A stretch of 64,000 nucleotides of DNA from Mycolicibacterium palauense (GTDB taxonomy: Bacteria > Actinomycetota > Actinomycetes > Mycobacteriales > Mycobacteriaceae), in assembly GCF_002592005.1 (NCBI RefSeq), contig NZ_NVQF01000013.1, positions 30,438 through 94,437 on the forward strand, written 5' to 3'. Below are positions 1 to 64,000 of the stretch, piece by piece. The notes under the pieces are model-generated. The model did not search any database, was not told the DNA's origin, and saw only the letters and a program-made list of their open reading frames with translations. Position numbers and translations under genes: made by a program. Each line of letters opens with the position of its first letter. Positions within the stretch are counted from its first letter, which is position 1.

Positions 1-437
1 AGGCCCAGGGCAGCGCATTCGTCAACATCCTGCCGGAGGACTTCCGCGGCATGCCCGCCAACTCGTTCGTCCTCAAACACGATGCCTCCTCCGACGAACG
101 CGACACCCTGATCAAGATCGTGCGCGCGTGGAACCGCGGCACCGTCGACGCCCTCAACGACCCGGGCACAGCACTGGAGGTCGGTTGCTCGTACGTGCCG
201 GAGGAGTGCACCGACATGGACACCGCGCGTGCCTATCTCGACGCTACCCTGCGCGGCGTCGCGCCACGCGCCGACAAGATGCTCGGGGAGTACGACTACC
301 CGGCGTTGGAGCTGCAGGCCTCCGTCCTGGCCGGAAACGCCCTCGGTGATCAGCCGATCGACTTCCAGAAGGTGTTCACCAACGACTACATCGAGCAGAC
401 CAACGACTTCACCGAACCCGTCCTGAAGGATTCATGA
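1..437 (+). CDS. ABC transporter substrate-binding protein, C-terminal part (partial)
   Basis: The reading frame is already open at the window edge, so only about the last 144 residues are present; the first ATG at 51 is internal. The next two genes are an ABC ATPase and a single permease of the nitrate/taurine/sulfonate (NitT/TauT) type, and importers of that class carry a periplasmic or lipid-anchored SsuA/NMT1-like binding protein, which fits this position. The visible part is soluble and helical, with no membrane segment. The stop codon overlaps an ATG at 434, but the better ATPase start is at 506. The substrate cannot be read from the sequence. The family call rests mainly on context. 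Confidence 0.65.
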   Translation, partial: AQGSAFVNILPEDFRGMPANSFVLKHDASSDERDTLIKIVRAWNRGTVDALNDPGTALEVGCSYVPEECTDMDTARAYLDATLRGVAPRADKMLGEYDYPALELQASVLAGNALGDQPIDFQKVFTNDYIEQTNDFTEPVLKDS

Positions 438-505
438 GCCCCGCCCGATCCGTACTGACCCGGCACGATCGGCCGGACACCACGACCCCCGGGAGGAGCT
501 CCTCC

Positions 506-1312
506 ATGGACCACGCGGCCACCTCCGTTCGAGCCCAGGCCGCCCCGGTGGTGTCGGTCGCGGGACTCAGCAAGTCCTATGCGACGCGGCGCGGCCGCGT
601 GGAGGCGCTGCGTTCCGTGGACGTGTGCGTCCGCCCGGGTGAGTTCGTGTCGTTCGTCGGGCCGAGCGGGTGCGGCAAATCGACCCTGCTGAAGGTGATC
701 GCCGGACTGGAGGACTACCAGGGCGGCGACGTCCAGGTCTTCGGTGCGCCTCCCAGGGCCGGACGAACCGACGTCGGCATCATGCTGCAATCGCCGGTCC
801 TGTTGCCCTGGCGCACGGTTCTGTCCAACGTGCTGCTGCCCATCGAGATCACCCGCGGCGACATGGCGGCGGCACGAGCGCGCGCACACGAGGTCCTGGA
901 GCTCGTCGGCCTGACGAAGTTCATCGACAAGCACGCCTGGGAGCTCTCCGGCGGGATGCAGCAACGGGCCAGCCTGGCCCGCCTGCTGCTCCTGGACCCC
1001 GACATCATGCTGCTCGACGAGCCGTTCTCGGCCCTCGACGAATTCAACCGGGAGAAGCTGACACTCGAGCTCTCCTCGATCCAGGCCGACCTCGGCCGTA
1101 CCGCCATCTACGTCACGCACAGCATCGCCGAATCGGTTCTGCTTTCCGACAAGGTCGTCGTCCTCAAGCCGCATCCCGGCGAGGTCCTGGAGGTGGTGCC
1201 GGTCGACCTCCCCCGGCCCCGCACCCGCGACACACTCGGCAGCCCCGCCGCGTTCGAGCTCATCGCCCACATCCGGTCACTGCTGTTCGCGCACGAAGGA
1301 GAGGCGAGCTGA
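506..1312 (+). CDS. ABC transporter ATP-binding protein, NitT/TauT family
   Basis: Energises import by hydrolysing ATP on the cytoplasmic face. From the ATG at 506 the protein has 268 residues. It shows Walker A GPSGCGKST (about 52-60), the ABC signature LSGGMQQR (about 146-153) and Walker B IMLLDEP followed by an H-loop (YVTHS). I prefer 506 because a strong Shine-Dalgarno (GGGAGGAG, 491-498) lies 7 nt upstream. An ATG at 434 overlaps the previous stop codon and would add 24 residues that do not look like the family. The stop codon overlaps the start of the permease (ATGA), so the two are probably translationally coupled. Similar to SsuB/TauB; substrate unknown. Confidence 0.9.
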   Translation: MDHAATSVRAQAAPVVSVAGLSKSYATRRGRVEALRSVDVCVRPGEFVSFVGPSGCGKSTLLKVIAGLEDYQGGDVQVFGAPPRAGRTDVGIMLQSPVLLPWRTVLSNVLLPIEITRGDMAAARARAHEVLELVGLTKFIDKHAWELSGGMQQRASLARLLLLDPDIMLLDEPFSALDEFNREKLTLELSSIQADLGRTAIYVTHSIAESVLLSDKVVVLKPHPGEVLEVVPVDLPRPRTRDTLGSPAAFELIAHIRSLLFAHEGEAS

Positions 1313-2148
1313 TGGCCGCACCGACCGATCACTCCCCGGCGCGGACCGCAACCACCGAAGCCACCGACGCGGACGGCCCGGGCCGGCGCCGCATTCCGAT
1401 CGCCGCAGTCGTGTTGCCGGCGACGGCGTGTGTCGTCGTGCTGTCCCTGTGGGAGATCGCGACCCGCACCGGATTCTTCAGCGCCATCATCATGCCGGCG
1501 CCCAGCGAGATCGCCGCGGCGCTCTGGGAGATCGCCCGGACCGGCTACTTCTGGTCCGCGACCTGGGTGACGGTCCAGGAGACGATCTACGGGTTCCTGC
1601 TGGGGTGCCTGGGAGCCTGGGTCATCGGCATGGGTATCGGGCTGTCGGTGACCTTCCGGCGCATCGTCTATCCCCTCGTCATCGCGTTTCAGAACACGCC
1701 ACGCGTCGCCCTGGCGCCGGTCTTCCTCGTCTGGTTCGGGTTCGGGCTGACCTCCAAGGTCATGATGGCGGCGACGATCTGCTTCTTCCCACTGCTGATC
1801 TCCGTGGTGGTCGGCCTGGAGACCGTGGACCGCGACGCCGCGACCCTGTTGAGGTCGATGGGCGCAAGCCGGTGGCAGATGTACTACAAGCTGAGCCTGC
1901 CGTCGTCGCTGCCCTTCTTCTTCGCCGGTCTGAAGACCGCCATGACGCTCGCGCTCACCGGCGCGATCGTGGCGGAGTTCGCCGGGGCCAGCGAAGGAAT
2001 GGGGGTGCTGGTGCAGACCTACAATTTCCAGCTCAACGTTGCGCACGGCTTCGCCACGATCTTCGTCCTGATGGTCATCGGCCTGCTCCTGTACGGCCTG
2101 ATGGAACTGCTCGACCGCAAGATCGTCTTCTGGCAGGCCGGCCGTTGA
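1312..2148 (+). CDS. ABC transporter permease, NitT/TauT family
   Basis: Inner-membrane permease of 278 residues partnering the ATPase just upstream. After a hydrophilic N-terminus of about 30 residues there are about six membrane segments. The cytoplasmic EAA-type loop near residues 180-200 (RSMGASRWQMYYKLSLPSSL) is characteristic of BPD_transp_1 permeases such as SsuC/TauC. The start ATG overlaps the ATPase stop codon (ATGA). It ends 9 bp before the convergent truA stop. Probable role: uptake of a small organic sulfonate, amine or pyrimidine-like compound; the exact substrate is not visible. Confidence 0.9.
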   Translation: MAAPTDHSPARTATTEATDADGPGRRRIPIAAVVLPATACVVVLSLWEIATRTGFFSAIIMPAPSEIAAALWEIARTGYFWSATWVTVQETIYGFLLGCLGAWVIGMGIGLSVTFRRIVYPLVIAFQNTPRVALAPVFLVWFGFGLTSKVMMAATICFFPLLISVVVGLETVDRDAATLLRSMGASRWQMYYKLSLPSSLPFFFAGLKTAMTLALTGAIVAEFAGASEGMGVLVQTYNFQLNVAHGFATIFVLMVIGLLLYGLMELLDRKIVFWQAGR

Positions 2149-2157
2149 CCGCCGTGG

Positions 2158-3063
2158 TCATCCGGATCCGTCGCCGAGATTGCGTACATCGCGCGTCACC
2201 GCGTTGCGGGCCGCGAGCTGATCGGCCGGGGGGTAGTCGACCCCCACCAGCGTGAGACCCCGCGCCGGCGCCGCCGCGAAATCGCTGGAGCGCCGGGTCA
2301 CCGTGAGCAGGCCGGCGAGCCACTCGGCATCGCGGCGCCGCTCCCCCACCGCCAGCACGGCGCCCACCAGCGAACGGACCATGTTCCAGCAGAACGCGTC
2401 CGCGCTGACGAACGCGGTGACCCGGTCACCGTCACGCACCCAGTCCAGACGTTGCAGGTCGCGGATGGTGGTAGCCCCCTCACGGTGCCGGCAGAACGCG
2501 GCGAAGTCACGCAACCCCACCAGCCGGGCCGAGGCCGCCGACATCGCCGCCACGTCCAGTGGTCGCGGCCAGGCGGTGACGTAGCGGGCCGCGAACGGGT
2601 CGACACCCCATGCGGCCGTGGACAACCGGTAGACGTAATGCCGGCGCAGCGCCGAGAAGCGCGCGTCGAAACCGTCCGGTGCCCGCACGATCTCGCGGAC
2701 CCGGACGTCGGCGGGCAGGAACCGGGCCAGCCGGCGCACCAGCGGCGCGAACTCCGCCTCCCCGGGGCGGGGCCGCCGCGGGTAGGCGTGCGTCAGGGCG
2801 TCCACGGGAACGTCGGCATGCGCCACCTGGCCCGTGGCGTGCACCCCGGCGTCGGTGCGTCCCGCCACACGCACCACCACCGGGACGCGAAAGACCGTCG
2901 AGAGCGCCTCCTCGAGGACTCCGGCGACCGTGCGCTGCCCGGCCTGCACCGCCCACCCGGCGAACTCGGTCCCGTCGTAGGCGATGTCGAACCGGAGCCG
3001 GGTCGTCTCCTCACCCGGGGAGGAAAAATGATCATGCCCGCCACCGGATTCGGAGGCGGGCAT
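2158..3063 (-). CDS. truA: tRNA pseudouridine(38-40) synthase TruA
   Basis: Converts uridines 38-40 in the anticodon stem of tRNA to pseudouridine. The protein carries the TruA core: [17 protein letters not shown] near the N-terminus and the catalytic aspartate motif GRTDAGVHA, then [11 protein letters not shown] near the C-terminus. From the ATG at 3063 it has 301 residues, typical for actinobacterial TruA. There is no start codon closer to the conserved core. Upstream in-frame starts at 3096 and 3120 lie inside rplQ. The chosen ATG falls inside the first arm of a strong terminator hairpin behind rplQ, so expression probably depends on read-through. Last gene of the rpoA-rplQ-truA group. Confidence 0.88.
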
Positions 3064-3068
3064 GATCA
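3024..3068 (-). terminator. Intrinsic terminator between rplQ and truA
   Basis: On the minus strand a perfect 14-bp stem (arms 3055-3068 and 3029-3042, TGATCATGCCCGCC with its complement) encloses a 12-nt loop and is followed directly by a run of five T (3028-3024). This is a classical rho-independent terminator, less common in mycobacteria than U-tract-free hairpins. It lies 12 bp after the rplQ stop codon, and the truA ATG (3063) is in its first arm. Confidence 0.8.
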
Positions 3069-3079
3069 CAGCGTCGTCG

Positions 3080-3655
3080 CTAGGACTTCGTGTCATCCTC
3101 GGCACTGCCGGGCTCGGCAACCTCGGGGGCCTCGACCTCAGCCGCCTCGGCGGCTTCGGCGGTCTGGGCGTCGGCGATCGCCTCGTCCTCGGCCTGCACC
3201 TCGGCGACGGGCGTCTCCTCCACCGGAGCCTCGGCGACCGGGGCGGCCTCCTGCGATGCCGCCACCCGACGGGCCCGATCCGCTTCGGAGGTGACCGTCT
3301 TCTCCCGCACCAGCTCGATCACCGCCATCGGGGCGTTGTCGCCCTTGCGGTTCTCGACCTTGATGATGCGGGTGTAGCCGCCGTTGCGGTCGGAGTAGAA
3401 CGGTCCGATCTCGGCGAACAGGGTGTGCACGACATCCTTGTCGCGGATCTTCTTCATCACCTCACGCCGGTTGTGCAGCGTGCCCTTCTTGGCGTGGGTG
3501 ATGAGCTTCTCCGCGTACGGCCGCAGCGCCCGGGCCTTCGGCTCGGTGGTCTTGATTCGGCCGTGCTCGAACAGCGAGGTGGCCAGGTTGGCCAGCAGCG
3601 CCTTCTGGTGCGAGGACGACCCGCCGAGGCGAGGGCCCTTGGATGGCTTGGGCAT
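3080..3655 (-). CDS. rplQ: 50S ribosomal protein L17
   Basis: Structural protein of the large ribosomal subunit near the peptide exit tunnel. The first 120 or so residues are canonical L17 ([17 protein letters not shown]..., [19 protein letters not shown]). The total of 191 residues exceeds the usual 120-130 because of an acidic Ala/Glu/Val-rich tail of about 70 residues. Long acidic L17 tails occur in other mycobacteria. It follows rpoA after a 59-bp gap and ends just before an intrinsic terminator. Confidence 0.96.
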
Positions 3656-3714
3656 TGCGACTATCTCCTCAATGGGGCCGGTCCCCGTATCAGGTAGGAC
3701 CGGGACGGTTTCTC

Positions 3715-4854
<1,140 letters not shown>

Positions 4855-5460
4855 TTACTTCGAGTAGAGCTCGACGATGAGCTGCTCGGTGAGCGGCACG
4901 TCGATCTGCGCGCGCTCGGGCAGCTGGTGCACGAGGATGCGCTGACGCTCACCGATGACCTGCAGCCACCCCGGGATCGGGCGCTCGCCGGCGGTCTGCC
5001 GGGCCACCTCGAACGGCAGGGTGTTCAGCGACTTGTCCTTGACGTCGATGATGTCGTACTGCGACACCCGGTAGCTGGGGATGTCCACCTTGACACCGTT
5101 GACGGTGAAGTGGCCGTGGCTGACCAGCTGGCGGGCCATCCGGCGGGTGCGGGCCAGCCCGGCGCGGTACACCACGTTGTCCAGCCGGCTCTCCAGGATC
5201 TGCAGCAGGTTCTCGCCGGTCTTGCCGGGCTTGCGCACGGCCTCTTCGTAGTAGCGGCGGAACTGCTTCTCCAGCACGCCGTAGGTGAAGCGGGCCTTCT
5301 GCTTCTCGTGCAGCTGCTGGCGGTATTCGCTCTCCTTGATCCGCGCGCGACCGTGCTGGCCGGGCGGGTAGGGGCGCTTCTCGAACGACTGGTCGCCACC
5401 GACGAGGTCGGTGCCCAGCCGGCGCGACTTGCGGGTCGCGGGTCCGGTGTAACGAGCCAT
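4855..5460 (-). CDS. rpsD: 30S ribosomal protein S4
   Basis: Primary 16S rRNA-binding protein that nucleates assembly of the 30S body. 201 residues, the family's usual length. The N-terminal region (MARYTGPATRKSRRLG) and the S4 RNA-binding domain (RLDNVVYRAGLARTRRMARQ, then LVSHGHFTVNG) are clear. It lacks the four-cysteine zinc knuckle of some S4 proteins, so it is the C-minus form. It lies between rpsK and rpoA on the minus strand. Confidence 0.97.
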   Translation of the reverse strand: MARYTGPATRKSRRLGTDLVGGDQSFEKRPYPPGQHGRARIKESEYRQQLHEKQKARFTYGVLEKQFRRYYEEAVRKPGKTGENLLQILESRLDNVVYRAGLARTRRMARQLVSHGHFTVNGVKVDIPSYRVSQYDIIDVKDKSLNTLPFEVARQTAGERPIPGWLQVIGERQRILVHQLPERAQIDVPLTEQLIVELYSK

Positions 5461-5492
5461 CTCTTACAAACTCCCTCTAGTCCTCTAGACCC

Positions 5493-5900
5493 TTAGACCC
5501 GGCGCCGCTTCGGCGGACGGCAACCGTTGTGCGGCTGCGGCGTGACGTCGGAGATCGCACCGACCTCCAGGCCGGCGGCCTGCAGCGAGCGGATCGCGGT
5601 CTCGCGGCCCGAGCCCGGGCCCTTGACGAACACGTCGACCTTCTTCACGCCGTGCTCCTGCGCCTTGCGGGCGGCGTTCTCGGCGGCCAGCTGCGCGGCG
5701 AACGGGGTCGACTTGCGCGAGCCCTTGAAGCCGACATGACCCGAGGAGGCCCAGGCGATGACGTTGCCCTGGGGGTCGGTGATCGACACGATGGTGTTGT
5801 TGAACGTGCTCTTGATGTGCGCGGCGCCGTGCGGGACGTTCTTCTTCTCGCGACGACGGGCCTTCTGGCCGCGGGCGCCGGGCTTCTTGGTCGGTGGCAT
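5493..5900 (-). CDS. rpsK: 30S ribosomal protein S11
   Basis: Platform protein of the 30S subunit near the Shine-Dalgarno helix. 135 residues; the conserved stretches [29 protein letters not shown] and the C-terminal [13 protein letters not shown] are present. Start ATG is 3 bp after the rpsM stop, which indicates tight co-transcription. Confidence 0.97.
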
Positions 5901-5903
5901 GTC

Positions 5904-6278
5904 TTACCTGGCCTTCTTCTTGCCGGCGATGGTCTTCTTGGGGCCCTTGCGGGTGCGCGCATTGGTCTTGGTGCGCTGGCCGCGGACGGGCAGGCCCCGG
6001 CGGTGCCGCAGGCCCTGGTAGCAGCCGATCTCGATCTTGCGGCGGATGTCGGCCTGCACCTCGCGGCGCAGGTCGCCCTCGACCTTGAGATTGGCCTCGA
6101 TGTAGTCACGCAGCTGGGTCAGCTGGTCATCGGTGAGGTCCTTGCTGCGCTGGTCCCGGTCGATGCCGGTCGCGGCCAGGATCTCCTGGGAACGGGTACG
6201 GCCGACGCCGTAGATATAGGTCAACGCGATCTCCATGCGCTTGTCGCGCGGGAGGTCGACGCCCACTAGACGTGCCAT
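5904..6278 (-). CDS. rpsM: 30S ribosomal protein S13
   Basis: Small-subunit head protein that contacts the P-site tRNA and the 50S subunit through bridge B1. 124 residues with the family start [20 protein letters not shown], the helix [12 protein letters not shown] and the basic C-terminal tail [20 protein letters not shown]. First of a tight rpsM-rpsK-rpsD run. The 198-bp space up to rpmJ contains only a weak 7-bp hairpin (6343-6362). Confidence 0.97.
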
Positions 6279-6476
6279 CAGGCAGTGTTTCCTTACTTCA
6301 TCGCGGAGGTCTGGTCCCAGTCCGTTCCCGCCTGTTCGCGGGGTCCGGCCTCCGTGCCGGACGTGTGCGAGCAGCGCTGAATCGTCTTGGTGGCGCTGAC
6401 GCGCCGGCTGCTCAGTGGATCTGGGAGTTCATCATTCAGTTGTCTCGGGTGCTGCTCGGCGCTCGCCGCGCGGGGA

Positions 6477-6590
6477 CTAGCCCTGGCGCTGCTTGTGGCG
6501 CGGATCGGAGCAGATCACCATGACCCGCCCATGCCGGCGGATCACCCTGCACTTGTCGCAGATCGGCTTGACGCTCGGGTTCACCTTCAC
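6477..6590 (-). CDS. rpmJ: 50S ribosomal protein L36 (zinc-binding form)
   Basis: 37 residues starting at a GTG (6590): [17 protein letters not shown] at the start and [10 protein letters not shown] at the end. The zinc ligands Cys-x2-Cys-x12-Cys-x4-His are all present, so this is the C-plus version used by zinc-replete ribosomes. It is shorter than the six-frame ORF that surrounds it; the start is chosen by match to the family. It lies between infA and rpsM, the usual actinobacterial order. Confidence 0.93.
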
Positions 6591-6636
6591 GGCTGTATCG
6601 ATCCTGTTCTTGTCGGTAGGGGTGGATAAACGGGCG

Positions 6637-6858
6637 TTACTTGTACCGGTACACGATGCGGCCCCGGGACAGGTCGTAGGGAGACAGCTCCACCACGACG
6701 CGGTCCTCGGGCAGGATGCGGATGTAGTGCTGCCGCATCTTGCCGCTGATATGGGCGAGCACCTTGTGGCCGTTCTCCAGCTCAATGCGGAACATCGCAT
6801 TGGGCAGGGGCTCGACCACGCGGCCCTCGACCTCTATGGCACCGTCTTTCTTGGCCAT
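6637..6858 (-). CDS. infA: Translation initiation factor IF-1
   Basis: Binds the 30S A-site during initiation. 73 residues, a single S1/OB-fold domain, almost invariant in bacteria ([20 protein letters not shown] at the start, [18 protein letters not shown] at the end). It opens the minus-strand group infA-rpmJ-rpsM-rpsK-rpsD-rpoA-rplQ-truA. Confidence 0.97.
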
Positions 6859-7189
6859 TACTTTCCGGCGATCCTTAGTTTCTGGTTACGTATCTGGTCT
6901 TCACGTGTTCTGTTCGAGTGCGTGACGCCCTGTTCTCGGCGCAGCCTTCGCTCCGACTTCACAAACGTGGACCGGGCGTCAGGAATTTCCGACACATCCG
7001 GATTCCAGAACTGGCACGCAAAGAGCCGGCGCGGCGACCGCACCGTTGGTCTACGATACCCGCTTCCCGCTCAGGCTCCAAAACCGCCGAGACCCCTCGC
7101 CGCGGAGGTGCAAGGATCACACTGGCATGGCGCCGACGGCGCACCGCGGGACCGCGGCGCGCGGCCTGCACGAGTCTGAGGGGGGTCGG
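6859..7189. other. Divergent intergenic region, infA / NfeD-like gene
   Basis: 331 bp without a convincing gene; the short ORFs here do not resemble proteins I know. It must hold the promoter of the infA ribosomal group (minus strand) and that of the NfeD-flotillin pair (plus strand). A TATCGT hexamer on the minus strand (7058-7053) fits the mycobacterial -10 pattern TAnnnT, but no clear -35 accompanies it and it would leave a leader of nearly 200 nt. No strong repeat was seen. Confidence 0.4.
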
Positions 7190-7711
7190 GTGACGGTCGT
7201 CTATCTTGGCCTGTTCGCCGTGGGCGGTATCGGCGTGCTGGCCGCGCTGCTGCTGACCGATTTCGACGTCGGTCACGCCGATGTCGGCCATTCCCTGCAG
7301 GGCATGCCCTTCCTGAGCCTGACCAGCCTGTCCGCCGGCCTGCTCGGCGCGGGCACCGGCGGGCTGGTCAGCGGCTGGAGCGGACTGGGCGGCCTCGGTG
7401 CCGGCGTGATCGCGGCGGTGTCGGGACTGGCGCTGATCCTGGCCCTACAGGGGCTGCTGCTGCCCTATCTGCGCCGGCAGGAGGCCAACTCCCACCGCGG
7501 CCGCTCCTCCTATATCGGGCTGCTGGGCACCGTCACCCTGGAGGTCCCCGCCGGCGGCTGGGGTGAGGTCGCCTTCGTCGACGCCGAGGGCAACCGGGTG
7601 CGCTCCCGGGCCGTCAGCGCCGAGACCGCGCCACTGAGCAAGTCCACCCGCGTCTACATCGCCGACGTCGACGCCGACTACGTCCACGTCGTCGCAGTTC
7701 CCGAACCCTGA
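7190..7711 (+). CDS. NfeD-like membrane protein
   Basis: 173 residues from the GTG at 7190, preceded by an AGGGGGG ribosome binding site; the frame is open further upstream but without family character. One membrane segment at the N-terminus, two more between about residues 45 and 90, then a soluble C-terminal OB-fold-like domain (YIGLLGTVTLEVPAGGWGEVAF) typical of NfeD proteins. NfeD proteins are usually encoded beside flotillin/SPFH proteins and thought to act with them in membrane microdomains. Here the flotillin-like gene begins 27 bp downstream, so the two are probably one operon. Confidence 0.8.
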   Translation: MTVVYLGLFAVGGIGVLAALLLTDFDVGHADVGHSLQGMPFLSLTSLSAGLLGAGTGGLVSGWSGLGGLGAGVIAAVSGLALILALQGLLLPYLRRQEANSHRGRSSYIGLLGTVTLEVPAGGWGEVAFVDAEGNRVRSRAVSAETAPLSKSTRVYIADVDADYVHVVAVPEP

Positions 7712-7738
7712 TCCCCCGGCCGCCCCGAAAGGTCCGAC

Positions 7739-9217
7739 ATGTCCACGCTGATGATCGCCGTCCTGGTCACCGTCGCCGCGCTGCTGTTGTTCGTCGCGCT
7801 GCCGCTGATCTACGTGAAGAACTACATCAAGGTCCCGCCCAATGAGGTCGCGGTCTTCACCGGCCGCGGCACCCCCAAGGTGGTCCGCGGCGGAGCCCGG
7901 TTCCGGATGCCCGGCATCGAACGCGTCGACATCATGACGCTGGAACCGTTCAACGTCAGCATCAACCTGCAGAACGCGCTGTCGCACAACGGCGTGCCGG
8001 TCAACGTCGAGGCGGTGGGCCTGGTGCGGGTCGGTTCGGCCGACGAGGCGGTGCAGACCGCCGTGCAGCGCTTCCTGACCTCCGACCTCAACGAGCTGCG
8101 CCGCCAGATCAACGAGATCCTGGCCGGCAGCCTGCGCGGTATCACCGCCACCATGACCGTCGAGGACCTCAACTCCAACCGCGACGCCATGGCCCGCAAC
8201 GTCGTCGAGGAGGCCGGCTCCGATCTGGCCCGCATCGGTATGGAGGTCGACGTCCTCAAGATCGCCGGCATCTCCGACCACAACGGCTACCTGGAGTCGC
8301 TGGGTCAGCGGCGCATCGCCGAGGTGAAACGCGACGCCGCGGTCGGCACCGCCGAGGCCGAACGCGACGCCCAGATCCGCTCGGCCAAGGCCCGCCAGGA
8401 GGGCTCGGTCGCCCAGGCCGAGGCCGACACCGCGATCGCCACGGCCAACCAGCGCCGCGACGTCGAACTGGCCCGGCTGCGCGCCCAGACCGAGGCCGAG
8501 AACGCCCAGGCCGACCAGGCCGGGCCGCTGGCCAACGCCCGCGCCCAGAAGGACGTCGGCATCGCCACCGAGCAGGCCGAGGCCGCCCGCGTGCAGGCCC
8601 GCATCGAGGTGGAGCAGCGCCGGGCCGAACAGGCCCAGGCCGCGCTGCAGGCCGACGTGATCGCTCCCGCCGAGGCGCAGCGGCAGGCCGACATCGCCCG
8701 CGCCGAGGGCCAGCGTCAGGCCACCATCCTGGCCGGGCAGGCCGAGGCCGACGCGCGCAAGGCGGCCGCCGACGCGCTGCGTGTCGAGCGGCAGGCCGAA
8801 GCCGACGGCGTCAAGGCCCGGCTGGTGGCCGAGGCGGCCGGCAAGAAGGAGGTCGCCGTGGCGCTGAACAGCTACAGCCCCGACGCCGCCCGGCTGCTGA
8901 TGCTGCCCGACGTGCTGGCATCCGTGGTCAAGGCCACCGAGGCCGCCGCGATGCCGCTGGGCGAGATCGAGCGGCTGTCGATCATCGGCGGTGCCGGCGA
9001 CGCCCAGGACGCCGTCGGCGGCATGCTCGGCGTCGGCCCGCTGGCGGTGGCCAAGATCGTCGAGGCGCTGCGGACCTCCGGAATCGATGTGGCGGCGCTG
9101 CTGAGCCCCGATTCCGGCAACACCGGCAACACCGGCAACACCGACGGCCACACCGGCAACACCGTCGGCGGCGGTGCGCCCACCGACATCGCCGGGCCGG
9201 TTTCGCCCACCGAATAA
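7739..9217 (+). CDS. Flotillin-like SPFH (band 7) protein
   Basis: 492 residues. An N-terminal membrane anchor (about 3-27) is followed by an SPFH domain (NEVAVFTGRGTPKVVRGGARF...). A long Ala/Glu/Gln-rich coiled coil (about 195-375, with AEAERDAQIRSAKARQE-type heptads) follows, then a C-terminal flotillin region. Flotillins scaffold ordered membrane domains. The protein ends in a short Asn-Thr-Gly repeat of variable appearance. It shares an operon with the NfeD-like gene upstream. It is distinct in length from the Rv1488-type SPFH proteins, which are shorter. Confidence 0.87.
   Translation: MSTLMIAVLVTVAALLLFVALPLIYVKNYIKVPPNEVAVFTGRGTPKVVRGGARFRMPGIERVDIMTLEPFNVSINLQNALSHNGVPVNVEAVGLVRVGSADEAVQTAVQRFLTSDLNELRRQINEILAGSLRGITATMTVEDLNSNRDAMARNVVEEAGSDLARIGMEVDVLKIAGISDHNGYLESLGQRRIAEVKRDAAVGTAEAERDAQIRSAKARQEGSVAQAEADTAIATANQRRDVELARLRAQTEAENAQADQAGPLANARAQKDVGIATEQAEAARVQARIEVEQRRAEQAQAALQADVIAPAEAQRQADIARAEGQRQATILAGQAEADARKAAADALRVERQAEADGVKARLVAEAAGKKEVAVALNSYSPDAARLLMLPDVLASVVKATEAAAMPLGEIERLSIIGGAGDAQDAVGGMLGVGPLAVAKIVEALRTSGIDVAALLSPDSGNTGNTGNTDGHTGNTVGGGAPTDIAGPVSPTE
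9119..9163 (+). repeat. 9-bp tandem repeat coding for Asn-Thr-Gly units
   Basis: Five 9-bp units (AACACCGGC and variants) in frame near the 3' end of the flotillin-like gene, coding NTGNTGNTDGHTGNT. Likely slippage-prone; only the C-terminal tail length would be affected. Confidence 0.75.
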
Positions 9218-9257
9218 CCACCCCGAATCCGGGCCGCGGCCGGTCGGCCGGTGGGCG

Positions 9258-9263
9258 CATACT
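9258..9263 (+). promoter_or_regulatory. Candidate -10 element for a leaderless transcript
   Basis: CATACT lies 8 nt before the ATG at 9272, the spacing expected when transcription starts at or next to the start codon. No Shine-Dalgarno is visible before 9272, and leaderless mRNAs are frequent in mycobacteria. No convincing -35. Confidence 0.4.
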
Positions 9264-9271
9264 TACAGGCG

Positions 9272-10948
9272 ATGTCAGCCTCCGACGAGCGGGCCCGCTC
9301 GCACCCCCGCAAACCGGTCATCCTCACCGTCGATGACGACCCCGCGGTGTCCCGCGCGGTGGCCCGCGACCTGCGTCGCCACTACGGCGAGAACTTCCGC
9401 ATCGTGCGCGCCGAATCCGGCCCGGACGCGCTGGAAACGCTCAACGAGCTCAAGCTGCGGGGCGAGACGGTCGCGGTCTTCGTCGCCGACTACCGGATGC
9501 CGCAGATGAGCGGGATCGAGTTCCTCGAAGAGGCGATGGACATCTTCCCGATGGCCCGCCGGGTGCTGCTGACCGCCTACGCCGACACCCACGCGGCCAT
9601 CGACGCGATCAACGTCGTGGACCTCGACCACTACCTCCTCAAGCCGTGGGATCCCCCGGAGGAGAAGCTCTACCCGGTGATCGACGCGCTGATCGACGCG
9701 TGGCGTGCCACCGGCGACCGGGCCATCCCGCACACCAAGATCATCGGGCACCCGTGGAATGCCCGGTCCTCGGAGGTGCGCGAGTTCCTGGCCCGCAACC
9801 GCCTCTTCTACACCTGGTTCCGCGCCGACGAGGCCAAGGGCCGCCAGCTGCTGGACGCCGCGGGGCTCGACGGGCTGACGCTTCCGGTGGTCATCACCGA
9901 GCAGGGCGAGACGCTGGTCGAACCGACCGACGCCGAGCTGGCGGCCACCCTGGGCCTGACCACCACCCCGGCCGAGGACTTCTATGACCTGGTGGTCATC
10001 GGCGGCGGCCCGGCGGGCCTGGCCGCCGCGGTCTACGGCGCCTCGGAGGGACTCAAGACCGTCCTGATCGAACGGACCGCCACCGGCGGGCAGGCCGGGC
10101 AGAGCTCCCGCATCGAGAACTACCTGGGCTTCCCCGACGGCCTGTCGGGCGCCCAGCTCGCCGAGCGGGCCCGTCGGCAGGCCGAGAAGTTCGACGCCGA
10201 GCTGATCACCGCGGCCGAGGCGGTCAGCCTGGAGGTCGACGGGTCGGCACGCACGGTGCACCTCTCCGACGGGCGCGCCATCGGGGCGCGGGCGGTGATC
10301 CTGGCCATGGGCGTCGAATACCGCCAGCTGCCCGCCGACGGCTGCGCCCCGCTGACCGGGGCCGGCGTCTACTACGGCGCGGCCGTCTCGGTGGCCACCG
10401 ACTGCGACGGTGACGACGTGTTCGTCGTCGGCGGCGCCAACTCCGCCGGCCAGGCCGCGATGTACCTCTCGCGGACGGCCAGGTCGGTGACCATCGTCAT
10501 CCGCCGCACCCTGGAGGACTCGATGTCCTACTACCTGATCCAGCAGATCAGGGCCAACGAGCGGATCAAGGAGATGCCGCACACCGTGGTCCACGCGGTC
10601 ACCGGCAATGGCCACCTGGAACGGATCTGCCTGGAGAACACCCAGACCGGTGCGCGCGAGGACCACGACTGCGGGCGGATGTTCATCTTCATCGGCGCCG
10701 AGCCCCGCACCGAGTGGCTCGACGGCGTCGTGGCCCGCGACGACAAGGGTTTCATCCTGTCCGGTCCGGACCTGCGCGAGGTCACCGGGTGGACCCTGGA
10801 CCGCCCGCCGCACCACCTGGAAACAAGTGTGCCGGGTGTTTTTGTTGCAGGAGACGTCCGGGCCGAGTCGGCCAAACGCGTCGCGGCGGCCGTCGGCGAA
10901 GGATCGATGGCGGTGATGCTGGTCCACCGGTATCTGGACGAGGCGTAA
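9272..10948 (+). CDS. Response regulator fused to a thioredoxin-reductase-like flavoprotein
   Basis: 558 residues from ATG 9272. Residues 15-135 are a receiver domain with acidic pocket D21-D23, phosphoacceptor D73 (VADYRMPQMSG) and K124. About 150-235 is a thioredoxin/glutaredoxin-like linker. From about 239 there is an FAD-binding motif (VVIGGGPAGLAAAVYG) and later a pyridine-nucleotide site (VFVVGGANSAGQAAMY). The redox CxxC expected just before that second site is absent: only one cysteine remains in SVATDCDGDD. It is therefore probably not a thioredoxin reductase but a redox- or NAD(P)H-sensing output module. The adjacent gene encodes a histidine kinase, its likely partner. A GTG at 9251 is an alternative start. 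Confidence 0.85.
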   Translation: MSASDERARSHPRKPVILTVDDDPAVSRAVARDLRRHYGENFRIVRAESGPDALETLNELKLRGETVAVFVADYRMPQMSGIEFLEEAMDIFPMARRVLLTAYADTHAAIDAINVVDLDHYLLKPWDPPEEKLYPVIDALIDAWRATGDRAIPHTKIIGHPWNARSSEVREFLARNRLFYTWFRADEAKGRQLLDAAGLDGLTLPVVITEQGETLVEPTDAELAATLGLTTTPAEDFYDLVVIGGGPAGLAAAVYGASEGLKTVLIERTATGGQAGQSSRIENYLGFPDGLSGAQLAERARRQAEKFDAELITAAEAVSLEVDGSARTVHLSDGRAIGARAVILAMGVEYRQLPADGCAPLTGAGVYYGAAVSVATDCDGDDVFVVGGANSAGQAAMYLSRTARSVTIVIRRTLEDSMSYYLIQQIRANERIKEMPHTVVHAVTGNGHLERICLENTQTGAREDHDCGRMFIFIGAEPRTEWLDGVVARDDKGFILSGPDLREVTGWTLDRPPHHLETSVPGVFVAGDVRAESAKRVAAAVGEGSMAVMLVHRYLDEA

Positions 10949-10997
10949 GCGCACCGGCGGAAGGCTCCGCCGGCGGACTTGAGGAGAGACAACAGTC

Positions 10998-12479
10998 ATG
11001 GGCGATACCTGCCTGGCCGACGAGCTGCGCACGCTGTTCCTGTTCGAACACCTCACCGACGCCCAGCTGGACATGCTGTGCGCCGACGGTCAGATCGAGA
11101 CCCTGGATCCGGGCCCGTTGTGCGTCGAGGGCGAGCCGGCCACCTGCTTCTACGTCCTCATCGACGGCGAGCTGGCGATGTCCAAGCGCTCCGGTGGCGT
11201 GGACATCCAGACCAACCGCACCTCCCAGCGCGGCGTGTACTGCGGCGCCTGGTCGGCTTACGTCCCCGGCGAGGAGCACGTCTACGAGGCCTCGGTGCGC
11301 CTGACCAAACCGTCGCGGATGTTCGTCCTGGACGCCAACGCCTTCGCCCACTTCATGCAGTCGCAGTTCCCGATGGCCGTGCACCTGCTGGAGGGACACA
11401 AGGTCGGCGGCCGGCGGCAGAGCCAGATCATCGGGCAGCGGGAGAAGCTACTCGCCCTGGGCACCATCACCGCCGGACTGACCCACCAGCTCAACAACCC
11501 GGCCGCGGCCACCGCGCGTGCGGTCGCCGATCTGCGCGAGGGGGTCGGCAAGATGCGCCACAAGCTGGCGATGCTCGCCGACGGCAAGTTCACCCCGCAG
11601 GCGCTGCACACGCTGGTGACCATCCAGGACGAGGTCGCCGAACGGGTTGCCAAGGCCCGCGACCAGGAGCTGTCGGCGCTGGAGACCTCCGACCGCGAGG
11701 ACCAGATCGGCGACTGGCTGGAGGACCACGGCATCCTCGGCGCCTGGGACTATGCGCCGACGTTCGTCGAGGCCGGTCTCGACATCGACTGGCTGGAACG
11801 GGTGTCGGCATCGGTGGACGACGTGGACGCCTCGGCGTCGCTGCAGAGCGCCATCGGCTGGCTGAAGTACACCATCGACACCGAGCTGCGGATGTCCGAG
11901 ATCGTCGAGGCCAGCAAGCGCATCTCGGCCCTGCTGGCCGGCGCCAAGCAGTACTCGCAGATGGACCGCGGCTCCTATCAGAGCGCCAACGTCCACGAAC
12001 TGCTGCGCAGCACCATCATGATGTTCGGCGACAAGCTCGGGAAGGACAAACCCATCTCCCTGGTCAAGGACATGGACAAGTCGCTGCCCGAATTGCTCTG
12101 CTACCCGGGCGATCTCAACCAGGTGTGGACGAACATCATCGACAATGCGCTGCAGGCGATGGACGGCCACGGCACGCTGACGGTTCGCACCATGCGCGAG
12201 AGCGACGACATGATCCGGGTGGAGATCTGCGACGACGGACCGGGAATCCCCGAGGAGATCATCGACCGCATCTTCACCCCGTTCTTCACCACCAAACCGT
12301 TCGGCGAGGGCACCGGCCTGGGCCTGGACCTGGCCTGGCGCATCGTGGTGGAAAAACACCACGGCAACATCTCCGTGCAGTCGCGACCGGGCGACACCCG
12401 GTTCATCGTGTGCCTGCCGCTGCAGGCCCCCGCGCCGGAGGCGCCCACCCCCACCGAACTGCCGGCCCGTTCGGACTGA
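10998..12479 (+). CDS. Sensor histidine kinase with N-terminal cyclic-nucleotide-binding-like domain
   Basis: 493 residues, no membrane segment, so a cytoplasmic kinase. Residues about 10-130 form a cNMP-binding/Crp-like beta-roll (FYVLIDGELAMSKRSGG). The H-box is at about 155-172 with the probable phosphoacceptor H163 (GLTHQLNNPAAA). The HATPase domain has the N-box (NIIDNALQAM, about 379-388), G1 (CDDGPGIPEE, about 411-420) and the F/G2 boxes (FFTTKPFGEGTGLGL). It starts 49 bp after the response-regulator/flavoprotein gene with a GAGGAGA ribosome binding site. The two probably form a two-component system responding to a nucleotide and to redox state; the ligand is unknown. Confidence 0.85.
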   Translation: MGDTCLADELRTLFLFEHLTDAQLDMLCADGQIETLDPGPLCVEGEPATCFYVLIDGELAMSKRSGGVDIQTNRTSQRGVYCGAWSAYVPGEEHVYEASVRLTKPSRMFVLDANAFAHFMQSQFPMAVHLLEGHKVGGRRQSQIIGQREKLLALGTITAGLTHQLNNPAAATARAVADLREGVGKMRHKLAMLADGKFTPQALHTLVTIQDEVAERVAKARDQELSALETSDREDQIGDWLEDHGILGAWDYAPTFVEAGLDIDWLERVSASVDDVDASASLQSAIGWLKYTIDTELRMSEIVEASKRISALLAGAKQYSQMDRGSYQSANVHELLRSTIMMFGDKLGKDKPISLVKDMDKSLPELLCYPGDLNQVWTNIIDNALQAMDGHGTLTVRTMRESDDMIRVEICDDGPGIPEEIIDRIFTPFFTTKPFGEGTGLGLDLAWRIVVEKHHGNISVQSRPGDTRFIVCLPLQAPAPEAPTPTELPARSD

Positions 12480-12516
12480 CCGGTCGCCCGCCAACCACGG
12501 GCACCGCAGCGGAATA

Positions 12517-12559
12517 GGGGCCCGTGCCGTGCCGGTTGCAGCGGGCATGCCCGGGCCCC
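12517..12559 (+). terminator. Hairpin after the histidine kinase gene
   Basis: GGGGCCCG (12517-12524) pairs with CGGGCCCC (12552-12559), and parts of the 27 nt between can pair further. No T-run. It is placed 38 bp after the kinase stop and 70 bp before the next gene on the same strand, so it probably separates two transcription units. Confidence 0.45.
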
Positions 12560-12629
12560 GAACAGCGGTCCCCGAACGGCCAACAGGACGAATCCGCCCG
12601 ACGACACCGCCCGACGAGAGGTAACCCCC

Positions 12630-13517
12630 GTGACCGAGAGCGCACCGAACACCGCACCCAAGCCCGACGCCGTCGAACTCAAGCCCGACCTCGGCGCCTA
12701 CGGCGTGTGGACCGGCGGCCCCGTCACACCCGAGCAGGCCGCCGAGATCGAGAAGCTGGGTTACGGCGCCATCTGGGTGGGCGGCTCCCCGCCGGCCGAC
12801 CTGACCTTCGTCGAACCCATCCTGGAGGCCACCGAAACCCTGACGCTGGCGACCGGAATCGTCAACATCTGGTCGGCCCCGGCCGACCAGGTCGCCGAGT
12901 CCTACCACCGCATCGAGGCCGCCCACCCGGGCCGGTTCCTGCTCGGCATCGGCGCCGGGCATCCCGAGCACACCCAGGAATACGTCAAGCCCTACGACGC
13001 ACTGGTGTCCTACCTGGACGCGCTGGACGCCGCGGGCGTGCCGACGAGCCGGCGGGTGGTGGCCGCGCTCGGACCCCGGGTGCTACGGCTGGCCCGCGAC
13101 CGCAGTGCCGGCGCCCACCCCTACCTGACCACGCCCGAACACACCGCCATGGCACGCGAGACGATCGGCAACAGCGTGTTCCTGGCGCCCGAACACAAGG
13201 TGGTGCTTTCCACCGACGCCGAGCGGGCCCGCGAACTGGGCCGCAAGACGGTGGAGTTCTACCTGGGGCTGTCCAACTACGTCAACAACTGGCGCCGCAT
13301 CGGCTTCACGGCCGCCGACGTCACCCCGCCCGGCAGCGACCGGCTGATCGACTCGGTGGTGGCCTACGGCACTCCCGCACAGATCGCCGAGCGCCTCGGC
13401 GAGCACCTGGCGGCCGGGGCCGACCACGTCACCGTTCAGGTGCTGGGTAGCCGCGAGGACCTGGTGCCGGCGCTGGCGGAGCTGGCCGGACCGCTGGGTC
13501 TCTCCGCCCGGGGCTGA
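12630..13517 (+). CDS. LLM-class F420-dependent oxidoreductase (Rv3463-like)
   Basis: 295 residues from GTG 12630 with an AGAGGTAA ribosome binding site. It looks like a bacterial-luciferase-like TIM barrel: LGYGAIWVGGSPPADLTFVE near the start, TLATGIVNIWSAPADQVAESYHRI, and GRFLLGIGAGHPEH. Members of this actinobacterial group generally use coenzyme F420 rather than FMN. In M. tuberculosis the same gene lies between infA and rmlB (Rv3463), and the order here agrees apart from the inserted NfeD, flotillin and two-component genes. The physiological substrate is not known to me. Confidence 0.85.
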   Translation: MTESAPNTAPKPDAVELKPDLGAYGVWTGGPVTPEQAAEIEKLGYGAIWVGGSPPADLTFVEPILEATETLTLATGIVNIWSAPADQVAESYHRIEAAHPGRFLLGIGAGHPEHTQEYVKPYDALVSYLDALDAAGVPTSRRVVAALGPRVLRLARDRSAGAHPYLTTPEHTAMARETIGNSVFLAPEHKVVLSTDAERARELGRKTVEFYLGLSNYVNNWRRIGFTAADVTPPGSDRLIDSVVAYGTPAQIAERLGEHLAAGADHVTVQVLGSREDLVPALAELAGPLGLSARG

Positions 13518-13543
13518 TCGCGACCGCCGCGCCGGCATCCGGC

Positions 13544-14551
<1,008 letters not shown>

Positions 14552-14560
14552 CGGGGCAAC

Positions 14561-15226
14561 ATGGGCTTTCGTGAACTGACGGTGCCCGGTGCGTGGGAAC
14601 TCACGCCCCGTCTGCACGGCGACGACCGCGGGACGTTCTTCGAGTGGTTCACCGAACACGAGTTCGCCCGGATGACCGGTCACCGGCTCGCGCTCGCCCA
14701 GGCCAACTGCTCGGTGTCCTCGGCGGGGGTGCTGCGGGGGCTGCACTTCAGCCGGCTCCCGCCCGGCCAGGCCAAATACGTCACCTGCGTGCGGGGGGCG
14801 GTCTTCGACGTCGTCGTCGACATCCGGGTCGGCTCGCCCACCTACGGCCGCTGGGATTCGGTGCTGCTCGACGACGTGGACCGCCGATCGGTCTACCTGG
14901 CCGAGGGGTTGGCGCACGGATTCCTGGCCCTGCAGGACGACTCCACGGTGATGTATCTGTGCTCGTCCGGCTACGCCCCCGACCGCGAGCACACCATCTC
15001 CCCCTTCGATCCGCAGATCGGCATCGAGTGGCCCGCCACGGTGTTCGGCGCGGCGACGGCGCTCTCCGAGCGCGACCGGGCCGCTCCCCCGTTGGCGGAC
15101 ATCCGCGCGGCGGGCCTGCTGCCGACCTGGGACGAGGCGCGTTCGTTCACCGAGCGGTTGCGTCAGAGCGCGACGAAATCGCCCGGCTTCCAGGACCCGT
15201 CGAACGCCGGCCCCTCGGGACCGTAG
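14561..15226 (+). CDS. rmlC: dTDP-4-dehydrorhamnose 3,5-epimerase
   Basis: Third step of dTDP-L-rhamnose synthesis. 221 residues, a cupin: FEWFTEHEFARMTGH, GVLRGLHFSRLPPGQAKYV with the catalytic histidine region, and LYLAEGLAHGFLAL-type strand (VYLAEGLAHGFLALQDD). It lies 9 bp behind rmlB. The last 64 bp overlap, antisense, the 3' end of the convergent DUF1254 gene, which may explain why the tail is longer than the typical 200-residue enzyme. Confidence 0.92.
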   Translation: MGFRELTVPGAWELTPRLHGDDRGTFFEWFTEHEFARMTGHRLALAQANCSVSSAGVLRGLHFSRLPPGQAKYVTCVRGAVFDVVVDIRVGSPTYGRWDSVLLDDVDRRSVYLAEGLAHGFLALQDDSTVMYLCSSGYAPDREHTISPFDPQIGIEWPATVFGAATALSERDRAAPPLADIRAAGLLPTWDEARSFTERLRQSATKSPGFQDPSNAGPSGP

Positions 15227-16587
15227 AGCCGCAGGTAGGCGAACCAGCCCTGGCCCGGGGTGGTCTGTATCCACCGGTCGGCGCCGGATTCCGGCGGCTC
15301 GGGGCCGAAGAACAGATCCACCGAATCACCGTCGAGATCGGCGAGTTCGAACTCCGACCGCAGCGCCGCGCGGTCCTGGGCGGTCCGGATCTGGCTGCGC
15401 GTCTCCGCGTCGTAGACCGTGACCGACCAGAACAGCGTGGCCGGGACCGGCAGCGGGACGGTGAGCCGGTAGCCGTTCTCGCCGCACAGGTAGTCGCCGC
15501 CCTGCTCGCGGCTGCCCAGCCAGTACAGCGAGCCCGCACCGGGGTCGCGGCGGAACATCGCCGGTGAGACGGCGATGGCCTGGAAGAACCACTTGTCGAT
15601 CGCGTGGGTGTCGCGGTAGCCCTCGGCGTCGAAGGTGCCGTTCTCGTGCCGCAGCGCCGCCCATTCCCACTGCCGGTCCGGCCAGACCTCCCGCTCGGGA
15701 CTCCGGTCGGCCAGCGACTCCACCCGCATCTGGGTGTTGGCGGTCTTGGCGGCCAGCTCCAGAATGCGCGTCATCCGCTCGTCGGGGGCGAACGGCCGGC
15801 CCCGGACGATCCCCAGTGCGGCCAGATCCCCGCAGGCGGAGCGGTACTCGGGCAGGCCCGGCTCGGAGTCGATCAGCGCATGTAGTGCCCGCCAGTACTC
15901 CAGGCCGGTCTCATAGGCCAGCGGTGTGGTGTCCTGGCCCTGCGCGGTCATCTCGAACCAGGCCGGATCCGACCAGTCCGGCCCGGGGTCAAGCGGGTAC
16001 ACCTTGACCGTGGTGAGTCGCTCCAGCGCGGCCGCCACGTCGGCGCCGGCGGGGATCACCCGGATCGCGGCGATCACCCGGTCCGAGGCGGCGACCCCGG
16101 TGTGGAAACCCTCGGGTGGGTCCGGTGAGTGGTCCGGCGGCAGCACCAGATGCCTGCCGCCCTCGCCGCCGTCGGGGCCGGGCAGTCCCATGTCCAGGAT
16201 CCAGTGCTGATGGATGTCGAAGACGGTGGCCACGAAGGGTCCGGGCGGGAGTTCGATGACCATCGGCCCGGCGCTCAGGTCCAGCAGCGCCACGCCGTAG
16301 GGGGTGTCGGCGTTGAGCGTGAAGCCGACGTGATGCGGGCGGGTCTGGAAGTATCCGAACACCTCGTTGGCCCGCCCGCCGGCCTTGGTGATCCCGTCGA
16401 AGATCGCCGCGCCGGAGACCGCGCGGTAGTACTGCCGGTATGTCTGCACGGCCCGGTTGAGATCGAGGGCCTCGTAGCCCAGGTCGACGGTCCGGGGTGC
16501 CGGGTACCCGCCCGGCAGTGGATCCCCGGCCCCGGCCGTTCTCCCGGGGGTCTCGGTGCCCTGGCTGCCCTCGGTGGTCTCGCTCAT
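15163..16587 (-). CDS. DUF1254/DUF1214 domain protein
   Basis: 474 residues from ATG 16587, chosen because of an AGGAGGGGGAG ribosome binding site 5-15 nt upstream. The longer open frame to 16728 has no family character. The N-terminal half shows a DUF1254-like pattern (YFQTRPHHVGFTLNADTPYGVALLDLSAGPMVIELPPG) and the C-terminal part a DUF1214-like one (LFWSVTVYDAETRSQIR, ending GNWAPFVAL-like). No signal peptide is visible. The function of this family is unknown; some members are linked to lipid or steroid utilisation. Its 3' end overlaps rmlC by 64 bp on the opposite strand. Confidence 0.8.
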   Translation of the reverse strand: MSETTEGSQGTETPGRTAGAGDPLPGGYPAPRTVDLGYEALDLNRAVQTYRQYYRAVSGAAIFDGITKAGGRANEVFGYFQTRPHHVGFTLNADTPYGVALLDLSAGPMVIELPPGPFVATVFDIHQHWILDMGLPGPDGGEGGRHLVLPPDHSPDPPEGFHTGVAASDRVIAAIRVIPAGADVAAALERLTTVKVYPLDPGPDWSDPAWFEMTAQGQDTTPLAYETGLEYWRALHALIDSEPGLPEYRSACGDLAALGIVRGRPFAPDERMTRILELAAKTANTQMRVESLADRSPEREVWPDRQWEWAALRHENGTFDAEGYRDTHAIDKWFFQAIAVSPAMFRRDPGAGSLYWLGSREQGGDYLCGENGYRLTVPLPVPATLFWSVTVYDAETRSQIRTAQDRAALRSEFELADLDGDSVDLFFGPEPPESGADRWIQTTPGQGWFAYLRLYGPEGPAFDGSWKPGDFVAL

Positions 16588-16711
16588 CTGCGGCTCCCCC
16601 TCCTGCTCAGGCACGACATTAAGACCTCGTCGGCGCCGAGGTGCGGAGGTTGGCGACCTGATCGGCAACTTTCTGGCGGTTTTCCCGGGGTTTCTCGGCG
16701 CGGGCGGAGCC

Positions 16712-16741
16712 TTGCCAAGGTGTGACACGACTTACTAGGAT
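16712..16741 (+). promoter_or_regulatory. Promoter of the mmsA operon
   Basis: TTGCCA (16712-16717) and TAGGAT (16736-16741) are separated by 18 bp, a good match to a mycobacterial SigA promoter. Predicted start near 16748, leaving a leader of about 65 nt before mmsA. Confidence 0.65.
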
Positions 16742-16749
16742 ATCCAAGT
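16734..16749. promoter_or_regulatory. Palindrome over the mmsA -10 element (candidate operator)
   Basis: ACTAGGATATCCAAGT is a 16-bp palindrome with one mismatched pair, centred on GATATC. It covers the -10 hexamer and start point, the usual place for a repressor. The regulator is unknown; the MarR gene at the other end of the cluster is one candidate. Confidence 0.45.
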
Positions 16750-16812
16750 ATCTTCGGTGTGGGCGCGCCCGCGCCCCAACTCCACCATCCGCTACGCCCC
16801 CGGGACACAAAG

Positions 16813-18333
16813 ATGACCACACAGATTCCCCACTTCATCGACGGCCACCGCAGCAACCTCGCGTCGACCCGCACCGCCGACGTGCTCAACCCCAGCACCG
16901 GCGAGGTGCAGGCCCAGGTCCTGTTGGCCTCGGCCGCCGACGTCGACACCGCGGTCGCCTCGGCCGTCGAGGCCCAGAAGGAATGGGCGGCCTTCAACCC
17001 GCAGCGCCGGGCCCGGGTGATGATGAAGTTCATCGACCTGGTCAACCAGAACAAGGACGAGCTGGCCGAGCTGCTGTCCATCGAGCACGGCAAGACCGTG
17101 CCGGATTCGCTCGGCGACATCCAGCGAGGCCTGGAGGTCATCGAGTTCGCCGTCGGCATTCCGCACCTGCTCAAGGGTGAGTTCACCGAGGGCGCCGGTC
17201 CCGGCATCGACGTCTACTCGCTCCGTCAGCCGCTGGGTGTGGTCGCCGGCATCACCCCGTTCAACTTCCCGGCGATGATCCCGCTGTGGAAGGCCGGACC
17301 GGCCCTGGCGTGCGGCAACGCCTTCATCCTCAAGCCCTCCGAGCGCGACCCCTCGGTGCCGGTGCGGCTGGCCGAGCTGTTCCTGGAGGCGGGCCTACCG
17401 CCGGGCGTCTTCCAGGTCGTGCAGGGCGACAAGGAGGCCGTCGACGCCATCCTGCACCACCCGGACGTCAAGGCCGTCGGGTTCGTGGGCAGCTCCGACA
17501 TCGCGCAGTACATCTACGCCACCTCCGCCGCCAACGGCAAGCGCTCGCAGTGCTTCGGCGGGGCCAAGAACCACATGATCATCATGCCCGACGCCGACCT
17601 CGACCAGGCCGTCGACGCGTTGATCGGCGCCGGTTACGGCAGCGCCGGCGAGCGCTGCATGGCCATCAGCGTCGCGGTGCCGGTCGGCGAGGAGACCGCG
17701 AACCGGCTGCGCGCGCGGCTGGTCGAGCGGATCAACAACCTGCGCGTCGGTCACAGCCTGGATCCCAAGGCCGACTACGGACCGCTGGTCACCGGCGCCG
17801 CGCTGAAGCGGGTGCACGACTACATCGACGCGGGGGTGGCCGCCGGCGCCGAGATCGTGGTCGACGGCCGGCAGAAGAGCAGCGACGAGCTGACCTTCGG
17901 TGACGCCAACCTCGAGGGCGGCTACTTCATCGGCCCCACCCTGTTCGACCACGTCACCACCGACATGTCGATCTACACCGACGAGATCTTCGGGCCGGTG
18001 CTGTGCATCGTGCGCGCCCACGACTACGAAGAGGCCCTGCGGCTGCCGTCCGAGCACGAATACGGCAACGGGGTCGCGGTGTTCACCCGCGACGGCGACA
18101 CCGCGCGTGACTTCGTCTCCCGCGTGCAGGTCGGCATGGTCGGCGTGAACGTGCCGATCCCGGTGCCGGTCTCCTACCACACCTTCGGCGGCTGGAAGCG
18201 GTCCGGCTTCGGTGACCTCAACCAGCACGGTCCGGCCTCGATCCAGTTCTACACCAAGGTCAAGACGATCACCGAGCGCTGGCCCTCGGGGATCAAGGAC
18301 GGCGCCGAGTTCGTCATCCCCACGATGAAGTGA
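16813..18333 (+). CDS. mmsA: CoA-acylating methylmalonate-semialdehyde dehydrogenase
   Basis: Oxidises methylmalonate semialdehyde to propionyl-CoA with loss of CO2, the end of valine and pyrimidine breakdown. 506 residues; typical ALDH fold with ITPFNFPAMIPLWK, the cofactor turn FVGSSDIAQYIY, and the catalytic cysteine in GSAGERCMAIS. The KNHMIIMPDAD segment with asparagine in place of the usual glutamate is characteristic of the CoA-dependent subgroup. First gene of mmsA - acyl-CoA dehydrogenase - mmsB, matching Rv0753c-Rv0751c. Confidence 0.94.
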   Translation: MTTQIPHFIDGHRSNLASTRTADVLNPSTGEVQAQVLLASAADVDTAVASAVEAQKEWAAFNPQRRARVMMKFIDLVNQNKDELAELLSIEHGKTVPDSLGDIQRGLEVIEFAVGIPHLLKGEFTEGAGPGIDVYSLRQPLGVVAGITPFNFPAMIPLWKAGPALACGNAFILKPSERDPSVPVRLAELFLEAGLPPGVFQVVQGDKEAVDAILHHPDVKAVGFVGSSDIAQYIYATSAANGKRSQCFGGAKNHMIIMPDADLDQAVDALIGAGYGSAGERCMAISVAVPVGEETANRLRARLVERINNLRVGHSLDPKADYGPLVTGAALKRVHDYIDAGVAAGAEIVVDGRQKSSDELTFGDANLEGGYFIGPTLFDHVTTDMSIYTDEIFGPVLCIVRAHDYEEALRLPSEHEYGNGVAVFTRDGDTARDFVSRVQVGMVGVNVPIPVPVSYHTFGGWKRSGFGDLNQHGPASIQFYTKVKTITERWPSGIKDGAEFVIPTMK

Positions 18334-18346
18334 GCTGAAACCACCG

Positions 18347-19531
18347 ATGACCATGGCCGACAACCCGTTCGAGCTCGACGACGACGAACGCGTGATCGCC
18401 GAGACGGCCCGCGCGTTCGCCGCCAAACGGCTCGCACCACACGCCCTGGACTGGGATGCCGACAAGCACTTCCCCATCGACGCGCTGCGTGACGCGGCCG
18501 AACTGGGGATGGCGGCGATCTACTGCTCCGAGGACATCGGCGGCAGCGGGCTGCGCCGGCTCGACGCCGCGCGCATCTTCTCCGAGCTCGCCTACGCCGA
18601 CCCGACGGTGGCCGCGTTCATCTCGATCCACAACATGTGCGCGTGGATGGTCGACAGCTACGGCACCCCGGAACAGCGCAAGACCTGGGTGCCCCGGCTG
18701 GCGGCCATGCAGGCCATCGCCTCGTACTGCCTGACCGAACCGGGGGCCGGGTCCGACGCGGCGGCGCTGCGGACCCGGGCCGTCCGGGACGGCTCGCACT
18801 ATGTGCTCGACGGGGTCAAGCAGTTCATCTCCGGGGCCGGCACCTCCGATGTCTACGTGGTGATGGCCCGCACCGGCGGACCCGACTCCGGACCACGCGG
18901 CATCTCGGCGTTCCTGGTCGAGAAGGACACTCCGGGGCTCAGTTTCGGCACCGACGAACTGAAGATGGGCTGGAACGCCCAGCCCACCGCGCAGGTCATC
19001 TTCGAGGGTGTGCGGGTTCCGGCCGAGGCCATGTTGGGCGGGCCGGAGGGCGAGGGCGCCGGGTTCGGGATCGCGATGAACGGCCTCAACGGCGGGCGCA
19101 TCAACATCGCGGCGTGCTCGTTGGGCGGCGCACAGTTCGCCTACGACCAGGCCGCGGCCTATGTGCGCGACCGGGTGGCCTTCGGCGGCGCCCTGCTCGA
19201 CGAGCCGACCATCCGGTTCACCCTCGCCGACATGGCCACCGCGCTGGAGACCTCACGGATGATGCTCTGGCGCGCGGCCGCCGCGCTGGACGCCAACGCG
19301 CCGGACAAGGTGGAGCTGTGCGCGATGGCCAAGTTGCACGTCACCGAGGCCTGCTTCGAGGTCGCCGATCAGGCGCTGCAGCTGCACGGCGGCTACGGCT
19401 ATCTCAAGGAGTACGGCATGGAGAAGGTGGTCCGCGACCTGCGGGTGCACCGGATCCTGGAGGGCACCAACGAAATCATGCGGGTCGTGATCGGCCGGGC
19501 CGCCGCGGCCCGCGCCCGCGCGTCTGCGTAG
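18347..19531 (+). CDS. fadE9: Acyl-CoA dehydrogenase, probable isobutyryl-CoA dehydrogenase (FadE9-like)
   Basis: FAD enzyme expected to convert isobutyryl-CoA to methacrylyl-CoA. 394 residues; the family segments YCLTEPGAGSDAAALRT and DGVKQFISGAG (FAD/substrate) and QLHGGYGYLKEYGMEK are present. The catalytic glutamate is probably in the segment ILEGTNEIMR near the C-terminus. It begins 13 bp after mmsA and is followed by mmsB, so its role in valine breakdown is well supported by context. Corresponds in position to Rv0752c. Confidence 0.92.
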   Translation: MTMADNPFELDDDERVIAETARAFAAKRLAPHALDWDADKHFPIDALRDAAELGMAAIYCSEDIGGSGLRRLDAARIFSELAYADPTVAAFISIHNMCAWMVDSYGTPEQRKTWVPRLAAMQAIASYCLTEPGAGSDAAALRTRAVRDGSHYVLDGVKQFISGAGTSDVYVVMARTGGPDSGPRGISAFLVEKDTPGLSFGTDELKMGWNAQPTAQVIFEGVRVPAEAMLGGPEGEGAGFGIAMNGLNGGRINIAACSLGGAQFAYDQAAAYVRDRVAFGGALLDEPTIRFTLADMATALETSRMMLWRAAAALDANAPDKVELCAMAKLHVTEACFEVADQALQLHGGYGYLKEYGMEKVVRDLRVHRILEGTNEIMRVVIGRAAAARARASA

Positions 19532-19554
19532 GTCTGGTCAACAAAGGAGAGTCG

Positions 19555-20433
19555 ATGACGACGATCGCATTTCTGGGTCTGGGCAACATGGGCGGGCCGA
19601 TGGCCGCCAATCTGGTCTCCGCGGGGCACACCGTTCGCGGCTTCGATCCGGTGCCCGCGCTCAAGGAGGCCGCAGAAGCCAAGGGCATCAAGGTGTTCGA
19701 CAGCGGCGCCGAGGCGGTCGCGGGCGCCGAAGTGGTGATCACCTCGCTGCCCAACGGTGGCGTCGTCAAAGCCTGCTACGCCGAGGTGCTGCCGGCCGCC
19801 GACAAGGGGGCACTGTTCATCGACACCTCGACGATCTCGGTGGCCGATGCCCGCGAGATCAACGCGCAGGCGACCGGGGCGGGCTTCGCCCAGATCGACG
19901 CGCCCGTCTCCGGCGGGGTCAAGGGCGCCACCGCCGGCACCCTGGCCTTCATGGTCGGCGGCGCCGACGACGCCGTCGAGCGTGCCCGCCCGGCGCTGGA
20001 GCCGATGGCCGGCAAGGTGGTGCACTGCGGCGCCTCGGGCAACGGCCAGGCGGCCAAACTGTGCAACAACATGGTCCTGGCCGTTCAGCAGATCGCGGTC
20101 GGCGAGGCGTTCGTGCTGGCCGAGAAGCTGGGCCTGCCGGCGCAGTCGCTGTTCGACGTCATCACCGGCGCCACCGGCAACTGCTGGGCGGTGCACACCA
20201 ACTGCCCGGTGCCGGGACCGGTCCCGACCTCCCCCGCCAACAACGATTTCAAGCCCGGCTTCGCCACGGCGCTGATGAACAAGGACCTCGGACTGGCGAT
20301 GGACGCGGTGCACAGCAGCGGGTCCACCGCGCCGCTGGGCTCGCACGCCGCCGAGATCTACGCCGAATTCGCCAAGGCCGACCAGGACAACGCCGCGCTC
20401 GACTTCAGCGCCATCATCGAGACCCTGCGCTGA
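19555..20433 (+). CDS. mmsB: 3-hydroxyisobutyrate dehydrogenase
   Basis: NAD-dependent oxidation of 3-hydroxyisobutyrate to methylmalonate semialdehyde, the substrate of MmsA. 292 residues from ATG 19555 (AAAGGAGA ribosome binding site). N-terminal Rossmann motif FLGLGNMGGPMAANL, substrate loop DAPVSGGVKGATAGTL and the catalytic lysine region GQAAKLCNNMVL are present. Last gene of the valine operon; its stop codon begins a 13-bp direct repeat. Confidence 0.94.
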   Translation: MTTIAFLGLGNMGGPMAANLVSAGHTVRGFDPVPALKEAAEAKGIKVFDSGAEAVAGAEVVITSLPNGGVVKACYAEVLPAADKGALFIDTSTISVADAREINAQATGAGFAQIDAPVSGGVKGATAGTLAFMVGGADDAVERARPALEPMAGKVVHCGASGNGQAAKLCNNMVLAVQQIAVGEAFVLAEKLGLPAQSLFDVITGATGNCWAVHTNCPVPGPVPTSPANNDFKPGFATALMNKDLGLAMDAVHSSGSTAPLGSHAAEIYAEFAKADQDNAALDFSAIIETLR

Positions 20434-20456
20434 CCGTCGCGGCTGACCGTCGCGGC
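20431..20456 (+). repeat. 13-bp direct repeat at the mmsB stop codon
   Basis: TGACCGTCGCGGC occurs twice in a row (20431-20443 and 20444-20456); the first copy contains the mmsB stop codon, so both copies carry a TGA. Confidence 0.8.
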
Positions 20457-20533
20457 TGATCACGCCGAACCTGCAGGTTGTGGCGACCCCACTCGGGGGT
20501 TGCGTACACAAGTTGCAGTCTCGGCGTGATCAG
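20456..20533. repeat. 78-nt imperfect palindrome between convergent mmsB and MarR gene
   Basis: The outer arms CTGATCACGCCGA (20456-20468) and TCGGCGTGATCAG (20521-20533) are perfect 13-bp complements. Inside, CTGCAGGTTGTG pairs with CACAAGTTGCAG (one mismatch, one wobble), and after a small bulge GCGACCCC pairs with GGGGTTGC around a short loop. Two in three bases can pair. It may be a bidirectional terminator or a dispersed REP/MITE-like element. The MarR stop codon lies in the right arm. Confidence 0.7.
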
Positions 20534-21051
20534 AAGTCGCCGGCGCTGTGCCGCAGCGTCTCGATCGAGGTCACCAGGGCACGGGACTGCTCGGCGGTGA
20601 TCCCGATGTCGGCGAACACCTTGTCGTTGAGGGTGACCGTCGCGTCCTCGACGGTGGAGCGGCCCAGGTCGGTGATCTCGACCAGCGTGGTCCGCCCGTC
20701 CGTCGGGTGCGGCAGCCGGCGCACCAGCCCGGCGGCCTCCAGCCGGCGGATCGCGTGGGTGACGCTGGTGACGTGCACCTGCAACCGGTCCGACGCCTTG
20801 GTGATCGGCAGGGCCCCGTTGCGGCTGAACGCCAGCAGCCGCAACAGCTCGAAGCGGGAGAAGCTGAGGTCGTAGGGCCGCAGGGCGGTCTCGACGCGGG
20901 CCAGCAGAATCTGATGGGCGCGCATCACCGAGGTGACCGCGACCATCCCCTCGGCGACGTCGCCCCAGCCGGCGCGTTCCCAGTTGGTACGGGCCTGCGC
21001 GATCGGGTCGGGCTTCTCCGGATGATCGAGCATCCGCTCTTCATACCGCAT
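20530..21051 (-). CDS. MarR family transcriptional regulator
   Basis: 173 residues from ATG 21051 (alternative starts at 21033 and 21075). Winged-helix MarR fold: helices around RPYDLSFSRFELLRLLAFS, recognition segment DRLQVHVTSVTHAIRRLEAAG, and the wing with LPHPTDGRTTLVEITDLG. The Asp-Gly-Arg wing motif is diagnostic. It sits 12 bp after map on the same strand and is convergent with mmsB. In M. tuberculosis a MarR gene (Rv0737) also lies close to map. Ligand and targets are unknown. Confidence 0.85.
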   Translation of the reverse strand: MRYEERMLDHPEKPDPIAQARTNWERAGWGDVAEGMVAVTSVMRAHQILLARVETALRPYDLSFSRFELLRLLAFSRNGALPITKASDRLQVHVTSVTHAIRRLEAAGLVRRLPHPTDGRTTLVEITDLGRSTVEDATVTLNDKVFADIGITAEQSRALVTSIETLRHSAGDF

Positions 21052-21087
21052 CCGCGGGCGGGTCGCGCCGGGCAAGGGCGACCCCGG

Positions 21088-21891
21088 TCAGGCGAGCAGA
21101 GTCAGGATGCGGGGGCCGTCGTCGGTGACGGCCACGGTGTGCTCCCAGTGCGCCGCGCGTGTGCCGTCGGCGGTGACGACGGTCCACTCGTCGTCGAGCA
21201 CGCGGGTCTTGACGGTCCCCAGCGTGAGCATCGGCTCGATCGCCAGCACCGAGCCCGGCGCCAGAATCGGGCCGCGGCCCGGCGTCCCCTCGTTGGGCAG
21301 GAACGGGTCCATGTGCATCTGGCGGCCGATGCCGTGCCCGCCGTACCCCTCGACGATGCCGAAGCGCCGGTCGAAGCGTTCCTCGGCCGCGTAGGTGCCG
21401 GACTCGATCGCGTGGGAGACGTCGGTGAGCCGATTGCCCGGCACCATCGCGGCGATCCCGGCCTCCATGGACTGGCGGGTCGCCGCCGAGAGGTTCTCGT
21501 CGGCCGGAATCAGCGACCCCACCCCGAAGGTGATCGCCGAGTCGCCGTGCCAGCCGTCCAGGATCGCTCCGCAGTCGATGGACACCAGGTCGCCGGGGGC
21601 CAGCGTCTCCGAGCCCGACGGGATGCCGTGCACCACCCGGTCGTTGACCGACGCGCAGATGGACGCGGGAAAGCCGTGGTAGCCCAGGAACGACGGCACG
21701 GCGCCGGCGTCGCGGATCACCGCCTCGGCGATCTCATCGAGGGCCAGCGTGGACACCCCGGGCGCGGCGGCCTCACGCACCGCGGCCAGCGCCCGGGCGA
21801 CGACCGCCCCGGCGGCGGCCATCGCGTCGAGTTCACCGTCGCTGCGTTGCGGAACCACCTTGCGGCTGCGCAGCCTCGGCACCGACACCAT
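21088..21891 (-). CDS. map: Methionine aminopeptidase, type I
   Basis: Removes the initiator methionine from nascent proteins. 267 residues. The metal ligands are in the expected segments: [19 protein letters not shown] (two Asp), [12 protein letters not shown] (His), [13 protein letters not shown] IEPMLT (Glu) and [11 protein letters not shown] (Glu). Starts 8 bp after the adk stop; secY-adk-map is a conserved arrangement that couples export, nucleotide balance and N-terminal processing genes. Confidence 0.94.
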
Positions 21892-21899
21892 GGGGCGCG

Positions 21900-22445
21900 T
21901 CAGCGACCGAGCGCCTGCAGGGCCCGGGCGAACACCTCGTCCATCGAGCCCACGGCGTCGATCGTCTTCAGGTCGGAGCTGTAGTGCTCGAGCAGCGGGG
22001 CGGTCTCGTCGGCGTAGACCTTCATCCGGTTGCGGATGACGTCCTCGGTGTCGTCGGCGCGGCCGCGGCCCTTGAGTCGCTCGACCAGTTCGTCCTCGGG
22101 CACGCGGAACTCCACCACCGCGTCCAGCTTGACGCCGCGCTTGGTGAGCATCTCGTCGAGCGCGACGGCCTGCTCCACCGAACGGGGGAACCCGTCGAGG
22201 ATGAACCCGCCCGCCGCGTCGGGATCGTCGAGACGGTCGTCCACCAGCGCGTTGGTCAGCGTGGCGGGCACCAGGTCACCGGCGTCGAGGTACTTCTTGG
22301 CCTCGATCCCCAGCGGCGTGCCGGTGCTGATGTTGTGCCGGAACAGATCGCCGGTGGAGATCTGCGGAACCCCGAGCTGTTCGGCCAGCTTGACGGCCTG
22401 AGTGCCTTTTCCCGCGCCGGGCGGACCGAGCAACACGATTCTCAC
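21900..22445 (-). CDS. adk: Adenylate kinase
   Basis: Catalyses ATP + AMP = 2 ADP. 181 residues from GTG 22445, the length of the short-LID form typical of actinobacteria. P-loop [13 protein letters not shown] at residues 5-17, the AMP-binding segment [11 protein letters not shown] and [11 protein letters not shown], and the short LID ([11 protein letters not shown]) without zinc cysteines. The start codon overlaps the secY stop (GTGA), so translation is probably coupled. The much longer open frame upstream is a shadow of secY. Confidence 0.95.
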
Positions 22446-23767
22446 TTGAGGAACCCTTCGTAGTTGCGCTGCATGAGTTGGCTCTCGATCTGTTTGACGG
22501 TATCCAAACCGACGCCAATCATGATCAGAACCGCTGTGCCGCCAAACGGCAAGTTCTGGACGCCGCCACCGTTGCCCATTTCGAGGAACAGGTTCGGCAG
22601 CACGGCGATCACACCGAGGTAGATCGAGCCCGGCAGGGTGATCCGGCTCAGCACGTAACGCAGGTAGTCCGCGGTCGGCTTGCCGGGCCTGATGCCCGGG
22701 ATGAAGCCGCCGAACTTCTTCATCTCGTCGGCCCGCTCGTCGGGGTTGAAGGTGATCGAGACGTAGAAGTAGGTGAAGAAGATGATCAGCCCGAAGTAGA
22801 TCGTGATGTAGACGGGGTCCGCCGGGTTGGTCAGGTAGTTCGCGACGAAGCGGTCCCACCACCCGGTGCCCGGGTTGGAGCTGCCGCTCTGGATCAGCTG
22901 GGTGATCAGGTGCGGGATGTAGATCAGCGAGGACGCGAAGATCACGGGGATGACGCCGGCCTGGTTGACCTTCAACGGCAGGTAGGTCGAGGTGCCGCCG
23001 TACATGCGCCGACCCACCATGCGTTTGGCGTACTGCACCGGGATGCGGCGCTGGCCCTGCTCGACGAACACCACGCCGATGATGATGATCAGCGCGGCCA
23101 CGCAGACCAGCGCGAAGACCATGCCGCCGCGGCTGTCCAGGATGGACTTGCCCTCCGACGGGATGCGCGCGGCGATACCGGCGAAGATCAGCAGGGACAT
23201 GCCGTTGCCGATGCCGCGCTCGGTGACCAGCTCGCCCATCCACATCACCAGGGCGGCGCCGGCGGTCATCACGATCACGATGACGACCAGGGCGAAGATG
23301 CTCTGATCGGAGATGATGTCCAGCGAGCAGCCCTGCAGCAGCCCGCCGTTGGCGGCCAGCGCCACGATCGAGGTGGCCTGCAGGATCGCCAGTGCGACCG
23401 CCAGATAACGCGTGTACTGCGTCATCTTGGCCTGACCCGCCTGGCCTTCCTTGCGGAGCTGCTCGAACCGCGGGATCACCACCGTGAGCAACTGCACGAT
23501 GATGCTCGCGGTGATGTAGGGCATGACGCCGACGGCGAACACCGACAGCTGCAGCAGCGCCCCACCGGAGAACAGGTTGATCAGGGAGTAGATCTGCGCC
23601 GAGTCGCCACCGCTGACCTGGTCGATGCACTGCTGCACGTTCCGGTAGTTGACCCCCGGCGAGGGCAGCGAGGCACCGACCCGGTAGAGGATGACGATGC
23701 CCAGCGTGAATAGGATCTTCCGCCTCAGGTCGACCGTCCTGAGCGAAGAGATGAAAGCCGAGAGCAC
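22442..23767 (-). CDS. secY: Preprotein translocase subunit SecY
   Basis: Channel-forming subunit of the Sec translocon. 441 residues from GTG 23767 with an AGGAGG ribosome binding site; about ten membrane segments. Recognisable: [20 protein letters not shown] at the start, the plug region, and the C-terminal GFLK tail. First gene of secY-adk-map. In M. tuberculosis it is Rv0732, also next to LCM-type methyltransferases. Confidence 0.95.
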
Positions 23768-23894
23768 TCTTCCTCCTGGGCAGCCGGGCTGATGTCGCGG
23801 CGTGCCGATGGGGCTGGCCTGGCCAGCGTCATTGTCAGTCTGTGTGTCGGATGCCGACCCGGGCAGGCGTGGCCTGCGGCGTCGGGCCTCAAAC

Positions 23895-23900
23895 AGTCTA
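23895..23900 (-). promoter_or_regulatory. Candidate -10 element for secY
   Basis: TAGACT on the minus strand fits the TAnnnT pattern and would place the start near 23888, about 120 nt upstream of the secY GTG. No good -35 is seen. The rest of the 288-bp divergent region (23768-24055) has an AT-rich patch at 24001-24020 that may serve the methyltransferase genes. Confidence 0.4.
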
Positions 23901-24055
23901 CGAGAGTAACAGTTCACCTCCCCGCCGCCCGCATCAGCCGAGGCCGCGAAACCCTTCAGGTGTCTCTCAGCTTGTTGGGCGTAAGCTCGGCACCAAAGTC
24001 GTTAAATTACCTAATTACTGTGCCGAGCAATCCCGACCGAAAGGACGACCCCACG

Positions 24056-25027
24056 ATGGCGCGAACCGACAACGACACCTGGGATCTGGCATCCAGCGTG
24101 GGGGCGACCGCCACGATGGTGGCCGCGGCGCGGGCGGTCGCCAGCCGGGGGCCGGACCCGGTGATCGACGACCCGTTCGCCGAGCCACTCGTCCGGGCCG
24201 TCGGCGTCGACTTCTTCACCCGCCTGGCCACCGGCGAGCTCACGCCGGCCGACCTCGACCCCGAGGAGACCGGCGGAGTCGGGAACATGGACCGCTTCAC
24301 CGACGGCATGGCCGCGCGCACCCGCTTCTTCGACGACTTCTTCACCGCCGCCGCCGAGGCCGGCATCCGCCAGGCCGTCATCCTGGCCTCCGGGCTCGAC
24401 GCCCGCGCCTACCGGATGACCTGGCCCGCGGACATGGTGGTCTACGAGATCGACCAGCCCGAGGTCATCGAGTTCAAGACGACGACGCTGGCCGGGCTGG
24501 GTGCGGAGCCGACCGCACAGCGCCGCACCGTGCCCATCGACCTGCGCCAGGACTGGCCGGCCGCGCTGCGCGAGGCCGGACTCGATCCGGACAAGCCGAC
24601 CGCGTGGATCGCCGAGGGACTGTTCGGCTACCTGCCGCCCGAGGCCCAGGACAAGCTGCTCGACGACGTCGACGCGCTGAGCGCCCCCGGCAGCCGGCTG
24701 GCCGCCGAGGGGGTGCTGCACAGTGACGACTACGACGAGGACACGGTGCGGGAGCGGATGCAGGCCGTCACCGACCACTGGCGGGCGCACGGATTCGACC
24801 TGGACTTCTCCCAGCTGGTCTACATCGGCGAGCGCGCGGAGGTCACCGAATACCTGGCCAGGCACGGCTGGCGGGCCGACGCGACCAGCGGCACCGATCT
24901 GATGCGCCGCTACGGGCTGGGTACCCCCCAGGCCGGCGCCGTGGACGGTGCCGTGGAGGACGCCGAGGAGGACGAGGACGGCCAGGCCAACTTCGCCAAC
25001 GTCGCCTACGTCACCGCCACGAAGTAG
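24056..25027 (+). CDS. SAM-dependent methyltransferase, LCM/TIGR00027 family (copy 1)
   Basis: 323 residues from ATG 24056. Family landmarks: [20 protein letters not shown] at the N-terminus, [22 protein letters not shown], the SAM-binding stretch [27 protein letters not shown] and [11 protein letters not shown]. These are class I methyltransferases expanded in mycobacteria; most have no known substrate and they resemble leucine carboxyl methyltransferases. First of four tandem paralogs. It carries an acidic insertion near the C-terminus ([10 protein letters not shown]) that the other three lack. Position matches the Rv0725c/Rv0726c/Rv0731c group next to secY. Confidence 0.9.
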
Positions 25028-25034
25028 CCACCCC

Positions 25035-25946
25035 ATGGCACGTTCGGACTCCGATACCTGGGACCTGGCCTCCAGCGTGGGCGCGACCGCGACCATGGTC
25101 GCGGCCGCACGCACCCTGGCCAGCACCGAGCCGGGCGCCATCATCGACGATCCGTTCGCCGCGCCGCTGGTACGCGCGGTGGGTATCGACTTCTTCACCA
25201 GGCTCGTCGACGGCGAACTGCAGATCCCCGGTGACGGCGAGGCCGGCGCGGGGGTTGCGCTGATGACCGACGTGATGGCGGTGCGGACCCGGTTCTTCGA
25301 CGATTTCTTCCTCGACGCCGGCCGCGCCGGCGTCCGCCAGGCGGTCATCCTGGCCTCCGGGCTCGACGCGCGCCCCTACCGGCTGCCGTGGCCGGACGGC
25401 ACCGTCGTCTACGAGATCGACCAGCCCGAGGTCATCGAGTTCAAATCGGCCACGATGGCCGCGCTGGGGGCGCAGCCGACCGCGCAGCGCCGCACCGTGC
25501 CCATCGACCTGCGCCAGGACTGGCCCACGGCGTTGCGCGAGCACGGGCTCGACACCGCCCGCCCGGTGGCCTGGAGCGCCGAGGGGCTGCTGATGTACCT
25601 GCCGCCCGAGGCCCAGGACCGGCTGTTCGACGACATCACCGCCCTGTCCGCGCCGGGCAGCATGCTGGCCACCGAGTTCCACGGCGGCGAGTTGTCGCGC
25701 ACGCTGAGCCAGCGCGCCCAGGAGATGGTCGGCCAGTGGGGCGACCACGGTTTCGACATCGACCTCGGCGAACTGTTCTACGACGGCGACCGCAGCCACG
25801 TCGTGGACTACCTGAGCGAGCGCGGCTGGACGGTGAGCACCCGGACCCGCCCGGAGGTGTTCGCCCAGTACGGCCGCACCTACCCGCAGGACGCCACGGT
25901 CGAACAGCTGCGCAACTCGCTGGCCGTGACCGCCGTCAAACAGTGA
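25035..25946 (+). CDS. SAM-dependent methyltransferase, LCM/TIGR00027 family (copy 2)
   Basis: 303 residues, starting 7 bp after copy 1. Same landmarks ([72 protein letters not shown]). Long identical stretches with copy 1 at the DNA level around the SAM-binding region (for example 25421-25450 against 24451-24480) point to recent duplication or gene conversion. Substrate unknown. Confidence 0.9.
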
Positions 25947-25971
25947 CAGCACAGAGTAAGGACAACCACCC

Positions 25972-26895
25972 GTGAACACCCGTGCCAACTCCCCGCGCAC
26001 CGACGGCGACAGCTGGGATCTGACCTCCAGCGTGGGAGCGACCGCCACCATGGTCGCGGTCGGGCGGGCCCGGGCCTCGCACGGGTCCGACGCCCTGCTC
26101 GACGACCCGTTCGCCGAGCCGCTGGTGCGCGCCGTCGGCTCGCCGACCTTCACCGCGATGATCGACGGTGAGACCGACACCCAAGCCGACCCCCTGGTGA
26201 AGGGTCGGACCGCCGACGAACAGATCGCGGTGCGCACCCGCTTCTTCGACGACTTCTTCATCCGGGCCGCGGGATCGGGCATCCGCCAGGCGGTCATCCT
26301 CGCCGCCGGGCTGGACACCCGCGCCTACCGGCTCGCCTGGCCGGTCGGCACCGTGGTCTTCGAGGTCGACCAGCCCGAGGTGATGGCGTTCAAGACGGCG
26401 ACGCTGGCCGGCCTGGGCGCCGAGCCGGCCGCCGAGCACCGCGCCGTGGGCATCGACCTGCGTGCGGACTGGCCCGCCGCCCTGCGCGCGGCCGGCTTCG
26501 ACCCGGCCCGGCCGACGGCCTGGATCGCCGAGGGCCTGCTGATCTACCTGCCGCCCGAGGCCCAGGACCGGCTGTTCGACCGGATCACCGACCTGTCCGC
26601 GCCCGGCAGCCGGGTCGCCACCGAGCACACCCCCACCGCCGACGCCTTCTCCGACGACACCGCCAAGTTCCTGACCGACAGCTGGCGGCGCGTCGGCCTG
26701 GATCTGGACATGGCCGACCTGATGTACGGCGGGGAACGCAATCTGGTCGCCGACTACCTGCGCGGTCTGGGCTGGGCGCCGAGCGTGCTGCGGGCCCGCG
26801 ACTCCTATGCTTCACACGGATTCGACTATCCCGACAATCCGCTGACCGCCGCGTTCGGCGACGGCGGCTATCTGACCGCGGAGTTGATGAGATGA
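25972..26895 (+). CDS. SAM-dependent methyltransferase, LCM/TIGR00027 family (copy 3)
   Basis: 307 residues from GTG 25972, with an AAGGA ribosome binding site. Landmarks: [70 protein letters not shown]. It is the most diverged of the four in the SAM loop ([12 protein letters not shown] instead of [12 protein letters not shown]), which suggests a different substrate. Its last codons overlap the ATG of copy 4 (ATGA). Confidence 0.9.
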
Positions 26896-27827
26896 CCCGG
26901 ACCGACGACGACTCCTGGGACCTGGCCTCCAGTGTCGGCGCCACCGCGACCATGGTCGCGGCCGGACGCGCGATGGCCTCGGCGGCCGCCGACCCGCTGA
27001 TCGACGACCCCTACGCCGCACCTCTGGTGCGCGCCGTGGGCCTGGAATTCTTCACCAGGATGCTCGACGGCGACCTGGATCTGGACACGATTCCGGACGC
27101 CTCCCCGGAGCGGGTGCAGGCCATGATCGACGCGATGGCGGTGCGCACCAAGTTCTTCGACGACTACTTCACCCGGGCGACCGGTGGGGCGACTGGCACC
27201 GGAGTCCGGCAGGCGGTGATCCTGGCCTCGGGGCTGGATTCGCGGGCCTACCGGCTGACCTGGCCGGCGGGCACGGTGGTCTACGAGATCGACCAGCCCC
27301 GGGTGATCGAGTTCAAGTCCACCACCCTGGCCGGTCTCGGCGCCGAGCCCACCGCCACCCGCCGCACCGTGGCGATCGATCTGCGTGAGGACTGGCCCGC
27401 CGCGCTGGCCGCCGCCGGCTTCGACCCGGCCCAGCCGACCGCCTGGTTGGCCGAGGGCCTGCTGATCTACCTGCCACCCGAGGCCCAGGACCGGCTGTTC
27501 GACCAGATCACCGAGCTGTCCGCGCCCGGCAGCACCGTGGCCACCGAGTACGCCCCCGGGATCCGCGAGTTCGACGCCGAACGGGCACGGGAGATGTCGG
27601 CGCCGCTGCGGGCCCAGGGACTCGACATCGACATGGGCGCGCTGGTCTACGCGGGGGAACGCAGCCACGTCATGGAGTACCTGCAGGCCAAGGGCTGGCG
27701 GGTGACCGGGGTCCCGCGCGACGAGTTGTTCCAGCGCTTCGGACGGCCGATCCCGACCGTGGCCAGCGAGGATCCGTTGGGCGAGATCGTCTATGTCAGC
27801 GCCACCCTGGACGGTGCCGGGGAGTAG
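26892..27827 (+). CDS. SAM-dependent methyltransferase, LCM/TIGR00027 family (copy 4)
   Basis: 311 residues; start ATG overlaps the stop codon of copy 3. Landmarks: [71 protein letters not shown] short Gly/Thr insertion (ATGGATGTG, near residue 97) precedes the SAM-binding motif and is absent from the others. Last gene of the tandem array; a small hairpin follows before the convergent DUF3830 gene. Confidence 0.9.
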
Positions 27828-27831
27828 ATCT

Positions 27832-27847
27832 CCGCACCCGTGTGCGG
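27832..27847. terminator. Small hairpin between convergent genes
   Basis: CCGCAC and GTGCGG form a 6-bp stem around the tetraloop CCGT, 5 bp after the last methyltransferase gene and 32 bp before the end of the DUF3830 gene. It could end transcription from either side, but it is short and lacks a T-run. Confidence 0.35.
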
Positions 27848-27878
27848 CGCTGGGCACCCGGCCCGCCCCTCGACCGCC

Positions 27879-28394
27879 TCAGCTGCCCTCGGCCCGGGCG
27901 AAGGTCAGCGTCTCCCCCCGCACGCCACCCATCCACAGGTCCTGGCAGGCCGCGGCCATCTCCTCCAGGCCCTCGATGACCTCACCGAACACATTGCCGG
28001 GAACCCAGCCCTGGTCTCCGTTGATCAGCAGGTTGTTGCGCCCGTAGAACAACGCCAGATCCACGATCGCCCCGGTGGTCCCGGTCCCCGTGGTGTTCTC
28101 GTAACCGTAGGCCGGGTTGCCCAGGTCGTCGGAATCGAAGGAGAACCAGCACAGATCGCCCGGAATCGGGGTGACGGTGGTGTTCTCCTTGCCCGGGTCC
28201 GCGGCGAAGGGCGGCAGCAGCGTGTAGATCTCGTTGCGGGCGTACTTGCCGTGGAACACCTGCGCGGAGAGGGTGCGCCCGTCGGCCAGCGCGTCCCACA
28301 CCGCCGCGCAGGTGCGCGGGGCGGCCGCCTCGAGCAGCCGGGCGACACACCGCACCCCGCGCTTGTCCAGCGACACGGTGATGAGTCTGGTCAT
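27879..28394 (-). CDS. DUF3830 family protein
   Basis: 171 residues, start ATG with GGAGA ribosome binding site. The C-terminal half (YENTTGTGTTGAIVDLALFYGRNNLLI) and GDLCWFSFDSDDLG match my memory of DUF3830, a cyclophilin-like small beta-barrel family without known activity, usually found in catabolic clusters with amidases, racemases and hydantoinase-type genes. No signal peptide. It follows the amidase gene after 74 bp that contain short imperfect repeats of GGTCAG/GGGTCGGCAG type. Confidence 0.75.
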   Translation of the reverse strand: MTRLITVSLDKRGVRCVARLLEAAAPRTCAAVWDALADGRTLSAQVFHGKYARNEIYTLLPPFAADPGKENTTVTPIPGDLCWFSFDSDDLGNPAYGYENTTGTGTTGAIVDLALFYGRNNLLINGDQGWVPGNVFGEVIEGLEEMAAACQDLWMGGVRGETLTFARAEGS

Positions 28395-28468
28395 CGAATC
28401 TCCTTGATCGGCGGGGTCGGGTCGGCAGTCAGGTCAGCAGGGCCGGGTCGGCAGCGTCAGGTCAGCGG

Positions 28469-29881
28469 TCAGGTCAGTAGGGGCGGCACCGCACGGTGCC
28501 ACTCGGTGGCGTCCTGGTAGGCCTGGCCGACCCGCAGCAGCAGCGCGTCGGAGTGCCGGGGGCCCACCATCTGCAACCCGATCGGCAGGCCCGCCGTGCT
28601 GAACCCGCACGGCACGCTCAGCGCGGGCTGCTGGGTCAGATTGAACGGATAGGTGTAGGGCGTCCAGCTGGTCCAGTCCGGTGAGGCCGAGCCGTCGGGC
28701 ACGTCGCGGCCGACCGGGAACGCGGTGAGCGGCAGCGCCGGTGTCACCAGCACGTCGTAGTTCCGGTGGAACCGGCCCATCAGCTGGCCCAGGCGCATCC
28801 GCTCGGCCGTGGCGTCGAGGTAGTCCGACGCCGAGTACGTCTCGCCCAGCGCCGCGGTGCGGCGCAGCCCGGCGTCGACCCGCTCTTCGTTCTCGCCGTT
28901 GAGCAGGCCCTGGAGCACCTTGGCCTCACCGGCGAACCAGAGCACGTGGAAGGCCTCCACCGGGTCGGCGAACCCGGGGTCCACCTCCTCGACGTGGGCT
29001 CCCGCCTCGGCGAGCACCAGCACCGCCCGCCGCACCGCGGCGTCGACGTCGGGCTCGTTGCGCGCGAACCCCAGGTTCGGCGAGAACGCGACCCGCAGCC
29101 CCGACAGGTCGGATCCCTGGCTGGCGGCCACCAGGAACGAGCCCTCCGGGGTGGGCATCGCCGACCAGTCGCGCGGGTCGAATCCGGTGATGACGTCCAT
29201 CAGCGCGGCGGTGTCGCGCACCGACCGCGCCATCGGGCCGATGTGGGCCAGCGTGCCGAACGGGCTGGGCGGGTACGCCGGCACCAGCCCGTAGGTCGCC
29301 TTGAGCGCCACCGTGCCGGTGAACGCCGCCGGGATCCGCACCGAACCGCCGCCGTCGGTGCCGACCGACCACGGCCCCATACCGGCGCCGACCGCGCTGG
29401 CGCTGCCGCCGCTGGAACCACCGGCGGTGCGGGTGGGATCCCACGGGTTGCCCGTCGCGCCGTAGCGGGGCGAATCGGTGACGCCCTTCCACGAGTACTC
29501 CGGGGTGGTGGTCTTGCCCAGCAGCACGGCGCCGGTCTCCCGCAGCCGCGCCACCGCGGGCGCGTCCTCCTCCCACGGGCCCGCCTCGTCGATGAGCCAG
29601 CTGCCGCGCAGCGTCGGCCAGCCCTGCGTCCACAGCGCGTCCTTGATCGACGTCGGCACCCCGTCCCCGGGACCCAACGGGGACCCGGCCCGCCAGCGTT
29701 GTTCGGAGGCCCGCGCCGACGCCAGTGCGCCCTCGGCGTCGACCAGGATGAACGCGTTGAGCGCCCCGTCGTACCGGTCGATCGCGTCGAGGGCGGCCCG
29801 GGTGGCCTCCACCGGTGACAACGTGCCCGACCGGTATCCCTCGATCAGGTCCACCGCTTCCGGGAGTGCCTCTGCGTTCAC
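28469..29881 (-). CDS. Amidase (amidase signature family)
   Basis: Hydrolyses an amide bond. 470 residues from GTG 29881. The Ser-cisSer-Lys triad is visible: lysine in TSIKDALW, cis-serine in GGSSGGSASAVGAG and the nucleophile in TDGGGSVRIPAAF. The start overlaps the stop codon of the hydroxyacid dehydrogenase gene (GTGA). By context it probably acts on an amide intermediate in the pathway of the surrounding island; maleamate-like or carbamoyl-type substrates are guesses only. Confidence 0.9.
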   Translation of the reverse strand: MNAEALPEAVDLIEGYRSGTLSPVEATRAALDAIDRYDGALNAFILVDAEGALASARASEQRWRAGSPLGPGDGVPTSIKDALWTQGWPTLRGSWLIDEAGPWEEDAPAVARLRETGAVLLGKTTTPEYSWKGVTDSPRYGATGNPWDPTRTAGGSSGGSASAVGAGMGPWSVGTDGGGSVRIPAAFTGTVALKATYGLVPAYPPSPFGTLAHIGPMARSVRDTAALMDVITGFDPRDWSAMPTPEGSFLVAASQGSDLSGLRVAFSPNLGFARNEPDVDAAVRRAVLVLAEAGAHVEEVDPGFADPVEAFHVLWFAGEAKVLQGLLNGENEERVDAGLRRTAALGETYSASDYLDATAERMRLGQLMGRFHRNYDVLVTPALPLTAFPVGRDVPDGSASPDWTSWTPYTYPFNLTQQPALSVPCGFSTAGLPIGLQMVGPRHSDALLLRVGQAYQDATEWHRAVPPLLT

Positions 29882-30906
29882 TGCGCACCTTTCGACGCTC
29901 CGGGGCCCGCCCCGGGGATCCCGGGGATCCCGGGGATGTAGCCGAGTCGCTTGTCCACCACGTTGTGCAACGGCTCGCCGGCCAGCCAGCGCCGCACGTT
30001 GGCGGTGAACTGGGCGGCCAGGGTGTCGCGCCACCCGACGACGTCACCGGACATGTGCGCGGTGACGGTCACCCCGGGCGCATCCCAGAGCGGGTGGTCG
30101 GCCGGCAGCGGCTCGCGGTCGAACACGTCCAGGGTGGCCGCGGCGATGCCGCCGCCGTCGAGCGCCGCCAGCAGGGCGGCCTCGTCGACCATCGGTCCGC
30201 GCGCGACGTTGACCAGGTGCGCATCGGGTTTCATGGCCGCCAGCACCGCGGCGCCGACGAGGCCGCGGGTGGCCTCGGTCAGCGGGGCTGCCAGCACCAG
30301 ATGATCACACCAGCCGACCTCGGCGGCCAGGTCGGCGCTGGCGACCACCTCGCCGAAATCCGGGTCACCGGAGCGGGGGGTCCGCCCCGCGCCCCGTACC
30401 TGCAGGCCGGCCGCGCGCAGCAGCCGGGCGATCTCGCGGCCGATGCCGCCGGTCCCGACCACCAACGCACGCGCCCCGGCGACGCTGCGGGTCTCCCGGT
30501 GTTTCCACCGGTGCCGCCGCTGCAGGTCGAAGCTGGCTCGGCTGTCCTTGGCGTGGGCGATGACCGCACCCAGCACGTATTCGGCGATCGGGCGGTCGAA
30601 CACCCCGTGGGCGTTGGTGACCACGACGTCGGACTCGCGCAGCGCGTCGAAGAGCAGCGTGTCCACCCCGGCGGCGGTCACGTGGATCCACTCGAGGCTG
30701 TCCGCGTCGTCCCAGACGTCGCGGACCGCGGTGGAGAAGAAGTCCCACAGCAACAGCGCCTGCGCTCCGCGTACCGCCGCAGACAGGTCGTCCGCCGTGC
30801 AAAACCGCAGCTCAACGGGCAGTTCTTCGAGGCCGGGCGGACGATCGGTGGCGTTCTCACACAGCACAGCGATCGTCGGAGTACCCACGTCCTCCGATAC
30901 TGCCAA
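29878..30906 (-). CDS. D-2-hydroxyacid dehydrogenase (NAD-binding)
   Basis: 342 residues if it starts at TTG 30906; GTG 30888 is the next option and neither has a good ribosome binding site. Rossmann motif LVVGTGGIGREIARLL (about 145-160), the arginine in NVARGPMVDEAAL, the glutamate in FDREPLP and the histidine in VTAHMSGD complete the catalytic set of this family. It would reduce a 2-keto acid or oxidise a D-2-hydroxyacid. First gene of a minus-strand operon with the amidase and DUF3830 genes; the divergent promoter region upstream contains a GntR-type palindrome. Confidence 0.85.
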   Translation of the reverse strand: MAVSEDVGTPTIAVLCENATDRPPGLEELPVELRFCTADDLSAAVRGAQALLLWDFFSTAVRDVWDDADSLEWIHVTAAGVDTLLFDALRESDVVVTNAHGVFDRPIAEYVLGAVIAHAKDSRASFDLQRRHRWKHRETRSVAGARALVVGTGGIGREIARLLRAAGLQVRGAGRTPRSGDPDFGEVVASADLAAEVGWCDHLVLAAPLTEATRGLVGAAVLAAMKPDAHLVNVARGPMVDEAALLAALDGGGIAAATLDVFDREPLPADHPLWDAPGVTVTAHMSGDVVGWRDTLAAQFTANVRRWLAGEPLHNVVDKRLGYIPGIPGIPGAGPGASKGAQ

Positions 30907-30988
30907 CCGGGGCCGCGGCGCGCACGTCCACCCCGCGCAACGTTTCCGGAATGTAGCCCCGTGAAACGGCCAGAAAAACGTTCCGTAG

Positions 30989-31002
30989 GATTGTCAACAA
31001 TC
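30989..31002. promoter_or_regulatory. GntR-type operator in the divergent promoter region
   Basis: GATTGTCAACAATC has perfect 6-bp inverted arms around CA and fits the TTGT-ACAA pattern bound by FadR/FCD-type GntR regulators, one of which is encoded at 32628. It overlaps a TAnnnT hexamer (TAGGAT, 30986-30991) facing the isomerase genes. On the minus strand it contains TTGACA, a possible -35 for the dehydrogenase operon. Confidence 0.65.
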
Positions 31003-31039
31003 TGTTGCCGCGGGGGCGTCGCGGCCTCACACTGTGCAG

Positions 31040-31777
31040 ATGAGCATCGCGGACGTGACGCCGCCCCCACCATTGCAGCAGGTGGGCATCGGTGTTGTGG
31101 CGCCTCACGACTTCGCACTCGACCGCGAATTGTGGCGGTGGGTTCCGCACGACATCAGCCTGTTCCTGACCCGGCTGCCCTACCTGCCCCTGACGGTCAC
31201 CATGGAGCTGGCCCGCCAGGTCTCCGACCCCATCCATGTGGCCGCCGGCACCGCCGACGTGCTGGCGGTCTCCCCGCTGGTGACCGCCTACGCCTGCACC
31301 TCGGGCAGCTTCGTCGGCGGCGTCGCCGGCGAGACGGCGCTGGTCGCGGCCATGCGTTCGGCGGGCTCGCCCGCGGCGCTGACCACCAGCGGCGCGCTGG
31401 CCACCGCGCTGCGTCACCTCGACGTGTCCCGGGTCGCCACCGTGACCCCCTACACCGCCGACCTGACCTCGGGGCTGTCGAGCTATCTGGCCGCCGGCGG
31501 TGTCGAGGTGGTGGCCAACGCGGGCCTGGAGCTCACCGCGTCGATCTGGACGGTGCCCTACGAGACGACCGCCGAGCTGGTCCGCAGGACCGACCGTCCC
31601 GACGCGGAGGCCATCGTGATCAGCTGCACGAATCTGCCGACGTATGACCTGATTGCACCGCTGGAAGCCGAACTCGGCAAGCCGGTGATCAGCGCCAACC
31701 AGGTCACCATGTGGGCGGCGCTGGCCATCGCGGGCCGCAAGGCGGTCGGCGACGGCCAGCGACTGCTGGAGGCCTGA
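31040..31777 (+). CDS. Maleate isomerase / Asp-Glu racemase superfamily protein (two-cysteine)
   Basis: 245 residues from ATG 31040 (GTG 31034 is possible). Both catalytic cysteines of maleate cis-trans isomerases are in place: C86 in YACTSGSF and C196 in VISCTNLPTY. Other superfamily landmarks are GIGVVAPHDFALDRELW at the start and GKPVISANQVTMWAAL at the end. Such enzymes isomerise maleate to fumarate; arylmalonate decarboxylase is a relative with only the second cysteine. It heads a plus-strand operon with a paralog and the GntR gene. Confidence 0.82.
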   Translation: MSIADVTPPPPLQQVGIGVVAPHDFALDRELWRWVPHDISLFLTRLPYLPLTVTMELARQVSDPIHVAAGTADVLAVSPLVTAYACTSGSFVGGVAGETALVAAMRSAGSPAALTTSGALATALRHLDVSRVATVTPYTADLTSGLSSYLAAGGVEVVANAGLELTASIWTVPYETTAELVRRTDRPDAEAIVISCTNLPTYDLIAPLEAELGKPVISANQVTMWAALAIAGRKAVGDGQRLLEA

Positions 31778-31807
31778 CGGGTCCGCGCCGAAGGGCCGGC
31801 CGCTACC

Positions 31808-31819
31808 ATTGTTGACGAT
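31808..31819. promoter_or_regulatory. Second GntR-type operator, upstream of isomerase paralog
   Basis: ATTGTTGACGAT matches the 30989 palindrome except for one position in the right arm. A further half-site TGTTGACCAT follows 12 bp later (31822-31831), so a regulator could bind cooperatively. It lies in the 110-bp gap before the gene at 31888. Confidence 0.5.
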
Positions 31820-31887
31820 CGTGTTGACCATCGGCGGACGCCGTCGATGGACCGCGCCTCGCAACGACGCCTGAGCCAGGAGATCCC

Positions 31888-32631
31888 ATGCCGACCGTCG
31901 GCCTGCTTTACCCAGGTCACAGCGCCGAGGACGACTTCGACATCCTGGAGAAGGCCCTGCGGGACCGGATGGGCGGTCAGTCGGCCGCGCCGGTGCGCCT
32001 TCCGGTGGTGATCACCGAGGTCGGTGAGGACGCCCACCGGGTCGACGCGCTGCTTGACCTCGGCAGCACCGCACGTCTGGCCGAGGGCGCGGCCCGCCTG
32101 GCGGCGGCCGAACCCGAGTCGGTGATGTGGGCGTGCACCTCGGGCAGTTTCGTCTTCGGACCCGAGGGTGCCCGCGACCAGGCCGGCGCCGTGGCGGCGA
32201 CCATGGGGGTGCCGGCGTCGTCGACCTCGATCGCGTTCGTCGACGCGTTGCGGCACCTGAACATCGGCCGGGTCGCGGTGGCCGCGTCCTACCCCGACGA
32301 TGTCGCCCGGCACTTCGTGTCGTTCCTGTCCGCGGGGGGCGTGGACGTGGTGGCCATGGGCAGCCACGGCATCATCACCGCCGCCGAGGTCGGCACGCTG
32401 GTGCCCGAGCAGGTGGTGGCGATGGTGACCGCCGCCGATCATCCCGACGCCGAGGCGGTCCTGGTCCCCGACACCGCGATGCACACGCTGGAGATCATCG
32501 AGGACCTCGAGGCCGCGGTCGGCAAACCGGTCCTGACCGCCAACCAGGTGACGGTCTGGAAGGGGCTGCAGCTGATCGGACCGGTACCGGCCCTGCCCGG
32601 GTTGGGCACGCTGTTCAGGGAGGCGTCGTGA
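31888..32631 (+). CDS. Maleate isomerase-like protein lacking the second cysteine
   Basis: 247 residues. Paralog of the preceding gene: C83 in WACTSGSF is kept, but the second catalytic position is aspartate (D195 in VLVPDTAMHT) where the neighbour has cysteine. The ends GLLYPGHSAEDDF and GKPVLTANQVTVWKGL fit the superfamily. Loss of one cysteine rules out the standard two-cysteine isomerisation and suggests a different reaction or a partner role. It is preceded by a GAGATCCC ribosome binding site region and overlaps the GntR start (GTGA). Confidence 0.78.
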   Translation: MPTVGLLYPGHSAEDDFDILEKALRDRMGGQSAAPVRLPVVITEVGEDAHRVDALLDLGSTARLAEGAARLAAAEPESVMWACTSGSFVFGPEGARDQAGAVAATMGVPASSTSIAFVDALRHLNIGRVAVAASYPDDVARHFVSFLSAGGVDVVAMGSHGIITAAEVGTLVPEQVVAMVTAADHPDAEAVLVPDTAMHTLEIIEDLEAAVGKPVLTANQVTVWKGLQLIGPVPALPGLGTLFREAS

Positions 32632-33296
32632 GCAGCTTCCTCGAACCGGTGGCCCAGGAGTCCACTCCCAGCATCGTCGCCGAGAAGTTGCGCCAGGCCA
32701 TCGCCCACGGCGAATTCGAACCGGGTGAACAGCTCGGCGAGGCGGAGCTGGCCCGCCGGCTCGGGGTCAGCCGGGGACCGCTGCGTGAGGGGATGCAGCG
32801 CCTGACCCAGGAGGGTCTGCTGGTCTCGATCCGCAACCGCGGCCTGTTCGTCACCGAGATGAACCCCGACGAGGTCGGCGACATGTACCTGGCGCGCGAG
32901 GCCATCGAGCGGGCGGCCACCCGCAAGATCCTGCGGGGCGAGCCCAGCGAGTACGCGGCCGCCGGCGAGGTGCTGCTCGCGATCGTCGACGAGATGGCGG
33001 CCGCCCCCACCCCGACCGGGATGACCGAGGCCGACATCAGTTTCCACGAGCGGCTGGTCGAGCTCGCCGACAGTCCGCGGCTCTACCGGATGCACCAGAC
33101 CTATCTGGTCGAGACCCGTATGTGCATGCACGCCCAGACCGACGGCTACGCCACCCCGGGTGACCGGGTGGCCGAACACCGCGCGCTGGCCTGCGCCATC
33201 CAGTCCGGCGACGTGCACCTGTCGGACAAGTTGCTGATCAACCACATGGAGGATGCGGTGGAGCGGCTCAACAACACGTTGGCCACCCACCACTGA
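32628..33296 (+). CDS. GntR family transcriptional regulator (FCD domain)
   Basis: 222 residues from GTG 32628, overlapping the previous stop. N-terminal winged helix (GEFEPGEQLGEAELARRLGV, then SRGPLREGMQRL) and a C-terminal all-helical FCD effector domain (MYLAREAIERAATRKIL, FHERLVELADSPRLYRM with metal/ligand histidines, EHRALACAIQSGD). FCD-type GntR proteins usually repress catabolic operons and are released by a carboxylic acid ligand. The two TTGT-ACAA palindromes at 30989 and 31808 are its likely sites. Confidence 0.9.
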   Translation: MSSFLEPVAQESTPSIVAEKLRQAIAHGEFEPGEQLGEAELARRLGVSRGPLREGMQRLTQEGLLVSIRNRGLFVTEMNPDEVGDMYLAREAIERAATRKILRGEPSEYAAAGEVLLAIVDEMAAAPTPTGMTEADISFHERLVELADSPRLYRMHQTYLVETRMCMHAQTDGYATPGDRVAEHRALACAIQSGDVHLSDKLLINHMEDAVERLNNTLATHH

Positions 33297-33333
33297 CCTG
33301 CCGCACCCGGCCTGCCCGTCGGGTCGGCCGGTC

Positions 33334-34800
33334 TCACATCGCGACGCCGATGTACTTGGTCTCCAGGAATTCGTCGATGCCGACCGCGCCGCCCTCGCGG
33401 CCCAGTCCGGACTCCTTGACCCCGCCGAACGGCGCCGCCGGATTGGACACCACGCCCTGGTTGAGGCCCACCATGCCGGTCTCCAGGGCCTCGGCCACCC
33501 GCAGCGCCCGCCGCAGGTCGTTGGTGAACACGTAGGCCACCAGGCCGTATTCGGTGTCGTTGGCCGCCGCGATCACCTCGTCCTCGTCGGTGAACGGGGT
33601 CAGCGGGGCGACCGGCCCGAAGATCTCCTCGCTGGCCATCCGCGCCTCCGAAGGCACGCCGGTCAGCACCGTGGGCGAGTAGAAGTAGCCCTCTCCGCCC
33701 GCGGCGGTCCCGCCGGTGAGGACCCGCGCGCCGCGGCCCACCGCGTCGGAGACCAGCGCCTCCACCTTGTGCAGCGCCGCGTCGTCGATCAGCGGACCCA
33801 CCTGCACACCGTCGGCGACGCCGGGCCCGACCCGCAGGCCGGCCATCCGCTCGGCCAGTCGGCGGCCGAACTCGTCGATGACCGACTCGTGCACGTAGAT
33901 CCGGTTGGCCGCGGTGCAGGCCTCCCCCATGTTGCGCATCTTGGCGGCCATCGTGCCCTCGACCGCCTCGTCGAGGTCGGCGTCGCCGAAGACGATGAAC
34001 GGGGCGTTGCCGCCGAGCTCCATCGACGTGCGCAACACCTTCTCGGCGCACTGCTCCAGCAGCATCTTGCCGACCCGGGTGGAGCCGGTGAAGGACAGCT
34101 TGCGGGCCAGCCCGGAGCGGATCAGCGGTTCGATCACCCCGCCGGCGTCCATGGCGGTGACGCAGTTGACCGCGCCCGGTGGCACACCGGCCTCGGTGAG
34201 GATGCCCATCAACGCCAGCATCGACAACGGGGTCTGGTGGGCCGGCTTGATGACGCTGGTGCACCCGGCGGCGATCGCGGGACCGATCTTGCGGGTGCCC
34301 ATCGCCATCGGGAAATTCCACGGTGTGATCAGCAGGCACGGCCCCACCGGCTGGCGCGCGATCAGGAACCGCGCCGACCCGGACGGGGCCCGCTGGTAGC
34401 CGCCGTCGATGCGGGTGGCCTCCCCGGCGAAATGCCGGAAGAACTCCGCGGCGTAGGCGATCTCACCGCGCGCCTCGGCCACCGGCTTGCCCATCTCCAG
34501 GGTCATCAACAACGCCAGCTCGTCGATGCGCTCGTGCAGCAGGGCGAAGGCGGCCATCAGCATGTCGGCGCGCTCGGCCGGCGTGGTGGCGGCGAAGGAG
34601 CGCTGCGCGGCCGCCGCGGCGTCCAGGGCTGCGCGCCCGTCGGCCGGGGATGCGTCGGCCACCGCGCACAGCGGCGCCCCGGTGGCGGGGTTCACCACGT
34701 CGAAGGTGCGCCCGTCGGTGGCATCGACCCACTTGCCGTCGACGAACAACCGCTTCTCGACACCGGCGACGATCGCCGACACGTCCGGCCCCTCACTCAC
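33334..34800 (-). CDS. NAD(P)-dependent succinate-semialdehyde-type dehydrogenase
   Basis: 488 residues from GTG 34800. ALDH motifs: TPWNFPMAMGTRK, cofactor turn FTGSTRVGKMLL, the general-base glutamate in ELGGNAPFIVF and the nucleophile in MGEACTAANRIYV. The subgroup resembles GabD-type enzymes that oxidise succinate semialdehyde to succinate. It begins 39 bp after the MFS transporter gene, on the same strand, so import and oxidation are probably co-expressed. Confidence 0.88.
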   Translation of the reverse strand: MSEGPDVSAIVAGVEKRLFVDGKWVDATDGRTFDVVNPATGAPLCAVADASPADGRAALDAAAAAQRSFAATTPAERADMLMAAFALLHERIDELALLMTLEMGKPVAEARGEIAYAAEFFRHFAGEATRIDGGYQRAPSGSARFLIARQPVGPCLLITPWNFPMAMGTRKIGPAIAAGCTSVIKPAHQTPLSMLALMGILTEAGVPPGAVNCVTAMDAGGVIEPLIRSGLARKLSFTGSTRVGKMLLEQCAEKVLRTSMELGGNAPFIVFGDADLDEAVEGTMAAKMRNMGEACTAANRIYVHESVIDEFGRRLAERMAGLRVGPGVADGVQVGPLIDDAALHKVEALVSDAVGRGARVLTGGTAAGGEGYFYSPTVLTGVPSEARMASEEIFGPVAPLTPFTDEDEVIAAANDTEYGLVAYVFTNDLRRALRVAEALETGMVGLNQGVVSNPAAPFGGVKESGLGREGGAVGIDEFLETKYIGVAM

Positions 34801-34839
34801 TGCAGTCCCCTTTCGCCAGTGGGGACCGTAGCAGGAAGC

Positions 34840-36240
34840 TCACCGACTGCCGGCCATCTCGTACTCCAGCGGCGGCGGCGCCTGGGGCGTGCCGGGGATC
34901 TCGGTGCCCCCGATGGGACACCGGGCGGTCTCGGGCACCTTGATGAGCGCGATCGCACCGACCACACACGCGGCCATCATGTAGTACGCCGGGTACAGGT
35001 TGTCGCCGGTGCGTTCCACCAGCCACTCGTTGATCGCGGGTGCGGTGCCACCGAACACCGACGTCGACACGTTGTAGGCGATCGCGAAACCCGCGTAGCG
35101 CACCTGGGTCGGGAACATCGCCGGGAAGGTCGCCGAGATGGTGGCCAGCTGGGGCACGTAGAGCAGCCCCAGGATCGCGAACCCGACGAACGCGCCCACG
35201 GCGTTGGTCGACATCAGCATGAACATCGGCGCCACCATGATGAACAGGCCACCCAGCGACACCCACCACAGCGGTTTTCGCCCGACCCGGTCGGACAGGT
35301 GCCCGGCGAACGGCAGGAAGACCATCATCGCGAGCATGCCCAGAATCGGGACCACCAGCGAGACGTCGGTGGACAACCCGATCGAGGTCTCCAGGTAGGT
35401 CGGCATGTAGGACAGCAGCGTGTAGTTGACGACGTTGAGCGCCACCACCAGGCCACCGAGCCGCAGGATCGGACCCCAGTAGCGCATCAGCAGGTCCTTG
35501 AACTCGGTGCCGATGTTCTTCTCTTCCCCGCCGGAGGTCTCCAACTCCTTGAACACCGGGGTGTCCTCCAGCTTGGACCGCAGGTAGATGCCGACCAGGC
35601 CGAGCGGCGCGGCGACCATGAACGGCAGCCGCCAGCCCCAGGTGTTCATCTGGTAGTCGGTGAGCACCAGGGAGAACCCGAGCATCAGGAAGGCCCCCAG
35701 CGAGAACCCGGCCAGGGTGCCGAACTCCAGGAAGCTGCCCAGGAAACCGCGGCGCCGCGACGGCGCGTACTCGGCCATGAAGGTGGCCGCGCCGCCGTAC
35801 TCACCCCCGGTGGAGAAGCCCTGGATCATCCGCAGCACGACCAGCAGCACCGGCGCCCACAGGCCGATCTGGTGATAGGAGGGAACCAGGCCCACACAGA
35901 AGGTGGCGCCCGACATCAGGATGATCGTCACGGCGAGGACCTGCCGGCGGCCCAACCGGTCACCCAGGGGACCCCAGATGAAGCCGCCCAGCGGGCGGAC
36001 CAGGAAGGAAACCGCGAAGGTCATCAACGCCAGCAGCGTCGCGCTCTCGGTGTCCCCGGGGAAGATCGCGGTGGAGATGTAGCTGACGCCGTAGGCGTAG
36101 ATGCCGTAGTCGAACCATTCGGTGGCGTTACCGATCGCCGACGCGGCGATCGCGCGTCTGAGCACGCCGGGGGGTTGTTCCTGCTCAACGGAGCTGGCGG
36201 CACTCGACTGGCGGTCTGACGGAGGGTTTTCAGCAGTCAC
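34840..36240 (-). CDS. MFS transporter, metabolite:H+ symporter (ProP/KgtP-like)
   Basis: 466 residues from GTG 36240, with GAGGAGA ribosome binding site. Twelve membrane segments with the family signatures AIASAIGNATEWFDYGIYAY, RPLGGFIWGPLGDRLGRRQVL, and TGGEYGGAATFMAEYAP. Members import organic acids, betaines or osmolytes with protons. Its place in the catabolic island suggests it imports the substrate. The upstream 193 bp hold the sppA terminator. Confidence 0.9.
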   Translation of the reverse strand: MTAENPPSDRQSSAASSVEQEQPPGVLRRAIAASAIGNATEWFDYGIYAYGVSYISTAIFPGDTESATLLALMTFAVSFLVRPLGGFIWGPLGDRLGRRQVLAVTIILMSGATFCVGLVPSYHQIGLWAPVLLVVLRMIQGFSTGGEYGGAATFMAEYAPSRRRGFLGSFLEFGTLAGFSLGAFLMLGFSLVLTDYQMNTWGWRLPFMVAAPLGLVGIYLRSKLEDTPVFKELETSGGEEKNIGTEFKDLLMRYWGPILRLGGLVVALNVVNYTLLSYMPTYLETSIGLSTDVSLVVPILGMLAMMVFLPFAGHLSDRVGRKPLWWVSLGGLFIMVAPMFMLMSTNAVGAFVGFAILGLLYVPQLATISATFPAMFPTQVRYAGFAIAYNVSTSVFGGTAPAINEWLVERTGDNLYPAYYMMAACVVGAIALIKVPETARCPIGGTEIPGTPQAPPPLEYEMAGSR

Positions 36241-36391
36241 CGGATCTCCTCGTGTCTCGCGACACGGCACCCGGCGATGACTATTTCCGCGTAGACGGCA
36301 CGGGCTGCTCTCTCAACCACCGCGGGGCCAAGCCGTCACTTGTTTACGGAGAGTCTGGTTGCCCGTTCCGGGGCAAAGCAAACGCCCGGCT

Positions 36392-36419
36392 GCTGCGGTT
36401 ACCGGATCGTAACCGCAGC
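36392..36419 (-). terminator. Hairpin terminator after sppA
   Basis: Perfect 11-bp stem GCTGCGGTTAC / GTAACCGCAGC with a 6-nt loop, 15 bp after the sppA stop codon. No clean T-run follows, as in many mycobacterial terminators. Confidence 0.6.
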
Positions 36420-36433
36420 GCAGCGCGGGTTCA

Positions 36434-38239
36434 TCAGAACCGGGTGGAGCCCAACCACAGCACGTGGGCGCCGGTCAGCGCCGTCTCGGCCTGGGCCAGC
36501 GCCGAGCGCACCGAGCCCGCGACCAGGGCGGTGATCGCCTCCGGCAGACCGGCCGCAGGCTGCGAGGACGGCTTGGGTCGCAGCAGGTCACGCACCGACG
36601 AGCCCGGCAGATGGGCGACGCGCACCTCGGCGTCGGGCTCCAGGCCCGCCAGCGTCTTGGCCCGCCGGATCGCGGTGTGCAGCCCGCCGAGTTCGTCGAC
36701 CAGGCCGCGCTCGGCGGCGTCGGCTCCGGTCCACACCCGCCCCCGGGCCACCTCGTGGACCTCCTCGACGCTCAGGCCCCGGCCCTGGGCCACCCGCTGG
36801 ACGAAGTCGGTGTAGAACAGGTCGGCCTCGGCCTCCACCTGGGCCTGCTGCTCGGGGGTGAACGGGGCGTTGACCGACCAGGCGTCGGCGTTGGCGTTGG
36901 TGCGCACCGCGTCGGACCCGACGCCGAGGCGGTCCTTGAGGTCGCGGGCGATGAACTTGCCGGTGACCACGCCGATCGAGCCGGTGATGGTGCCCGGGTT
37001 GGCGACGATCGCGTCGGCGCCCATCGACACGTAGTACCCGCCGGAGGCGGCCACCGCACCCATCGACGCCACCACCGGGGTGCCGGCCCTGCGCGCCCGT
37101 TCCACCTCGCGCCAGATGGTCTCCGACCCGGTCACCGACCCGCCGGGGCTGTCGACCCGCAGCACGATCGCGGCGACGTCGTCGTCGGCGGCGGCTTCGC
37201 GCAGCGCCGCGCCGATGGTGTCGCCCCCGGCGCTGGAGTTGCCGATCGGCAACAGCTGCGGCCCGCCCCGACCGCTGACGATCGGCCCGGACAGGGTGAT
37301 CACCGCGATCGCCGGTTTGTCCTTGCGCCCGGGCAGCGCCGGCAGGCCTGGCAGGGCGGTGGCCGGCCCGTGCCCCGGCGCGGTCGCCTTGGCGTAGCGG
37401 GACAGATACAGCCGCGGCGGCGCACCCTCGCCGTCGGCCTCACCGGTCTCCGGGGAGATGCCCTCGGCGCCGGTCAATTCCGCGATCCGCGCGTAGGCCT
37501 CGTCCCGGAAGCCGATCCGGTCCACCAACTTGGCACCGACGGCGTCCTCACGCAGCAGCGGCGCCCGGTCGGCCAACGCGTCCATCCCGGCCACCTCGAT
37601 GCCGCGGGAGGCGGCCACCGCGCTCCACACCTGCTCGTGCAGGCTCTGCAGCAGCCGGCTGTCCGCCTCGCGGTGGGCGTCGGTGTAGCGGTCCTGGGTG
37701 AACAGGTTGGCCGCCGACTTGTACTCGCCGCGCGCGACGAACTGCGCCTCGACGCCGGCCTTGTCCAGGGCGTCGCGCAGGAACAGCGCATGGGTGGCGA
37801 AGCCGACCAGGCCGACCGTGCCCGAGGGCTGCATCCACACCTCGCCGAAGGCCGACGCGAGGTAGTAGGACAGCGTGCCCGGATAGGTCTCGGCCCATGC
37901 CAGCGACGGCTTCGCGGCGGTGAACGCGGCGATGGCCTCCCGCAGCTCCTGCGCCGGACCGGGCGCGGCGGCCGGAATCTGCACCCGCGCGATCAGTCCG
38001 GCGACCCGCGGGTCCTCGGCGGCCCGGTGGATCGCGTCGACGGCGTGGCGCAGCAGCATCGGCCGGCCACCGCTGAGGACCGCGATCGGGTCGAATCCGG
38101 CGGTCTCCTGCGGCACGGTGTGCAGGTCGAGCTCGAGGACGCAGCCCTTCGGCACACCGTGGTGGCGGGCGGTGTCCACGCTGCGGGTCAGCTTGCGCAC
38201 GTCGTCGAGGCCGGGCAGAGCGGGAAGAAAGGCGACCAT
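36434..38239 (-). CDS. sppA: Signal peptide peptidase SppA, 67-kDa type
   Basis: Membrane-associated serine protease that digests cleaved signal peptides. 601 residues with two ClpP-like halves. The catalytic lysine is in ARGEYKSAANLFTQD (N-terminal half) and the nucleophilic serine in AVAASGGYYVSMGAD (C-terminal half), which is the Ser-Lys dyad layout of SppA. VDSPGGSVTGSETIW precedes it. No obvious N-terminal membrane anchor is visible. Lies between the spc operon and the methyltransferases, as Rv0724 does. Confidence 0.9.
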   Translation of the reverse strand: MVAFLPALPGLDDVRKLTRSVDTARHHGVPKGCVLELDLHTVPQETAGFDPIAVLSGGRPMLLRHAVDAIHRAAEDPRVAGLIARVQIPAAAPGPAQELREAIAAFTAAKPSLAWAETYPGTLSYYLASAFGEVWMQPSGTVGLVGFATHALFLRDALDKAGVEAQFVARGEYKSAANLFTQDRYTDAHREADSRLLQSLHEQVWSAVAASRGIEVAGMDALADRAPLLREDAVGAKLVDRIGFRDEAYARIAELTGAEGISPETGEADGEGAPPRLYLSRYAKATAPGHGPATALPGLPALPGRKDKPAIAVITLSGPIVSGRGGPQLLPIGNSSAGGDTIGAALREAAADDDVAAIVLRVDSPGGSVTGSETIWREVERARRAGTPVVASMGAVAASGGYYVSMGADAIVANPGTITGSIGVVTGKFIARDLKDRLGVGSDAVRTNANADAWSVNAPFTPEQQAQVEAEADLFYTDFVQRVAQGRGLSVEEVHEVARGRVWTGADAAERGLVDELGGLHTAIRRAKTLAGLEPDAEVRVAHLPGSSVRDLLRPKPSSQPAAGLPEAITALVAGSVRSALAQAETALTGAHVLWLGSTRF

Positions 38240-38294
38240 GCGGCCAGCGTACCGACGCGCCCGACGGCCGCCGTCGGTCGACGCAGCCCCCCGG

Positions 38295-38648
38295 CTACCG
38301 CCCCATGACGTTGCTGTACTCCGGGCAGTACAGGATCACCGCGGCCTGCATCAGGCCGACGGCCTGCCCGCGTTCGACCCCGCTGTTCTGCAGGGTGGTG
38401 ACCACACCGCGCACGGTCGGGACCGGGTTCACGTTCTGTTGCAGCCCGGTCTTCATCATGTCGCAGATGTGGTGGCCGATCGCCGGGGCGTCGGCGTCGG
38501 GTGCCAGCGGGATGCCGAGCTTGTCGATCGCCTCGCTGAATCGCTGATCGGCGTCATCGGCGGACGCGGGCCCGGCGCCGAACACGGATGCGGCGCCGAG
38601 GCAAAGCGCGGCGGCAACGAGGCCCGCGGTGCGTCGGTGGCGAATCAT
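38295..38648 (-). CDS. Secreted DUF732 family protein
   Basis: 117 residues from ATG 38648, with GGAGCAA ribosome binding site. Cleavable signal peptide: basic MIRHRR, hydrophobic core to about residue 25, and ASA-type cleavage site before DDADQRF. The mature part has two cysteines (HHICDMM and ILYCPEY) likely forming a disulfide, and the Asp/Gly pattern of DUF732, a mycobacteria-enriched secreted family of unknown function. Monocistronic with its own promoter. Confidence 0.82.
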   Translation of the reverse strand: MIRHRRTAGLVAAALCLGAASVFGAGPASADDADQRFSEAIDKLGIPLAPDADAPAIGHHICDMMKTGLQQNVNPVPTVRGVVTTLQNSGVERGQAVGLMQAAVILYCPEYSNVMGR

Positions 38649-38705
38649 GGTTGCTCCTCGATTGTGAACGGCCCCCGACGGCCCCACACGGACCCCAGAC
38701 GGCAA

Positions 38706-38711
38706 AGTCTA
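38706..38711 (-). promoter_or_regulatory. -10 element of the DUF732 gene
   Basis: TAGACT on the minus strand fits TAnnnT; transcription would begin near 38699, giving a 50-nt leader before the ATG at 38648. No clear -35. Confidence 0.45.
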
Positions 38712-38754
38712 GCGACACCGGCGCGCACGCACCTGCCGGCGGTCCCGCAACGCA

Positions 38755-38782
38755 GAAACCCCCGCACCGGGGCGGGGGTTTC
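38755..38782 (-). terminator. Terminator of the spc operon, after rplO
   Basis: Perfect 11-bp stem GAAACCCCCGC / GCGGGGGTTTC with loop ACCGGG, 22 bp beyond the rplO stop codon. No T-run beyond the stem. It separates the ribosomal operon from the DUF732 promoter. Confidence 0.65.
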
Positions 38783-38804
38783 GCGTGTGCGTGTGCCTAC
38801 GGTC

Positions 38805-39248
38805 CTACAGCTCGGTGGCGCTGCCGCCGGCGGCGGTGATCGCCTCTTTGGCGCTGCCGCTGAACTTGTGGGCGGTCACGTCGACCTTGGCCGTCAGCTT
38901 GCCGTCGCCGAGCACCTTGACCAGTACGTTCTTGCGCACCAGCCCCTTGGCGACCAGTTCGTCGACGCCGACACTGCCGCCGTCGGGGAACGCGCGGCTG
39001 ATGTCACCGACGTTGACCACGGCGTACTCGGTGCGGAACCGGTTGCGGAAACCCTTCAGCTTGGGCAGCCGCATGTGGATCGGCATCTGCCCGCCCTCGA
39101 AGGTCACCGGCACGTTCTTGCGCGCCTTGGTGCCCTTGGTACCGCGGCCGGCGGTCTTGCCCTTCGAGCCCTCACCGCGGCCGACCCGGGTCCGCGCAGT
39201 CTTCGAGCCGGGGGCCGGCTTCAGGTCGTGAAGCTTGATGACACTCAT
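38805..39248 (-). CDS. rplO: 50S ribosomal protein L15
   Basis: Late-assembling large-subunit protein. 147 residues; [27 protein letters not shown] at the start, [17 protein letters not shown] and [16 protein letters not shown] are canonical. Start overlaps the rpmD stop by 4 bp. Last gene of the spc operon, followed by a terminator; secY is not adjacent as it is in E. coli. Confidence 0.97.
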
Positions 39249-39436
39249 TTGGCTCCCTCCACCGCTTCTACTTCCACGAGGTGGTGCACGGCCTTGATGA
39301 GTCCACGCGTCTGGGCGTTGTCCTCACGAACCACCGACTGGCGGATCTTGCGCAGACCCAGTGTCCGCAGGCTCTCCCGCTGCCGCCAGCGGGCGCCGAT
39401 GACACCGCGCACCTGGGTGATCTTCAGTTCTGCCAT
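39245..39436 (-). CDS. rpmD: 50S ribosomal protein L30
   Basis: 63 residues with the family core [25 protein letters not shown] and the C-terminal [19 protein letters not shown]. Directly follows rpsE (3-bp gap) and overlaps rplO. Confidence 0.96.
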
Positions 39437-39439
39437 TGG

Positions 39440-40171
39440 TTATGCGTTTCCTTCACGCGCCGCTGCCGCAGCCAGCGCCTCGCTCTCGCGCCGGGCCCGG
39501 AGCATGCCGGCCGGCGCCACGTCCTCGATGGGCAGGCCGCGCCGGGCCGCCACCTCTTCGGGCCGCTGCAGCAGCTTGAGCGCGGCCACCGTGGCGTGAA
39601 CCACGTTGATCGCGTTGTCGCTGCCCAGCGACTTGGCCAGGATGTCGTGCACGCCGGCGCATTCCAGCACCGCGCGGGCCGCACCGCCGGCGATCACACC
39701 GGTACCGGGGCTGGCCGGGCGCAGCAGCACCACGCCCGCGGCCGCCTCACCCTGCACGGGGTGGGTGATGGTGCCACCGATGAGCGGGACGCGGAAGAAG
39801 TTCTTGCGGGCTTCCTCCACACCCTTGGCGATCGCGGCCGGGACCTCTTTGGCCTTGCCGTAGCCGACACCGACCATGCCCTTGCCGTCGCCGACGATGA
39901 CCAGGGCGGTGAAGCTGAAGCGCCGACCACCCTTGACCACCTTGGAGACGCGGTTGATGGTGACGACCCGCTCCAGGTAGTTGCTCTTGTCGCCGCCGTC
40001 GCGGCCACCGCGCCCGCCGCGGTCGTCGCGGCGGCCCCGGCCACCGCGGTCACCACGGTCGTCGCGTCCACCGCGCTGGGTGTCGGTACGCGTGCCGGCG
40101 GTCGGGGTACTGCTGTCGGTGCTGCCGGCGGCCGTACCGCCGGCGGCACCCGAAGTCTGGTCCGCCATCAT
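39440..40171 (-). CDS. rpsE: 30S ribosomal protein S5 with long Arg/Gly/Asp-rich N-terminus
   Basis: Small-subunit protein important for decoding fidelity and mRNA helicase activity. The S5 core ([20 protein letters not shown], then [18 protein letters not shown], ...) starts at about residue 64. Total 243 residues against about 167 in E. coli, because of a low-complexity extension rich in RGG and RDD-type repeats. Mycobacterial S5 proteins generally have such extensions. Two consecutive ATGs (40171 and 40168) are possible starts after GGAAGGA. Confidence 0.96.
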
Positions 40172-40205
40172 GCGGTCCTTCCGTTGTTGAACAAGTCCGT
40201 CATCA

Positions 40206-40625
40206 CTAGAACTTCAGCCCTCCCTCGCGGGCGGCGTCGGCCAGCGCCGCGATCCGGCCGCCGTAGGTGTAGCCGCCGCGGTCGAACACCACGGTGTCCA
40301 CCCCGGCAGCCTTGGCGCGCTCGGCGATCAGCTGCCCGACCCGCACACTGTGGGCCTTCTTGTCACCGTCGACACCGCGCACGCCGGTCTCGATCGACGA
40401 GGCCGCGGCCAGCGTGGTGCCGGTGAGGTCGTCGACCAGCTGCACGTGGATGTGCCGCGCGGAACGGTTGACCACCAGGCGGGGACGCTCGGCGGTGCCG
40501 GACACCCGCTTGCGCAGACGCGCGTGGCGGCGGATCCGGGCGGTGCGGCGGGTCGCGGAGATGTTCTGCCCCACCGGCTTACGGTCGGCGGTGCCTGTAC
40601 CGGTGTTGGTTTTGGTATCAGCCAT
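40206..40625 (-). CDS. rplR: 50S ribosomal protein L18
   Basis: Binds 5S rRNA. 139 residues; [22 protein letters not shown] and [22 protein letters not shown] are canonical. A Thr/Gly-rich stretch of about 25 residues extends the N-terminus. Sits 2 bp after rplF. Confidence 0.97.
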
Positions 40626-40627
40626 GA

Positions 40628-41167
40628 CTACTTACCTGTCTTTCCGACCTTGCGGCGGATCTGCTCACCCTCGTAGCGGATGCCCTTGCCCTTGTAGGGG
40701 TCGTTGCGCCGCAGGCGGCGGATGTTGGCCGCGATCTGGCCGACCTTCTGCTTGTCGATACCGGAGATCGAGAACTTCGTCGGCGTCTCGACGGCGAAGC
40801 TCACCCCCTCGGGGGCGGTGATCAGCACCGGGTGGCTGTAGCCCAGGGCGAACTCGAGGTTGCTGCCCTTGGCCACCACGCGGTAGCCGACACCGAAGAT
40901 CTCCATCTTGGTGGTGTAGCCCTCGGTCACGCCGGTCACCAGGTTGGCGATCAGCGTCCGGGACAGCCCGTGCAGCGAGCGGTTGCGGCGCTCGTCGTTG
41001 GGACGAGTCACCACGATGGCGCCGTCGTCGGCGCGGGACACCGAGATGGGCTCGGAGACCTCCAGCGACAGCGTGCCCTTCGGGCCCTTGACCGACAGGT
41101 TCTGCCCGTCGATCGTGACGTCGACCCCGGTGGGAACCGGGACCGGTTGCTTACCAATGCGCGACAT
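40628..41167 (-). CDS. rplF: 50S ribosomal protein L6
   Basis: 179 residues, two similar domains. [20 protein letters not shown] at the start, [10 protein letters not shown], and the C-terminal [23 protein letters not shown] that contacts the sarcin-ricin region. Between rpsH and rplR. Confidence 0.97.
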
Positions 41168-41185
41168 GTCTAGCTCCCCTTCCCG

Positions 41186-41584
41186 CTACCACACGTATGC
41201 GAGGACTTCGCCGCCCACGCCCTGTCGTGCCGCCTGACGGTCGGTGAGCAGACCCGAGGACGTGGAGATGATCGCCACGCCCAGGCCGCCGAGCACCCGA
41301 GGCAGATTCGTCGATTTCGCGTACACCCGCAGGCCCGGCTTGCTCACCCGGCGCAGGCCGGCGATGCTGCGCTCCCGGCTGGGGCCGTACTTCAGCGACA
41401 CCACCAGCGACTTACCCACGCGGGCATCCTCGGTGTGGTAGTCGGTGATATAGCCCTCGCTCTTGAGGATCTCGGCGATGTTGGCCTTGATCTTCGAGTG
41501 CGGCAGGGTCACCTCGTCGTGGTACGCCGAGTTGGCGTTACGCAGACGCGTCAAGAAGTCTGCGATCGGATCCGTCATGGTCAT
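41186..41584 (-). CDS. rpsH: 30S ribosomal protein S8
   Basis: 16S rRNA central-domain binder, and in E. coli the translational repressor of the spc operon. 132 residues; [18 protein letters not shown] and the C-terminal [11 protein letters not shown] are canonical, with [13 protein letters not shown] before it. The 106-bp gap to rpsN is larger than elsewhere in the operon. Confidence 0.97.
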
Positions 41585-41690
41585 GACAGGTGTTTCACCT
41601 TCCTCGCGGCGGTTCCCGGCCGGAGCACCTCTGCGCCGGCGGGCCTGTCCGCGCCCTTACATTTGTAGGTCTATGAGTGGTCTGGCTCGG

Positions 41691-41876
41691 TTACCAGCTG
41701 GACTTCTGCACACCGGGCAGTTCGCCGGCATGGGCCATGTCGCGCAGGCAGATCCGGCACAGGCCGAACTTCCGGTAGACCGCGTGCGGGCGACCGCACT
41801 TGTTGCAGCGGGTGTAGGCACGCACCGCGAACTTCGGCTTGCGCTGGGCCTTGTTGACCAGAGCTTTCTTTGCCAT
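41691..41876 (-). CDS. rpsN: 30S ribosomal protein S14, zinc-binding (type Z)
   Basis: 61 residues from ATG 41876: [20 protein letters not shown] then CNKCGRP...LCRIC. The two CxxC pairs bind zinc, so this is the C-plus isoform used in zinc-replete cells; the zinc-free paralog is expected elsewhere. It starts 2 bp after rplE. The large open frame around it is a shadow. Confidence 0.96.
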
Positions 41877-41878
41877 GC

Positions 41879-42442
41879 TCAGTTCTCCTTGAACGGGAAG
41901 CCCAGTGCCCGCAGCAGCGCGCGTCCCTCGTCGTCGTTCGTCGCCGAGGTGACGACGGTGATGTCCATCCCCCGGGGCCGGTCGATGGAGTCCACGTCGA
42001 TCTCGTGGAACACCGACTGCTCGGTCAGCCCGAAGGTGTAGTTGCCGGTGCCGTCGAACTGCTTGGGGCTCAGCCCGCGGAAGTCGCGGATACGCGGCAG
42101 CGAGATGGCGATGAGCCGATCCAGGAACTCCCACATCCGGTCGCCGCGCAGCGTGACGCGCGCGCCGATCGGCATGCCCTCGCGCAGCTTGAACTGCGCG
42201 ATGGACTTGCGGGCCCGGCGGATCTCCGGCTTCTGACCCGTGATCAGCGCCAGGTCGTTGACCGCGCCGTTGATCAGCTTGCCGTCGCGCGCGGCGTCGC
42301 CGACGCCCATGTTCACGACGACCTTGACCACGCCCGGGATCTGCATCACGTTGGCGTAGTTGAACTCCTTGTTCAGCGCGTCCCGGATCTCCTCGCGGTA
42401 GCGCTGCTTCAGCCGCGGCTGAACCTTCTCTGCAGTAGTCAT
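41879..42442 (-). CDS. rplE: 50S ribosomal protein L5
   Basis: 5S rRNA-binding protein of the central protuberance. 187 residues with [34 protein letters not shown] and [20 protein letters not shown]. Between rplX and rpsN. Confidence 0.97.
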
Positions 42443-42456
42443 CAGATGCTCTAGTC

Positions 42457-42774
42457 CTAGATGTCTTTGCCGTTGGTCTTGGCGATGCGGACGCGCTTGC
42501 CCGACTCCTCGTCGACGCGGTAGCCGACACGCGTCGGCTTGCCGTCGGAGTCGACGACCATCACGTTGGACACGTGGATGGGCGCCTCCTGGGTCACGAT
42601 GCCGCCGGACTGCGCGCCCCGCTGGTTGGCCGAGACCGGGGTGTGCTTCTTGATGCGGTTGACACCCTCGACCAGCACCCGGTTACGGGTGGGGTACGAC
42701 TGGATGACCTTGCCCTTGGCGCCCTTGTCCTTGCCGGAGATGACCAGCACGGTGTCGCCCTTGTGGATCTTCAT
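42457..42774 (-). CDS. rplX: 50S ribosomal protein L24
   Basis: Assembly-initiating L24, 105 residues: KOW motif [20 protein letters not shown], then [19 protein letters not shown]. Directly adjacent to the rplN stop codon with no spacer. Confidence 0.97.
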
Positions 42775-43143
<369 letters not shown>

Positions 43144-43357
43144 TCGATCTCCCTATATCTCCCCCCGGACCCACCGGCACAACAGCGCCGCCGGGGGAAC
43201 CGGGTTCGGTCATTCGCACGCCACCGCAGCCCTGGCAGCCCCGGATCGGATCCTGGGCATGCCGAAGAAACATTGACGTGCGCGGTCTTCGTCACCGAAG
43301 GGCACGCGGGGTCGACGGTTCACCCACCGACCGAGGTCTGCCCACGGCAACCCCTAG

Positions 43358-43386
43358 ATTCTAGGTGACGACCTGCGAGGCACCAA
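43358..43386 (-). promoter_or_regulatory. Promoter of the rplN (spc) operon
   Basis: On the minus strand TTGGTG (43386-43381) and TAGAAT (43363-43358) are 17 bp apart, a good SigA-type promoter. The predicted 5' leader is about 208 nt. The rest of the 319-bp gap 43144-43462 shows nothing else clear apart from the tandem repeats at its upstream end. Confidence 0.65.
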
Positions 43387-43414
43387 ATCGCGGCTCAGCG
43401 GGGTCCTGTTCACC

Positions 43415-43484
43415 CCGCCCGCACCGCGGGCCCAGCTCACCCGCCCGCACCGCGGGCCCAGCTCACCCGCCCGCACCGCGGGCC
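43415..43484. repeat. 26-bp tandem repeat (2.7 copies) at the end of the Rid-like gene
   Basis: Copies start at 43415, 43441 and 43467; each contains CCCGCACCGCGGG, itself a short hairpin. The third copy runs into the coding end of the Rid-like gene (stop codon 43463-43465). The period is not a multiple of three. The hairpins may act as a terminator for the operon that ends here. Confidence 0.8.
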
Positions 43485-43972
43485 GCCACCAACTCCACCT
43501 CGACCGGAGCCCCGGACGGCAGGGACTGCACACCGACGGCGGTGCGCGCCGGGAGCGCCCGGGCGCCCAGTTCACGGCGGATGGTCTCCGAGGCCCCGTC
43601 GGCGACCGCGCTGAGCTGCACGAAACCGGGGGCGCAGGCAACGTACACCGTCATCCGCAGGCATCGCACCTCGGTGTCGCCGGGCGGCAGGGCCCAGCGC
43701 ACGGCGGCCAGGGCGTTCTCCGCGGCCAGTCCGGCGGCCGCGGAGGCCACCGGAACAGGCACGCCCGCCCCGACCACCCCGGTGACGACCAGTTCACCGT
43801 CGCGGCGCGGCGTCATGCCCGCGGTGTAGACGAGGTCGCCGTGGCACACGGCCGGCAGGTAGTCGCCGTGGGCGACGGGGTCACGACGGTCGCCGTGGGC
43901 GACGGGGTCACGACGGTCGCCGTGGGCGACGGGGTCACGACGGTCGCCGTGGGCGACGGGGTCAGTCGACAC
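43463..43972 (-). CDS. Rid family (RidA-like) protein with repeat-extended N-terminus
   Basis: 169 residues from GTG 43972, which overlaps the gamma-glutamyltransferase stop codon. The Rid core begins at about residue 38 (AVCHGDLVYTAGMTPRRDGE), with AALAAVRWALPPGDTEVRCLRM and a C-terminal PVEVELVAA. RidA-type enzymes hydrolyse reactive enamines/imines; the catalytic arginine usually found near the C-terminus (R in ...CAR...) is not obvious here, so it may be a Rid4-7-type member without deaminase activity. Residues 4-37 consist of four copies of DPVAHGDRR (the last is incomplete). Last gene of the HDO operon. Confidence 0.72.
   Translation of the reverse strand: MSTDPVAHGDRRDPVAHGDRRDPVAHGDRRDPVAHGDYLPAVCHGDLVYTAGMTPRRDGELVVTGVVGAGVPVPVASAAAGLAAENALAAVRWALPPGDTEVRCLRMTVYVACAPGFVQLSAVADGASETIRRELGARALPARTAVGVQSLPSGAPVEVELVAARGAGG
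43862..43964. repeat. 27-bp tandem repeat, 3.8 copies, coding DPVAHGDRR
   Basis: Copies at 43862, 43889, 43916 and 43943 (the last truncated to 22 bp) are identical where complete. The unit is 9 codons, so copy number changes keep the frame of the Rid-like gene. The last copy includes the stop codon of the upstream gamma-glutamyltransferase gene. Confidence 0.92.
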
Positions 43973-45560
43973 CGAGCGCCACCCCCTCCTGTCGGGGGTC
44001 GGCGGCCCCGGACAGGATTCCCCGGTCGTCGCGGGAGATGACCTGGGCGCTGCCGCCCTCGCCGAGCGCGGGTTTGACCACCACCCGGTGGCCCGCCTCG
44101 GACAGCGCGGCCCGCACCGGGGCGGCCAGACCGGCCTCGACCCGCAGCTCGTCGGGCGCCCCCACCACGTCGGCGTCGGACCCGGGGAAGACGGTGAACC
44201 GGGGGGCGGCGACCGCCTCGGCGGGGTCGAGACCGTGGTCGAGCAGGTGCGAGAGCAGTTGCATGTTCCACTGCACCTGCCCGTCGCCGCCCGGGGTGTT
44301 GCCGACGTGCAGCAACTGTCCCGCATCGTCGGTGACGATCCAGGCGTTGAGCGTGTGCAACGGTTTGCGGCGCGGGGCGACCGCGTTGGGGTGGCCGGGA
44401 GTCAGGTAGGCACCGCGGCCGAGCCGGTTGTTGAGCGCCACCCCGGTGCCCGGCACGGTGAACTTGGCTCCGAACGTGAACGCCAGCGAGTGGATGAAGC
44501 TGACCGCGCGGCCCTGCGCGTCCACCGCGACGGTCGAGGTGGTGTCGCCGGCGCGGACGTCGATGGGCGCCGAGCGCCCGCGGCGTTCGGCCAGGTCGCG
44601 GCGTTGGGCCTCGATCCGCCGGGGATGCAGCACGTCGCGGCTGCCGCTGTTGTCGCTGCCGCACAGCGCCAACCGGTCGGCGAAGGCCAGCCGGGCCGCC
44701 CGCGCCATCCGGTCCACCCCGTCGGCCGACAGCCAACCGTGGAATCCGACGACGCCGTCGCACAGCGCGGCCTGGTGCAGCACCATCCACCCCGGCGTCG
44801 GCAGCGGGGTCTGATGGACCACCGCACCGGCGTAGCGCCCGGTGATCGCCGGCTCGGCCGTCACCGCGGCGGTGGCCGCCCACTCGTCGCCGCTGAACGG
44901 CGCGCCGCCCGCGCGCAGCGCCGCGACGGCCCGCTCGGCGAAGGTGCCGGTGTAGAAACCGGCCGGGTCCAGCGCCAGGGCCCGGATCGTGGCAGCGAGG
45001 TCGGGCTGTGCCAGCACACTTCCCACGTGCGGGGGCCCACCGGTGCCGGTGTACGCCGCGGCCAGCCCGGGGTCGGCGCGCACGGCCGACAGCGCCTCGG
45101 TGACGTCGCCGGCGGTGCGCGCCGAGCACGGCAGCCCGTTCTCGGCGAGGCGGGCCGCCGGCTCCCACAGGTCGTGCAGGGACCGGCTGGCGCCGCCGGC
45201 GTGCAGGGCCGCCAACGCCGCGGGGGCACCGGGAACCGCCACCGCCCGCGCCCCGTCCAGCGGTATGGCCGCCAACCCGTGCTCGGCGTAGAACTCGGGG
45301 GTGCCGCCGTCGGGGCCGTATCCGGAGCCGTTGACGGTCCAGACCCGGCCGTCGGGTTCGCGCACCACGGCGAACGCGTCGCCTCCGATACCGCACTGCC
45401 CGGGCAGGGTCAGCCAGGTCACCGCCGCCATTGCCAGGGTCGCGTCCAGCGCGTTGCCGCCGTCGGCCAGCACCCGGGCACCGGCCAGGCTGGCCGCCGG
45501 GTGACTGCTGGAGACCATCGCCGTCGCCGACAGGGCCGGCGGCCGGTGCCCGGGATTCAT
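43962..45560 (-). CDS. Gamma-glutamyltransferase family protein
   Basis: Ntn-hydrolase of 532 residues. The family begins with VSSSHPAASLAGARVLADGGNALDA, and the autoprocessing/nucleophile threonine lies in GDTTSTVAVDAQG (about residue 350); FAVVREPDG and the PGGDGQVQWNMQLLSH motif near the end are also typical. No signal peptide or lipobox is visible, so it probably acts in the cytoplasm, unlike periplasmic Ggt. Such cytoplasmic members are common in catabolic clusters, where they may cleave gamma-glutamylated or acylated amine intermediates. Starts at the stop codon of the second Rieske gene. Confidence 0.85.
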   Translation of the reverse strand: MNPGHRPPALSATAMVSSSHPAASLAGARVLADGGNALDATLAMAAVTWLTLPGQCGIGGDAFAVVREPDGRVWTVNGSGYGPDGGTPEFYAEHGLAAIPLDGARAVAVPGAPAALAALHAGGASRSLHDLWEPAARLAENGLPCSARTAGDVTEALSAVRADPGLAAAYTGTGGPPHVGSVLAQPDLAATIRALALDPAGFYTGTFAERAVAALRAGGAPFSGDEWAATAAVTAEPAITGRYAGAVVHQTPLPTPGWMVLHQAALCDGVVGFHGWLSADGVDRMARAARLAFADRLALCGSDNSGSRDVLHPRRIEAQRRDLAERRGRSAPIDVRAGDTTSTVAVDAQGRAVSFIHSLAFTFGAKFTVPGTGVALNNRLGRGAYLTPGHPNAVAPRRKPLHTLNAWIVTDDAGQLLHVGNTPGGDGQVQWNMQLLSHLLDHGLDPAEAVAAPRFTVFPGSDADVVGAPDELRVEAGLAAPVRAALSEAGHRVVVKPALGEGGSAQVISRDDRGILSGAADPRQEGVALGVD

Positions 45561-45916
45561 CAGGCCTCCCGGCGCAGCCGACGGGTGGGCCCGACGGGCG
45601 CCTCGCCCGGTTGCAGACCGACGAAGATCTCGCCGTCACGCTCCTGCACCGGGAAGGTCTTGATCGGCTCGGTGGCCGGCGGGCTGATCGGCTCGCCGGT
45701 CTCCAGGTCGAAAGCACTTCCGTGACAAGAGCATCCGATGCCGTCGTCGCGAAGCTTGCCCGAGGACAGCAGGCAGTCCAGGTGCGAGCAGTAGTTCGAG
45801 GTTGCGTAGGCCTTACCACCCAGCCGGGCGACGGCGAACTCGTGTTCACCGGCGTAGAACCGACGGACGATGCCCTCGGGAACCTGCCCGGATCGGGCGA
45901 CACGAACGAATTCCAT
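45560..45916 (-). CDS. Rieske [2Fe-2S] protein (second of the operon)
   Basis: 118 residues, soluble. The Rieske cluster ligands are CSH (YCSHLDCLL, about residues 42-49) and CSCH (CSCHGSAFD), i.e. C-x-H and C-x2-H about 17 residues apart, as in Rieske-type ferredoxins. An additional cysteine sits in each loop and may form the stabilising disulfide of high-potential Rieske proteins. Acts as an electron carrier. It lies 48 bp after the aldehyde dehydrogenase gene. Confidence 0.9.
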   Translation of the reverse strand: MEFVRVARSGQVPEGIVRRFYAGEHEFAVARLGGKAYATSNYCSHLDCLLSSGKLRDDGIGCSCHGSAFDLETGEPISPPATEPIKTFPVQERDGEIFVGLQPGEAPVGPTRRLRREA

Positions 45917-45964
45917 GCTGATACTCCGAATTTCCTGTGGAATCTCTTGTGCTGTGCCGCGTGC

Positions 45965-47410
45965 TCAGCCGGCCGGATCGAGATAGACGGTCTTCTCGGT
46001 GAGGTAGAACTCGGTCATCGACGCACCGGCCTGTTCCTTGAAGGTCGCGGTGGACGACGCCTTGTAGCCGCCGAACGGTGCGTTCATCGCCATGCCCGTC
46101 GTGGGCTGGTTGACCTTCACCAGCCCGGAGCGGCTGCGCCGGGTGAAGTACTGGGCGGTGGCCAGGCTGCCGGTCACGATCGCCGCCGACAGGCCGAATT
46201 CGGTGGCGTTGGCCAGGTCCACGGCCTCGGCCAGCGAGCCGGCCCGCTGGAATGCCAGCAGCGGCCCGAACACCTCCTCGGTCACGATCCGCATACTCGG
46301 CACGGTATCGCTGAAAACCGCTGGTCGTACGAAGAATCCACCACCGGGCCCGTCCTCGTCGACGCCCCCGCAGTGCAGCGTGGCACCCTCACCGACACCG
46401 GCGGACAGGTACTGGCGGAACTTGTCCAGCTGGGCCCGGCTTGCCAGTGCACCCATGTCGACCCCCGGCTCGGCGCCGGGCCCCACGCGCAGTGCGGCGG
46501 CGCGGGCCACCACCCGCTCCAGGACCGCGTCGTGGTTCTCGGCGGTGGCGATCACCCGGCTGGTGCCGGTGCACGCCTGCCCGGACAGCCCGAAGGCGCC
46601 CTTGACGATCAGGGCGGCCGCGCGGTCCGGGTCGGCATCGGGGGCGACGACGACGGGGTTCTTGCCGCCCATCTCCAGCTGCACCCGCCGGTGCGGGCCG
46701 ACCTGCGCGTGGATCCGGCGGCCGACGGCGGTGGAGCCGGTGAACGTCACCGCGGCCACCCGCTCGTCGGCGGCCACCGCCGCCCCCGCGGCCCCGTCAC
46801 CCTGAACCAGGGCGATCACCTCCGGCGGCAGCCCGCCGGCCAGCAGCGCCTCCACGAGCCGCTGCCCCATCAGCGGGGTGATCTCGGAGGGCTTGAACAG
46901 CACCGGGTTGCCCAGCGCCAGGGCCGGCCCGAGCTTGCGCGACGGGATGTTCAGCGGGAAGTTCCACGGCGTGATCGCGCCGACGATGCCGACCGGCTCG
47001 CGCAGGGTGTAGACCAGCGCGTCGCCGGCGGCGGCATGGGTGGTCCCGGCCGCCCGGGTCGCCTCCGCGGCGTAGAACCGCAGGTTCGCCGGGGTGCGGC
47101 TGACCTCGACCCGCGCCTCGGCGACGGTCTTGCCCTCCTCGCGCACCAGCTCGGCGAGGAGCTGCTCGGCCCGTGATTCCAGATGCGCGGCCGCGGCGTC
47201 CAGAATCGCCGCCCGCCGCTCGGGCGGGCTCGCCGCCCACTCGGGGGCGGCCTTGTCCAGGGCCTCGACGGCCAGCTGGACGTCTTCGGGCCCCGAGGCG
47301 GGGAACCGGCCGAGCACGTCGTGCGGGTCGGCGGGGTTGCACCGGGTGAAGGTCCTGCCCGACAGCGCCGAAACCCAGCTTCCGGCAATGAAGTTCGCGC
47401 CCTCGATCAT
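45965..47410 (-). CDS. NAD(P)-dependent aldehyde dehydrogenase
   Basis: 481 residues from ATG 47410, overlapping the stop of the reductase gene (ATGA). Motifs: TPWNFPLNIPSRKLGPA, FTGSTAVGRRIH, the glutamate in EMGGKNPVVVAPD and the nucleophile in GLSGQACTGTSRV. Similar to semialdehyde and vanillin/benzaldehyde-type dehydrogenases. In this operon it probably oxidises an aldehyde released by the oxygenase. The identity of the aldehyde is not visible. Confidence 0.9.
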   Translation of the reverse strand: MIEGANFIAGSWVSALSGRTFTRCNPADPHDVLGRFPASGPEDVQLAVEALDKAAPEWAASPPERRAAILDAAAAHLESRAEQLLAELVREEGKTVAEARVEVSRTPANLRFYAAEATRAAGTTHAAAGDALVYTLREPVGIVGAITPWNFPLNIPSRKLGPALALGNPVLFKPSEITPLMGQRLVEALLAGGLPPEVIALVQGDGAAGAAVAADERVAAVTFTGSTAVGRRIHAQVGPHRRVQLEMGGKNPVVVAPDADPDRAAALIVKGAFGLSGQACTGTSRVIATAENHDAVLERVVARAAALRVGPGAEPGVDMGALASRAQLDKFRQYLSAGVGEGATLHCGGVDEDGPGGGFFVRPAVFSDTVPSMRIVTEEVFGPLLAFQRAGSLAEAVDLANATEFGLSAAIVTGSLATAQYFTRRSRSGLVKVNQPTTGMAMNAPFGGYKASSTATFKEQAGASMTEFYLTEKTVYLDPAG

Positions 47411-48675
47411 GCGGGTGCCCCCTCCTGGCATGCGGCGTCCTGCGCGTCGAGGTCCCCGTAGACGAGGTCCCACAGATCGGTGTCCTCGTCGCGCAGCGCC
47501 GCGGTGTCGACCTCCCGGCCGAGCAGCTCGCGTGCGGCCATCACGTCCTCGCCGCGGTCGACGGCGAAGGCCCCCCGCAGCACCGCGCCGTCGAGGTAGA
47601 AGCCGGTGAAGTCCAGGGCGCCGACGTCGCCGCGGATGACGGGTACGCCGTGGGCGGCCCCGACGAATTGGATGTTGCGTCCGTACTGGTCCGACCAGAA
47701 CCAGTTCGCCTCGTCGCTGGCGGCCGAGCCGCCCAGCATCGCCGCCGCCACCGCGGCGCCCTGGCGGTTGGCGTTGTCGAAGTGTTCGAGGCGGACATGG
47801 CACCCGGCGCGCTCCGAGTAGCGGCGGGCGACGTCGCCGGCGGCGTAGACGTTGGGGATCGCGGTGCGCCCGGCGGCGTCGACGACGATCCCGTCATCGA
47901 TGTGCAGCCCGGACGATGCCGCGACGGCGGTGTTGGGCGTGATGCCCACCCCGATCACCACCGCGTCGGCCTCCACGGGTGCCGCGGTGCCGCGCAGCCG
48001 CGCGACCACGCCGTCGGTGGTGGTGTTCAGCGCGGCGAGCTCGGCGCCGGTCCGGATGTCCACTCCGTTGGCCCGGTGCAGCCCGGCGACCACGTCCCCC
48101 ATGGGCGCGCCGAGCACCCGGCCCAGCGGCACGTCGGCGGCTTCCAGCACGGTGACCGACGCGCCGGCGGCGGTGGCGGTGGCGGCGATCTCCAGTCCGA
48201 TGAAGCCGGCCCCGATCAGCAGCAGACGGCACCCGGGCCGGCACCACGCCGCCAGCCGACGGGCGTCGTCGAGGGTGCGCAGATAGTGCACCAGCTCCGG
48301 GCGCGGACCGGGCACCGCGAGGGTGCGTGGGCTGCCGCCGGTGGCGAACAGCACCGCGTCGGCCGCTATCGCCGGGGCCCCGTCGAGTTCGACCCGCCGG
48401 GAAACGGGATCCACCCGGGTGACCGTGGTCCCGGTGACGATCTCGACATCGTTGTCGGTGATCCAGGCCGGCGGCAGGATCCACAGCGAATCCTGGGAAT
48501 CCCCGGTGTCGGGAGCGGCCAGGAACTCCTTGGACAGCGGCGGTCGCTGGTAGGGCGCATACGGCTCGTCCCCGACGAGCACGATGCGCCCGTCGAAGCC
48601 GTTGCGCCGCAAGTGGCGTGCGGCCACCGCGGCGGCCTGCCCGGCGCCGACGGTGACGTAGGTGTGCCTGGTCAT
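47407..48675 (-). CDS. FAD-dependent ferredoxin reductase (Rieske-type partner)
   Basis: 422 residues from ATG 48675. FAD site VTVGAGQAAAVAARHLRRNG at the N-terminus, the loop EPYAPYQRPPLSKEFLA typical of putidaredoxin-reductase-like enzymes (also HcaD, BphA4), the NAD site LLLIGAGFIGLEIAATA, and the second FAD motif VYAAGDVARRYSE. It would transfer electrons from NADH to the Rieske ferredoxin encoded immediately upstream (4-bp overlap). The open frame continues upstream as a shadow of the Rieske gene. Confidence 0.92.
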   Translation of the reverse strand: MTRHTYVTVGAGQAAAVAARHLRRNGFDGRIVLVGDEPYAPYQRPPLSKEFLAAPDTGDSQDSLWILPPAWITDNDVEIVTGTTVTRVDPVSRRVELDGAPAIAADAVLFATGGSPRTLAVPGPRPELVHYLRTLDDARRLAAWCRPGCRLLLIGAGFIGLEIAATATAAGASVTVLEAADVPLGRVLGAPMGDVVAGLHRANGVDIRTGAELAALNTTTDGVVARLRGTAAPVEADAVVIGVGITPNTAVAASSGLHIDDGIVVDAAGRTAIPNVYAAGDVARRYSERAGCHVRLEHFDNANRQGAAVAAAMLGGSAASDEANWFWSDQYGRNIQFVGAAHGVPVIRGDVGALDFTGFYLDGAVLRGAFAVDRGEDVMAARELLGREVDTAALRDEDTDLWDLVYGDLDAQDAACQEGAPA

Positions 48676-49031
48676 GTCCGGGCCTCCTCTTCGGTCCGCG
48701 CCGGCAGGCCGCCCCGCGGAGTCGGGTCGATGTAGATGGTGCCCGCGGCCTCGTCGACGCGGACGGCAAAGGTTGGCTGGCAACGGTTCTGATCGGCCTC
48801 GTGGCCGGTCTCCAGGTCGAACTGCCACTGGTGGCCCGGGCAGATCACCTTGCCGTGCAACAGCGTGCCCTTGGCCAGTGACCGATCCTGGTGCACACAG
48901 CGGTCGGCGAACGCGTACACCCGCCCCTGGGCCCAGAACAGCGCGATGGCGACACCGTCGACCTCGATCCGCAGTTTGCGGCGGCGGGTGAGTTCCCTGG
49001 TGGTGGCCACCGCAGTCCACTGAATGGTCAT
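48672..49031 (-). CDS. Rieske [2Fe-2S] ferredoxin
   Basis: 119 residues from ATG 49031 (GAGAGGAAACC ribosome binding site region). Ligands CVH (DRCVHQDRSL) and CPGH (VICPGHQWQFD) define the Rieske cluster; FWAQGRVYAFADRC is the strand before it. Single-domain ferredoxin of the sort used in multicomponent dioxygenases, but no Rieske dioxygenase alpha subunit is encoded nearby. Its likely clients are the ferredoxin reductase next to it and the diiron protein upstream. Confidence 0.9.
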   Translation of the reverse strand: MTIQWTAVATTRELTRRRKLRIEVDGVAIALFWAQGRVYAFADRCVHQDRSLAKGTLLHGKVICPGHQWQFDLETGHEADQNRCQPTFAVRVDEAAGTIYIDPTPRGGLPARTEEEART

Positions 49032-49099
49032 GACGGTTTCCTCTCGATCACGCTGGTCCGGGCCGGCGCACCGGACTCTCGCGGTGCGCCGGGCCGACG

Positions 49100-49134
49100 G
49101 ACTCAGACGGAGACTCAGACGGGGACTCAGACGG
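49100..49134. repeat. 12-bp repeat at the end of the HDO gene giving three in-frame TGA codons
   Basis: GACTCAGACGG occurs at 49100, 49112 and 49124 (period 12). On the minus strand each copy contains TGA in the same frame; the HDO stop is the first (49127-49129), with two more behind it. Confidence 0.85.
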
Positions 49135-49861
49135 CGCTGGGCTCCAGTTCGGGGGCGACCTCGGATCCCGCGACATAGGTGTCGTAGAGGCCCTTGGTGT
49201 AGGCGAACCGCATCTCGGCACCCCAACGCACCATCTGCAGGCAGCGCTGCTGCAGCTGCGGGGTGTCGGCGTGATCGAGCACGATCTGATAGCCCCGCTC
49301 GCCGTGGACCACATCGGAGGTGATGTGCAGGTCGAAGAACTCGATCTCGTCCTCGGTGAACCCGTAGACCTCCCGAAGCGGCACGATCTGCTTGGTGTAG
49401 ATGCTGGGCACCTGCGACTCCAGACCGACCACCAGCGCCGCGGTGGCCACCACGAAGTTCTCCCGCGCCGAGACGGCATAGCACCACGACTGCAGCCCAC
49501 GGGTGATCGCGTTCATGTTGTTGGGATCCTCGATACGCTCCCGCGTCGTGCCGCAGGCCTCGCCGAACTTGATCAGCAGGTCGGTGTGGCGGATGTCGGC
49601 CAGTTCCTCCTCGTACATGTTCTGCAGCGTGAAATCCTTTGCGCCGGTGAACTCGTCGGGAGTGTTGGCGTAGATGTTGGCCAGGTAGTCGGCGAACGGC
49701 CCGACGTAGTGGAAGTGGTTCTCGGCCCAGCGGGCGAAGTGCTGCCGTTGCAGCGTGCCCTCGGCCCATGCCTTGGAGAACGAGGCGTTCTTGGCCTCGC
49801 GTCCCTTGATGGCGTTTTCCAGTTCGGCACGGAACTCGTCGCGCCCCAGCAGTTCGGTCAT
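49127..49861 (-). CDS. Haem-oxygenase-like diiron oxidase (HDO, CADD/PqqC-like)
   Basis: 244 residues from ATG 49861, all-helical. The six metal ligands of CADD-like HDOs appear at matching spacing: E85 and H92 (EEELADIRH, seven apart), E148 (GLESQVP), then H179, D183 and H186 (DLHITSDVVH). These fit the two-iron site; members such as CADD, BesC and UndA use O2 to cleave or hydroxylate small amines, amino acids or fatty acids. The gene is followed by a Rieske ferredoxin, a ferredoxin reductase and an aldehyde dehydrogenase. Its substrate is unknown. The C-terminus ends in a slippage-prone repeat. Confidence 0.85.
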   Translation of the reverse strand: MTELLGRDEFRAELENAIKGREAKNASFSKAWAEGTLQRQHFARWAENHFHYVGPFADYLANIYANTPDEFTGAKDFTLQNMYEEELADIRHTDLLIKFGEACGTTRERIEDPNNMNAITRGLQSWCYAVSARENFVVATAALVVGLESQVPSIYTKQIVPLREVYGFTEDEIEFFDLHITSDVVHGERGYQIVLDHADTPQLQQRCLQMVRWGAEMRFAYTKGLYDTYVAGSEVAPELEPSAV

Positions 49862-50059
49862 TCGGGTGGATTCCTTTCCGGAGTGTGGTTCAGCGAAATC
49901 GCTTGCACTGGTCTTTCTTCCGCGTCCCCGCGGAGAACACGTTGTTGCGGTGTCGCCAATTGGGCTGTGCACCAGCGACGTTAACGAGACACCGGCGGCC
50001 TGACCATGGACACAGTCACCGCCCGAGCGGGCTCGAATCGGTCATCGTGCACATCCGGG

Positions 50060-50512
50060 TCAGCGCCGGCCCACCGCCGCGGTCAGCGCCTCGAACTCGG
50101 CCAGGATCGCCGCGCCGACGGCCTTGTCCTGTTCGCCGTTTCCACCGCTGATCCCCACGCCCCCGACGATCTGACCGTCGAAGACCAGCGGGAAGCCGCC
50201 CACGAAGATGGCGAACTTGCCGGGCAGCATGTGACTGATCCCGAACGCCTCGTTGCCGGGCAGCGCCGGGCCGTTCGGCGGTTCGTTGAACAGGTGGGTG
50301 GCGCGTTCGTGGCCGGCCGCGGTGAACGCCTTGGCGATCGCGATGTCCACCCCGGTCAGTCGCGCTCCCGGAAGGCGATGCAGTGCAAGGACATTGCCAC
50401 CGTCGTCGCAGATGCACAGCGTCTGCCGGACGCCGATCTCCTCGGCCTTGGCGCGTCCGGCGGCCAGCAGGGGCAGGGCGTCGTCGAGGGTGATCCGGTG
50501 AATCTGATGCAT
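50060..50512 (-). CDS. GlcG/HbpS-like (DUF336) protein
   Basis: 150 residues from ATG 50512, with an AAGGGA ribosome binding site 9 nt upstream. The family pattern is visible: CICDDGGNVLALHRLPGARL near the start, IAIAKAFTAAGHERAT, and a C-terminal GQIVGGVGISGGNGEQDKAVG. Members bind haem or small ligands and often stand in catabolic gene clusters; HbpS degrades haem to iron. No signal peptide. It is the first minus-strand gene of the HDO operon region, 198 bp before the HDO gene, and lies opposite the PucR regulator. Confidence 0.8.
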   Translation of the reverse strand: MHQIHRITLDDALPLLAAGRAKAEEIGVRQTLCICDDGGNVLALHRLPGARLTGVDIAIAKAFTAAGHERATHLFNEPPNGPALPGNEAFGISHMLPGKFAIFVGGFPLVFDGQIVGGVGISGGNGEQDKAVGAAILAEFEALTAAVGRR

Positions 50513-50833
50513 GCTGGGCGGTCCCTTCATCGTGGGGTGGGTGGCCGTCACGGCGACGTCGCCGAGACGATGCGAGCCGGCGCCGGTCGAGTGCGGCTCA
50601 CCTGCGCCTGCCGAGATGTCTACCAACCTCGCCGCCACCGCGACACGGTCAAGATGTCCGGTTTCGGGTGGCGGCCACGGTCAAAGTGCACATAGTGTGG
50701 TGCACGGCCAGGGTGTATTCGGTTAACCGGAGTCCACAACCACGATCCACAACCACGGTGACGAGAAGACCGGCGAGACGATCGCCGGACGACCGACACC
50801 CCTCCGCCCGGTGAAGAACAGCGCAGGTGACAC
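50513..50833. promoter_or_regulatory. Divergent promoter region of the HDO operon and pucR-like gene
   Basis: 321 bp holding several candidate regulator sites: two GTGCAC palindromes 14 bp apart (50686-50691, 50700-50705), a 10-bp palindrome CGGTTAACCG (50720-50729), and a direct repeat TCCACAACCACG(A/G) twice (50733-50745, 50746-50758). Their clustering suggests binding of the PucR protein; which site it uses is not decided. No confident -10/-35 was found. Confidence 0.5.
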
Positions 50834-52501
50834 ATGCCGGCACACGACGACGATCGGATGACCGTCGCAGGACTGCTCGACGAATCGGTGATGGCGGATG
50901 CCCGCGTGATCGCGGGCGACGACCGTCTCGACGAGGAGCTGCAGTGGGTACTGCCGCTGTCCGAGGTGCTCACCCGGCCCGACCCGCTGGACGCCGTCGG
51001 CGTCTACACCCGCCCGGATGCGTTGCGCACCAGTCATTCGGCGCTGCCGGCGCTCCTCGCGCGCGGGGCCACCGCGCTGCTGGTCGACGGTTCGGTTCCG
51101 GCCGATCTGCCCCCGGAGGCCCTGCCCGCGCAGCTGCCGGTGATCGAGATGGGTTACCCCGTGGGGTTCGCCGCGCTGAACCGGCTGCTGGCCGAGCGGG
51201 CGTTGAGCCGCGAGGTCCACGTGATGCGGTACTCGACGCACGTGCACGCTTCGCTGGCGGGGTTGTTCCACCGCGGTGCCGGGCTGGGCATCCTGATCCG
51301 CGAGGTGTCCAGCCTGGCGCGCAACCCCGCCATGGCGCTGGATTCCCGGGGCGCCGTCGTCGCGCATCACGGACTGGGTGCCGAGCCCGCCGCGGCGTTC
51401 GCCGAGCCGATCGCCGCGCTGCTGGCGGCTCCGGTCCCCGCGGCCGCCCGCCGGCCGGGCGGTCACGACACCAGGGTGCAGACCCTCACCGGGCCGCACG
51501 GCGCCATGTGGACGGTGATCGCGAGCGCGATCAGGCTCGGCAGGGACTTCGAGGGGTGGGTGCTGGTGCTGGTGCCGCACGCGGAGCCCGGCCGCCACGA
51601 CGTCGCCCAGTACGTGGTGGTCACCGAGCAGGCGACGGCGATCATCGGCTCGGAGATGTTGCGGCAGCGCAGCGTCGACGAGGCCGAGGAACGCGCCCGG
51701 GGCGACTTCGTGCAGGCCCTGGTGCACGGCAGTTTCTCCAGCGAACACGACATGCACGCCCGCGCCGAGCACCACGAGTTCGATGTGGACTCGCGGTTCG
51801 GGGTGTTCGTCGCCCCCGGTGTGCTCCCCCACGGGGTGGACAATCCGGCCGCGAGCATGGTGCGCCTGGCCCGCTACGCCGCCGGGGTGGCGCCCGACCC
51901 GATGGTGCAGTCCTATGTGACGGTGATCGGCGACGTCCTGGTGGTCGTGCGCACGCTGCAGGCCGAGGAGGCCGCCGCGATGCGCGCCGAGATGGCCGAC
52001 TACGCCGCCGCCATGGCCGACGAACTCGAGCAGCGGCGCGGTGTCCCGGTGGCGGTGGCGTTCGGCGCCCCCGCCCGCGGCGCCGGCGAGGTCGCGGGCA
52101 GCTACCGGGAGGCGCGGATGGCGCTGGGCATCGCCCGTCGGTTGGGCCGCACCGGCGCCACCCCCTACGGGGGCCTGCGCAGTTTCGCCGTGTTGGCCGG
52201 AGTCGCCGACGCGGACTCCAGCCGCGCGCTCGTCGACGATGTCGTCGCCCCGCTGCGGACCGTCCCGGACCTGTTGGAGACGTTGACCGCCTACCTGGCC
52301 CAGGGCGGCAACGTCAATGCCACGGCGCGCGCGCTGTCCGTGCACCGCAACACGATGCTGTCCAAGCTGGACCGGATCTCGCGCATCGTCGGGCTCGACA
52401 TCCGGCTCCCGGAGAACCAGTTCACGGTGTGGCTGGCGCTGCGGCTGGACCTGCTGACCGAGGTCCGCACCGCGGTGCACCGGGAGGCCAGCTTCGGCTG
52501 A
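50834..52501 (+). CDS. PucR family transcriptional regulator
   Basis: 555 residues. An N-terminal PucR-like ligand domain (about 10-125: DDRLDEELQWVLPLSEVLTR, GVYTRPDALRTS), a middle GGDEF-like/coiled segment, and a C-terminal HTH_30 (about 490-545: LTAYLAQGGNVNATARALSV then HRNTMLSKLDRISRI). PucR-type activators control purine, gamma-glutamyl and other catabolic operons. It is divergent from the HDO operon and the obvious candidate to control it. Ligand not known. Confidence 0.9.
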   Translation: MPAHDDDRMTVAGLLDESVMADARVIAGDDRLDEELQWVLPLSEVLTRPDPLDAVGVYTRPDALRTSHSALPALLARGATALLVDGSVPADLPPEALPAQLPVIEMGYPVGFAALNRLLAERALSREVHVMRYSTHVHASLAGLFHRGAGLGILIREVSSLARNPAMALDSRGAVVAHHGLGAEPAAAFAEPIAALLAAPVPAAARRPGGHDTRVQTLTGPHGAMWTVIASAIRLGRDFEGWVLVLVPHAEPGRHDVAQYVVVTEQATAIIGSEMLRQRSVDEAEERARGDFVQALVHGSFSSEHDMHARAEHHEFDVDSRFGVFVAPGVLPHGVDNPAASMVRLARYAAGVAPDPMVQSYVTVIGDVLVVVRTLQAEEAAAMRAEMADYAAAMADELEQRRGVPVAVAFGAPARGAGEVAGSYREARMALGIARRLGRTGATPYGGLRSFAVLAGVADADSSRALVDDVVAPLRTVPDLLETLTAYLAQGGNVNATARALSVHRNTMLSKLDRISRIVGLDIRLPENQFTVWLALRLDLLTEVRTAVHREASFG

Positions 52502-52510
52502 GTGCGCGCG

Positions 52511-53899
52511 TCACGCCGGCTGCGGATCCGGCCCGAGGAACGACCCGGCGAAACCCACCGCGACGACGACGGCGGCGGCCACGAACACCACCGGGTAGGA
52601 CGCCACACCCAGCGCGATGGCCACCCACGCCGCCCCCATCGCCGAACCGCTGAACCGGATCAGGTTGTACAGACCCAGTCCGGTGCCCTGCTGCCCCGCC
52701 GGTGAGCGGGTGGCTCCGGTGGCCGCCGGGGTCTGCACCAACGCGATTCCGACACCGGCGACCACCAGGACGGCCACCAGGCCCGCCAGTCCGCCGCGCG
52801 GGCCCTCCTGCGCCCCGGCCACGGTCACGGCCAGACCCAGCTGCGCGGCGGCCAGGACGGCCAGGCCCACCCGCATGACCCGTCGCGGCCCGAGCCGGTC
52901 GAGGTAGCGGCCGACGAGCGGTCCCAGCACGGCCATGGTGGCCGGCACGGCCAGCAGGGTCGCCCCCGACACCGATGCGGCCCGGCCGCTGCCGGCCAGG
53001 AACAGGGGCACCGCCAGCAGGATGGCACCCAGGCTGAACATCTGCGCGTAGCCGGCCAGCGAGCTGCGCACGAAGCGCACCTCGGCGACCAGCCGCACCT
53101 GCACGAAGGGCGCCTCCGCTCGCAGGCAGTGCCGGACGAACCCGGCCAGGACGACCACGCCGACACCGATCGTGGCGAGCACCACCGGGGCGGCACCCGC
53201 GCGGGGAATCAGCGCGACACCGGCGATCACCAGGGCCGACCCGACGGTCAGCGCGGCGGCCCCCCAGGCGTCGATGGGCATCCGCAACCCCGGGTAGGCG
53301 GGGACGTGCCGCAGCGTGCCGACCAGCCCCGCCAGCGCCACGGGCACCAGCGGGACGAACACCCACCGCCACCCCCACGCGTCGGCGACGAAACCCCCCA
53401 TGGTGGGGCCGACGGCCTGCCCGATGCCGTTGACCGACGCCCAGGCGCCGACTGCACGTGCGCGCCGGTCGCCGGCGAACATCCAGGTCAGCAGCCCCAT
53501 GACGGCGGGCGCGAAGGCCGCCGCGAGCGCTCCCCCCAGGCACCGCCAGGCGATCAGCAGCGGCAGCGACGGCGCGGTCGCCGCACCGATCGCGCACACC
53601 GCGGTGCCGATCAGCGCCGCGGAGTACACCCGCCGCCGGCCGAAGCGGTCTCCGATCCAGCCGACCAGCGGCATGGTGGCCGTGAAGGTCAGCAGGAAGC
53701 CGACGACGACGAAGACCCCGGCGTCGAGCTCGGCCCCGAACTCCGCCAGGATCGCGGGCAGCGGCACGTTGACGACGTTGTTGCTGACGGTCCCGACCAA
53801 GGTGCCCGCCAACAGCGCGGCCAGGCCCAGCGGGGTGCCGGTGCCCTCCTCCGGGGATGGCGACCCGGCGCCGGACGCGGGCGAACGGGTGTCGGTCAT
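52511..53899 (-). CDS. MFS transporter, DHA2/EmrB-like
   Basis: 462 residues with about 14 membrane segments. Conserved elements: GWIGDRFGRRRVYSAAL (motif A), LIAWRCLGGALAAAFAPAVMG (motif C region) and GSFLGPDPQPA at the C-terminus. DHA2 members export drugs or metabolites with protons. Convergent with the PucR gene (9-bp gap), so its connection to the HDO operon is uncertain. Substrate unknown. Confidence 0.87.
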   Translation of the reverse strand: MTDTRSPASGAGSPSPEEGTGTPLGLAALLAGTLVGTVSNNVVNVPLPAILAEFGAELDAGVFVVVGFLLTFTATMPLVGWIGDRFGRRRVYSAALIGTAVCAIGAATAPSLPLLIAWRCLGGALAAAFAPAVMGLLTWMFAGDRRARAVGAWASVNGIGQAVGPTMGGFVADAWGWRWVFVPLVPVALAGLVGTLRHVPAYPGLRMPIDAWGAAALTVGSALVIAGVALIPRAGAAPVVLATIGVGVVVLAGFVRHCLRAEAPFVQVRLVAEVRFVRSSLAGYAQMFSLGAILLAVPLFLAGSGRAASVSGATLLAVPATMAVLGPLVGRYLDRLGPRRVMRVGLAVLAAAQLGLAVTVAGAQEGPRGGLAGLVAVLVVAGVGIALVQTPAATGATRSPAGQQGTGLGLYNLIRFSGSAMGAAWVAIALGVASYPVVFVAAAVVVAVGFAGSFLGPDPQPA

Positions 53900-54316
53900 C
53901 GGGTATCGGTCATCGGGGGATGCGGCCTCGGTGTACAGGGCGGGGAGCCGGACGGGACGAACCCGTCCACTGTCTCATCCGGGGCCCCTCACCGGCCGTG
54001 CCCGTCCAGGTCAGGGTGCACACCGGGAGGCGCCCCGGCACGCCATCGTGCACAGCGTGCCCGCACATTCACCCGCGGCGCCCGGTGGCGTCACGGCGCG
54101 GTCCCGGTCACCTCGCCGGGCGCGGCGCGCGCATATCACGGGGGCATCGTTACGTCCCCGAAACCGCAGGACACACCGACGACACCGGCGGCGCATATTG
54201 CACAAGGGAAGGCGTACGCGGGTGTGCACTGTGGTCGTTGACCCAGGAGCGCAGCGCGCCGAGCATTCCAGCATCAAACTGCCCAGCCCGAGAGCAGTTG
54301 CAACGAAAGACCACCG
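53900..54316. other. Intergenic region before the ion-transporter-like gene
   Basis: 417 bp between divergent transporter genes; no ORF here looks coding. It contains one small inverted repeat AACTGC / GCAGTT (54277-54299, 11-nt loop) close to the start of the downstream gene, possibly an operator or RNA hairpin. No confident promoter was identified. Confidence 0.4.
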
Positions 54317-55933
54317 ATGGACATACACCTCACCGCGGCCCACTGGGTCTACCTCGGCGGAATTGTCGTCATCCTGATCACGATGGCGCTGCGCAAGAAC
54401 ATCGTTGTGCCCGCCGTGACGGCCACCTTCCTGACCGCCTGGGTGTTCTCGGGCAGCATCATCACCGGGCTGTCCTCGATCTTCAACGCCAGCCTGGTGG
54501 CCGCCCAGGAGCTGTTCAACATCTTCCTGATCATCGCGCTGGTCACCGCGATGCTGGGGGCCCTGCGGGAACTCGGCGCCGACCGCCTGATGGTGACGCC
54601 GTTCCGCCGGGTGATGCGGGCCGGCACCAGCAGCTTCGTCGTCCTCGCCGTCGTCACCTACGTGATCTCACTGTTCTTCTGGCCCACTCCGGCCGTGCCG
54701 CTGGTCGGGGCGGTCCTCATCCCGGTCGCGATCCGCGCCGGGCTGGCCCCGCTGTCGGTCGGCATGGTCATCGCCATCGCCGGGCAGGGGATGGCGCTGT
54801 CCTCGGACTACATCATCAAGGTCGCCCCGGGGATCTCGGCGACCGCCGCGGGCACCGACACCGACAGCGTGGCCGACAAGGCCCTGGTGCTGTCACTGAT
54901 CGTCGGGCTCACCGCGCTGCTGATCACCTATGTCATGCAGCGCCGGACCTGGCAGAAGCCATCCGATGCACTGCTCACCGCGTGGGAGAACAAGGCCGAT
55001 CACCTCGGTGTGGCACCGGGCAGCGACGCAGGGCCCGGTGATGATTCCGCCCCGGACTGCACCGGGCCCCGTCCGTCCCCGTCCCAGGACCCGGCCCCCT
55101 CGCCGTCCCCCTCCGGCGGATCGGCCACCGCGGTGGCCACGGCCGGATCGGCCACAGCGGTGGCCACGGCCACCCGCACCGAACCGGCCACCGGCTTGAG
55201 CACCGACGCGCATCCGGTGCCCAAGCCGGTGCCCGCCAAGGTGTTCGCCGTCCTGGTGCCGATGGCGTACCTGGCCTTCATCGTCTACCTGATGCTGGGC
55301 AAGTTCACCGAGCTGGTGCCGCCCCTGCAGGGCGGCGACGCCGCGGGCATCGTCGGTGGCATCGCCGCCATGGTGCTGTTCGCTGCCAGCGCCGCCAGCG
55401 ACAAGCGCAACTTCCTGGAGAGCTCCTCGACCCACGTCGTCGACGGCCTGGTGTTCGCGTTCAAGGCCATGGGAATCGTGCTGCCCATCGCGGGATTCTT
55501 CTTCATCGGCAACGGCGACTTCTCCGCGCGCATTCTGGGTCTGCCCGAGGGCGCCACCGGGCCGGCGTTCCTGTTCGACCTCATCGCCGCCGCCCAGGCT
55601 CACCTGACCCCCAATCCGTTCGTGTTGGCCTTCGGCGTGCTGTTGGTGGGCATCGTGGCCGGGCTCGACGGCTCGGGCTTCAGCGGTCTGCCGCTGACCG
55701 GCTCGCTGGCCGGCGCGCTGGGGCCGGCCGTCGGGATGGACCCGTCGACCCTGGCCGCGGTCGGCCAGATGGGCAATATCTGGTCGGGCGGGGGAACTCT
55801 GGTGGCGTGGTCGTCGCTGATCGCGGTGGCCGGGTTCGCGCGGGTCCCGGTGCTGACCCTGGCCCGCAAGTGCTTCCTGCCCGTGATGGCCGGGCTGGTG
55901 CTGTCCACCGTGTTCGCCATCCTGGCGTTCTGA
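54317..55933 (+). CDS. Putative membrane transporter, ion-transporter superfamily-like
   Basis: 538 residues, about 12-13 membrane segments in two halves: about 8-210 and 300-535, joined by a hydrophilic loop rich in Pro, Ser, Thr and Ala (about 225-300). The pattern VAAQELFNIFLIIALVTAMLG and LDGSGFSGLPLTGSLAGALG with glycine-rich broken helices is reminiscent of GntP/citrate/NhaC-type carriers, but I cannot name the family. The loop contains a duplicated 27-bp unit. Followed 4 bp later by a DUF1275 gene. Confidence 0.65.
   Translation: MDIHLTAAHWVYLGGIVVILITMALRKNIVVPAVTATFLTAWVFSGSIITGLSSIFNASLVAAQELFNIFLIIALVTAMLGALRELGADRLMVTPFRRVMRAGTSSFVVLAVVTYVISLFFWPTPAVPLVGAVLIPVAIRAGLAPLSVGMVIAIAGQGMALSSDYIIKVAPGISATAAGTDTDSVADKALVLSLIVGLTALLITYVMQRRTWQKPSDALLTAWENKADHLGVAPGSDAGPGDDSAPDCTGPRPSPSQDPAPSPSPSGGSATAVATAGSATAVATATRTEPATGLSTDAHPVPKPVPAKVFAVLVPMAYLAFIVYLMLGKFTELVPPLQGGDAAGIVGGIAAMVLFAASAASDKRNFLESSSTHVVDGLVFAFKAMGIVLPIAGFFFIGNGDFSARILGLPEGATGPAFLFDLIAAAQAHLTPNPFVLAFGVLLVGIVAGLDGSGFSGLPLTGSLAGALGPAVGMDPSTLAAVGQMGNIWSGGGTLVAWSSLIAVAGFARVPVLTLARKCFLPVMAGLVLSTVFAILAF
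55118..55171 (+). repeat. 27-bp duplicated unit in the transporter's central loop
   Basis: Two adjacent 27-bp copies (55118-55144, 55145-55171) differ at one position and encode GSATAVATA twice, in frame. Likely produced by slippage in the hydrophilic loop. Confidence 0.85.
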
Positions 55934-55937
55934 CCCG

Positions 55938-56672
55938 ATGACCGACACCGAGCGGACGCAGCGCCTGGCCCTGGCGGCCACGATCGGGCTCACCTTCGTC
56001 ACCGGGGTCGTCGACGCGGTCGGCTTCCTGGCGCTGGACCGGGTGTTCACCGGCAACATGACCGGCAACATCGTCATCCTCGGCATGGGCATCGCCGGGG
56101 CCGACGAACTCCCGGTGGCGGGCCCGGCGATCGCATTGGCGGCTTTCACCCTGGCCGCCTACGGCGCCGGCATGCTGCTGCGCAAGCCCCGGTCCGTGCA
56201 CCCGCCGGGCTGGCACGACCGGGTCACCGTGCTGCTCGGCGCGGGGGCCGCGACGTTGGCCGCGCTGGCGGTGCTCGCCGCCGTCACCGACGGCCGTCCG
56301 GGCCCCGGGCTGCAGATCGCGATGGCCGCGGCGACCGCGGCGGTCATGGGGTCCCAGGCGGTGGCCGCGCGGACGCTGGCGGTCACCGACATGACCACCG
56401 TGGTCGTCACCTCGACGCTGGCGGCGCTGGCGGGTGAGTCGTGGCCGCGGGGCGGCGGAGGGGCGCTGCTCAACCGGCGGCTGGGCGCGATCCTGGTGCT
56501 CTTCGCCGGCGCGGTCGGCGGTGCGCTGCTGCTGCGCCTGCACACGGCACTGGCCTTCGGCACCGCCGCGGCGATCACCGCCGTGGTGGCCGTGCTGGGA
56601 CACACACGGCTTTCGCTCACCGCCGCCGGCCGCCACGCCCCGACACCGGAACCCACCCCGCAGCGGCCCTAG
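55938..56672 (+). CDS. DUF1275 (YoaK-like) membrane protein
   Basis: 244 residues, about six membrane segments. The DUF1275 signature GVVDAVGFLALDRVFTGNMT (about 22-41) and the middle AAATAAVMGSQAVAARTLAV are present. Function unknown in any organism to my knowledge. It starts 4 bp after the transporter gene and is probably co-transcribed. Confidence 0.85.
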   Translation: MTDTERTQRLALAATIGLTFVTGVVDAVGFLALDRVFTGNMTGNIVILGMGIAGADELPVAGPAIALAAFTLAAYGAGMLLRKPRSVHPPGWHDRVTVLLGAGAATLAALAVLAAVTDGRPGPGLQIAMAAATAAVMGSQAVAARTLAVTDMTTVVVTSTLAALAGESWPRGGGGALLNRRLGAILVLFAGAVGGALLLRLHTALAFGTAAAITAVVAVLGHTRLSLTAAGRHAPTPEPTPQRP

Positions 56673-56817
56673 TGTCCTGAATCGGCGGTTCGTTCCCTCG
56701 ACCCTGGAGTTACCGCGCCAGCCACTCGAACAATAGTTCGATATCTACAGGCTCGGCGATGCGCCCGACGGCGCACCCTCCGCACTCACCACCTACGTTG
56801 GTTGGTGGGGACCTGAC

Positions 56818-57822
56818 ATGCACCACATCCCGCCGATGACCGCCGCGGTGGCGCTGGGCGTGACCGCGGCGTTCCTGTTCGCCCTCTCGGCGTTCCTGCA
56901 GCAGCGCGCCGCGCACGCGGTCACCGGCGGAGACGCCGCGGCGCTTCGCCACCGCGCCGGGCTGGGGCGCCTGTTCCACGGCCTGGTCCGCAGCAGGACG
57001 TGGTTCGCGGGCTGGCTGGCCAATCTGCTCGGCTTCGGGACGCTGGCCGCCGCGCTGGGAATCGGGTCGGTCGCCGTGGTGCAGCCGCTGATGGCCGCCC
57101 AGCTGCTGTTCGTGGTGGCACTGGTCGCGGCGCAGCACCGACGCTGGCCCGCCCCGCGCGACTGGGCCTCGGCCCTGGCGGTCAGCGGCGGGTTGGTGCT
57201 GTTGTTCACCACCGAGGACGCCGCACCCTTGCACGGCGACCCCGACCGCGACCGCATCCTGCTGGCCACGGCGTGCGCGGCCGGGCTGACGGTGGCGCTG
57301 ATCGTGCTCGGCCGCCGCAGCCGCACCTGGCTGGCCAGCATGCTCGTCGGCGTCGCCGCGGGCCTGTGCCACGCGATGAACTCGGTGTTTCTCAAACTGA
57401 CCATCGACGACCTGAGCGTGCGCGGTGTGGGGGCGACGGCGGTGGACTGGCCCGGCTACGCCCTGGCCGGCTCCACCCTGGCCGGACTCCTGCTGGGCCA
57501 GCTGGCCTTCGCCAGCGGAGCGCTGCCGCCGGCGGTCGCGGCCATCAGCACCACCAACCCGGTCGCGAGTTTCGCCGTGGGCGTGCTGGCCTTCGACGTC
57601 CCCGCCCCCACGGGCGCGCACGCGTTGGTGATGCTCGGGTTCAGCGGGGTACTCATCGCGGCCGGGATCACCGGGCTGGCCTACTCCTCGGAGGCCCGCG
57701 AGGTCTACGGCCGCGCCGGGGACGCCGGACCGGCCCGACATCAGCGCGGCGACGCCCGCACCGGGCCGCCGCGGGCGCATCATACGGAGGTGGACACTCT
57801 GCGCGGCGGTTCCGGACGGTAG
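56818..57822 (+). CDS. DMT/EamA-type membrane transporter
   Basis: 334 residues, nine to ten membrane segments: AAVALGVTAAFLFALSAFLQQ at the N-terminus and VAAISTTNPVASFAVGVLAF in the seventh or eighth helix, a pattern of DMT-superfamily small-metabolite carriers. The last 45 residues are hydrophilic. The 145-bp gap upstream is otherwise empty apart from T-rich stretches. Substrate unknown. Confidence 0.75.
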   Translation: MHHIPPMTAAVALGVTAAFLFALSAFLQQRAAHAVTGGDAAALRHRAGLGRLFHGLVRSRTWFAGWLANLLGFGTLAAALGIGSVAVVQPLMAAQLLFVVALVAAQHRRWPAPRDWASALAVSGGLVLLFTTEDAAPLHGDPDRDRILLATACAAGLTVALIVLGRRSRTWLASMLVGVAAGLCHAMNSVFLKLTIDDLSVRGVGATAVDWPGYALAGSTLAGLLLGQLAFASGALPPAVAAISTTNPVASFAVGVLAFDVPAPTGAHALVMLGFSGVLIAAGITGLAYSSEAREVYGRAGDAGPARHQRGDARTGPPRAHHTEVDTLRGGSGR

Positions 57823-57870
57823 CGCCGGCCGGGTTGGACGGGCCCTGAGCCCGGGGAAGGTTGTCATACG

Positions 57871-59886
57871 GTGCCCGTCGAACCTGACCGGCTCAGCACC
57901 CGCCCGCCGCTGTGGCGGGAGCTGGTGGTGGGACTGGCGGTGTTCGGTGTGTACATCGTGGTCGCCGCCGAGGCCACCCCCGCCCGACGACAGGTCGCCG
58001 ACCACAACGCGCAGATCCTGCTCGAGTTCGAGCGCCTGGTGCACATCGACGTCGAGCTGTCGCTCAACCAGTGGCTGGCCCGGCACCCGGTGCTGACGGT
58101 CCTGGCCAACTACGAGTACGCCTACACCTACGTGATCAGCGCCTTCGCACTGCTGGGCTGGCTCTACGTCCGGCATCCGGACAACTTCCGGCGCGCCCGC
58201 AGCTCCTTCATCCTGCTCAATCTGCTGGCGATCGCGTGTTTCTGGATCTTCCCCGTCACCCCGCCGCGACTGCTCGAAGGGATCGGCTACCTCGACACGG
58301 TGGCCACCAACACGACCGTCGGATCGTGGGGCACACCGCTGGTGTCGTCGGCGAATCAGCTCGCGGCGATGCCCTCGCTGCATCTGGCCTGGGCGCTGTG
58401 GGTCAGCGTGGTACTCGCCCGGCTCTCCCGGGGTCTGACGGTGCAGGCGATCAGCGCCGTCCACGTGGCCGTCACGCTGTACGTCATCATGGCCACGGCC
58501 AATCATTTCCTGCTCGACGCCGTGGCGGCGGTCCCGCTGGTGTGGCTCAGCGTCGCGCTGGTCGACTGGCACGGGGCCCGGCCCCAGCGGATGGCCGCCG
58601 CCGACGCGTTCTTCCTGCACGTGGAGACCGACACCGCCCCCCAGCACGTCGGCGGCATGGTGGTGCTGGCCGAGGATCCGCGGGGCGGACCCACCCTCGA
58701 CGAGGTCCGGGCGCTGCTGCGCGCCGAACTGCCGCACATGCCGCGGGCCCGGCAGCGGCCGGACCGGGCCTCGCCGTGGCGGTGGTGGCGCTGGGTCGAC
58801 GTCGACGAGACCGAACTCGACTGGGATTGGCACGTCCGCGAACTGCCCGCGCAACCCGATCGCGACCGCGCCGGCCCCGCCGCGGTGCTCGGCGCCACCG
58901 TGGCCGCACTGGCCCGTGAGCGGCTGCCCCGGGACCGGCCCATGTGGCGGGTCGCGCTGGTCCGGGACATCTCGCCGGGGCGGACCGGGCTGGTGTTTCT
59001 GATGCATCACTGCGTGGCCGACGGGATCGGCACGATCGTGCACGCGCTGAACCTGCTGCGGCCGCGACTGGAGCTACCGACCGGCGACCGGCGCGCACCG
59101 GGACCGCTGCGCTCGGCGGCCGCGGCGGCGATCGGGCTGGCCCAACTGGCCACCGACGGCCGCCCGGCACGCAGGTTGCCGCCCGGCTCGGGCAGGCGGG
59201 ACTTCGCGACCACCGAGCTGGACCTGGCGACCGTGCGGGCACTGTCGCGCCGGGCGCACACACGGGTCACCGACCTGGTGCTGTGCCTGCTGGCCGCCGC
59301 CGTCGTCGTCGTCCACCCCGAGTTCGCCCGCACGGCCGGGGGCCGGCTGCGGGTGTCGGTGCCGATCATGCTGCGTGAACCCGGGACCGCGCCGGAGAGC
59401 AACGTCACCGCCGGTGTGATCACCGATCTGGCGCTGGCCCCGATGACCCCGGCCGACCGGCTTGCGGAGATCGGCCGCCGCAGCGGCCGATTGGGTTCTC
59501 CGACCCGGGCGTTGGCGTCCCGTTTCGTGATGTCGACGGTCCTCGGCGTGCTGCCCGCCCCGGCTCAGCGGTGGTGTGCCCGCACCGTCTACGGCCCGGC
59601 CTTCGTGCAGGGCATCGTCTCGAACATGCCGGGGCCGACGGTGCCGATGACGGTGGCCGGAATCCCGCTCGAACACGTCACCCCGATCCTGCCGTTGGCG
59701 CCCGGGGCGCCGTTGGCACTGGGCGCGCTGAGCTGGAACGGTGTGCTGGGCGTCGGCCTGGCGTCCGACCCGGAGTTCCTCGACGCCCGTCGGCTCGTGG
59801 CCGCGATGGCCACGGCGCTCGACGACCTCTCGATGTCCGGTAGCGCCGCGGTACCCGAGGGCCGCGGCGGGCGGACACCGCACTAA
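57871..59886 (+). CDS. PAP2 phosphatase domain fused to a wax-ester-synthase/DGAT-like domain
   Basis: 671 residues from GTG 57871. Residues about 15-235 form a six-helix PAP2-type (inositol phosphorylceramide-synthase-like) membrane domain with the histidines of AMPSLHLAWA (H171) and ATANHFLLDA (H212, D216). Residues about 240-670 resemble mycobacterial WS/DGATs, with the catalytic motif HHCVADG at 379-385 and the later NMPGPTVPM stretch. This may couple dephosphorylation of a lipid phosphate (to diacylglycerol or similar) to its acylation. A named protein family with this architecture exists in actinobacteria. The 3' end overlaps the convergent FGE gene by 4 bp. Confidence 0.85.
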   Translation: MPVEPDRLSTRPPLWRELVVGLAVFGVYIVVAAEATPARRQVADHNAQILLEFERLVHIDVELSLNQWLARHPVLTVLANYEYAYTYVISAFALLGWLYVRHPDNFRRARSSFILLNLLAIACFWIFPVTPPRLLEGIGYLDTVATNTTVGSWGTPLVSSANQLAAMPSLHLAWALWVSVVLARLSRGLTVQAISAVHVAVTLYVIMATANHFLLDAVAAVPLVWLSVALVDWHGARPQRMAAADAFFLHVETDTAPQHVGGMVVLAEDPRGGPTLDEVRALLRAELPHMPRARQRPDRASPWRWWRWVDVDETELDWDWHVRELPAQPDRDRAGPAAVLGATVAALARERLPRDRPMWRVALVRDISPGRTGLVFLMHHCVADGIGTIVHALNLLRPRLELPTGDRRAPGPLRSAAAAAIGLAQLATDGRPARRLPPGSGRRDFATTELDLATVRALSRRAHTRVTDLVLCLLAAAVVVVHPEFARTAGGRLRVSVPIMLREPGTAPESNVTAGVITDLALAPMTPADRLAEIGRRSGRLGSPTRALASRFVMSTVLGVLPAPAQRWCARTVYGPAFVQGIVSNMPGPTVPMTVAGIPLEHVTPILPLAPGAPLALGALSWNGVLGVGLASDPEFLDARRLVAAMATALDDLSMSGSAAVPEGRGGRTPH

Positions 59887-60800
59887 GCAGTGGTCACACA
59901 ACGGAACCCGATGTGGGTGGTGGAGCTGTCCTGCGACTGCGGCGAACGCGCCGCGGGCCGGTAGCGGTGGCAGTACTCGGGCGCGCACAGATGCGAGCCG
60001 CCCTTGAGGACCTGACTGATCGCCGGGTCGGGCTCGGCCTTCGGAACGCCACGCGGGACCGGATTCGATCTGCCCGTCGGCGGGCAGCAGCCCGCGCCGG
60101 CCGGTGCGGGCCGGTGATGGGCACTGAACTCGGTGGTGGTCCACTCCCAGACGTTGCCGATCATGTCGACGAGCCCGTAGCCGTTGGCGTCGAACGTGCC
60201 CACCGGCGAGGTTCCGCGCCACCCGAGCGCACCGTCGTTGCGGAAAGGGAACCGGCCCTGCCAGGTGTTGGCCATCAGCCGCCCGCCCGGGGCCGCCTCG
60301 TCACCCCAGGGATAGGTCGTCGTGGTCCCGGCGCGCGCCGCGTACTCCCATTCGGCCTCCGTCGGCAGTCGCCGGCCGGCCCAGTGCGCGTAGGCGGCGG
60401 CGTCGGGGTAGGCGACCTGCACCACGGGGTGGTCGAGGCGGTCCTGCACGCCCGAGCCCGGGCCGAACGGCCGCCGCCAGCAGGCGCCGGGCGCCCAGTC
60501 CCACCACTGCCGCCAGTCCCGCAGATCGACGGGGCCGGCGGTGGGCCGGAACACCAGCGAGCCCGGCTGCAGATCGGCGGCTGCCACACCGGGGTACAGC
60601 GCCGGGTCCAGCGCGCGTTCGGCGACAGTGACGTAGCCGGTCTGCTCGACGAACGCGGCGAACTGGGCGTTGGTGACCGGGTGGCGTTCGATCGCGAACG
60701 CCCCGACGGTCACGGTGTGCACCGGCGCTTCCTCGGGGTAGAAGCTGGTCGATCCCATCCGGAACGACCCGCCGGGTACCTCGATCAGCTCGGTCAGCAT
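59883..60800 (-). CDS. Formylglycine-generating enzyme (sulfatase-modifying factor)
   Basis: Oxidises the active-site cysteine of sulfatases to C-alpha-formylglycine. 305 residues; conserved GGSFRMGSTSFYPEEAPVH at the start, RLPTEAEWEYAARAG in the middle, VWEWTTTEFS and, near the C-terminus, the copper-binding redox pair C272 and C277 (HLCAPEYCHRYRPAAR). It lies 99 bp after the arylsulfatase gene, which contains the CxPxR motif it modifies, so it is almost certainly the cognate enzyme. Corresponds to Rv0712. Confidence 0.92.
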   Translation of the reverse strand: MLTELIEVPGGSFRMGSTSFYPEEAPVHTVTVGAFAIERHPVTNAQFAAFVEQTGYVTVAERALDPALYPGVAAADLQPGSLVFRPTAGPVDLRDWRQWWDWAPGACWRRPFGPGSGVQDRLDHPVVQVAYPDAAAYAHWAGRRLPTEAEWEYAARAGTTTTYPWGDEAAPGGRLMANTWQGRFPFRNDGALGWRGTSPVGTFDANGYGLVDMIGNVWEWTTTEFSAHHRPAPAGAGCCPPTGRSNPVPRGVPKAEPDPAISQVLKGGSHLCAPEYCHRYRPAARSPQSQDSSTTHIGFRCVTTA

Positions 60801-60899
60801 GCCTTCAGGGTATGACGACCGCGAAGCCCCGCCACAGTGCCTGGCTGCCGAGCCCCGCAGAACGGGGCGGCCGCGGTGTCGACCACCGGATGCCCCGGC

Positions 60900-63248
60900 T
60901 CAGTCCCGCGCGAAGGCCGCGGCCAGCGCGCGTTCGGCATCGACGTAGGGCATCCCGGAGACGTCGACGACGACCTGGGCGATCGTGCCCCCGGTGAAGG
61001 CGAACGGCGCGCGGTAGGCGGTGGTGACCGGTTGACCGCCGTTGCGCCCCACGGAGACTCCCCCGCCGGCCAGTCCGAACATCGCGGGGTGGGTGCGTAC
61101 GTCGGCCCGGGTGGCCACCACGGCGTCGTCGACGTAGAGCGCGACGTCACCGAGCGGGGTGTGGCTGCCCGCCACGGTGCCGGTGCGTTCGTAGCGGACG
61201 CCGAGGATGTGCGGGCCGGGTGGAACCGGATCCGGCGAGGACACCAGTTGCTCCTCCTCGCCCATGAAGTTGTACACGTAGTGCAGGCGACCATCGGCGA
61301 GGTAGAGAGCGTGGCCGCCGTGGCCGGCGCCGTGTTTGAACAGCACCCCCCGGGCGTCGCCGTCGAGGTCGACCTCGGTCAGCACCGAGAAGGACCGGCC
61401 CCGCAGCTCGACGGAGGCACCGATGCCCACCTCGGCGGTGTCCGGGTAGTAGACGAACGTCGTGCGGTCCCCCGCCAGGCTCGGCCGGAACCGCGTCAGC
61501 ACCTCCATCAGGTTCAGATCCGCCAACGGAAGTCCGTTGTACTTGGCGGCCTCGGCGAACCACAGCGCCTTGAGCTCCTCGAGCTTCTCCGGCTGCTCGG
61601 CGGCCAGGTCATGACACTGGCTGCGGTCGGATTCGATGTGGTAGAGCTCCCAGCGGTCGGCGTCGAAGTGGCCCCAGCCCGCCGGGGTGGCGGCGTGCAC
61701 CGTGGCGGCGAACCAGCCCCGGTGCCAGATCCCCCGGGTGCCCAACATGGTGTAGAACTGGGTCTCCTTGCCGGTGGGGAACTCCGGGTCGGCCAGTGCC
61801 GCAGCGAAACTCACGCCGTCGAGCGGTCGCTGCGGCACACCGGCCACGGTGGCCGGTGCCGTGATGCCGAGCAGGTCGTAGATCGTGGGCGTGATGTCGC
61901 AGACGTTGATGTAGTTGTCGCGGACCTCGCCGCGCGCGGCGATGCCCTTGGGCCAGGAGACGATCGCGGTGTCGGCGATCCCACCCTCGTGGGAGGCGTA
62001 CCGCTTGAACAGCTTGTAGGGCGTGTTGAACGCCATCGCCCACCCGATCGGGTGGTGGTTGTAGGTCTGCGGCCCGCCGAGCTCGTCGTAGAAGCGCATG
62101 CTGTCCTCGACGGTGTCGATGTAGCCGTTGAAGAACTTGACCTCGTTGACCGACCCGTTGGGCCCGCCCTCACCGGAGGCGCCGTTGTCGGAGATCACCA
62201 CGATGATCGTGTTGTCCAGCTGCCCGGATTCCTCCAGATAGTCCAGTACCCGGCCGATCTGGTCGTCGGTGTAGGACAGGAAGCCGGCGAACACCTCGGC
62301 CATCCGGGCGAACAGCCGTTGTTCCTCGGCGCTCAGCGAATCCCAGGGCCGCACGGTGTCCTGCACCGGCCACGGCTCGCCGTTGGGTCCCTGAATGTCG
62401 GCATAGGGGTTCATCGGGGACATCTCGGTGTCGGCGGGGACGATCCCCATTCTCTTCTGGTTCTCCAGCACGATGTCGCGGTAGCGCTCGTAGCCCATGT
62501 CGAAGCGGCCGGCGTAGCGGTCGGCCCATTCGCGGAACACGTGGTGCGGAGCGTGGCCGGCGCCGGGGCACACATAGGAGAACCAGGGCTTGTCCGGGGC
62601 GATCACCTTGGCGTCCTTGATGAATTCGATGGTCTTGTCCGCGAGATCCTTGGAGAGGTGGTAGCCCTCCTCCGGGGTCGCCGGCGCCGCCACCGGGTGG
62701 TTGTCGTAGACGAGTTCGGGATACCACTGGTCGGTCTCGCCGCCGAGGAACCCGTAGAAGCGCTCGAATCCACGCGACAACGGCCAATGCCGTTTGGTGG
62801 CGGCCAGATTCGACTCCTCCAGCGGGGTGAGGTGCCACTTTCCGACGCAGTAGGTGTTCCAGCCCCGCTCGGCGAGCACCTCCGAGATCAGCGCCGTCTC
62901 GGCCGGAATCCGCCCGCTGGCGTTGGGAAACCCGTCGGTGAACTCCTCGACGGCGGCCATACCGACGGTGGTCGCGTTGCGCCCGGTCAACAGCGACGCC
63001 CGGGTGGGCGAACACAGCGCGGTGGTGTGGAACTGCGACAGACGCACGCCCCGATCGGCGATCCTGCCCATGTTCGGCATCTCGACAAGCCCGCCGAAAC
63101 AGTCCCAGGTGGCGATGCCGATGTCGTCCCAGACCAGGTAGAGCACGTTGGGCGCGCCCTCGGGTGCCGTCGGCGGCGCATAGGGCCCCCAGTCCGGCTC
63201 GGAGTCACGGATGTCCAGTTCGATCCTGCCCGCAAATTCGGTCGCCAT
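60900..63248 (-). CDS. atsA: Arylsulfatase AtsA
   Basis: 782 residues. The modification site CSPTR (C79) within TTALCSPTRASLLTGR and the metal-binding aspartates D41-D42 (VWDDIGIATWDC) are present, and the AETALISEVLAERGWNTYCVGKWH segment contains further active-site lysine and histidine. After the sulfatase core a C-terminal beta-sandwich-like domain follows (GGVSVGRNGGQPVTTAYRA). No signal peptide is seen, as for other cytoplasmic mycobacterial arylsulfatases. Followed by its maturation enzyme. Corresponds to Rv0711. Confidence 0.92.
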   Translation of the reverse strand: MATEFAGRIELDIRDSEPDWGPYAPPTAPEGAPNVLYLVWDDIGIATWDCFGGLVEMPNMGRIADRGVRLSQFHTTALCSPTRASLLTGRNATTVGMAAVEEFTDGFPNASGRIPAETALISEVLAERGWNTYCVGKWHLTPLEESNLAATKRHWPLSRGFERFYGFLGGETDQWYPELVYDNHPVAAPATPEEGYHLSKDLADKTIEFIKDAKVIAPDKPWFSYVCPGAGHAPHHVFREWADRYAGRFDMGYERYRDIVLENQKRMGIVPADTEMSPMNPYADIQGPNGEPWPVQDTVRPWDSLSAEEQRLFARMAEVFAGFLSYTDDQIGRVLDYLEESGQLDNTIIVVISDNGASGEGGPNGSVNEVKFFNGYIDTVEDSMRFYDELGGPQTYNHHPIGWAMAFNTPYKLFKRYASHEGGIADTAIVSWPKGIAARGEVRDNYINVCDITPTIYDLLGITAPATVAGVPQRPLDGVSFAAALADPEFPTGKETQFYTMLGTRGIWHRGWFAATVHAATPAGWGHFDADRWELYHIESDRSQCHDLAAEQPEKLEELKALWFAEAAKYNGLPLADLNLMEVLTRFRPSLAGDRTTFVYYPDTAEVGIGASVELRGRSFSVLTEVDLDGDARGVLFKHGAGHGGHALYLADGRLHYVYNFMGEEEQLVSSPDPVPPGPHILGVRYERTGTVAGSHTPLGDVALYVDDAVVATRADVRTHPAMFGLAGGGVSVGRNGGQPVTTAYRAPFAFTGGTIAQVVVDVSGMPYVDAERALAAAFARD

Positions 63249-63380
63249 GCCGACTCCGTCCTCGTGTGGTGGGCCTCGTGCTGCCCGAACGCCCCGGACA
63301 GTACACCGAAAGTATTGACCGACAGCACAATTTTGGGTGCGGCATTGGCCGCGTTTGGCGGCGCGTGCGCCGCCGGCATC

Positions 63381-64000
63381 TCAGGCCTGCGGCGAGAGCG
63401 GTTCGTTCACCCGGTAGAGCCGCCAATCCGGTTGACTGTCGCCGTCATTGGGGATCTCCAACTCGAGGGTGGCGATGTCGGCCCCGGTGTCGTAGAGCGT
63501 CGGGTAGCGCTGATTGAGCGCATCGGAGATCCCCCGCCCGCTCGGCGGCACCACCAGCAGGTACTTGACCCCGTTGTCCTGGGGATCGTTGAGCAGTCTG
63601 GTGAAGTCCTCATCGGAGGGCACCACGAAGGTCTGCGGCTTCTGCGAGGCCGCCACCACGGCGAATCCGTACACCGTGTCGGTGATCACCGAGCCCTCCG
63701 GCAGACCGAGATCGTCGAGGTAGCGCGCGATGTCGCGCTCGGTGGAGAAGGTCGCCGCGATGCGGCGTTCCACCGCCTTCTGCGGGTCGACGCTGTCGGG
63801 GTCGGGGTCGAGCACGGCGCCCAGCGCATACTCCTGGGGGGCGTAGTCGGGCAGCGTCATTCCCCATGCGGTGACGGGCAGGCCGACGGCCAGGGCGAGC
63901 GCGACCACGGGGTAGCTGAACCGGGCGGGCGCGGTGCTGGGGATCTGCGCCGGGGCCGGGGCGTAGCGGCCCCGCCGGGTGGGGGTGGCGAAGACACCGT
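63381..64000 (-). CDS. C-terminal part of a membrane protein (partial)
   Basis: The frame is open to the window edge, so the N-terminus is missing. At least 206 residues are visible: a basic segment (GVFATPTRRGRYAPAPAQIP), a membrane helix (VVALALAVGLPVTAWG) and a soluble domain of about 150 residues with DYAPQEYALGAVLDPDPDS and WRLYRVNEP at the end. A polytopic membrane enzyme with an extracytoplasmic C-terminal domain, such as a glycosyltransferase, would look like this, but I do not recognise the family. 132 bp upstream of atsA on the same strand. Confidence 0.55.
   Translation of the reverse strand, partial: GVFATPTRRGRYAPAPAQIPSTAPARFSYPVVALALAVGLPVTAWGMTLPDYAPQEYALGAVLDPDPDSVDPQKAVERRIAATFSTERDIARYLDDLGLPEGSVITDTVYGFAVVAASQKPQTFVVPSDEDFTRLLNDPQDNGVKYLLVVPPSGRGISDALNQRYPTLYDTGADIATLELEIPNDGDSQPDWRLYRVNEPLSPQA

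Follow-up and report, generated by a model that had tools for sequence, protein, structure and literature searches.

What might an HDO, here a predicted heme-oxygenase-fold dimetal enzyme, do in a bacterium that encodes it beside electron-transfer genes? The HDO superfamily has more than 10,000 members, of which about a dozen are functionally validated, and the described ones act mainly in natural-product biosynthesis (PMC13108848, excerpt). For several, the electrons come from chemical reductants (PMC13185094, excerpt). A nutrient-degrading role would be unusual for the family. In the window, a 64,000-nucleotide stretch of Mycolicibacterium palauense DNA, the HDO gene lies in an 11-gene unit (43463-55933; Table 1) that probably encodes a multi-component oxygenase for catabolism, whose NADH-fed HDO would break a small nitrogen-bearing carboxylate. 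Judged from sequence comparison, this is a conserved gene cluster carried by many actinobacteria, and by Burkholderia relatives with other electron-carrier genes.

Table 1. Genes and intergenic block of the HDO locus, in window positions.
Feature	Position	Strand	Profile match or basis
Rid (YjgF/L-PSP) family protein, GTG start; predicted imine deaminase	43463..43876	-	PF01042 46.3 bits
Ntn-hydrolase, gamma-glutamyltranspeptidase superfamily (GGT-like); predicted acylase/amidohydrolase	43962..45560	-	PF01019 (G_glu_transpept) 308 bits
Rieske2, second Rieske [2Fe-2S] ferredoxin	45560..45916	-	PF00355 68.5 bits
Aldehyde dehydrogenase (ALDH)	45965..47410	-	PF00171 (Aldedh) 473 bits
FAD-dependent ferredoxin reductase FdR, HcaD/AndAa type	47407..48675	-	PF07992 (Pyr_redox_2) 209 bits + PF14759 (Reductase_C)
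Rieske1, Rieske [2Fe-2S] ferredoxin	48672..49031	-	PF00355 59.2 bits
HDO	49127..49861	-	PF14518 118.1 bits
HbpS/GlcG (DUF336) protein; predicted aldehyde- or intermediate-binding	50060..50512	-	PF03928 111.5 bits
Conserved intergenic block; candidate PucR operator and promoter	50616..50693	-	alignment of 23 intergenic sequences
PucR-family regulator	50834..52501	+	PF13556 (HTH_30) 71 bits + PF17853
MFS transporter, DHA2-like	52511..53899	-	PF07690 176.6 bits
Permease, 538 aa, ion-transporter (MleN/DASS/TRAP-like) fold	54317..55933	+	no Pfam match

Profile matches bore out the families that the initial annotation had given to eight minus-strand genes and a divergent PucR gene, all of which are present. 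The unit proposed there, ending at 52501, consists of real genes but is longer, and adds the MFS and permease genes, which travel with it in 58 and in all 63, respectively, of the 63 loci with full flanks. Overlapping starts, which had been claimed for most genes, were found at three of seven junctions (4, 4, and 1 bp) but not at the other four, where the chosen starts leave gaps of 48, 85, 95, and 198 bp. Within the intergenic block, two repeats include TTGACC (50677-50693 and 50646-50659) and a TAGACAT at 50616-50622 resembles a -10 element; only part of each is invariant across the 23 aligned sequences. These repeats and the TAGACAT may represent a PucR operator and promoter.

Non-conservation of the gene neighborhood among relatives was looked for and was not found in 63 loci. 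The underlying 80 loci were the best 80 of 496 relatives, that is, the nearest ones, with no random draw and with many from one genus; presence and order were counted in the 63 loci longer than 20,600 bases, leaving out 17 with cut flanks. Gene order was taken from tblastn matches of the 11 window proteins (E <= 1e-8, the best kept where matches overlapped), and MFS matches below 35% identity were dropped from the gene-order strings. The 63 loci formed 16 strings; what sets some of them apart is no more than an absent gene, an extra copy, or the point where the stretch ends. Rieske2 was present in all 63, Rid in 61, and a PucR match in 62; orthology is not implied by PucR matches with identities as low as 32% or ALDH matches down to 39%. 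Of 61 genomes, that of the window included, five have a close HDO, and the permease was found in these five and no others. Because the same genes recur together through rearrangements, the gene set lies far beyond chance. It is incomplete in some places, as the 19.5-kb stretch of G091 gave no match to the permease, either reductase, or PucR. Clustering of 606 neighboring ORFs at 87 loci gave further clusters of at most 17 loci; the one of that size (unannotated) has only members that are Mycolicibacterium-type or otherwise from L011-L031. A phage origin was rejected, with no match among 50,697 phage records.

To characterize the HDO, we analyzed its predicted fold, metal ligands, and nearest families. 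The predicted structure is all-helical and heme-oxygenase-like. Mapped through an alignment with CADD, E85, H92, E148, H179, D183, and H186 give the window HDO the 3 His/3 carboxylate set of the superfamily and are present in 89 of 89 sequences. Residue counts in this study use matches covering at least 75% of the query, window included, and those for HDO also take in four added sequences (L090, L091, L092, and L106). At E <= 0.001, only two NCBIfam models matched, both under their cut-offs: TIGR04305 for the CADD subfamily (89.3 bits, cut-off 200) and TIGR02111 for PqqC (45.1 bits, cut-off 240). CADD and PqqC are also the nearest solved structures, which lends something to a reading of the HDO as a self-sacrificing p-aminobenzoate synthase or a PqqC-like cofactor enzyme, with the Rieske chain serving another oxygenase. 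We consider this reading extremely improbable. Tyr27 is sacrificed and Lys152 is the amine donor in CADD (PMC11965152, excerpt), but all 89 HDOs have Ser29 and Gln158 at these positions, and a self-sacrificing synthase was rejected on this ground.

We further examined which oxygenase the electron carriers may serve. Profile matches revealed no Rieske oxygenase subunit among the 11 conserved genes. Caballeronia SBC2 does carry an alpha/beta pair of such subunits some 4 kb past the permease, which would suit a chain serving another oxygenase, but the pair is absent beside the same cluster in Caballeronia SBC1. A missing Rieske oxygenase subunit was thus rejected as a regular partner, the 87 loci also containing no widespread further ORF cluster. 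HDO, Rieske1, and FdR adjoin one another in 63 of 63 full loci with Rieske1 between HDO and reductase; tblastn-based order would miss other genes in between, and the three lie within about 1.3 kb. The C-x-H/C-x2-H cluster ligands were found in every Rieske1 (79/79) and Rieske2 (76/76), and the best NCBIfam model for FdR was HcaD (343.6 bits, cut-off 450). That the carriers serve the HDO is best supported by Burkholderiales, where the chain is swapped around a kept HDO: Cupriavidus and Caballeronia keep HDO, ALDH, GlcG-like protein, and permease, with plant-type [2Fe-2S] ferredoxins and an FNR-type reductase in place of the Rieske chain. Adjacency and this non-homologous replacement suggest that the HDO has a dedicated Rieske/FAD-reductase chain, as first supposed.

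The GGT-like protein has the catalytic nucleophile, Thr341 (GDTT), in 68 of 68 sequences. The Arg and Ser-Ser of E. coli GGT bind the alpha-carboxylate of the gamma-glutamyl group; Arg114 is replaced by Ser79 in 67 of 68 (one gap), and Ser-Ser by His or Asn followed by Thr in all 68. The label gamma-glutamyltransferase-like thus holds as homology (308 bits) but not as function. A route had been suggested that starts from a gamma-glutamylated amine: the HDO would oxidize it, the ALDH would oxidize the resulting aldehyde, and the gamma-glutamyl group would be taken off by the GGT-like enzyme. PF01019 homology and an ALDH gene in the same operon agree with it, but the protein lacks the gamma-glutamyl-binding residues, which disfavors such a substrate; no gamma-glutamyl ligase or glutamine-synthetase-like gene occurs among the 11 conserved genes, and the GGT gene is dispensable, being missing from 5 of 63 full actinobacterial loci. 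The route therefore appears highly doubtful. In Caballeronia, an alpha/beta hydrolase takes the place of the GGT-like protein, and neither hydrolase query matched in the two Cupriavidus loci. Amide cleavage is no universal step, given these Cupriavidus loci and the five without GGT.

The best NCBIfam model for the window ALDH was 2,5-dioxovalerate dehydrogenase, at 469.8 bits and below its cut-off of 750. In a scan of six ALDHs, run with no control ALDH, 2,5-dioxovalerate or alpha-KGSA dehydrogenase (NF052305/NF042993) was the best model for all six, always below cut-off. Cys280 and Glu246 were present in 75 of 75 sequences. These best models point to a 2-oxo-semialdehyde type and support the earlier proposal that the ALDH would take the released aldehyde. 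Rid matched PF01042 above the cut-off of 27.3 bits and carries in 71 of 71 sequences a candidate carboxylate-binding residue, Arg111, which we take to be the active-site Arg of the Rid/YjgF superfamily. Two ornithine-cyclodeaminase-family (OCD) proteins had no NCBIfam match at E <= 1e-60.

Solved relatives of the GlcG-like protein include the formaldehyde sensor EfgA, whose K57, S114, and D121 align with K61, S122, and D129, invariant in 76 sequences. BesC performs C-C cleavage with formaldehyde as a product. An acyclic amine or amino acid could likewise be the substrate here, which the HDO would split at a C-C bond as BesC does or dealkylate oxidatively at nitrogen. The small aldehyde set free, e.g., formaldehyde, would be sensed by the GlcG/EfgA-like protein and removed by the ALDH. 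HDOs are known to cleave C-C bonds in amino- or fatty-acid substrates (PMC13108848), and EfgA, a DUF336 relative, binds formaldehyde through the three aligned residues (PMC8153426, excerpt). However, the EfgA residues are largely conserved across DUF336 homologs (PMC8153426), so that sharing them proves little. The ALDHs resemble 2-oxo-semialdehyde rather than formaldehyde dehydrogenases, and Rid and OCD suggest an alpha-imino acid. On balance, this reading seems unlikely.

The permease belongs to no family found in Pfam or NCBIfam. Its transmembrane domain was modeled, at moderate confidence (pLDDT 73), with an ion-transporter (MleN/DASS/TRAP) fold, which by itself shows no function for the permease. 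On an Arthrobacter plasmid, a related permease (41% identity) lies beside a luciferase-like monooxygenase, an amidase, an ALDH, and Rid; with another oxygenase and many other genes there, this is a hint only. The MFS protein best matched EmrB-type efflux in NCBIfam, below cut-off. This match and the MFS gene in most full loci, together with the mainly biosynthetic roles of described HDOs (PMC13108848), would fit a locus that makes or detoxifies a metabolite exported by the DHA2-like MFS instead of feeding on import. However, the transporter kept most constantly is the permease with the anion-transporter fold, and the MFS can be absent. No synthetase or carrier gene travels as a rule, since further ORF clusters reach at most 17 of the 87 loci. 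Regulators of the PucR and GntR/FCD kinds, an ALDH, and Rid are characteristic of catabolic gene sets. We therefore regard export as unlikely.

For a catabolic oxygenase, we propose the following course. PucR would switch the operon on, and the permease, with its anion-transporter fold, would take up the substrate. Electrons would pass from NADH through the FAD reductase and the Rieske ferredoxins to the HDO, which would use them with O2 on a small nitrogen-bearing carboxylate, most likely N-heterocyclic or amino-acid-like. The HDO would open a C-N or C-C bond to yield an imine and an aldehyde; the ALDH, the Rid or OCD, and the anion-transporter fold point to such a carboxylate, to the imine, and to an aldehyde resembling 2-oxoglutarate semialdehyde. 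The 2-imino acid would be hydrolyzed by Rid, or in Burkholderiales reduced by the OCD-family enzyme, and the ALDH would convert the aldehyde to a 2-oxo diacid. When the substrate gives an amide, the GGT-like Ntn hydrolase, or in Caballeronia the alpha/beta hydrolase instead, may cleave it, and the GlcG/EfgA-like protein may bind the reactive aldehyde or an intermediate. Candidate substrates would include pyrrole-2-carboxylate, pyridinium betaines, proline-type acids, and others. A narrower version, which we put forward tentatively as one possibility, is a catabolic HDO with interchangeable chains that converts an N-heterocyclic carboxylate by ring opening into a 2-imino/2-oxo semialdehyde, which would then feed into metabolism as a 2-oxoglutarate-like diacid. 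No described pathway with this gene set was found in the open literature searched, nor did titles and abstract openings on homarine, trigonelline, and pyrrole-2-carboxylate contain one.

In this locus an HDO comes with what appear to be its native ferredoxins and reductase, a closely knit set of partners, and a probable permease, which makes substrate and electron supply directly testable. Exchange of a whole chain around a constant HDO-ALDH-GlcG-permease core would show modular assembly of oxygenase systems. One pathway would also tie together three poorly understood families, namely a DUF336 protein, a non-gamma-glutamyl GGT-like hydrolase, and a Pfam-less permease. If true, a catabolic HDO that opens an N-heterocyclic carboxylate would be new both as a nutrient pathway and as an oxygenase architecture.

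Finally, we compared the locus with known systems. The N-heterocycle ring-opening pathways Rut, trigonelline (Tgn), and pyridine degradation combine an oxygenase, an ALDH, an amide hydrolase, and Rid-type logic, as does this locus, but their oxygenases are flavin-dependent, whereas an HDO is found here. The chains of aromatic-ring dioxygenases (Hca, And) have a Rieske ferredoxin and an FAD reductase homologous to those here, and the HDO stands in the place of their Rieske oxygenase alpha/beta subunits. CADD/NePabS depends on the sacrificed Tyr and amine-donor Lys that are absent from the HDOs here, and the excerpt mentions no electron-transfer chain (PMC11965152). The closest HDO precedent is MboA-MboB of the mangotoxin cluster, where an HDO likewise has its own NAD(P)H redox partner; the two are described as possibly the first such pair (PMC13185094). 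It is biosynthetic, with a peptide substrate and an alkyne product, and MboB is a single flavin-[2Fe-2S] reductase, no Rieske protein being mentioned in that excerpt (PMC13185094). The closest logic is that of the Aib monooxygenase AibH1H2GF of Rhodococcus wratislaviensis (PMC7782822, excerpt). Its oxygenase is an amidohydrolase-fold pair, whereas ten scanned proteins here contained no PF04909 and the candidate is the PF14518 HDO; it has one Rieske protein where this locus has two, its AibF reductase is of the [2Fe-2S]-FMN kind and not an FAD reductase, and the part of its gene table examined holds no GlcG-like, Rid, or GGT-like gene (PMC7782822). Both, the present one by prediction, are nevertheless catabolic clusters in actinobacteria that pair a dinuclear oxygenase of non-classical fold with a flavin reductase fed by NADH and a Rieske ferredoxin; here these two carriers lie beside the oxygenase in 63 of 63 full loci. 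The Aib cluster also includes an ALDH, a transporter, and a regulator, as this one does, and acts on an amino acid (PMC7782822).

The HDO locus of the window, built around a predicted heme-oxygenase-fold dimetal enzyme (HDO), was delimited first on its gene content (see table). Eight minus-strand genes and a divergent pucR had been listed in the initial annotation, and all were present; an MFS gene and a permease gene were added to the unit. The minus-strand genes overlapped at three of their seven junctions (4, 4 and 1 bp). Beyond Rid lie genes for ribosomal proteins L14, L24 and L5, identified by eye, and the unit was therefore taken to end at Rid.

Features of the HDO locus in the window
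Feature	Position	Strand	Remark
Rid	43463-43876	-	
GGT-like (gamma-glutamyltransferase)	43962-45560	-	
Rieske2 ferredoxin	45560-45916	-	
ALDH (aldehyde dehydrogenase)	45965-47410	-	
FAD ferredoxin reductase	47407-48675	-	
Rieske1 ferredoxin	48672-49031	-	
HDO	49127-49861	-	
GlcG-like (DUF336)	50060-50512	-	
TAGACAT	50616-50622		downstream of the two repeats; among the best-conserved blocks of the pucR-glcG alignment
Repeat CATCTTGACC	50646-50659		as read in the window; among the best-conserved blocks
Repeat TGCACTTTGACC	50677-50693		as read in the window; among the best-conserved blocks
pucR	50834-52501		divergent from the minus-strand genes
MFS gene	52511-53899		added to the unit
Permease	54317-55933		538 aa; added to the unit

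In this 6.2-Mb genome the ribosomal protein genes directly adjoin the locus (41879-43143). An L5-like gene, recognized by eye, was also seen near the HDO locus in at least eight related loci, which suggests a common insertion site in Mycolicibacterium. A 27-bp perfect tandem repeat of 3.8 copies (43862-43964) runs from the stop codon of the GGT-like gene into Rid and takes in the proposed GTG start of Rid, so that this start could shift with copy number. A 26-bp perfect tandem repeat of 2.7 copies (43414-43484) lies across the Rid stop codon. The intergenic region between pucR and glcG was aligned for 23 sequences (the window and related loci L010-L031), and the two repeats together with TAGACAT form a candidate PucR-activated promoter.

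To describe conservation, 84,980 species genomes were searched with the HDO, giving 496 relatives, of which the best 80 were retained. These 80 came from Mycolicibacterium, Rhodococcus, Gordonia, Nocardia, Pseudonocardia, Amycolatopsis, Streptomyces, Actinomadura, Nonomuraea, Micromonospora, Blastococcus, Nocardioides and other genera, the closest loci among named genomes being those of Mycolicibacterium. In the 63 of these loci with full flanks, HDO, Rieske1, reductase, Rieske2 and permease were each present without exception, ALDH and PucR in 62 each, GlcG and Rid in 61 each, and GGT-like and MFS in 58 each. Missing were GGT, Rid and MFS (L059, L066), GGT (L062, L064, L080), MFS (L073, L084, L089), GlcG (L074), and ALDH, GlcG and PucR within the stretch of L068. 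Sixteen distinct order/strand strings were observed, some differing solely through a missing or second gene or the stretch edge. HDO-Rieske1-reductase was the sole trio always adjacent (63/63); the reductase was followed by ALDH and then Rieske2 in 47 loci and by Rieske2 directly in 16.

A close HDO was found in 5 of 61 compared genomes (own genome, 36 of the genus and 24 of the order), with weak matches of 25-26% in two more, and the permease occurred in exactly those five. Within the family, 19 of 201 genomes (own included) carried the HDO. A phylum-wide draw of 396 genomes gave 11 with a match at E <= 1e-15, close only in the own genome and in G091, a distant actinobacterium. This patchy spread suits an accessory catabolic locus.

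Among 72,556 plasmid records, six matched the HDO, all from Cupriavidus or Caballeronia (66-71% identity); gene content was read from four of them. HDO, ALDH, GlcG-like protein and permease were retained there, and the window's Rieske1, Rieske2, reductase, Rid, GGT and PucR had no match in these loci. Their substitutes were two plant-type [2Fe-2S] (Fer2) ferredoxins and a reductase of Fer2-FAD-NAD composition, together with a small unknown protein (Pfam for Caballeronia). An ornithine-cyclodeaminase-family (OCD) protein was present in the Burkholderiales loci, and by Pfam the Caballeronia cluster had GntR/FCD regulators instead of PucR. The Caballeronia locus also encoded an alpha/beta hydrolase (BD-FAE/Abhydrolase_3 type), which as query had no match in the two Cupriavidus loci that were read. 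Between the two Fer2 ferredoxins of both genera lies a 116-aa protein without Pfam match (L091:11075-11422 in Caballeronia; 36-43% identity between the genera), which may be a chain subunit or an effector. The Caballeronia cluster was found on two plasmids (L091, L131) with identical protein accessions and different left flanks, one of which held a Rieske oxygenase alpha/beta pair absent from the other. The right flanks shared the same ISNCY transposases.

The G091 HDO was 74% identical to that of the window. One strand encoded HDO, a Fer2-like ferredoxin, a Rieske protein and Rid, of which the ferredoxin and Rid were identified solely through tblastn; the opposite strand encoded GGT-like, OCD, GlcG, ALDH and SDR proteins, with MFS and luciferase-like genes between GGT-like and OCD. 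The ferredoxin (L106, about 8635-8998) has by eye an Asp at the expected third cluster Cys, and its cluster is therefore uncertain. Neither of the two reductases, nor the permease or PucR, had a match in the 19.5-kb G091 stretch. Two unrelated chains on one conserved HDO core would be expected if the carriers serve to reduce the HDO. We consider the locus probably a catabolic system in which an HDO has its own electron chain.

Solved relatives of the GlcG-like protein include EfgA, described as a formaldehyde sensor whose K57, S114 and D121 equivalents are largely conserved across DUF336 homologues (PMC8153426). GlcG-like K61, S122 and D129 align with these residues (tag offset of 20 inferred) and were invariant across 76 sequences. 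The permease had no match in Pfam or NCBIfam, and its fold is that of MleN, DASS and TRAP transporters, whose cargo is mostly carboxylates and other anions. In 11/63 full-flank loci (L011, L012, L014, L019, L023-L025, L028, L030, L031, L036) a second permease copy, with 44-48% identity to that of the window, comes after Rid, at about 6.3-6.5 kb downstream from where the HDO starts. A related permease (41% identity) on an Arthrobacter sulfonylureivorans plasmid (L094:9565-21642) neighbors luciferase-like monooxygenase, flavin reductase, NIPSNAP, VOC, amidase, CoA ligase and ALDH genes, perhaps another catabolic cluster; a protein reading as a TetR-Rid fusion is also encoded there.

Catalytic residues were conserved in the ALDH (Cys and Glu, 75/75) and the GGT-like protein (nucleophile Thr, 68/68), and Arg111 of Rid, a candidate carboxylate-binding residue, in 71/71. 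The top NCBIfam model of the window ALDH and of five others at 43-58% identity to it (L091, L106, L071 and the partial L052 and L079) was 2,5-dioxovalerate or alpha-ketoglutarate semialdehyde dehydrogenase; none of the scores reached its cut-off, and the scan included no control ALDH. In alignment, the GGT-like protein has Ser79 at the position of the carboxylate-binding Arg of E. coli GGT, and His/Asn-Thr at the Ser-Ser position; among solved structures it was closest to a GGT-related protein that is uncharacterised and to one named 'cephalosporin acylase'. The structure closest to the Caballeronia OCD was 3hdj ('probable ornithine cyclodeaminase'), followed by ketimine dehydrogenases, Delta1-pyrroline-2-carboxylate reductase, alanine dehydrogenases, iminosuccinate reductase and cyclodeaminases, so that an imine reading is one of several.

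Beyond gene presence and conservation, we infer a route in which an N-containing carboxylate would be taken up and opened oxidatively by the HDO with electrons from NADH; the imine product would be deaminated or reduced, and a 2-oxo semialdehyde would later be oxidised. As substrate class we tentatively prefer, at low probability, an N-heterocyclic carboxylate. The reasons are that 2-imino acids are substrates common to Rid and OCD, that the ALDH matches favor 2-oxoglutarate semialdehyde, that amide hydrolases are found repeatedly, and that the genes next to the Arthrobacter permease include a luciferase-like monooxygenase and a flavin reductase as well as amidase, ALDH and Rid functions.

The individual parts of the locus are known, and their combination was not found described in the open-access literature searched. 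A survey of the odd neighbors of small Rieske proteins reports amidohydrolase-fold oxygenases, and TenA, PF14518 and PF03070 are absent from its main text (PMC10811679). A 2026 HDO review names MboB as a redox partner, and the word 'ferredoxin' is absent from its main text (PMC13108848). The nearest HDO case is MboAB, described as perhaps the first example of an HDO paired with a dedicated redox partner (PMC13185094). Nearest in logic is the Aib monooxygenase of Rhodococcus, an amidohydrolase-fold dinuclear oxygenase whose redox partners are a Rieske ferredoxin and a flavin reductase (PMC7782822).
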